Positions 1-32,041 of a stretch of DNA of 32,041 nucleotides are shown here, piece by piece (the first letter of the stretch is position 1; the number at the start of each line of letters is the position of its first letter). The notes under the pieces were generated by a model. That model had not been told where the DNA came from. It worked only from the letters and a program-made list of their open reading frames with translations, and ran no database searches. The DNA is from Gammaproteobacteria bacterium. Its GTDB lineage: Bacteria; Pseudomonadota; Gammaproteobacteria; Steroidobacterales; Woeseiaceae. A program made the position numbers and the translations under genes. Location of the stretch: the NCBI GenBank assembly GCA_009937525.1, contig JAACFE010000019.1:1-32041 (forward strand). Direction: 5' to 3'.

Positions 1-2
1 CG

Positions 3-101
3 CGGATCGGGCCAGTGGACACACAAACGCGGTTCACGGGTATTATTGAGACCGCCTCCAACATCATCGCGCAATTCACCACCCCGGGGACGCACCCTTG
101 A
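3..101 (+). CDS. C-terminal end of an unidentified upstream gene (partial)
   Basis: Reading frame 3 is open from the window edge to a TGA at 99-101 and encodes about 32 residues ending in PGTHP. The TGA overlaps the TTG start of the next gene by two bases, the kind of stop-start overlap seen inside operons. This overlap is the main support for the call. The fragment is too short to show a domain, and I do not recognise the family. It could also be chance open frame. Confidence 0.4.
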   Translation, partial: RIGPVDTQTRFTGIIETASNIIAQFTTPGTHP

Positions 102-1429
102 GAAAGAGCATTGTCTTACTACTCGTCATCGCCGCCATCGTCGTATTGTTATCGCCGGGCATCATCGGCCGCATTGCCGAGAGGTCCGTCGAAAGCAACC
201 TGCAGTGGGCTGCAGACGAGAACCAGGGGGTCATCATTACCTCGGAGCGCTTCGATCGGGGCTGGTTTTCGTCGGAAGGCCGCCACCGGATCGAGATCCG
301 GGACCCGGAGATTCTCGAGGCACTGGCGATGCTCGCCGGCCGCGGAACGGCCGATGGCGACGCGTCGCTGATCATCGACACACGCATCGACCATGGTCTG
401 ATTCCGGTTACGTCGGTGGGCCGGACCGGGGGCTCTGTCGCACCCGGCCTCGGTCGCGGCGTGTCGACGCTGTTCATCGAATTCTCTGACGGTCAGACCG
501 TACCGATTCCCGGCACGATCTATTCGACCATAGGCCTCACCGGGGTCCTGTCGGCCAACTACATCGCGGAGCCCGGCTCCGTGGAGGCCGACGACAGTAC
601 GGCCAGCTGGGGCAATGCGAATATCGAACTCTCCACCGATCAAGAGACGGAGAGCTTCGTCGTCGAAGGCACCATCGAGTCCCTCGGCGTCAGTGACGCG
701 GGGGACACCCTGCGGCTCGGCAAGACGACGTTCTCGGGCGTTCAGTCACCCGGAAGCTTCGGGTTTTCGGTCGGCGAATTCGAGATCGCGGCGGAATCGG
801 TCGCAGTCGAGGAAGCCGGTATCGAGACTTATCGCCTGGGCCCGGTGTCGCTCGCGGGCACGTCGGATATCGCCGGCGACCGCGTCAACGGCGACTTTCG
901 CATGAGCATCGATACGCTTGCCTTACCCGGATACGGCGAAGCCGATTTCGACGTCGCCATGCGTTTCACCGGCCTGGACGGCGCCGCGCTGGGGCGCATC
1001 GTGCGTACGCTGGATGAGACGGGAGACGATGCAGGCCCACAGGAACTCCAGCTGCTGTTGCAGGAAGATTTCGAGGAGCTGCTGGCCGCGGGCCTCGAGT
1101 TGCTCGTCGACCGTTTCGACTTCGATCTGCCGCAGGGCCCCGTTTCGGCCCGGATGCGCTTTACCGTCGAAGAGTCGGATGCCGAAAGCTTCGATTTGTC
1201 CACTCTGCTCATGACGCTCGACGCCGAAGCGGACCTCACGGTATCCGAAGGCTTTGTCGAGCACGCCATGCTAACGAACCCAGAAGCCGGCGCCATCGTC
1301 GGCATGGGTTACCTGCGCAGGAACGGCGATGTCTACGAGATGCGCGCCGAGTACGCCAAGGGCTTGCTGACGATAAACGGCGCCCCGATGCCGATACCGA
1401 TGGGCGGGCAGCCCTACCAGGGCAACTAG
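98..1429 (+). CDS. DUF945/YdgA-family membrane-anchored protein
   Basis: The 443-residue product starts with a short basic stretch and one hydrophobic helix (about residues 4-22), followed by a long soluble region that should lie in the periplasm. Residues 53-60, FDRGWFSS, match the (Y/F)xRGWFSS hallmark near the N terminus of YdgA/DUF945 proteins, and the length is close to that family (around 450-500). The molecular function of the family is not established. The TTG start is preceded by GGGGA at 86-90, and its first bases overlap the stop of the upstream frame, so the two genes are probably cotranscribed. Its TAG stop shares bases with the stop of the convergent ABC ATPase gene, so there is no space for a separate terminator. 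Family call fairly sure, role unknown. Confidence 0.75.
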   Translation: MRKSIVLLLVIAAIVVLLSPGIIGRIAERSVESNLQWAADENQGVIITSERFDRGWFSSEGRHRIEIRDPEILEALAMLAGRGTADGDASLIIDTRIDHGLIPVTSVGRTGGSVAPGLGRGVSTLFIEFSDGQTVPIPGTIYSTIGLTGVLSANYIAEPGSVEADDSTASWGNANIELSTDQETESFVVEGTIESLGVSDAGDTLRLGKTTFSGVQSPGSFGFSVGEFEIAAESVAVEEAGIETYRLGPVSLAGTSDIAGDRVNGDFRMSIDTLALPGYGEADFDVAMRFTGLDGAALGRIVRTLDETGDDAGPQELQLLLQEDFEELLAAGLELLVDRFDFDLPQGPVSARMRFTVEESDAESFDLSTLLMTLDAEADLTVSEGFVEHAMLTNPEAGAIVGMGYLRRNGDVYEMRAEYAKGLLTINGAPMPIPMGGQPYQGN

Positions 1430-3177
1430 AGCTCCAGCTCTTCTGCGCGATGGCACGCAACCCGCGTGCCGTCGACAGGCCGCGCGATCGGCGCTTCGAC
1501 CCGGCAGCGCTCGATCGCGTAGCGGCAGCGCGGGTGAAACGCACAGCCAGGTGGCGGGCTGACAATCGACGGCACCTCGCCACGGATGGAGAGCCTGCCG
1601 CCCGGCGCAAGCGGGTCCGGCACCGGCACGGCGTCGAGCAGCGCCCGCGTGTACGGGTGCCGGGGGTGGCCGAAAATCTGCGCGACGTCCGCCAGCTCCA
1701 CGAGCCTGCCCAGGTATAGCACCAGCACCCGGTGGCTGATCGACCGAACCACGGCGAGGTCGTGCGAGATGAACACGACGGCGAGCCCGGTTGCCCGTTG
1801 CTCTCTCTGCAACAGGCTGAGGATCTGTTGCCGCACCGAACTGTCGAGCGCCGCGACCGCCTCGTCACAGACGAGTACGCGGGGATTCACGATGAGCGCG
1901 CGGGCGATCGCGACGCGCTGCGCCTGGCCCCCCGACAGCTGGTGCGGAAACCGGCGCAGCAGATCCTCGTCGAGCCCCACCCGCTGCAGCGCCGTGGCAA
2001 CGCGCTCGCTGCGCGCTGCGGCATCCAGGTCCGGCGCGTGGACCGACAGCGGCTCCGCAATGATGCGCTCGACACGTAGCTGCGGATTGAGCGATCCGAC
2101 AGGATCCTGGAACACGAGCTGCAGGTCCCGGCGCATCTCGGTCGCGCGCGCCTTTACCGGCCCGGCCAGTTCGTGACCGCAGAACGTAACCCGGCCCGCC
2201 CGCATGGGAATCAGCCCGAGGACGGCGCGCACGAAACTCGACTTGCCGGAGCCGGATTCGCCCACCACGGCGACCGTCTCTCCGGCGCGGAGCTGCAGGT
2301 CGAGGTCCTGCACGGCGTGCAGCTGTTGCCGTCCCTCACGCTCCTCGTAGCTGACCGAAACCTGTTCGGCTTCGAGCAGGATGTCCCCGGTTTCCGGCAG
2401 AGGCGCTGTGGCGCCGTCGAGGCGCGGCGCCGCAGCGATCAACCTGCGTGTGTATTCCATGCGCGGCGCCGAGAACAAGCTGCGCGTCGGCCCTTCTTCG
2501 ATGAGCCGCCCGTTCCCGATGACGACCAGCCGCTCGCAATGTCCGGCGATGATGCCGAGGTCGTGGGTGATCAGCAGCAGCGCGGTGTCCTCACGGATGC
2601 GTTCCAGCAGGTCGAGTATCTGGGCCTGGACCGTGACGTCCAGCGCGGTCGTCGGCTCGTCCGCGATGAGCAGGTCCGGTTCCGCTATCAGTGCCGATGC
2701 GATCATGACCCGCTGGCGCATGCCGCCTGACAGCTGATGTGCGTAGCTGCGAAACTGGCGCGCCGGGTCGGGCAGCCCCACGCGACCCAGCATGTGCATC
2801 ACGCGCTGGTCTGCCTCGCGCCCGTCGCTCAGGCCGTGCTGCAACAGGACGCGGCGCAGCTGCTTGCCGATCGGGACGTAAGGGTTCAGTGCCTGCATGG
2901 GGTCCTGGAAGACCATGCCGATGCGTTCCGCACGCAGCGCGTCGAGCTGCTTCTCGGCAGCGCCGACGATCTGGGTCCCGTCAAAGTCGATGCTGCCGCC
3001 GACCGCGGCCTCGCCCGGCAGCAGGCCCATGATTGCCAGCGCCGTCTGCGTTTTGCCGGAGCCCGACTCGCCGACGAGGCCCACCGATTCGCCCGAATCC
3101 ACGCTGAGCGAGAACCCCGATACGACCTCGGTGCCGCCGTAGCGAATACTCAGGCCGGTGACGTCGAGCAGACTCAC
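1426..3177 (-). CDS. Oligopeptide ABC importer, fused double ATP-binding subunit (DppD-DppF/YejF type)
   Basis: This 583-residue protein carries two ABC ATPase domains in one chain and should power the peptide importer encoded just upstream. The first half has a Walker A GESGSGKT at residues 36-43, the signature LSGGMRQR and the Walker B with DEPTTALD. The second half repeats this with GESGSGKS near residue 303, LSGGQAQR and CDEAVAALD, in which alanine replaces the usual proline after the catalytic Glu. Both halves end with the family-typical oligopeptide transporter C-terminal extension, and the last one contains the Cys-rich FHPRCRYA motif. The GTG start overlaps the stop of the preceding permease gene by four bases (GTGA), indicating translational coupling. 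YejF has the same fused architecture, whereas classical Opp/Dpp systems use two separate ATPases. Substrate specificity cannot be read from sequence. Confidence 0.9.
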
Positions 3178-4019
3178 TGCGATCGCCTCGAATCCAGCAG
3201 GTCGCGCATCCCGTCACCGAGAAAATTGAAGCACAGCAGGATCGCTGCCAGCAGCGTTGCCGGGATCAGCAGTATCCACGATGCGCCTTCCATCTGCTTG
3301 GTGCCGTCATTCACGAGCTTGCCCAGCGACGTTTGCGGCTCCTGCACCCCGAGCCCGAGGAAGCTCAGGAAGGACTCGATGAGAATCGCCTGGGGAATCG
3401 TCAGTGTCACGTACACGATGACGATGCCGACGAGGTTTGGAGCGATATGCCTGAAGATGATTCTCGGTGTCGATACACCGATGAGCTGGGCCGCCTGGAC
3501 GAACTCGCGCTCGCGCAGGCTCAGAGTCTGGCCGCGCACGATGCGCGCCATGTCGAGCCAGTTGATCGCACCGATCGCGACAAAGATAAGCAGGAAGTTC
3601 CTTTCGAAAACGACGAGCAGCAGTATGACGAAGAAGATGAACGGCGTCGCGTACAGGGTGTCGACGAGGCGCATCATCACTCCGTCGACGCGGCCGCCGA
3701 CAAACCCGGCGGTAGCGCCATAGAGGACGCCGATGACCAGGCTCACGACGCTTGCGACGATGGCCACCACGAACGTCACGCGCACGCCCATCATCGTCCG
3801 CACGAAGAGGTCGCGGCCGAGGTCGTCGGTGCCGAAGATGTGGCCCGCGCTCATTGTCGGCGCCCGCAGGATGCTGCTGAAGTCCGCGGCGAGGTATTCG
3901 TTGGGGCTGATCCAGGGCGCGACGATTGCGATCAGGGCAATGGCGCAAAGCGTGCCGCCACTGACCATGACGGTCTTGCTGGTCCGCAGGTGCGACCCGA
4001 TTCTTGCGACCACGCTCAC
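3174..4019 (-). CDS. Oligopeptide ABC importer, permease subunit (OppC/DppC type)
   Basis: The 281-residue inner-membrane permease has a first transmembrane helix preceded by a short cytoplasmic tail, a periplasmic loop with the FGTDDLGRD motif typical of DppC/OppC, and a BPD_transp_1 domain with several hydrophobic helices. The coupling-loop region reads EREFVQAAQLIGVSTPRIIFRH, the EAA-like motif that contacts the ATPase (here described in parts: EFVQAAQLIG then PRIIFRH). I chose the GTG at 4017-4019 because it overlaps the OppB stop by four bases and leaves a normal DppC N terminus. A longer open frame upstream in the same register runs antisense-like through oppB and is not plausible. It pairs with the OppB-type permease to form the channel for di- or oligopeptides. 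Confidence 0.88.
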   Translation of the reverse strand: MSVVARIGSHLRTSKTVMVSGGTLCAIALIAIVAPWISPNEYLAADFSSILRAPTMSAGHIFGTDDLGRDLFVRTMMGVRVTFVVAIVASVVSLVIGVLYGATAGFVGGRVDGVMMRLVDTLYATPFIFFVILLLVVFERNFLLIFVAIGAINWLDMARIVRGQTLSLREREFVQAAQLIGVSTPRIIFRHIAPNLVGIVIVYVTLTIPQAILIESFLSFLGLGVQEPQTSLGKLVNDGTKQMEGASWILLIPATLLAAILLCFNFLGDGMRDLLDSRRSQ

Positions 4020-4939
4020 CGGCGCCGTATCCGTGGATCGACGGCGCCGTACAGCAAGTCGACGAGCAGGTTGAGCAATACGATCAGCGCCGCATAGAAG
4101 ATGACGACGCCGAGCACCAGCGTGTAGTCGCGATTCAGTGACGCCCGCACGAATAGCTGGCCCAGGCCCGGAATACCGAAGATTTCCTCGACGACCACGG
4201 AACCCGTCAGCACGGCTGCCACCGCGGGTCCCATGTACGACAGCACCGGCAGCATTGCCGGCTTGAGCGCGTGGTAGCGGACGATCGCCAGGGTGCCGAG
4301 GCCCTGGGCGCGGGCCGTCCGTATGAAGTCGCTCGACAACACCTCGATCAGGCTCGCGCGCGTCAGGCGTGCAACGTATGCGATCTGCGGCAGTGCCAGC
4401 GCGAGGACCGGCAGCAGCAGGCGCGAACCGCCTTCGCTGCCCGTCCAGCTGGCCGGCAACCACTGCAGCTTCACCGCAAACAACAGCACCAGCAGCGGCG
4501 CCACGACGAACACCGGCACCGAAATCCCGGTCATTGCAAAGGCCATCACGACCTTGTCGAGCGGTGAATTGTTTTTCAGCGCCGCGACGATCCCGGCGCT
4601 GACGCCAACGACCGTGGCCAGCAGCATCGCAAGCGCGCCGAGCTGGACGGAGACCGGGAACGAGCGGCCGATGAGTTCGCTGACCGTGTAATCACGATAG
4701 CTGTATGACGGTCCGAAGTTCCCCCGAACTACGCCGCCGATGTACCGCAGGAACTGCATCGGCAGCGGTTCATCGAGGTGATAGGCCGCCGCGATGTTTG
4801 CCTCGATCTCGGCCGGCAGCGCACGTTCATCGTCAAACGGGCCGCCCGGTGCTGCATGCACCAGTAGGAACGCGAGAACGATGACCAGGAACAATGTCGG
4901 GATCGCCCCCAGCAGTCTGCGCAGCGTGTATCGCAGCAA
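4016..4939 (-). CDS. Oligopeptide ABC importer, permease subunit (OppB/DppB type)
   Basis: The 307-residue protein begins MLRYTLRRLLGAIPTLF, the characteristic DppB/OppB opening, with an N-terminal helix followed by a periplasmic stretch containing HAAPGGPFD and a further set of transmembrane helices. The cytoplasmic EAA-type loop reads SSDFIRTARAQGL, which docks onto the ATPase. The start is a TTG at 4937-4939, 12 bp after the end of the binding-protein gene, with AGGGA a few bases upstream on the coding strand. It forms the translocation pore with the following OppC-type subunit. Length is normal for the family (about 306-340). Confidence 0.88.
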   Translation of the reverse strand: MLRYTLRRLLGAIPTLFLVIVLAFLLVHAAPGGPFDDERALPAEIEANIAAAYHLDEPLPMQFLRYIGGVVRGNFGPSYSYRDYTVSELIGRSFPVSVQLGALAMLLATVVGVSAGIVAALKNNSPLDKVVMAFAMTGISVPVFVVAPLLVLLFAVKLQWLPASWTGSEGGSRLLLPVLALALPQIAYVARLTRASLIEVLSSDFIRTARAQGLGTLAIVRYHALKPAMLPVLSYMGPAVAAVLTGSVVVEEIFGIPGLGQLFVRASLNRDYTLVLGVVIFYAALIVLLNLLVDLLYGAVDPRIRRR

Positions 4940-4951
4940 AGCGTGCTTCCC

Positions 4952-6586
4952 TTATGGGCGCCCATCCTGTTCCGCGGCGCCGAGACTCAGGTGTTGACTG
5001 TAATGGTAATCCAGAATGTTGTCCTGCCAACCTTCGACGTCGGGCTTGACGAGGTGTTTGCTGACGTAGAAATACAGTGGGATCACGGCGTGGTCTGCCA
5101 GGAACACTCGCTCGGCCTCCTCCAGGTATAACCTGCGTCGGTCCAGATCGACCTGCTCTCCGGCCGAGCGCATCAGGTCATCGTACTCGGGATTCGAATA
5201 GCCCGGCATGTTCGCGGCGCTGTCACCCTGCATGATCGCGAGGAAGGTGTTGGCATCGTTATAGTCGCCGAACCAGCTCGAACGGAAGGCCTGTGTGGCC
5301 GCGCGTTCCCGCATCTGGTCGAGTAACACCTGGAACTCCACGTTGACGATGTGCGCCTCCGCGCCGAGGACTTCACGCCACATGGCCTGAACCGCCAGCG
5401 CGATTCGTTGCTGCGTGTCGGACGTGTTGTAGCGCAGCTCGAAGCGCAGCGGATTGTCCTTGCCGTACCCGGCCTTCCTGTAGAGGCTTTGAGCGATTGC
5501 GTTACGCTCCTGCTGGCTCAATTCGGCATACGACAGCCGCACCGGCTCGTAATTATGAATGCCCGGCGGAACCCAGCTGTATGCCGGCGCCTCGCCGCGG
5601 CCGGTGATCGCCTCAACCAGCACTTCCCGATCGATCGCCATCGACAGCGCCTGCCGCAACTCCGGACTATCCCGAAACGGCGGCTTTGTCATGTTGAAAC
5701 CGTAATAGTAGACCCCGAGCGTCGGCGCAACGTGCAGCTCGTCGCCGTACTCGGCACGAATCTGCTCGAAGTTCTCCGGCGGCACAGTGCTCGTGAAGTG
5801 CAGCTCGCCGGCCCGGTAGCGATTGAACTCCGCCATTTCCTGCGCAACGATGTGGTGGCGCACGACGTCGACCGAGGTCTCGGCATCGTTCCAGTAAAGC
5901 CTGTTCCTGTGCAGCTCGATGATCGCGCCCGGCTCCCAGTCTGCCAGCACGTATGCACCGTTCGAGACCAGGTTGCCGGCACGGGCGAACGCGTCGCCGT
6001 GCTGCCGGACCGATCCGCGATGCACCGGGAACGTGCTCGGATGGGTCAGGAGGCTCAGCAGGTATGGCGTGGGCCGGACCAGCGAGATGACGAGCGTATG
6101 GTCGTCGCTCGCAGTGACGCCGAGTTCGTCGGGGCTCCGCTTCCCTGCAACGATATCGGCCGCATTCACCACGTTGCCGAGTTCGGCGGCGTAGAACGCG
6201 GCCGTGGCCGGGTCAACAAGCCGCCGCAGCCCGAACACGAAGTCCGCCGCCGTGACCGGCTCGCCGTTCGACCAGCGCGCGTCGGGACGAATACGGAACG
6301 TGTGGGTCAGCCCGTCCTCGCTCATTTCCCAGCTTTTGGCGGTCCCGGGGACCAGCTCGCCCGCCGCGTCATAGGCTACCAGGCCTTCGCCGATGTCACG
6401 CAGCACGTCTGCCGCCTGGACACTGCGGCTCTTCTGCGGATCGAGGGATTCGGGGTCCGTGGACAGCGCACGATTCAGCGCCGGCGCATCCGGCTGATCT
6501 GCCGTGCGATCGGCGCAGGCAGCGAGCATGATCGCGCCAGCTGCCAGCGTCACGAGGATCACCGGAAGCAATCGGGTTTTTTTCAT
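4952..6586 (-). CDS. Peptide-binding lipoprotein of the ABC importer (SBP_bac_5, OppA/DppA type)
   Basis: The 544-residue protein is a periplasmic solute-binding protein that captures peptides for the adjacent permeases. It starts with MKKTR, a hydrophobic stretch and a lipobox L21-A22-A23-C24, so it should be lipidated at Cys24 and tethered to a membrane rather than free in the periplasm. The mature part shows family-5 features: LNRALSTDPESLDPQKSR near the start, WSNGEPVTAADFVFGLRR (the conserved W.dG.p.ta.D..ya..R block), and PPFRDSPELRQALSMAID. Length fits OppA (about 540). It begins only 13 bp after the mnmG stop, so it is either read from the mnmG transcript or from a promoter inside mnmG. 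It is closest in style to OppA/MppA, but substrate is unknown. Confidence 0.92.
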   Translation of the reverse strand: MKKTRLLPVILVTLAAGAIMLAACADRTADQPDAPALNRALSTDPESLDPQKSRSVQAADVLRDIGEGLVAYDAAGELVPGTAKSWEMSEDGLTHTFRIRPDARWSNGEPVTAADFVFGLRRLVDPATAAFYAAELGNVVNAADIVAGKRSPDELGVTASDDHTLVISLVRPTPYLLSLLTHPSTFPVHRGSVRQHGDAFARAGNLVSNGAYVLADWEPGAIIELHRNRLYWNDAETSVDVVRHHIVAQEMAEFNRYRAGELHFTSTVPPENFEQIRAEYGDELHVAPTLGVYYYGFNMTKPPFRDSPELRQALSMAIDREVLVEAITGRGEAPAYSWVPPGIHNYEPVRLSYAELSQQERNAIAQSLYRKAGYGKDNPLRFELRYNTSDTQQRIALAVQAMWREVLGAEAHIVNVEFQVLLDQMRERAATQAFRSSWFGDYNDANTFLAIMQGDSAANMPGYSNPEYDDLMRSAGEQVDLDRRRLYLEEAERVFLADHAVIPLYFYVSKHLVKPDVEGWQDNILDYHYSQHLSLGAAEQDGRP

Positions 6587-6599
6587 GGGGTGTCCCGGG

Positions 6600-8501
6600 T
6601 CAGGCCGTCTTCGCGAGCTGGCGCTTTTTCAGATGAATGAGCAGTAACGATACGGCGGAAGGGGTCATGCCTTCAAGGCGCGAGGCCTGGCCGAGCGTGA
6701 CCGGGCGCGCCGACTCCAGCCGCTGCCTGGCTTCATGCGACAGCCCGTCGACGGTCGCGTAGTCGATATCGGCGGGCAGCTTCAGCCGCTCCTGCTTCGC
6801 GTGCTTCTCGATCTCCCGGTGCTGCCGATCGATGTACCCTGCGTACTTCGCGCGGACTTCGATGGCGAGCTCGACCTGCTCCGCCTGCTCGGCGGCCCCG
6901 CAGGAATCGCCGGCCATCGGTCCCACGCGACTCAGGCTGGTGACGGCGCGGTAGCCCAGTTCCGGGCGGCGCAGGAGATCCGATGCCGTGCACTCCCGCG
7001 TGAGTTCGCGGCCCAGGATGTCGCGGTCGGCGTCGTCCACGTCCGCCGGCCGCAGGAGGGTTCCGTCGAGACGCCGCTGCTCTCGCGCGATCGCCTCCTG
7101 CTTCCTCCCGAACAGCGACCAGCGCCGTTCGTCGACAACGCCGAGCTCGCGACCGACGGGCGTCAGCCGCTCGTCGGCATTGTCTTCGCGCAGCGTCAGC
7201 CGGTACTCGGCGCGGCTCGTGAACATCCGGTACGGCTCGCTGACGCCGCGCGTGATCAGGTCGTCCACGAGTACGCCGATGTAGGCCTCGTCCCGGCGCG
7301 GGTACCAGCCTTCCTGGCCGCCTGCCGCGCGCGCGGCATTGATTCCGGCGAGTATGCCCTGCGCGCCGGCCTCCTCGTAGCCCGTCGTGCCGTTGATCTG
7401 GCCCGCGAAATAAAGCCCCGCCACATACTTCGTTTCGAGGGTCGGCAGCAGGTCGCGCGGATCGAAGTAATCGTACTCGATGGCATAGCCCGGCTGCGTG
7501 ATGCGCGCATTCTCGAACCCGACGATCGAGCGAACGAAGCGCTCCTGCGTTGCGGCCGGCAGGCTCGTCGAGATGCCGTTCGGGTAGACCAGCTGCGTGT
7601 CCAGTCCTTCGGGCTCGACAAAGATCTGGTGCGAGGCCTTGTCCGCGAAGCGCACGATCTTGTCTTCCACCGACGGACAGTAGCGCGGCCCGACGCCGTC
7701 GATCTTTCCCGAATACATCGGTGATTCGTGCAGCGACGCCCGGATGATGTCGTGGGTCTCCTCGCGGGTCTTGGTGATGTGGCAGGACACCTGTCGGGGA
7801 TGCTCGGCACGTGTGCCGATGAAGGAGAAGACCGGTGCCGGCGTGTCGCCGGGCTGTTCCTGCATCACCGCAAAATTCAGCGTCCTGCCGTCCAGTCGCG
7901 GCGGCGTACCGGTCTTCAGCCGAGCCACGCTGAAGGGCATGTCCCGCAACCTCTCTGCAAGCCGGATCGACGGTGCGTCGCCGGCGCGGCCACCCGGCCG
8001 CTCGGTGTTCCCGATCAGGATGCGCCCGCCGAGAAACGTGCCGACGGTGAGCACCACCGCGGCTGCGACGAACGAATTGCCGTCCGCGGTTACGGCGCCG
8101 GCGACGCGGTCGCCCTCCACGATGAGGTCGACGACATTCGCCTCGGCTATCGTCAGGCCGGACTGCGCATCCAGCAAGGTCCGTATTGCGCGCCTGTAAA
8201 GTTCCCTGTCAGCCTGTGCGCGGGTGGCGCGAACCGCGGGACCCTTGCTCGCGTTCAGGGTTCGGAACTGGATGCCCGCACGATCGATGGCCGTCGCCAT
8301 GACGCCCCCGAGCGCATCGACTTCGCGCGTAAGATGCCCCTTGCCGATGCCGCCGATCGCCGGGTTGCAGCTCATCTGCCCGAGTGCCGAGCGCTTCTGC
8401 GTGATCAGCAGGGTTCGGGCACCCGCGCGCGCGGCGGCCGCGGCGGCCTCCGTACCCGCGTGACCACCTCCGATCACGATGACGTCGTAACGATTGCGCA
8501 T
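6600..8501 (-). CDS. mnmG: tRNA uridine 5-carboxymethylaminomethyl synthesis enzyme MnmG (GidA)
   Basis: MnmG is the FAD-dependent partner of MnmE and installs the cmnm5/nm5 group on wobble U34 of tRNAs in the cytoplasm. The 633-residue length matches the family (about 629). The FAD-binding [19 protein letters not shown] loop lies at residues 9-27 (GxGxxG), followed by [15 protein letters not shown] with the conserved Cys, and by [18 protein letters not shown] in the second half. The C-terminal helical domain that binds MnmE is complete. The ATG at 8499-8501 gives the expected [11 protein letters not shown] start. In many gammaproteobacteria mnmG is followed by rsmG and parAB; here it is followed by the peptide importer operon instead. 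It diverges from the S33 peptidase gene across 115 bp that hold a candidate promoter. Confidence 0.97.
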
Positions 8502-8541
8502 GGGCGATGCTGGTCAAAAAATGAGCAACTCAGGGCGGCGC

Positions 8542-8570
8542 ATTTTAGCGGTCTTTCTTTACATGCGGAA
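8542..8570 (-). promoter_or_regulatory. mnmG: Candidate sigma70-type promoter of mnmG
   Basis: On the minus strand a -10 hexamer TAAAAT (8547-8542) stands 17 bp from a weak -35 TTCCGC (8570-8565). It lies about 40 bp upstream of the mnmG ATG and inside the only intergenic space ahead of it. The -10 is good and the -35 poor, so this is a prediction by position and match only. Confidence 0.4.
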
Positions 8571-8616
8571 GCCGCGTCGCCAAGATAGCCCGGCTCTGAC
8601 GAAGGCCAGGACGCCT

Positions 8617-10080
8617 ATGCTGCGCAGCAAACACCTGTATTTGACCGCCGTACTCCTCTTCGGCCCCGTACCGGTGCTCGCCTCCCCGGCGCTGGAGCTC
8701 GAAGACTGCCGCATCAGCGCCGGCCCCGAGTTTCCCGGCATCAAGGCCCGTTGCGGGAGGATGCTGCGGCCGGAAAACCCCAACGACCCCGGCTCGTCCG
8801 AGATCGAGATCGCGGTGGCCGTGGTGCCCGCCCTGGACCTCAAGCCGGCGCCGGACCCGTTCGTGCCGCTGGCCGGCGGGCCGGGCGGCAGTGCGATCGA
8901 GTTCTATGCGGCCTACTCGTTGGCCTTCGAACATGTCCGCCGCCACCGTGACATCCTGCTGGTCGATCAGCGCGGCACCGGCGCCTCGTCGCGCATGGAT
9001 TGCGACGTCGACGACGACATCATCGAAGGCAAGTTCGACACCGAACAGGTGATCGAGATTACCCGGGATTGCCTGGACGCGCTGCCCCACGATCCACGCT
9101 TCTTTACGACCAGTGTCGCCGTTACCGACCTCGAAGCGGCACGCGCAGCCCTGGGGTACGGCCCGTTGAATCTCTACGGCGTGTCCTACGGCACCCGGGT
9201 CGCCCAGCACTTCGCGAAGCGCTTTCCGGATTCCACACGATCCATCGTCCTCGACGGCGTGGTGCCGCCGCAGATCGTGCTGGGCCCCGAGATTGCAACG
9301 GAGGCCCAGGACGCGCTGGACGAGATCTTTGCGCGCTGCGCGGCGGACGAAGCATGCAACGCGCGTTTTCCGAACCTGCCGCAGGCGTTTCTGCAGATTC
9401 GTGCCGAGCTGGAAGCGCGGCCCGTCACCGTCGAGATACCGAACCCGCTCACCGGGGAACGGGAGACCAGCGAGTTCGGCCCCGCGGAGCTGGCGGGCGC
9501 GATCCGCCTGCTCGCCTACAACGCGAATTCCGTGGCGATCGTGCCGTTGCTGATCGACGCGGCAGCGGCCGGCAACTTCGAACCGCTCGCGGCGCAGTTC
9601 CAGATGATTGCGGAGCGGATGTCCGACGCGCTGGCGCTCGGCATGCACAACTCGGTCATGTGTTCTGAAGATGCTCCTTTTTACAGTGACGAGGCAATCG
9701 ACTACGAGGCGCTCGAAGCGAGTTACATCGGGGTCGTGCAGCTCGATGCCATCGTGGCGATGTGCTCGGTGTGGCCGGCGGGGCCGGTCGACGAGGACTT
9801 TCGTGAACCGCTCGACACCGCTATCCCGGTGCTGTTGCTGTCGGGGGACGCGGACCCGATCACGCCGCCGCGCTACGCCTCGCTCGCGATGGTGGACCTG
9901 GAGCGCGCCCGGCATCTCATCGGTATCCGGCAGGGTCACGGCCAGGTGGCCGTCGGCTGCACGCGGCGGCTGGTCGGAGAGTTCGTGGCATCGGCCGACC
10001 CGGTCGGCCTCGACGCCGGCTGCCTCGAGCGCAGCTTCGTCATGCCATTCTTCCTGGATTTCGGGGGACCGGCGCCATGA
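8617..10080 (+). CDS. Exported alpha/beta-hydrolase peptidase (S33, tripeptidyl/prolyl aminopeptidase-like)
   Basis: The ATG at 8617 gives a 487-residue protein with a Sec-type signal peptide (hydrophobic core about residues 8-20, likely cleavage after VLAS). A longer open frame reaches back to 8494, but the signal peptide and CCAGGA ahead of 8617 fix this start. The mature enzyme shows the S33 pattern: oxyanion loop GGPGGS at 87-92, DQRGTG at 107-112, nucleophile Ser180 in GVSYGTR, acid in GDADPITP (Asp401 or Asp403) and His431 in QGHGQ. Several cysteines suit a disulfide-bonded periplasmic protein. Relatives release N-terminal residues or tripeptides from peptides; the exact specificity is not visible. 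It overlaps the following ATPase gene by four bases (ATGA), so it is probably the first gene of the run to 15133. Confidence 0.85.
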   Translation: MLRSKHLYLTAVLLFGPVPVLASPALELEDCRISAGPEFPGIKARCGRMLRPENPNDPGSSEIEIAVAVVPALDLKPAPDPFVPLAGGPGGSAIEFYAAYSLAFEHVRRHRDILLVDQRGTGASSRMDCDVDDDIIEGKFDTEQVIEITRDCLDALPHDPRFFTTSVAVTDLEAARAALGYGPLNLYGVSYGTRVAQHFAKRFPDSTRSIVLDGVVPPQIVLGPEIATEAQDALDEIFARCAADEACNARFPNLPQAFLQIRAELEARPVTVEIPNPLTGERETSEFGPAELAGAIRLLAYNANSVAIVPLLIDAAAAGNFEPLAAQFQMIAERMSDALALGMHNSVMCSEDAPFYSDEAIDYEALEASYIGVVQLDAIVAMCSVWPAGPVDEDFREPLDTAIPVLLLSGDADPITPPRYASLAMVDLERARHLIGIRQGHGQVAVGCTRRLVGEFVASADPVGLDAGCLERSFVMPFFLDFGGPAP

Positions 10081-10805
10081 TCAGGGTCGAGGGCATTCAC
10101 AAGTCCTTCGGCGCGGTGCGCGCGGTCCGTGGCGTAAGCTTCGAGGCCCCGGACGGCAAGATAACGGGGCTGCTCGGGCCGAATGGGGCGGGCAAGTCGA
10201 CCACCCTGCGCGTGCTCTACACGGTCCTCAGGCCCGACCAGGGCAGCGCGTCGATCGACGGCGCCGACGTCGTCACCCAAAGCCTCGAAGCGCGCCGCCG
10301 CATCGGCGCGCTGCCCCACGGCGCCGGCCTTTACCCGCACCTGACGGCGCGCGAGAACATCGCCTACTACGCCAGGCTCTGCGGGATCGATGCGGGATCG
10401 ATCGACGACCGGGTCGACAGCATCATTCGCCTGCTCGAGATCGGCGACTTCGCGGATCGCCGCACGAAAGGCTTTTCGCAGGGTCAGCGCACGAAGGTCG
10501 CCATTGCGAGGAGCCTGGTGCACGATCCGCAGAACATCATCCTCGACGAGCCGTCGAACGGACTGGACGTCATGGCAACGCGCTCGCTCCGGGACCTGAT
10601 CCTTAAACTGAAAGACGCCGGACGCTGCGTCCTGTTTTCCAGTCACGTCATGCAGGAGGTCGCGGCGCTTTGCGACGATATCTGCATCATTGCCAACGGC
10701 AAGGTCGCGATCGACGATTCGGCCGCCGGCATCCGCGAACGGACCGGCTGTGACGATCTCGAAGACGCCTTCGTCGAGGCGATCCGGATGGTGGGGCCGT
10801 CATGA
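10077..10805 (+). CDS. NatA-type ABC transporter ATP-binding protein
   Basis: The 242-residue ATPase has Walker A GPNGAGKST at residues 34-42, a Q-loop region leading to GLYPHLTARENIAYY, a signature FSQGQRTKVAIAR near 132-144 (SQGQ in place of SGGQ), Walker B IILDEPSNGLDV near 154 and the switch His in FSSHVMQE. The LYPHLTARENI stretch is typical of the NatA/CcmA-like group that pairs with ABC-2 permeases. It should drive export through the NatB-type protein encoded next, with which it overlaps by four bases. NatAB of Bacillus exports sodium, but homologues in proteobacteria are mostly uncharacterised, so the cargo is open. It also overlaps the peptidase gene upstream. Confidence 0.88.
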   Translation: MIRVEGIHKSFGAVRAVRGVSFEAPDGKITGLLGPNGAGKSTTLRVLYTVLRPDQGSASIDGADVVTQSLEARRRIGALPHGAGLYPHLTARENIAYYARLCGIDAGSIDDRVDSIIRLLEIGDFADRRTKGFSQGQRTKVAIARSLVHDPQNIILDEPSNGLDVMATRSLRDLILKLKDAGRCVLFSSHVMQEVAALCDDICIIANGKVAIDDSAAGIRERTGCDDLEDAFVEAIRMVGPS

Positions 10806-11983
10806 TGCGCACGCTGACGGCCGTCTTCCGCAAGGAGGTGCTCGACAACGTGCGCGACCGCCGCACGCTTGCATCGGCATTGATCATGGGCCCGCTGTTC
10901 GGGCCGATGCTGTTCGCCTTCGTAATCAACCTGTCCATCGAGCGCTCCCTCGACGACATCGAGCGCGTCACCGAGCTTCCGGTGATCGGCGGGGAGTATG
11001 CGCCTAACCTGCTTCGCTATCTCGATAGCCGCAACATCGACATCGTCGACGGCCCGGCCGACCGCGATGCGGCGCTCGACGCCGTCAGCACCGGGACACA
11101 CGACGTGGTCCTCGTGATACCGCCGGAATTCGGTGAGCAGTTCTCGGCATCCACGCCGGCCCGGGTCGAGTTGATCACCGACCAGTCGAATTCACAGGCC
11201 GACCGTGAGGCCCGCCGGGTCCGCGGCGCGCTCGCGGCCTACGGCCAGGAACTTGCGGTGATTCGCCTGACGGCCCGCGGGGTCAGCCCGCTCGCCCTGC
11301 GGCCGCTGAACGTCGACGAGGTGGACATGTCCACGCCGAGCGGCCGCTCGGCGATCCTGCTGGGCATGATGAGCTACTTTTTCATATTCGCGCTGCTCAT
11401 GGGCGGCATGTACCTTGCCATCGATACCACGGCCGGAGAGCGGGAACGCGGCTCGCTGGAGCCGCTGCTGGCGCTGCCGGTCACCCGCAACCAGTTGCTG
11501 CTCGGCAAGGTCGCCGCCACCTGCGTATTCATGGCGCTGTCGCTAAGCCTGTCGCTGGGCTCGTTTTTCGTGGCCCTCAAGTTCATGCCGCTGGACGAGC
11601 TGGGCATGACGCCCAATTTCGGCCCGCTGACGGTCGGGGCGGCATTCCTCATTCTCTCGCCCTTCATCCTGCTCGGCGCGGCCGTGATGACGCTTGTCGC
11701 GTCGTTTACGAAGAGCTACCGGGAGGCCCAGACCTGGCTGAGCGTTGTGCTGCTGGCACCGACCCTGCCAATACTCATCGTCAGCATTCTCACCCTCAGG
11801 CCACGCCTCGAGTTCATGTTCGTTCCCAGCCTGAGCCAGCACCTGCTGCTCATCGACATGGTAAAAAACGAGCCGCTGGACCCGCTGCACGTGGCGATTT
11901 CCGTTACCAGCACGCTACTGTTCGGAGGGCTCCTGACCTGGATCTGCGCCCGCCTGTACCACCGCGAGGGACTCCTTGGTTGA
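10802..11983 (+). CDS. NatB-type ABC-2 permease
   Basis: This 393-residue membrane protein has the NatB plan: a cytoplasmic N terminus (MMRTLTAVFRKEVLDNVRDRRTL), one transmembrane helix, a large extracytoplasmic domain of about 150 residues, then a cluster of roughly five helices beginning near residue 183. The motif TAGERERGSLEPLLALPVTRNQLLLGK is the conserved cytoplasmic loop of ABC-2 permeases (key residues GERERGSLEPLL and PVTR). It forms an exporter with the preceding ATPase, coupled through an ATGA overlap. The stop overlaps a TTGACA hexamer that may serve the next gene. Direction of transport and substrate are inferred from family only. Confidence 0.85.
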   Translation: MMRTLTAVFRKEVLDNVRDRRTLASALIMGPLFGPMLFAFVINLSIERSLDDIERVTELPVIGGEYAPNLLRYLDSRNIDIVDGPADRDAALDAVSTGTHDVVLVIPPEFGEQFSASTPARVELITDQSNSQADREARRVRGALAAYGQELAVIRLTARGVSPLALRPLNVDEVDMSTPSGRSAILLGMMSYFFIFALLMGGMYLAIDTTAGERERGSLEPLLALPVTRNQLLLGKVAATCVFMALSLSLSLGSFFVALKFMPLDELGMTPNFGPLTVGAAFLILSPFILLGAAVMTLVASFTKSYREAQTWLSVVLLAPTLPILIVSILTLRPRLEFMFVPSLSQHLLLIDMVKNEPLDPLHVAISVTSTLLFGGLLTWICARLYHREGLLG

Positions 11984-12031
11984 CAATCCCGGCTAATTGC
12001 CCAACATGGGCGATCCGGGCACAACGATAAT
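11980..12031 (+). promoter_or_regulatory. Possible internal promoter ahead of the M16 pair
   Basis: A perfect -35 TTGACA (11980-11985) overlaps the natB stop, but the hexamer 16 bp away (CAACAT) is a poor -10. Further on, GATAAT (12026-12031) is a good -10 without a good -35; a transcript from it would start within a few bases of the ATG at 12036 and be nearly leaderless. No Shine-Dalgarno sequence is seen before 12036. Weak, competing readings. Confidence 0.22.
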
Positions 12032-12035
12032 TATT

Positions 12036-13715
12036 ATGTCCCTGTTCTCCGAGCTACGGCGTCGCAACGTCTTCAAGGTCTTGCTGGTCTACCTCATCGC
12101 AGGCTGGCTGATCGTAAAGCTCCTTCATCACCTGCACCCGGTCATCGGCCTGCCGCACTGGACCGAGAAGCTCGTGGGCCTGATTCTGCTCGTCGGCCTG
12201 CCGCTCGCGCTGTATTTCGCGTACATCTACGAGATCACGCCGGTCGGGCTCAAGAAGGCGGTCGACGTCGACCAGACCCAGTCGATCGTCTACAAGACCG
12301 GCCAGAAACTCAACGCCGCGGTCGCCGTGGTGACCGTCCTGCTGCTGTCCGCACTGGTCGTCGGCCGCCTGTTCCCGGAGCCTCCGGCGCTCATCGACGA
12401 TAGCCCCATCGTGCTGGCGCCGACGATGCAGGGCGTGCCGCCCGAGATCCGCAGTGTCACACTGGAGAACGGCCTGGAGATCATCGTCTGGCCGGATCAC
12501 GATATTCCCAACGTGGCGCTTTACTTTTTCGTGCGCGCCGGCGGGCGTAACGGTTACCCGGGCACCACCGGACTCGCGCACTTTTTCGAGCACATGATGT
12601 TCAACGGCACAGAGGACCTGGAGCCGGGCGAGTTCGACCGCATCATGGAAGCGGCCGGCGGCCAGAACAACGCCGCCACGTCGAACGACGTCACGGTCTA
12701 CCAGGACTGGTTCCCTCGATCGGCGCTCGAAACCATCTTCGAAATCGAGGCCGAGCGTCTCCAGAACCTCGAATTCGACGCCGAGGCCATCGAGAGCGAG
12801 CGCGGCGTCATTTCCTCGGAGCGCCGCACGACCGTCGACAACAACAACATCAGCAGGCTGGTGGAACAGGTTCGCGCCACGGCCTACGTCGCGCACCCCT
12901 ACCAGTTCCCCGTCATCGGCTGGCCGTCCGACATCGCGTCGTGGACCCAGGAAGACCTCGAGAATTTCTACCGAACCTACTACGCGCCGAACAACATCAC
13001 GATGGTCGTCGTCGGTGACGTAACGCCCGCCGAGATTTTCGAGCTGGCGGAAGACTATCTCGAGGACCTCCCGGCACAGGATCCGCCGGCCCCCGTGCGT
13101 ACCATCGAGCCGGAACAACAGGGTGAACGCCGCGTCGTGATCGAGACCGACGCCCAGACGCCGATGCTTCATGTTGCATTTCACGCAGGCGCTGCAGCAG
13201 ATCCCGAGACGCCCGTCATGAGGCTGTTGCTGAGCATACTCGTCTACGGTGATTCTTCGCGCCTGCACCGCCAGCTCGTCGAGGAAGAGCAGCTTGCCAT
13301 CTCGATCGGCGGCTTCCCGTTCGAGGGTTTCGACCCGGGGCTCGTTTATTTCTATGCGACCTTGCCGCCCGGCGGTGACCTCGGCTTGCTCGAGCAGCGT
13401 CTGTTCGAGGAGTTTGCGCGTGTCGCCGACGAAGGGGTCAGCGAGGCGGAGCTGGAGAAAGCGCGCAACATCGCACTGGGAGAATTCTGGGGCTCGATGG
13501 CAACGATCAACGGCAAGGCGGCGCACCTCGGCGAGGCGGCCGTGTTCCTCGGTAGTTACGAGAGGCTGTTCGACCTCGCGAAAGTCATCGAGTCCATCAC
13601 CGACGAAGACCTGAAAGCGGTCGCCGCCAGGGTCTTTCGTCGCGGCAACGCCACGATCGGCGTTCTGTCTTCGCCCGTCGCCGGGGAACAGCAGGACGAG
13701 GAGGACCAGGAATGA
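12036..13715 (+). CDS. Membrane-anchored M16 zinc metallopeptidase (active subunit) with three-helix N-terminal module
   Basis: The 559-residue protein joins two parts. Residues 1-113 form a module with RRRN, helix 1 (about 12-31), helix 2 (about 46-66), the motif EITPVGLKKAVDVDQTQSI (in pieces: EITPVGLKK, DVDQTQSI) and helix 3 (about 93-111). In marine gammaproteobacteria I know this module from the N termini of TPR/adenylate-cyclase-like proteins. From about residue 128 an M16 domain follows, with the inverted zinc motif H182-F-F-E185-H186, and E255 or E262 as third ligand. By the positive-inside rule the peptidase lies in the periplasm. The start at 12036 is chosen because MSLFSELRRRN matches the module; the open frame extends 13 codons further. 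No ribosome binding site is evident. It overlaps the next M16 gene by four bases. Only one M16 unit plus part of the second is present, so it needs a partner. Confidence 0.85.
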   Translation: MSLFSELRRRNVFKVLLVYLIAGWLIVKLLHHLHPVIGLPHWTEKLVGLILLVGLPLALYFAYIYEITPVGLKKAVDVDQTQSIVYKTGQKLNAAVAVVTVLLLSALVVGRLFPEPPALIDDSPIVLAPTMQGVPPEIRSVTLENGLEIIVWPDHDIPNVALYFFVRAGGRNGYPGTTGLAHFFEHMMFNGTEDLEPGEFDRIMEAAGGQNNAATSNDVTVYQDWFPRSALETIFEIEAERLQNLEFDAEAIESERGVISSERRTTVDNNNISRLVEQVRATAYVAHPYQFPVIGWPSDIASWTQEDLENFYRTYYAPNNITMVVVGDVTPAEIFELAEDYLEDLPAQDPPAPVRTIEPEQQGERRVVIETDAQTPMLHVAFHAGAAADPETPVMRLLLSILVYGDSSRLHRQLVEEEQLAISIGGFPFEGFDPGLVYFYATLPPGGDLGLLEQRLFEEFARVADEGVSEAELEKARNIALGEFWGSMATINGKAAHLGEAAVFLGSYERLFDLAKVIESITDEDLKAVAARVFRRGNATIGVLSSPVAGEQQDEEDQE

Positions 13716-15133
13716 TCGCGTCCCGCGCAGGCGTTCGCATCGCCATCCTGCTGTTCGTGCTCCTGGCCGGCAGCGCGTCGGCTGCGGGCGTCACGCTGCC
13801 GACGTTCCATCGCTTCGACCTCGACAACGGCACCGTGCTGCTGCTGAGCCATAGACCCGAAGTGCCGCTGGTCTCGGTAACGGCGATCCTGCGTGGCGGC
13901 GCGGTGACGGATCCGGCCGGGCACAACGGCCTTGCCAACCTGCTTGCGTCTTTGCTCGAGAAAGGTGCCGGGGAACGTGACGCCGCCCTGTTTGCGGAAA
14001 CCGTCGATGCGTCCGGCGGCGCTCTCACGAGCCGCGCCGACCTCGAGACCATTACGATTTCGGGTACATTCCTCGCGCGTGATTCCGGCCTGATGGTCGA
14101 GCTACTGTCCGACATGCTGTTGCGACCGAGCCTCGACGAGGCGGAGCTGGAGAAGCTGCGCGAGCGTTCGATCAACTTCATTCGCGCGGCGAAGGACACC
14201 AACCTCAATGCGCTGTTGCCGATCTACGGGCAGGCCTTCCTGTTCGGGGAACACCCTTACGGCAGCCCGGTGAGCGGCAGCGAGACGTCGCTCGCCGAGA
14301 TCAGCCACGAAGACATCCTGAGCTTTTACGAGCAGCAGCTGGGCGGCGACCGCTTGACGATCGCGGTCACCGGGGACTTCGACGTGGCGCTGATGAACGC
14401 GCGGCTCAGCGATGCATTCGGCGACTGGCGCCCGGCTGCCGATGCCTTGCCCGAGATCACGGCCGCCGAGCAGCAGGTCGGCCGCCGGGTGCTGCTGATC
14501 GACAAGCCGGGCGCCACGCAGACCTATTTCTGGCTCGGCAACGTCGGCGTTGCGCGCGGCTATGAACACCGCGCTGCGCTCGACATCGCCAACACGGTTT
14601 TCGGTGGCCGCTTTACATCCATGCTGAATACGGAACTTCGCTTGAATTCCGGCCTGACCTACGGCGCGCGATCGCAGCTTTCCAGGGCATCGCAACCGGG
14701 GTCGATAGCCATCGCCTCGTTTACGCCCAGCGAGACGACGGTCGAGGCAATCGATATGGCGCTCGGCGTTCTCGGCCGGCTGCACCAGGACGGCGTGGAT
14801 GATGACACGATCGTGTCGGCCCGCAACTACATCCTCGGCCAGTTCCCGACGTCGCTGGAAACGGCCGCGCAGGTCGGCAGCCAGCTGGCGGCGCTCGAGG
14901 CTTTCGGCCTGGATGTTTCCTATATCAACGACTACGGCGCTGCACTCCTGTCGGCCGACACAGAGGCGGTGGCCACCGTCATCGACGCGGTCTTCCCCGC
15001 CGCTGACGACCTCGTATTCGTGCTGCTCGGGGATGCCGAGCTGATTCGCGACCAGGTGAGCAAGTACGGGCCGCTGATCGAGATGCCGATCACCGAGCCG
15101 CATTTCCGGGTGCAGGCGCCTGACGAAGAATAA
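13712..15133 (+). CDS. Secreted M16-family protein lacking the zinc site (non-catalytic partner)
   Basis: The 473-residue product has a Sec signal peptide (hydrophobic core about residues 9-22, then SASA) and a full M16 fold of two halves. Aligned on the GLAHFFEH segment of the upstream protein, it reads GLANLLAS, so the ligands His, Glu and His are replaced by Asn76, Ala79 and Ser80: it cannot bind zinc in the usual way. The second half keeps LNSGLTYGARS, the Arg/Tyr-type substrate-binding element of M16 partners. This matches two-chain M16B enzymes in which one subunit is catalytic and the other holds substrate, as in mitochondrial processing peptidase. The ATGA overlap supports equal synthesis of both. 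It converges on mnmE with only 15 bp between stops. Confidence 0.87.
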   Translation: MIASRAGVRIAILLFVLLAGSASAAGVTLPTFHRFDLDNGTVLLLSHRPEVPLVSVTAILRGGAVTDPAGHNGLANLLASLLEKGAGERDAALFAETVDASGGALTSRADLETITISGTFLARDSGLMVELLSDMLLRPSLDEAELEKLRERSINFIRAAKDTNLNALLPIYGQAFLFGEHPYGSPVSGSETSLAEISHEDILSFYEQQLGGDRLTIAVTGDFDVALMNARLSDAFGDWRPAADALPEITAAEQQVGRRVLLIDKPGATQTYFWLGNVGVARGYEHRAALDIANTVFGGRFTSMLNTELRLNSGLTYGARSQLSRASQPGSIAIASFTPSETTVEAIDMALGVLGRLHQDGVDDDTIVSARNYILGQFPTSLETAAQVGSQLAALEAFGLDVSYINDYGAALLSADTEAVATVIDAVFPAADDLVFVLLGDAELIRDQVSKYGPLIEMPITEPHFRVQAPDEE

Positions 15134-15148
15134 CCGGCCGGCACCGCG

Positions 15149-16489
15149 CTATTTGCCGATACAGAATTCCGAGAAGATTCGGCCCAGCAGGTCGTCCGGC
15201 GTGAATTCGCCGGTGATCGTGCCGAGCGCCTGTTGCGACAGGCGCAGTTCCTCGGCCAGCAATTCCCCGGCACGCGCGGCCTGTAGCGCCGTGCGCCCCG
15301 CCTCGAATCGCTTCTGCGCCTCACGCAGCGCCTCGACGTGGCGGCGACGCGCGGTAAACGCCCCCTCCCCCAGGTCCCGGAACCCCGCGAGGTCGCGGAT
15401 GTGTTTGCGCAGCGCATCGAGGCCCTCACCGGTTTTGGCGGCAAGCTGCACGACGGGCCTGTCGCCCCCGACGATGCCCGGTGTGTCGCCGCTGAGATCG
15501 ATCTTGTTGCGCACAATCGTGACGGGGACGCCATCGGGCACGGGTTCCTCGATACCTTCCGGCACCGGCTCCGTCGCATCCTGGATCCACAGCACGGCGT
15601 CCGCCGCCGCCATGGCCTTGCGGGCACGGCGGATGCCTTCTTCCTCGATACGGTCAGGGTTGTCACGCAGCCCCGCCGTATCCACGAGTTCGACGGCGAG
15701 ACCGTCGATGTTGATACGCTCGCGCAATACGTCCCGGGTCGTGCCCGCGATCTCGGTAACGATGGCCGTCTCCTCGCCCGACAGGCGGTTCATCAGGCTG
15801 GACTTGCCCGCATTCGGCCGGCCGACGATGACGACCTGGTAACCGTCACGCATCACGCGCCCGACGGCCGCTTTCGACAGCAGCGACTCGAATGACGCCG
15901 CGCAGCTCGAGAGCCGCTCGACGAGTTCGTCGTCGGCGAGGAAATCGATCTCTTCCTCGGGAAAATCGATCGCCGCCTCGACATACATGCGCAGCGCCGT
16001 GAGCTGCTCCACCAGCTCGTTGACGGCATCGGAAAACGCGCCGTTCAGGGACCGCAAAGCGGCCCTGGCCGCCTGTGCCGTGCCGCTGTCGATGAGGTCG
16101 GCGATGGCTTCCGCCTGGACGAGGTCGAGCTTGTCGTTGAGGAACGCGCGCTTCGAGAATTCGCCGGGCTCGGCCAGCCTGGCGCCGAGCTCGATCGCCG
16201 CGTCGACGAGCAGCGACATGACGATGGGCCCGCCGTGGCCGTGAAGTTCGATGACCGATTCCCCGGTAAACGACGCCGGGGACGGGAAATAGAGCGCCAG
16301 CCCCTGATCCAGCGCCTCACCGCGCGAGTTCACGAAGGTGGCATAAGTAGCGACCCTCGGTTCCGGTAGACTGCCGAGCATGGCGCGCGCTATGCGCTCG
16401 GCATCATCGCCGGAAATACGCACGACCCCCACCCCACCCACACCGGGCGGCGTGGCCGGGGCAACTATCGTGTCGGTGTTAGCCGCCAT
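15149..16489 (-). CDS. mnmE: tRNA modification GTPase MnmE (TrmE)
   Basis: MnmE is the GTPase partner of MnmG in making (c)mnm5U34 in tRNA. The 446 residues show the N-terminal formyl-THF-binding domain (DTIVAPATPPGVGGVGVVRISG in the first 30 residues, then FPSPASFTGES and ELHGHGG), a helical domain, an inserted G domain with G1 GRPNAGKS at 223-230, GTTRD, G3 DTAG and G4 NKID, and the invariant C-terminal CIGK whose Cys ends the protein. Length is normal (about 454). The ATG at 16487-16489 lies 29 bp from the start of a divergent hydrolase gene. In many relatives mnmE directly follows yidC; here five elements (three plus-strand genes) separate them. Confidence 0.97.
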   Translation of the reverse strand: MAANTDTIVAPATPPGVGGVGVVRISGDDAERIARAMLGSLPEPRVATYATFVNSRGEALDQGLALYFPSPASFTGESVIELHGHGGPIVMSLLVDAAIELGARLAEPGEFSKRAFLNDKLDLVQAEAIADLIDSGTAQAARAALRSLNGAFSDAVNELVEQLTALRMYVEAAIDFPEEEIDFLADDELVERLSSCAASFESLLSKAAVGRVMRDGYQVVIVGRPNAGKSSLMNRLSGEETAIVTEIAGTTRDVLRERINIDGLAVELVDTAGLRDNPDRIEEEGIRRARKAMAAADAVLWIQDATEPVPEGIEEPVPDGVPVTIVRNKIDLSGDTPGIVGGDRPVVQLAAKTGEGLDALRKHIRDLAGFRDLGEGAFTARRRHVEALREAQKRFEAGRTALQAARAGELLAEELRLSQQALGTITGEFTPDDLLGRIFSEFCIGK

Positions 16490-16518
16490 GAAGCAATGAA
16501 AACACAGGTAACCACGAT

Positions 16519-17745
16519 ATGCAGAACGAGAAGGTCACTTTCGAGAATGACGACGGCCAGGTGCTGTCCGGCTTGATGGCGCTCCCGGAGACGCCGCCGA
16601 GAGCCCATGCGCTCTTCGCGCACTGCTTCACGTGCTCCAAGAACCTGAAGGCCGCCACGAATATCGCGCGGGCCCTCACCGATGCCGGTATCGCCGTGCT
16701 GCGCTTCGACTTCACGGGGCTCGGCCAGAGCGAGGGCGACTTCGCCGACACGAATTTTTCGTCCAACGTCAGCGACCTGCTCGCCGCCGTCCGGTTCCTC
16801 GACGCCAACTACCGGGCACCGGACATCCTGGTCGGCCACTCGCTGGGCGGGACAGCCGTCCTGCAGGCCGCCGCCGACGTTCCCTCCGCGGTCGCGGTCG
16901 CGACCATCGGTTCGCCATCGGACCCTGATCACGTTCGTCACCTGTTTTCAGGGGCAGAGGAGACGCTGCGTGATACGGGCGTCGCGGAGGTGGATCTCGG
17001 CGGGCGGCCGTTCACGATCAAGCGCCAGTTCCTGGACGACCTCCAGCGCCACGAACTGCCCGAGACCATCAGGTCGCTGCGCAAGGCGCTCCTTGTCCTG
17101 CACGCGCCGCTCGACGATATCGTCGAAATCCGGAACGCGTCCGAACTCTTTGCGCGAGCCCTGCATCCCAAGAGCTTTATCAGCCTGGACAAGGCAGACC
17201 ACCTCCTCAGCCGCGAGGAGGACTCGCGTTACGCCGGCCACGTGCTCGCCGCCTGGGCTTCGCGTTACCTCGGGGTCGAAGGCGCCCCGGCCGAAACCGG
17301 CGCGCTCGACGCCGGCGACTACGAGACGGCCGCAAGGACCCGTATCGGCGGTTTCCGCACCGAGGTACTCGCCGGCGGTCATGCACTCATCGCGGACGAA
17401 CCTGCGTCGGTCGGCGGCACCGGGGAAGGCCCGTCGCCTTACGACCTGCTGTCTGCCGCCCTTGCCGCCTGCACCTCCATGACGCTGAAAATGTATGCGT
17501 CGCATAAGAAACTGGACCTCCAGGCCGCCACGGTCCGGGTGCGGCACGGCAAGATCCACGCCTCGGATTGCGAAGACTGTGAAAACAAGGAAGGACGCAT
17601 TGACCAGTTCGAGCGGCAGTTATTGCTCACCGGAAACCTGTCCGACGCCGAGCGGCGGCGGCTGCTCGAGATCGCCGATCGCTGTCCGGTGCACCGGACG
17701 CTGCATGCCGAGGTGAAAGTGCGGACGGCGCTCGCCGATTCCTGA
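16519..17745 (+). CDS. Alpha/beta hydrolase-OsmC fusion protein
   Basis: The 408-residue cytoplasmic protein has two domains. The first 250 residues form an alpha/beta hydrolase with nucleophile Ser108 in GHSLGG, an acid residue in the LHAPLDDIV loop and His in KADHLLS. From about residue 275 an OsmC/Ohr-like domain follows, with Cys318 in LAACTSMTLK and Cys389 in CPVHRTL, the redox cysteine pair used to reduce organic hydroperoxides. Between them lies a DCEDCE segment that I believe is usual in this fused family. The pairing suggests detoxification of peroxidised esters or acyl compounds, which is inference. It has AGGT ahead of the ATG and shares a 29-bp divergent gap with mnmE, too short for two separate promoters. 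Confidence 0.88.
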   Translation: MQNEKVTFENDDGQVLSGLMALPETPPRAHALFAHCFTCSKNLKAATNIARALTDAGIAVLRFDFTGLGQSEGDFADTNFSSNVSDLLAAVRFLDANYRAPDILVGHSLGGTAVLQAAADVPSAVAVATIGSPSDPDHVRHLFSGAEETLRDTGVAEVDLGGRPFTIKRQFLDDLQRHELPETIRSLRKALLVLHAPLDDIVEIRNASELFARALHPKSFISLDKADHLLSREEDSRYAGHVLAAWASRYLGVEGAPAETGALDAGDYETAARTRIGGFRTEVLAGGHALIADEPASVGGTGEGPSPYDLLSAALAACTSMTLKMYASHKKLDLQAATVRVRHGKIHASDCEDCENKEGRIDQFERQLLLTGNLSDAERRRLLEIADRCPVHRTLHAEVKVRTALADS

Positions 17746-17776
17746 CCTCGCAGCCACGACGGTTTTTTTGTGACCG

Positions 17777-17811
17777 GGTTCACCGCATAAAGTGTGAACC
17801 AGTTCCACACT
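17777..17811. promoter_or_regulatory. Overlapping inverted repeats upstream of the bactofilin pair
   Basis: The 124-bp gap before the bactofilin genes holds two nested symmetries. GGTTCAC (17777-17783) is the reverse complement of GTGAACC (17794-17800). Overlapping it, AGTGTG (17791-17796) and CACACT (17806-17811) form a 21-bp imperfect palindrome. Three related half-sites in 35 bp suit a dimeric regulator, or alternative RNA hairpins in the leader. A run of seven T (17763-17769) precedes it without a convincing stem. The rest of the gap shows only the GGGAGG ribosome binding site. Confidence 0.4.
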
Positions 17812-17869
17812 ATGCCCTCCACTATCCGCAGAGCGGGCCACCCCGGCCCGGCATTTCAGGGAGGAAGAC

Positions 17870-18355
17870 ATGAGCAACCCATACGACACGGCAAAGCCGA
17901 GGAAGGCTTCGGTTCTGGGACCAACACTCAAGTTCAAGGGCGAACTCAGTGCCGAGGAAGACCTGATGATCCAGGGCAGCATCGAGGGAACCATAAAGCA
18001 CTCGTCGAGCCTTACGATCGGCGAGAGTGGTCACGTCAAGGCAAACGTATCGGCCGAGTACATCGCGGTCGAAGGCAATGTCGAAGGCGACATCCACGGC
18101 AGCCAGTCCGTCACGGTCCGTGAGACCGCGAACATCAGCGGCAACATCTCCAGCCCGACCGTGTCGCTGCTGGAGGGGGCCACGTTCAACGGCAACATCG
18201 ACATGACGGGCAAGGCCTTCGTGAAGTCCGCTGATGACAGCGCTACTCGGAAGCCAGCCGAGCCGGTCGCCACGGCAGAAGACGCGGGCACGGATGCGGC
18301 GGCGGCGCGCAAGAAGGCGCAGAAAGTCACCAAGAAATCGGCTGATGCCGCTTAG
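17870..18355 (+). CDS. Bactofilin (polymer-forming cytoskeletal protein), first of a pair
   Basis: The 161-residue protein has a bactofilin (DUF583) core at about residues 15-118: SVLGPTLKFKGELSAEEDL followed by short repeats of the beta-helix type with regularly spaced Gly and Asn-Gly turns (EGNVEGDIHG, ANISGNI, ATFNGNI). Bactofilins self-assemble without nucleotide into membrane-associated filaments that place cell-wall or chromosome-segregation factors. The C-terminal 45 residues are different: rich in Ala and Lys, ending in RKKAQKVTKKSADAA, a basic disordered tail that could bind nucleic acid, membrane or a partner (inference). GGGAGGAAG lies seven bases before the ATG. The second bactofilin gene follows after 17 bp, so both are surely cotranscribed. 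Confidence 0.9.
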   Translation: MSNPYDTAKPRKASVLGPTLKFKGELSAEEDLMIQGSIEGTIKHSSSLTIGESGHVKANVSAEYIAVEGNVEGDIHGSQSVTVRETANISGNISSPTVSLLEGATFNGNIDMTGKAFVKSADDSATRKPAEPVATAEDAGTDAAAARKKAQKVTKKSADAA

Positions 18356-18372
18356 CGCCCGGGAGATCCACG

Positions 18373-18831
18373 ATGTCTGATACGCAGATAATGAAGTCCC
18401 CCGGCGAAGATAACCCGGCGCTGACCGAGTCCCAGGTGATCGCCCTGCGCGACGTCCCCGACTCGGTGCGCAAGGCGCCCGAGATGGCCGGCGAACCGAT
18501 ATCCGTGATCGGCGAAACGCTGCATTTCAAGGGCGAGTTGTCGGCCGGCGAAGACCTCGTCATCGAGGGCAGGGTCGAAGGCACGATCAACCAGGGCAAG
18601 TGCTGCCTGACGGTCAAGCCGAAGGGCCAGATCATCGCCAACGTCAACGCCACCAAGATCTTCATCGAGGGGAAGGTGACGGGCGACCTCTCGGCGACCG
18701 TCAGTGTCACTGTTCGTGAAAGCGGCGTCGTCGAAGGCAATATCGTCGCGCCGCGTGTCGCAATCACCGAGGGGGCGATGTTCAACGGCAACATCCGGAT
18801 GCGTAACCCCAGGGACGCGGGCGACGCCTGA
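18373..18831 (+). CDS. Bactofilin, second of a pair
   Basis: The 152-residue product has an N-terminal extension of about 45 residues (including MKSPGEDNPALTESQVIALR) before the bactofilin core at about 48-148, which begins ISVIGETLHFKGELSAGEDL and continues with VEGTINQGK, ATKIFIEGKV and GAMFNGNIRM. The core resembles that of the upstream gene, pointing to an old duplication, but here the extra length is N-terminal and there is no lysine-rich tail. This suggests distinct roles in a mixed or paired filament. GGGAGATCC precedes the ATG. The gene converges on yidC, with strong hairpins between them. Confidence 0.9.
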   Translation: MSDTQIMKSPGEDNPALTESQVIALRDVPDSVRKAPEMAGEPISVIGETLHFKGELSAGEDLVIEGRVEGTINQGKCCLTVKPKGQIIANVNATKIFIEGKVTGDLSATVSVTVRESGVVEGNIVAPRVAITEGAMFNGNIRMRNPRDAGDA

Positions 18832-18844
18832 GCGGCCTTTACAG

Positions 18845-18900
18845 CGATCGGTGCGTAACGGTCCCGCCCTGCGCGCCGATCGCGGGCCCCTCCAGGGCCC
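18845..18900. terminator. Hairpins between convergent bactofilin and yidC genes
   Basis: Two stems stand in the 90-bp convergent gap. Arms at 18845-18855 and 18872-18882 pair over 11 bp with one G-T wobble around a 16-nt loop (CGATCGGTGCG against CGCGCCGATCG). GGGCCC at 18884-18889 and 18895-18900 forms a second stem with a 5-nt loop. Neither is followed by a T run on either strand, so a role as bidirectional terminator or mRNA end stabiliser is likely but not the classical intrinsic type. Confidence 0.4.
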
Positions 18901-18921
18901 CCCGGCTACGCTGGCGGCGAA

Positions 18922-20628
18922 CTATTTTTCTTTCGTCTTCTTCTTGCCGCCTTTCCGGTTTTTTTCCTCCTGCTCGACGACCTTGTTGATCTTCCACTGC
19001 TGGGCGATCGACAGCACCGTATTGGTCGCCCAGTAAAGCACCAGGCCGGAGGGGAAGAAGGCAAAAAAGCCCGTGAACATGATCGGCATGATCTGCATCA
19101 CGCGCGCCTGTACCGGGTCTGCCGGCGCCGGATTCAGTTTTTGCTGCAGCAACATGGCCGCGCCCATGATCAGCGGCAGGATGAAGTACGGGTCGCGAGT
19201 CGAGAGGTCGGTGATCCACAGCGCGAACGGCGCCTGGCGCATTTCCACGCTCTCAATGAGTACCCAGTAGAACGCGAGGAAAAACGGCATCTGGATGAGT
19301 ATCGGCAGGCAGCCCGCGGCGGGATTGACGCCCTCGCGCTTGTAGAGATCCATCATCTGTTGGGACAGCTGCTGGCGGTCGTCCTTGTAACGCTCCTGCA
19401 GCGCCTTGATGCGCGGCTGCAGATTGCGCATTTTCGCCATCGAGCGGCCGCTCGTCTCGGTCATCTTGTAGAACACGAGCTTGATCAGCACCGTGACGAG
19501 GATGATAGAAACCCCCCAATTACCCACGTAGCCATAGATGAACGCGAGCAGCCAGAACATCGGCTGCGAGAGTATGGTGAGCCAGCCATAGTCCACGGTC
19601 AGTTTCAGCCGCTCATGGAGTTCGCCGAGCTGGGACTGGATCTTCGGGCCGACGAACAGCTGCCTCGAGAAGGTTTCCGAGGCGCCGGGTTCAACTGTGC
19701 GCTTGGCGCCGACGACGCTCGCGATCATCGTGTCGCCCTTCACTTCCACCCGGTAGACGTGGGGTGATCCTGTCTCGGGAATGATCGCACTCAGGAAGTG
19801 ATGCTGAATAGCGGCCACCCAGCCGTCCGGCGTCGAATACTCGACGGGCCCCTTGTCCACCAGGTCATCGCGACTGTACTTTTCCGCCTTGTCCCCGTTG
19901 TAGGTCTGCGGCCCATCGAAGGAATAGGAATCGACGTCGAACATCGACCGCTCGACACCCTTCGAGCGGCGCAGCAGCTGCGTGTACTGATCGCCGCGCC
20001 ATGGCGCGGTGCTGTTGTTGACGAGTGTCTGATCGACCAGGATCGCATAGCTGCCGCGGCGCAGCAGGAAGCGCTTTTCGATGCTGACGCCGCTCTCGTC
20101 CGTCCAGGTCAGCGGTACCGTGAGTTCATCGGCTTCACCCAGTCCGTATTCGCTTCGCGGCGAACTGAACACGGTTTCCTGATCTGCGCTCGTTCCACTC
20201 ACGCCGCGCAGCCCGGTGCGTATCAGTCCGAGATTGCTGCGCTCGGGGCCCAGGAGCTGTACGAGTTGGTCCGGTTGGTCTTTCTCGATCGGGTAGTCGA
20301 GCACCGTTGCCCGGACCAGCGTGCCGCCGCGCGTCGAAATTTGCAGCTCCAGCACATCCGTGCGCACGGTGATGATTGCGACCGCGCCATCGGCATCTGC
20401 GGTTGCGGTGCCGGGCAGCGCGGCAACGGCTTCCTCGGGCTCTGCCACGGTGTCGCCGAGCTCCGGTAGCGTCAACTGTTGTTCGGCCGGTGTCGCCGTC
20501 GGCTGCTCGGCATCGGCCGGCTGGGTTGCGGGCACGGGGGCGGGCCCGTAGTCCTGCATCCAGGTCTGGTAGGCCAACCAGAGCAGGACGCCGAAAGCAG
20601 CCCATACCAGCAGTCGTTGATTGTCCAT
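18922..20628 (-). CDS. yidC: Membrane protein insertase YidC (Oxa1 family)
   Basis: YidC inserts and folds inner-membrane proteins, alone or with SecYEG. The 568 residues follow the gram-negative plan: MDNQRLLVWAAFGVLLWLAYQ as first transmembrane helix, a large periplasmic domain to about residue 345, then the conserved five-helix insertase core with GYVGNWGVSIILVTVLIKL and KREGVNPAAGCLPILIQMPFF (key parts GVNPAAGCLP and QMPFF). The positively charged C-terminal tail (KNRKGGKKKTKEK) would help ribosome contact. The start lies only 6 bp after the rnpA stop, leaving no yidD between them. It belongs to the rpmH-rnpA-yidC operon. Confidence 0.96.
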   Translation of the reverse strand: MDNQRLLVWAAFGVLLWLAYQTWMQDYGPAPVPATQPADAEQPTATPAEQQLTLPELGDTVAEPEEAVAALPGTATADADGAVAIITVRTDVLELQISTRGGTLVRATVLDYPIEKDQPDQLVQLLGPERSNLGLIRTGLRGVSGTSADQETVFSSPRSEYGLGEADELTVPLTWTDESGVSIEKRFLLRRGSYAILVDQTLVNNSTAPWRGDQYTQLLRRSKGVERSMFDVDSYSFDGPQTYNGDKAEKYSRDDLVDKGPVEYSTPDGWVAAIQHHFLSAIIPETGSPHVYRVEVKGDTMIASVVGAKRTVEPGASETFSRQLFVGPKIQSQLGELHERLKLTVDYGWLTILSQPMFWLLAFIYGYVGNWGVSIILVTVLIKLVFYKMTETSGRSMAKMRNLQPRIKALQERYKDDRQQLSQQMMDLYKREGVNPAAGCLPILIQMPFFLAFYWVLIESVEMRQAPFALWITDLSTRDPYFILPLIMGAAMLLQQKLNPAPADPVQARVMQIMPIMFTGFFAFFPSGLVLYWATNTVLSIAQQWKINKVVEQEEKNRKGGKKKTKEK

Positions 20629-20634
20629 GCGTTA

Positions 20635-21027
20635 TTATTCCTGCCCGCTGTTGACGCCGCTTTCCCGCCTACATCGTCGCCAGTGATCGGCCAGGCTGTC
20701 AAACAGCTGCCGGCGCGTTGCCGTCGTTGCTGCCGGCTGGTTGATCACCACGACGTCGAGACCCGCCAATTCCGCCTGGTGCTGCCTGAATGATTCCCTG
20801 ACGATACGCTTTATTGTGTTTCTCGTTGTCGCTTTACGGCAATGTTTCTTGGAGACAGCAAGCCCCAGTCGGGCCTCGTGTCCTCCATTGTGGCGGCTGA
20901 GAACGGTGAAGCACGTGTCGCGGCTGCGTTTCGCATTCTCGAATACGCGGCCGAACGCCGCCGCATTCAATAGCCGGTTATGTCGTCGAAAGCGCAATAA
21001 TGCGTCGCGTGACTTGGCTGGTTCCAA
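20635..21027 (-). CDS. rnpA: Ribonuclease P protein component RnpA
   Basis: RnpA is the protein subunit that helps RNase P RNA cut the 5' leader from tRNA precursors. The segment FRRHNRLLNAAAFGRVF and, further on, RLGLAVSKKHCRKATTRNTIKRIVRESFR contain the family features, notably the conserved K-x-x-R-N-x-I-K-R-x-x-R-E basic helix (KATTRNTIKRIVRE). The true start is uncertain: the open frame runs back across rpmH. TTG at 21025-21027 gives 130 residues, TTG at 20995-20997 gives 120; both fit the normal size, and neither has a well-spaced ribosome binding site, so coupling to rpmH translation is likely. The gap to yidC is 6 bp. Confidence 0.9.
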   Translation of the reverse strand: MEPAKSRDALLRFRRHNRLLNAAAFGRVFENAKRSRDTCFTVLSRHNGGHEARLGLAVSKKHCRKATTRNTIKRIVRESFRQHQAELAGLDVVVINQPAATTATRRQLFDSLADHWRRCRRESGVNSGQE

Positions 21028-21068
21028 TCCTGGTGGTAACTGCGCCGTGATCCGGGCCGGCAGCCTGA

Positions 21069-21203
21069 TTACGGCGTCAGCTTCGCGCGGCCCTTGGCGC
21101 GGCGGCGCTTGAGGACCAGACGGCCGGCTTTGGTGGCCATACGGGCGCGGAAGCCATGCGTGCGTGCGCGCTTCAGATTGCTGGGCTGATACGTACGTTT
21201 CAT
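21069..21203 (-). CDS. rpmH: Large ribosomal subunit protein bL34
   Basis: A 44-residue frame on the minus strand, read directly from the sequence, begins [18 protein letters not shown] and ends GRAKLTP, an almost canonical bL34. The protein is very basic and sits in the 50S subunit. CAGGAAGCAGGA lies before the ATG. It heads the rpmH-rnpA-yidC operon, divergent from dnaA, the standard arrangement beside the bacterial origin. Confidence 0.97.
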
Positions 21204-21260
21204 GTTCCTGCTTCCTGTGTTTCCGGGCGACTCCGGGAGCCGCCCGCAAAAGGGTCGGCA

Positions 21261-21289
21261 AGGGTACGCTCGGCCCCCTGCGGTGTCAA
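21261..21289 (-). promoter_or_regulatory. rpmH: Promoter of the rpmH-rnpA-yidC operon
   Basis: On the minus strand a perfect -35 TTGACA (21289-21284) is spaced 17 bp from TACCCT (21266-21261) as -10. Transcription would start near 21254, leaving a leader of about 50 nt with a good ribosome binding site. The -35 is excellent and the -10 only partly matches. Confidence 0.55.
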
Positions 21290-21343
21290 TAGAGGCGACG
21301 GCAGGATGCTATTCTGTCACGTCGCATTCGGGAAAATCATGAT

Positions 21344-21371
21344 TTGGCAGTGGGTTCTTATAAGGTATAGA
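21344..21371 (+). promoter_or_regulatory. dnaA: Promoter of dnaA
   Basis: TTGGCA (21344-21349) and TATAGA (21366-21371) are separated by 16 bp and lie about 40 bp before the dnaA start. Both hexamers match sigma70 well. No DnaA box was seen in this rpmH-dnaA gap (21204-21412), so direct DnaA autoregulation here is not supported by the sequence. Confidence 0.6.
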
Positions 21372-21412
21372 CTGCCCGGTCACGCTCGCTAAACAGCCTC
21401 CCAGGGGCTTAT

Positions 21413-22768
21413 TTGGGGACTTTCTTGCCGGCCGAAACAACGCTCTGGAATCGCTGCATCCGTGACCTGCAGGCGGAGCTGCCAGAGCAACAGTTCAATA
21501 CCTGGATCCGCCCGCTCCAGGCCGTCGAGGACGACGGCCGGCTTCGGCTGCTTGCGCCAAACCGTTTCGTGGTCGACTGGCTTCAGGAACACTACATCCA
21601 GAGAATTCTCGAGATTATCGACGGCTCGGGATCGAATGCGGAGCTCGTCGTCGAGGTGGGCTCGAGACAGCCTGCCCCGCAGGTCAGGGAACGAACGGCC
21701 GGGCCGCTGCCAGGCATGGCATTGACAGAGAGGCGCCCGGCGGCGATCGCGTCGCGGCTGAACCCCGCATTCACCTTCCAGCGTTTCGTGGAAGGCAAGA
21801 GCAACCAGTTGGCGCGGGCGGCGGCTTCGCAGGTCGGCGAGAACCCGGGAACCTCTTACAACCCACTCTTTATTTATGGTGGCGTCGGGCTCGGCAAGAC
21901 GCACCTCATGCACGCGGTAGGTAATTCGATGCTGGCGCGAAACCCGAATGCCCGTGTCGCCTACGTGCACTCGGAGCGTTTCGTCGGTGACATGGTGAGG
22001 GGCCTTCAGCACAACAAAATTTCTGAGTTCAAGCGTTCGTACCGCTCGCTCGACGCTTTGCTGATCGACGACATCCAGTTCTTCGCGGGCAAGGAGCGCT
22101 CCCAGGAAGAGTTCTTTCATACGTTCAATGCACTGCTGGAAGGCCAGCGGCAGATCGTCCTGACCTGCGACCGCTACCCGAAGGAAGTCGTCGGCCTGGA
22201 GGAGCGCCTCAAGTCGCGGTTCGGCTGGGGCCTTACCGTTGCAATAGAACCGCCTGAGCTCGAGACGTCGGTCGCAATTCTCATGAGCAAGGCCGAGGCC
22301 GATGGTGTCCAGCTGCCTGAGGAGGTCGCTTTTTTTATCGCGAAACGGATTCGCTCGAACGTACGCGAACTCGAGGGCGCGTTGCGACGCGTCATCGCGA
22401 ACTCGAAATTTACCGGCCGGCCGATCAACCTGGAATTTGCCAAAGAAGCGTTGCGGGATCTTCTCGCGCTGCAGGAACGGCTGGTTTCCATAGAAAACAT
22501 TCAGAAAACGGTTTCCGAGTACTTCAAGATCCGTGTCGGCGACCTGTTGTCGAAGAAGCGCAGTCGTTCCATCGCCCGGCCACGGCAAATCGCCATGGCC
22601 CTGGCCAAGGAACTGACGAACCACAGTCTGCCGGAAATCGGCGACGCCTTCGGCGGCCGCGATCACACGACGGTGCTGCATGCCTGCCGCCGCATCCGGT
22701 CGCTGCGAGAGACAGAAAAACGCGTTGATGAGGACTATGTGAATCTGTTAAGAACGCTGACAGGATAA
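21413..22768 (+). CDS. dnaA: Chromosomal replication initiator DnaA
   Basis: DnaA binds boxes at oriC as an ATP-bound oligomer, melts the DNA and loads the DnaB helicase. The protein (451 residues from this start) shows domain I with [22 protein letters not shown], a linker, the AAA+ domain with [19 protein letters not shown] (Walker A GGVGLGKT near 155-162) and Walker [10 protein letters not shown] near 216, and the DNA-binding domain with the signature [15 protein letters not shown] near the end. The start is a TTG: 21413 has AGGGG five bases before it, while the TTG at 21425 has GGGGAC and would also give a normal N terminus. The stop abuts the first DnaA box of oriC. Confidence 0.97.
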
Positions 22769-22788
22769 TGTGGATAAGTCGTGGATAA
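22769..22788 (-). promoter_or_regulatory. Tandem DnaA boxes
   Basis: TGTGGATAA (22769-22777) is a perfect consensus box on the minus strand and CGTGGATAA (22780-22788) has one mismatch. Their starts are 11 bp apart, about one helical turn, so two DnaA molecules would sit on the same face. The first box begins immediately after the dnaA stop codon. Confidence 0.85.
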
Positions 22789-22803
22789 GTTTCGCCAGGT
22801 GTT

Positions 22804-22812
22804 TTATCCACA
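22804..22812 (+). promoter_or_regulatory. DnaA box, perfect consensus, opposite orientation
   Basis: TTATCCACA on the plus strand, facing the AT-rich region. It is followed three bases later by the weaker CTATGCACA (22815-22823, two mismatches), which could be a low-affinity site filled by cooperative DnaA binding. Confidence 0.85.
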
Positions 22813-22901
22813 TACTATGCACAGAAGAACGACGGGAAATGCACCGCCAGGACGTCTATTAATAGATATATAAATGATTGTTTTATATAGGTATTTAAAA
22901 G

Positions 22902-22910
22902 TTATACACA
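22902..22910 (+). promoter_or_regulatory. DnaA box TTATACACA within the unwinding region
   Basis: TTATACACA fits the TTATNCACA consensus. It lies inside the AT-rich zone and is followed by a GC cluster (GCTGCCC, 22918-22924) and a row of TAG/TAA-type triplets (22925-22939), the order described for basal unwinding elements. Confidence 0.7.
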
Positions 22911-22931
22911 GCTCTTAGCTGCCCTAGTAAC

Positions 22932-22937
22932 TATAAT
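22932..22937 (+). promoter_or_regulatory. dnaN: Candidate -10 element of the dnaN promoter
   Basis: A perfect TATAAT lies 39 bp before the dnaN ATG. No good -35 stands at 16-18 bp, so it is uncertain. In an AT-rich unwinding region such a match may be chance, and it overlaps the triplet row discussed for oriC. Confidence 0.35.
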
Positions 22938-22976
22938 AATCTAATAATTTCCAATAATTATTAACAGGTGGAATCT

Positions 22977-24074
22977 ATGAAGTTGAGTGCAAGCCGGGAC
23001 GTGCTCCTGAAACCGCTGCAGGCGGTCATCGGGGTTGTGGAGCGGCGGCAGACCATGCCGATACTGTCCAACGTACTGCTTGTTGCAAAGGACGGTGGCT
23101 TGTCGGTAACCGCCACCGACCTGGAGGTCGAACTGGTGGCGCAGACGAGTGTTGACGTGCAGTCCGGCGGTGAGATCACGGTATCCGGGCGCAAGTTATT
23201 CGATATCTGCCGGGCGCTGCCGGAGGGATCCGAGGTGGCGATGAGTGTCAGTGGAGAGAAACTTCACGTGCGATCCGGACGCTCCAAGTTTGCATTGGCT
23301 ACGCTGCCGGCGGCCGAATTCCCCAGTGTCGAAGACATAAAGGCCAGCCAGACGGTGTCTTTGAGCCAGGAGTTGCTCGGTCGCCTTATCGAAAAGACGC
23401 ATTTTTCGATGGCGCAGCAGGACGTAAGGTATTACCTGAACGGCATGCTGCTGGAAACCGGTGGCAAACACGTTCGGGCGGTCGCGACCGATGGGCACCG
23501 GCTGGCGCTTTGTCAGGCGGAGCTGGACGGTGCCGAGCTCGAGGAGCAGCAGGTGATCGTGCCGCGGAAGGGCGTCCTGGAGCTGCAGCGACTGTTAACC
23601 GGCGAGGGCGCAGTGGACGTGGTACTCGGCGCGAATCACCTGCGAATCCAGCTTGAAAGCATCCGGTTCACGTCGAAGTTGATCGACGGCCGATTCCCGG
23701 AGTACGAGCGGGTGATACCGCGGGACTCGTCCAACGAACTCCGCGCGGACAGAGAAGTGTTCCGTGGCGGCCTGCAAAGGACGGCGATCCTGTCGAATGA
23801 GAAGTATAGGGGTATACGGCTGATCATCCGGGACGATGCGGTGGTGCTTCAGGCGCACAACCCCGAACAGGAAGAGGCGGAAGAAGAGCTGGAGGTAAGC
23901 TACGGCGGAGATGACATAGAAATCGGCTTCAATGTGAACTACCTGCTGGACGCGCTCGGCGCCGTGGATAGTAAAGAGGTCGCGTTATCGGTCGTGGACA
24001 GCAATTCGAGCTGCCTGATTCGAGCGCCGGAAAAGGATGACTGCAAGTTCGTCGTTATGCCCATGCGCCTGTAG
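22977..24074 (+). CDS. dnaN: DNA polymerase III beta subunit (sliding clamp)
   Basis: DnaN forms the ring-shaped dimer that holds DNA polymerase III on the template. The ATG at 22977 gives a 365-residue protein starting MKLSASRDVLLKPLQAV, as in relatives (E. coli 366), with AGGTGG (22966-22971) correctly spaced; an in-frame GTG three codons upstream is less likely. Hallmarks are HFSMAQQDVRYYLNGMLLE, the DGHRLA stretch and the C-terminal FVVMPMRL. It is followed after 21 bp by recF in the usual order. Confidence 0.97.
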   Translation: MKLSASRDVLLKPLQAVIGVVERRQTMPILSNVLLVAKDGGLSVTATDLEVELVAQTSVDVQSGGEITVSGRKLFDICRALPEGSEVAMSVSGEKLHVRSGRSKFALATLPAAEFPSVEDIKASQTVSLSQELLGRLIEKTHFSMAQQDVRYYLNGMLLETGGKHVRAVATDGHRLALCQAELDGAELEEQQVIVPRKGVLELQRLLTGEGAVDVVLGANHLRIQLESIRFTSKLIDGRFPEYERVIPRDSSNELRADREVFRGGLQRTAILSNEKYRGIRLIIRDDAVVLQAHNPEQEEAEEELEVSYGGDDIEIGFNVNYLLDALGAVDSKEVALSVVDSNSSCLIRAPEKDDCKFVVMPMRL

Positions 24075-24095
24075 CGACGCCTCCAGGCCGGGTGA

Positions 24096-25169
24096 GTGTC
24101 GCTAAAGCGCTTCACGGCACAGGGGTTTCGCTGCCTCGATAGCATCGAATTCGAGCCGGATGCCGAATACACGCTGATCCACGGTGCGAATGCGTCGGGG
24201 AAGACCAGCCTTCTGGAGGCGCTGGCGTACCTCGGTCGCGGCAAATCGTTTCGTGGCGCCCCGCCGGCAAACCTTATTCAGCACGGCCAGCAGGAGTTCG
24301 TGCTGTTCGGGCAGGTGGAGCGCGGCGGGCGCCCGATCAACGTGGGTGTAAGAAACAGCCGCGCCGGCCTGGAAGTAAAGGTAGACGGAGACAAGTCCGG
24401 GGGCGTAGCGGCCCTGGCCGGCGCACTGCCGCTGCAGGTCATCGATCCGGATGTTCACAATCTCGTTAGTGGTGGTCCGGATGAGCGACGGCGGTTCCTC
24501 GATTGGCTGGCGTTCCACGTGGAACCGGACTATCTGGGGCTGTGGAGACGCTTTCGGCGAGCGCTGAAACAGCGCAACGCGGCGTTGAAATCGGCTGGTC
24601 GCCCGGAATCGGTCGTCGCGTGGGACAAAGAATTCTGTGATCTCGGTGCGCGCGTGGATGCCGTGCGGTCTCAGGTGGTAGAGGCGGCCCTGGAAACGCT
24701 GCAGGCTCAGGGGTCGGCATTGCTGCGAGCCAACATCGATTTCCGGTATACGTCGGGGTGGAGCAGGGACAGAACGTTGCGCGAGGCGCTCCAGGACCAC
24801 TTCGAGCGCGATTGTGTGCTGGGGACCACGCAGGTCGGGCCGCACAGGGCGGACCTGCGGCTGATTTACGATGAAAGGCAGGCGCGACGGTTCGTGTCGC
24901 GCGGCCAACAGAAGCTCCTGGCGAGCGCAATGATTCTCGCGGCGACCGAGAGGGTCCAAACCGTGCTCCAGCAGCCACTGCTGCTGTTGCTTGATGATCC
25001 GGCTGCCGAGCTGGACCGGGAATCGCTGCGGAGGTTGATGACGCAGGTGGCCGGTTTGGGCAGCCAGGTCATCGCGACCAGCGTGGAGCGCGACGAGTCA
25101 CTGTTCCCGGCCGCTCCGCGAGTGTTCCACGTGGAACAGGGTGATCTTCGGGTGTCCGCCGACACCTGA
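24096..25169 (+). CDS. recF: DNA replication and repair protein RecF
   Basis: RecF is an SMC-like ATPase that helps load RecA at single-strand gaps together with RecO and RecR. The 357 residues show Walker A GANASGKTS at 30-38, FVSRGQQKLLASAMILA as ABC-type signature and LLLLLDDPAAELD as Walker B near the C terminus; length is normal. The GTG at 24096 is chosen because it gives MSLKRFTAQGFRCL, the usual start. It lies between dnaN and gyrB in the standard order. Confidence 0.95.
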   Translation: MSLKRFTAQGFRCLDSIEFEPDAEYTLIHGANASGKTSLLEALAYLGRGKSFRGAPPANLIQHGQQEFVLFGQVERGGRPINVGVRNSRAGLEVKVDGDKSGGVAALAGALPLQVIDPDVHNLVSGGPDERRRFLDWLAFHVEPDYLGLWRRFRRALKQRNAALKSAGRPESVVAWDKEFCDLGARVDAVRSQVVEAALETLQAQGSALLRANIDFRYTSGWSRDRTLREALQDHFERDCVLGTTQVGPHRADLRLIYDERQARRFVSRGQQKLLASAMILAATERVQTVLQQPLLLLLDDPAAELDRESLRRLMTQVAGLGSQVIATSVERDESLFPAAPRVFHVEQGDLRVSADT

Positions 25170-25178
25170 AGCGACGCC

Positions 25179-25203
25179 CGCCGGGGCCCGCCGCCGGGGC
25201 CCG
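25179..25203 (+). repeat. Tandem 12-bp GC repeat between recF and gyrB
   Basis: CGCCGGGGCCCG occurs twice (25179-25190 and 25192-25203), separated by one base. Each copy holds the self-complementary GGGCCC, so the two can pair into a hairpin. No T run follows; it may slow RNA polymerase or stabilise the recF mRNA end. Confidence 0.6.
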
Positions 25204-25251
25204 GAAATCCTAGAAAAAAGAATGCTTTGAGGCTCGTTTAAGCGCTGATTT

Positions 25252-27729
<2,478 letters not shown>

Positions 27730-27784
27730 GTAACACATTCCGATCGCAACCAGCCGGGCCGACGCAGGCCCGCAAGGCCGAGAC

Positions 27785-28726
27785 ATGCTCGATAAACGAA
27801 TAGTGCTGCATACGGCGTTTCTGCTGTTGCTCCCGCTGCTGGTCGCCGTGCTCGGCTTGTCCGTGTGGGCCGCCCTGCTGCTGGTGTTGCTAATGCTTTT
27901 CTGGCGTTGGGGGATCGTGCTCTCCGGTCTTCTGCGGCCGGCGACGGGCCCGAAAATGGTGCTGGAGACGATCTCCGCGAGCCACTACGTGGAAAAGGTT
28001 CGCTGGTGCATGGATCGCCTCGGCGTCGAGTACGAAGAGCTACCGTGGTGCGGAACGCTGGGGGCGTTCTACCTGGGACGTACCGTGCCGCGACTGCATT
28101 TTCGCACCGGCGCGGTTCGCTCGCAGATCGGCAACTCGCCGGAGATCCTGCGCTATCTCTGGGGAGCCTACGGCGCATCGCTCGGCGAGGCCGCGGCATT
28201 CCTGGAGCCGACGGCCGAGCGCCTCGAATTCGAGGGCCGGATCGACCGATGCGGCGTCAGCCTGCAGGTCTGGATCTACTATCATCTTCTCGATGCACCG
28301 AGGCTTTGCAAGCACGCATGGGGTGTCGACAGCGAGGCGATACCCGCGTGGCAGCGCAGGCTTGTCGGTGTTCTGTTCCCGCTGCAGGCGTTCATGATTC
28401 GGAAATCGTTTCGCGTCAACGAGACGCGTTACCGTCAAAGCTGCGAACGGATCGAGGCGCTGCTCGCCGAGACAGAGGCGAAGCTGGCCGATGGCCGCTG
28501 CTCGATCCTGGGCGGAGAGCAGATCAACTACACGGATCTTGCCTTCGCGGCCATACAGGGCGCCTGGCTGCAGCCCGCGGGTTACGGCGGCGCTGCCGGG
28601 ATCCGAATCGAGCGCGGAAGAACCCCGGTTGCGATGCAACGCGACATCGAGCGATGGGTCGAAGACTATCCCAGGGTGACGAGATTCATCGAGGACCTGT
28701 ACGAGGCGGAGCGCGATGGAACTTAG
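27785..28726 (+). CDS. Glutathione S-transferase-like protein with N-terminal membrane anchor
   Basis: The 313-residue protein begins with about 45 very hydrophobic residues that can form one or two membrane helices (around 8-26 and 28-46), followed by a GST fold. The thioredoxin-like part shows SHYVEKVRWCMDRLGVEYEE, the TVPRL cis-Pro loop and NSPEILRYLW, where the Ser/Glu would bind the glutathione gamma-glutamyl group. An all-helical C-terminal domain follows with NYTDLAFAA. The usual catalytic Ser/Tyr/Cys is not certain. Most bacterial GSTs are soluble, so a membrane-bound one may act on lipophilic compounds (inference). The ribosome binding site is weak. It overlaps the next gene by 11 bp and lies 55 bp after gyrB, across a CGGGCC/GGCCCG hairpin without T run. 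Confidence 0.78.
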   Translation: MLDKRIVLHTAFLLLLPLLVAVLGLSVWAALLLVLLMLFWRWGIVLSGLLRPATGPKMVLETISASHYVEKVRWCMDRLGVEYEELPWCGTLGAFYLGRTVPRLHFRTGAVRSQIGNSPEILRYLWGAYGASLGEAAAFLEPTAERLEFEGRIDRCGVSLQVWIYYHLLDAPRLCKHAWGVDSEAIPAWQRRLVGVLFPLQAFMIRKSFRVNETRYRQSCERIEALLAETEAKLADGRCSILGGEQINYTDLAFAAIQGAWLQPAGYGGAAGIRIERGRTPVAMQRDIERWVEDYPRVTRFIEDLYEAERDGT

Positions 28727-29129
28727 ATATGTGAGAACACCGATCCTTGCGGTCTTGCCGGCGCTGTTTGTCGCCTGCGCGGGTACGCCGGAAATACCGC
28801 CCGAAACCCAGGCGATCCGCGACTACATCGAAGTCGGGGAACTGCAGGAGGTGGACAGCATAAGGACCCGGCCTACGGACGGCTGGGCTGCGGCGACATC
28901 CTATTTCGCCCTCTACGAAGGCCGTGACGGACCGGTATTGCTCGAGTTCTCCCACCTGTGCCGGGAGATGCACGACCGCAGCACGGTTACCCCGGACCGC
29001 CGTTACGACCACAACATCATACGCAGCCGGGCAGACACGCTGAGGGGCTGCCGGATCAGCAAGATGTATCCGCTCACCGAGGCTCAGGCGCTCGAAATCG
29101 AAGCACTCGCGAATCGGGACGGCTCCTGA
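28716..29129 (+). CDS. Small lipoprotein of unknown function (DUF6491-like)
   Basis: The 137-residue product has an N-terminal hydrophobic segment and a probable lipobox F18-V19-A20-C21 (Phe at -3 is unusual but tolerated). The mature part of about 115 residues holds two further cysteines, in FSHLCREM and RGCRISKMYPL, which may form a disulfide in the periplasm. The arrangement VDSIRTRPTDGW, a hydrophobic strand, Cys, then GCRI..MYPL resembles DUF6491 proteins as I recall them; this is tentative and no function is known. Its start overlaps the GST-like gene by 11 bp, so the two are translationally coupled. The 97 bp after it hold only the M13 ribosome binding site and weak inverted repeats (29139-29145 with 29177-29183). 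Confidence 0.7.
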   Translation: MELRYVRTPILAVLPALFVACAGTPEIPPETQAIRDYIEVGELQEVDSIRTRPTDGWAAATSYFALYEGRDGPVLLEFSHLCREMHDRSTVTPDRRYDHNIIRSRADTLRGCRISKMYPLTEAQALEIEALANRDGS

Positions 29130-29226
29130 AACTAATCGCCCCGGCACCTGTCTACCCCGTTGCCGGCGGGCAGCGAGCCGGGGGGCTGCGCGGCACAAAG
29201 ACACAAACGGAACACAGGGGACCACC

Positions 29227-31272
29227 GTGAGAAAGATGTTACTGGCGGCCGCCGCAATAGCGGCCCTGACGGCCTGCGGGAAGCAGGAGGCTCCGGCGAC
29301 CGGGCAGGATACCGCCGACCAAATGATGTCGGGGATCGCGCTTGAGAACATGGACACCAGCGTACGGGCGGGAGACGATTTCTTCTCCTACGTCAATGGC
29401 GCGTGGATCGCCGAGACGGAGATTCCGGCGGACAAAGCGATGTGGGGCGGCTTCTCGGTCCTCGCCGACCAGGCCCAGGAAGACGTGAGGGCGATCATCG
29501 AGGTGGCGGCATCCGGCAATTTCCCGGACGGCTCGGACGAGCAAAAAGTCGGCGATCTCTACAGGTCCTACATGGACATGGAGACGCGCAACGCGAGGGG
29601 CGTGACGCCGCTGGAGCCGGAACTCGCGCGCATCGCCGCGATCGAGAACCACGATGACCTGGCCGTGTACTTCGCGGCGGCAAACCGCCGCGGGTACGTG
29701 GGTCCCGTGGAAATTGACCAGAACGAAGACTTCCGCGATCCGCAGCGATACATGATCTACGCGTGGCAGAACGGCCTCGGGCTGCCGGACCGCGAGTACT
29801 ATTTCGCCGAGGACGAAGTGTCGGTCGATATTCGCGCCACGTACCCGGCACATATCGCCGCCATGTTCGAACTGGCGGGCTTCGAGAACGGCACTTCCGC
29901 AGCCACCGAGATCGTTGACCTGGAAACGCGGATCGCATCGGCGCACATCACCAAGGAAGCGGCGCACAACTGGCCGGCCAATTACAACAAGGTGCCGCTC
30001 GATGAACTAAACGACGTCATGCCGAACTTCAACTGGGAGGGTTTTGTCGAAGAGGCAGGCATCGCGGATATTGATGGCCTGGTCCTGATGATGACGCCTT
30101 ACTTCGAGGAGCTCGACGCGATTGTCGCCGAGACCCCCGTCGACACCTGGAAGAACTACCTGCGGTGGCTGGTTCTCAACACCAGGGCGACCGTGCTGGA
30201 CGACAGGCTGGACAAGCAGAACTTCGAGTTCTACGGCAGGACGCTATCGGGCACCGAGGAGCAACGCGCTCCCTGGCGGCGCGCGGTGACGACCGTTAAC
30301 GGCCTGCTCGGCGAGGTGGTCGGAAAGGTGTACGTCAAGAAGCACTTCCCGCCGGAAGCCAAGGAAAGGATGGTTGATCTCGTCGACAACCTGATCAGGG
30401 CTTACGAGCAGAGCATTCGGGAGCTCGACTGGATGTCCGATGAAACCCGGGCCCAGGCGCTCGACAAACTGTCGAAGTTCCGGACAAACATCGGCTACCC
30501 GGACACCTGGCGCGATTACTCGGCCGTCGAGATCCGACCGGACGACCTGTTCGGCAATGTCGAGCGCGCGACGATCGCCGACTACGAGCGTGAGCTGGCA
30601 CGGCAGGGCGGGCCGGTCGATAACACCGAGTGGCCCATGACGCCGCAGACCGTGAACGCCGGGTATCGGCCCTGGAAGAACGACATCACGTTCCCGGCCG
30701 CCATCCTCCAGTCTCCGTTCTTTAACTTCGACGCTGACGCCGCCGTCAACTATGGCGCCATCGGGGCGGTCATCGGTCACGAGATCGGCCACGGCTTCGA
30801 CGACAAGGGCAGCACCTTCGACGGCGACGGCCTCATGAGGAACTGGTGGACCGAGGAAGACCGCCAGGAATTCGAGCGCCGCACGGGCACCCTGGTCGAG
30901 CAGTACAACGGTTATGCACCGTTCGAGGACCTGAGCGTGAACGGCGAGTTCACGCTCGGCGAGAACATCGGCGACCTTGGCGGGATCAGCATAGGCCTTC
31001 TTGCCTACAAGATGTCGCTCGACGGCGAAGAGCCGCCGGTCATCGACGGCTTTACCGGCATTCAGCGGGTGTTCCTGGGTTACGCGCAAATCTGGCGCCA
31101 CAAGTACCGTGACGAGGCGCTGCGCCAGCTGATCATGACTGACCCGCACTCGCCGTCGATGTATCGGGCCAACGGCGCGGTCCGGAATGTGCCCGAGTTC
31201 TATGAGGCTTTCGACGTGAAGCAGGAGCATGCGCTATACCTGCCGCCCGAGGAGCGCGTAAAGATCTGGTAA
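29227..31272 (+). CDS. M13-family zinc metallopeptidase lipoprotein (PepO/neprilysin-like)
   Basis: The 681-residue enzyme begins with a lipoprotein signal (lipobox L14-T15-A16-C17) and should be tethered facing the periplasm or outside. The M13 fold is complete: VRAGDDFFSYVNGAWI near residue 46, the zinc motif H518-E519-I520-G521-H522, the third ligand Glu579 in GENIGDLGG with Asp583, and the NAP.W..D...FPA.. segment (NAGYRPWKNDITFPAAILQSPFF, in parts) that binds the peptide backbone. It ends in KIW, where the family normally ends in a similar aromatic residue. M13 enzymes cut peptides below about 40 residues. The GTG start follows AGGGGA. It may supply peptides to the Opp importer in this window. 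Confidence 0.94.
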   Translation: MRKMLLAAAAIAALTACGKQEAPATGQDTADQMMSGIALENMDTSVRAGDDFFSYVNGAWIAETEIPADKAMWGGFSVLADQAQEDVRAIIEVAASGNFPDGSDEQKVGDLYRSYMDMETRNARGVTPLEPELARIAAIENHDDLAVYFAAANRRGYVGPVEIDQNEDFRDPQRYMIYAWQNGLGLPDREYYFAEDEVSVDIRATYPAHIAAMFELAGFENGTSAATEIVDLETRIASAHITKEAAHNWPANYNKVPLDELNDVMPNFNWEGFVEEAGIADIDGLVLMMTPYFEELDAIVAETPVDTWKNYLRWLVLNTRATVLDDRLDKQNFEFYGRTLSGTEEQRAPWRRAVTTVNGLLGEVVGKVYVKKHFPPEAKERMVDLVDNLIRAYEQSIRELDWMSDETRAQALDKLSKFRTNIGYPDTWRDYSAVEIRPDDLFGNVERATIADYERELARQGGPVDNTEWPMTPQTVNAGYRPWKNDITFPAAILQSPFFNFDADAAVNYGAIGAVIGHEIGHGFDDKGSTFDGDGLMRNWWTEEDRQEFERRTGTLVEQYNGYAPFEDLSVNGEFTLGENIGDLGGISIGLLAYKMSLDGEEPPVIDGFTGIQRVFLGYAQIWRHKYRDEALRQLIMTDPHSPSMYRANGAVRNVPEFYEAFDVKQEHALYLPPEERVKIW

Positions 31273-31284
31273 GGGCCTTCCGGA

Positions 31285-31351
31285 AACCGTAGGAGCGCGC
31301 CTCGGCGCGCGATCAGGCCCCGATCGAGGTTCAGGAACCGCTCCTACGGTT
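31285..31351. repeat. Inverted pair of REP elements (REPIN/BIME-like)
   Basis: Two REP-type units face each other, with perfect 13-bp outer arms at 31285-31297 and 31339-31351. The plus-strand unit has head GTAGGA (31289-31294) and stem GCGCGCC/GGCGCGC (31295-31301, 31304-31310). The minus-strand unit has the same head GTAGGAGC and a different stem GGTTC/GAACC (31328-31339). Head GTAG plus GC hairpin is the REP plan mobilised in trans by RAYT transposases in pseudomonads and enterics. It lies between convergent genes and may also act as a transcript end. Confidence 0.8.
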
Positions 31352-32041
31352 CTCTCGACGTCTGCGCGGCTTTCTTTTTGTAGACCTCGCTGATCTCGTG
31401 CATCTTGGTTTCGATCCAGTCCTGCACGATCAGGTTGGTTTCCTTGGGATCGCGGCCGCTCGCGTCGATGGGCGGCCCGATGCACATACGCACCTTCCCG
31501 GGCTGCTTGACGATGCGGCGGTGGCCCCAGAAGTCGCCGGCGTTATGGGCAACGGGCACGATCTTGCAGCCGGCGTCGCGAGCCAGCGCGGCCCCGCTGA
31601 CGCCGTAGCGCCGCGTCTCACCAGGCGGCATGCGCGTACCCTCGGGGAATATCGTCACCCAGTTACCCTTTGCCAGCTTCTTCCTGCCGATGTCGATGAC
31701 CTGCTTGACCGCGGTACGGCCGGCGCTGCGGTTGATGAATATCGGATCGAGCATCAGCTTCATCGCCCAGCCCAGCAGCGGCACGTACATGACCTCGCGC
31801 TTGACGACCCAGGTCGTCTTCGGGAACACCGTGACATGCCAGTAGGTCTCCAGCGTCGAGGTGTGCTTGATCATGATGACGCTCGGTTCGTCCGGAAGGT
31901 TTTCCAGGCCCTCGATCACCGGCTCCATGCCACAGAAGAAACCCCCTGCCCAGACGGCGAGGCGGCAATAGCCGACCGTGATCGCCCATTGCACGCGCGA
32001 CGGCGCCCAGAAAGTGAGCAGCACGAGCGAGGCCGCAATAG
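31344..32041 (-). CDS. 1-acyl-sn-glycerol-3-phosphate acyltransferase-like protein (PlsC family), 5' end outside window
   Basis: The protein would transfer an acyl chain to lysophosphatidate at the inner membrane. The frame is open to the window edge, and the residues before the GTG at 32022-32024 are hydrophobic (IAASLVLLTFW), so the real start is probably beyond 32041. Block I reads KHTSTLET, an HX4E form of the usual HX4D that occurs in a known proteobacterial branch; the FPEGTR motif (block III), FINRSAG and the PVAHNAG stretch are present. The stop codon (31344-31346) is formed by the GTAG head of a REP unit, so the last two residues also come from repeat-like sequence. It converges on the M13 peptidase gene. 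Confidence 0.88.
   Translation of the reverse strand, partial: IAASLVLLTFWAPSRVQWAITVGYCRLAVWAGGFFCGMEPVIEGLENLPDEPSVIMIKHTSTLETYWHVTVFPKTTWVVKREVMYVPLLGWAMKLMLDPIFINRSAGRTAVKQVIDIGRKKLAKGNWVTIFPEGTRMPPGETRRYGVSGAALARDAGCKIVPVAHNAGDFWGHRRIVKQPGKVRMCIGPPIDASGRDPKETNLIVQDWIETKMHEISEVYKKKAAQTSREP

Follow-up and report, generated by a model that had tools for sequence, protein, structure and literature searches.

The closest described systems to the peptidase pair considered here are SPH2681 and SPH2682 of Sphingomonas sp. A1 (PDB 3ami, 3amj), in which, as at our locus, an active subunit with the HXXEH motif is accompanied by a subunit with an R/Y pair. In the passages available to us, this division of labor between an HXXEH subunit and an R/Y subunit is described for Sph2681/Sph2682-type heterodimers generally (PMC8960859, our source for the role of the R/Y pair; PMC12731061). 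The M16 peptidases FusC and PqqL, which belong to protein-import systems, resemble our active subunit in their periplasmic location and in their association with genes for uptake, and the signal peptide of PqqL has been shown to be cleaved, but FusC and PqqL are single chains of two M16 halves and their linkage is to TonB-dependent outer-membrane transporters, according to the excerpts available of PMC6793856. At our locus, unlike in the Sphingomonas pair, the active subunit carries a three-helix module and usually lies in a conserved S33/ABC-2/Opp neighborhood. Our survey of the open-licence literature found nothing on an M16B peptidase with a membrane module, or on this module, and the word “transmembrane” does not occur in the M16 review PMC12731061.

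The window, that is, the whole stretch of 32,041 nucleotides analyzed from Woeseiaceae contig JAACFE010000019.1, encodes the two subunits, which we call M16a and M16b, as follows:

12036-13715, + strand: M16a, a three-helix module followed by an active M16B peptidase subunit, 559 amino acids
12036-12374, + strand: three-helix membrane module, residues 1-113 (from copies in the same genome and their alignment)
12069-12146, + strand: helix 1, residues 12-37 (AlphaFold2, hydropathy)
12162-12236, + strand: helix 2, residues 43-67 (AlphaFold2, hydropathy; 42-65 in the model of the module alone)
12267-12317, + strand: predicted cytoplasmic loop VDQTQSIVYKTGQKLNA (residues 78-94), better conserved than any other 17-residue window in M16a
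12315-12371, + strand: hydrophobic part of helix 3, residues 94-112 (hydropathy, AlphaFold2), of which the module losers L134 and L135 keep a remnant
12450-12914, + strand: M16 domain 1, residues 139-293 (PF00675 on 158-293)
12579-12593, + strand: intact HFFEH zinc motif, residues 182-186
12939-13469, + strand: M16 domain 2, residues 302-478 (PF05193)
13712-15133, + strand: M16b, inactive partner subunit (PF05193/PF00675) with a Sec-type signal peptide (by eye)

The M16a reading frame runs from the ATG at 12036 to a stop at 13715. PF00675 matches residues 158-293 at 2.7e-22 and PF05193 matches residues 302-478 at 1.1e-40, HXXEH is present, and no R-x6-Y occurs after residue 300. We take E262 (12819-12821) to be the likely third zinc ligand, from the role of its counterpart in the M16 family. 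The Sphingomonas pair is the closest PDB match both by sequence (3amj_C, 8.5e-73, with an alignment that begins at residue 141; 3ami_A, 9.1e-73) and by fold (Foldseek with the M16a model, 3ami_A at 4.0e-39, TM-score by target length 0.88). AlphaFold2 gave a mean pLDDT of 79.7 for the whole of M16a and 77.1 for the module alone. That an M16 peptidase with an intact HFFEH is fused to a three-helix module, as the original prediction had it, was thereby confirmed by Pfam, AlphaFold2 and hydropathy.

The start of M16b overlaps the stop of M16a, and M16b is adjacent to M16a at 78 of 80 loci, the contigs of the other two (L137, L172) ending before its position. HxxEH is found in none of the 78 M16b rows, while R310/Y317 is found in 77 (the remaining row has a gap there), and most of the listed M16b N termini have signal peptides by eye. 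Both proteins are two-domain chains by Pfam, in line with the two chains of ~50 kDa that characterize M16B heterodimers, and the M16a model has the M16B fold. Most likely the pair forms an M16B heterodimer that works in the periplasm and is anchored in the inner membrane: M16a would be the active subunit of an oligopeptidase, held in the membrane unlike its relatives, M16b would be the catalytically dead half, exported via its signal peptide, and the two halves would close over small peptides.

In the AlphaFold2 model the module consists of long helices at residues 12-37, 43-67 and 84-112 and a shorter one at 69-79, and hydropathy averaged over 41 fused sequences fits these helices. Lysine plus arginine averages 3.0 per sequence in the N-tail, 0.3 in loop 1 and 4.0 in loop 2, although the loci averaged came from a scan with two patterns, one of which (V[YF]KTGQKL) lies within the loop, so the loop figures from these sequences are biased; the linker past helix 3 is acidic. 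A basic N-tail and loop 2, a loop 1 with few basic residues and an acidic linker suggest that the N terminus is inside and the C terminus outside, which would place the peptidase in the periplasm. In other proteins the domains ahead of the module are of cytoplasmic kinds, and an FHA domain follows a version of the module without the third helix, both of which support this orientation independently. The periplasmic location given in the original prediction is supported by the distribution of charge and by the fact that the partner subunit has a signal peptide. We could not assign the module to a known family: residues 1-133 of M16a reached no Pfam or NCBIfam cut-off, the module profile found nothing significant among PDB sequences (best 0.039, ABCA4), and Foldseek with the module model found nothing in the PDB under E 5.

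The module is a real unit that many proteins share. Of the 15 further places in the same genome that a single-sequence search with residues 1-133 hit, 12 have E values between 5.5e-26 and 3.3e-12 and two have values of 4.7e-7 and 6.5e-6; the weakest, at 0.004, is KefB-like by eye and was rejected as false, leaving 14 genuine further copies. Thirteen of these carry the module close to their N terminus, and 12 of the 13 fit a TolB_N-like profile (the nine seeds of which are all members from this genome, so that it was partly built from the proteins it matched), the other ending with its contig. In the fourteenth (L029) the module is C-terminal and follows a PF00486 winged helix-turn-helix (wHTH) domain and an ATPase-like region. 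A module profile built from 15 rows accepted ORFs at E 4e-8 to 8e-48, compared with 0.056 for the top-scoring one among 5,969 reversed ORFs, and it matches 99 of 107 family genomes, some with 30-43 matches and one with at least 43. Outside the family the module was found in four of 185 genomes of the class (E 1e-6) and in at least four of 397 genomes of a phylum sample (E 1e-8, with a small number of candidates scored in each genome); a single-sequence search of plasmids gave no match to the module of the window.

What does the module usually accompany? Among 118 module ORFs at 96 chosen loci, 96 fit the TolB_N-like profile and one is an M16 protein, 11 more being cut or short and 10 being other proteins, counts that are not frequencies since the loci come from the same genome as the window, nine family, four class and four phylum genomes and one locus of G099, and leave aside the fused M16 copies of G046, G071, G074 and G093. 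Six of the 10 other proteins have TPRs (L235, L239, L252, L257, L266, L267), and the rest have FHA (L272, L274), FGE-sulfatase (L245) or PD40 (L261) domains. A wHTH domain stands ahead of the module and TPRs in L259, L262 and L273. The TolB_N-like/TPR membrane proteins share the module of residues 1-113 with M16a and carry a TolB_N-like C-terminal domain, mostly with TPRs; their loop is not fixed, and W24 and Q/E28 are kept. At positions that we chose as criteria in this analysis (E6, R9, R10, Y19, W63 and G71), conservation among 51 M16 modules is 98-100% except at residue 63, which is W in 92% and Y in 8%, the window protein having Y. The likeness of residues 1-113 to the N termini of TPR-type proteins, which had been proposed by eye, holds far beyond chance, and profile search with tabulation of partners showed the usual partner to be TolB_N-like, mostly with TPRs. 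The cyclase part of that proposal needs a correction, as such partners are rare in the chosen set: a cyclase-like domain was found in only two of 118 ORFs (L228, PF00211 at 20.0 bits versus a cut-off of 21.9; L257, by eye), and ahead of the module in both. The further idea that the module is transferable and not tied to one signaling family is supported by the several unlike partners seen.

Some arrangements of the module deserve mention in their own right. In three wHTH (PF00486)-ATPase-like proteins it is C-terminal, and the proteins end after its second or third helix (L029:3331-4986, L226:1343-3205, L242:1233-3077). In L272:2841-3539 and L274:2749-3486 a two-helix module is followed by FHA (PF00498), which is consistent with a C terminus at the inner face. 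L247:2858-3196 is a stand-alone copy of 113 residues with no further domain, and in L277 (G111:C94), a 19-kb contig from a draft genome of 1.5 Mb, some ten module genes follow one another in tandem.

The stretch of M16a that varies least is the predicted cytoplasmic loop and not the active site. Over 51 fused rows its mean pairwise identity is 0.949 as against 0.933 for the zinc-site window, a small and nominal lead, and in the same rows the helices reach 0.57-0.66 and the first loop 0.32. That a loop of a membrane anchor should match an active site is unexpected. The 51 rows are all less than 95% identical to one another and were collected by whole-protein search, not by the loop pattern: 58 loci gave 56 ORFs (L311, with a full module by eye, fell outside the filter and L323 is cut), and L302 and L317 (broken or at a contig edge) and L320-L322 (module lost or truncated) stand outside the count. 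Contig ends truncate some of the rows, and counts of invariant columns therefore carry no meaning in the C-terminal half. AlphaFold2 confidence is low in the loop (mean pLDDT 54 for residues 71-80 and 48 for 81-90).

Comparison with 117 other modules shows how the constraint has shifted. Q80, T81, K87 and Q90 are each present in 100% of the 51 M16 modules, whereas in the others the top residue reaches at most 37% at position 80, 22% at 81 and 12% at 87, and R accounts for 60% at 90. Conversely, in helix 1, W24 is found in 99% of the other modules and 51% of the M16 modules (it is present in the window), and Q/E28 in 98% of the others and 0% of the M16 modules, where the residue is mostly W (K28 in the window); W24 with Q/E28 is our criterion for helix 1 and not a published definition. 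The fixed loop residues and the relaxed helix-1 hallmarks together suggest that the module was more than a passive companion of the peptidase and that its loop has come under a new and strong constraint. Its most likely function, to go by this conservation, would be to dock the peptidase to a protein at the inner face of the membrane, and the original suggestion that the module may target M16 to a complex is compatible with such extreme conservation.

A strong match to M16a was found in 57 of 107 family genomes (E ≤ 4.8e-134), all of them among the 73 genomes of the same genus, 16 of which have none. In the 34 genomes of other genera of the family no strong match was found, the best hits being other M16 proteins of about 28-35% identity. 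The full module is present in 52 of the 57 genomes (the 51 rows and, by eye, G046) and lost or truncated in three; the contigs of the remaining two stop before reaching it. Among named contigs, scanned with two patterns of which one is V[YF]KTGQKL inside the loop, 80 of 122 relatives were kept, and the titles of the fused loci name Woeseiaceae, Gammaproteobacteria, Proteobacteria and one Chromatiales draft. Unfused orthologs occur in Myxococcus, Steroidobacter, Lysobacter-related bacteria and Acidobacteria (among L139-L174). They are 53-61% identical over the M16 part and have M16b adjacent where the contig allows, and 28 of 30 have an apparent signal peptide, with one hydrophobic stretch at the N terminus and an AxA-like site; the two that fail this simple test are L156, which is signal-peptide-like by eye, and L174. 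Plain two-helix anchors, which would have counted against the original prediction, were not seen on M16 proteins of this type. Homologs of the S33 hydrolase, ABC ATPase and permease were not found in the fetched flanks of the 30 unfused loci.

In a tree of 77 M16 parts including that of the window (midpoint root; L153, L160, L168 and L170, which the motif filter did not pass, left out), the unfused set forms one side of a branch with 100/100 support and the module label needs three changes, a history that one gain and two losses would fit. Residues 1-113 would thus be an uncleaved module standing in place of the Sec signal peptide of the relatives, which it probably replaced in a single event that preceded the radiation of one large Woeseiaceae genus, in its ancestor. 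Because the tree is midpoint-rooted, the preference for a gain here over a loss elsewhere rests on taxonomic breadth. The losses are at the same syntenic locus: L134, L135 and L136 keep both peptidase genes and the S33/ABC neighbors. L134 and L135 (the loci listed as L321 and L322 in the genome set) form a clade in which the module alignment starts at residue 94 and residue 85, respectively; helix 3 is the only anchor left in L134, and L136 starts with a signal peptide. In L135, helix 3 may have turned into a cleavable signal. That two lineages lost most or all of the module at the same locus indicates that neither tether nor loop is indispensable, and we regard the tether and its history as well supported.

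The surroundings of the two peptidase genes are as follows:

1426-6586, - strand: oligopeptide importer genes beyond MnmG (ABC ATPase with oligo_HPY, permeases, SBP_bac_5; the Pfam basis leaves out the permease at 4016-4939)
6600-8501, - strand: MnmG, flanking
8494-10080, + strand: alpha/beta hydrolase with a TAP-like C terminus, usual neighbor (PF00561, PF08386, synteny); its true start is probably the ATG at 8617 (by eye)
10077-10805, + strand: ABC ATPase, usual neighbor (PF00005, synteny)
10802-11983, + strand: ABC-2 type permease, usual neighbor (PF12698, synteny)
15149-16489, - strand: MnmE, flanking (PF12631, PF10396)

The S33-type hydrolase, ABC ATPase and ABC-2 permease lie ahead of M16a at 38 of 43 fused named loci; three of the remaining five are cut by contig ends (L119, L123, L133) and two (L104, L138) are without all three genes. 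OppB, OppC and OppDF were found in 12 of 12 chosen genomes and SBP5 in 11 of 12, and OppB, OppC and OppDF also occur in G053, which lost the module. A scan for promoters and terminators gave no promoter-like sites, and seven terminator-like sites against 4.0 expected. The nearness of the hydrolase, the ABC-2 transporter and the Opp importer would point to peptide turnover at the inner membrane.

The two loci without these neighbors are informative about what the loop could bind. They belong to two 1.5-Mb genomes of the same genus (G045 with L104, G094 with L138; 89 and 90% complete), in which MnmG directly precedes M16a and the fusion is kept with its loop intact, with one I-to-V change in the listed sequences. 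The ABC permease was found nowhere in either genome, as against 2.3e-204 or better in three control genomes, and for the ABC ATPase only remote homologs were found (best 1.2e-34, against 4.2e-134 or better in the three controls). In both, the fused M16a is the sole module match, as the M16 copy also is in G046, a genome of 5.4 Mb. We therefore reject as obligatory partners of the loop both the adjacent ABC transporter and the other module proteins; any partner in these two genomes is neither.

How, then, is the module best explained? The view that we favor, to which we would give about an even chance in its entirety, is that of a tethered periplasmic M16B heterodimer with a cytoplasmic docking loop that takes part in peptide turnover at the inner membrane, the module presenting the near-invariant VDQTQSIVYKTGQKLNA to a protein of the inner face. 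A serious rival, somewhat improbable in our judgment but far from negligible, is that the module is a mere uncleaved signal anchor, swapped in near-neutrally, and that its loop is conserved for insertion and topology, not for binding a partner. The single-helix anchor of L134 and the signal peptide of L136, both with the same neighbors, speak for this account, and G045 and G094 keep the loop with no obvious partner left. However, the loop equals or surpasses the active-site window in conservation, also at the uncharged Q80, T81, S83 and G89, which exceeds in our judgment what a topology signal usually needs, and loop 1 and the helices, which belong to the same anchor, vary (0.32-0.66). Could the module instead be a sensor or transducer of the ToxR/CadC kind, with the M16 pair as its output in a regulated periplasmic proteolysis that answers a membrane or cytoplasmic signal? 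Related modules do lie between wHTH DNA-binding domains and TolB_N/TPR regions and also behind wHTH-ATPase proteins. We consider this unlikely, though, as the M16 modules have relaxed or lost W24 and Q/E28, the helix-1 hallmarks of the other modules, and no regulator is fused here; the PF00486 winged-helix domain of ToxR/CadC-like proteins was not found in M16a at E 1. Finally, all named fused members are, by their titles, draft metagenome assemblies, and one might ask if two genes had been joined in error by assembly or gene modeling. The same junction in 51 family-genome rows, all less than 95% identical, and the conserved synteny refute this in practice.

We offer a broader proposal tentatively, as one that is rather more apt to fail than to hold: the module may be a general, uncatalogued cytoplasm-facing docking unit common to different periplasmic domains. 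In Woeseiaceae an M16B peptidase would have captured it, and the inner loop would have become a fixed site of recognition through which the cleavage of peptides in the periplasm is coupled to a conserved partner on the cytoplasmic side. A widespread secreted enzyme seems to have swapped its export signal for the module of TPR-type proteins, and the lineages that later lost it are a built-in comparison. An uncatalogued module thereby becomes testable through an enzyme with measurable activity, and its 17-residue inner-face loop is a specific target for a probe. Woeseiales are abundant in marine sediments and have been suggested to grow on proteinaceous matter (PMC7082342), so that a tethered peptidase encoded next to genes for peptide transport is relevant to their way of feeding.

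The cassette of S33 hydrolase, two ABC genes, M16a and M16b sits between mnmE and mnmG, and the window as a whole resembles the neighborhood of a replication origin, with DnaN (22968-24074), GyrB (25288-27729) and YidC (18922-20628) in addition to MnmE and MnmG. Elsewhere in the window, 29227-31272 encodes an M13 family peptidase (PF05649, PF01431), and at 16519-17745 an alpha/beta hydrolase (PF12146/PF12697) is fused to an OsmC-like domain (PF02566).
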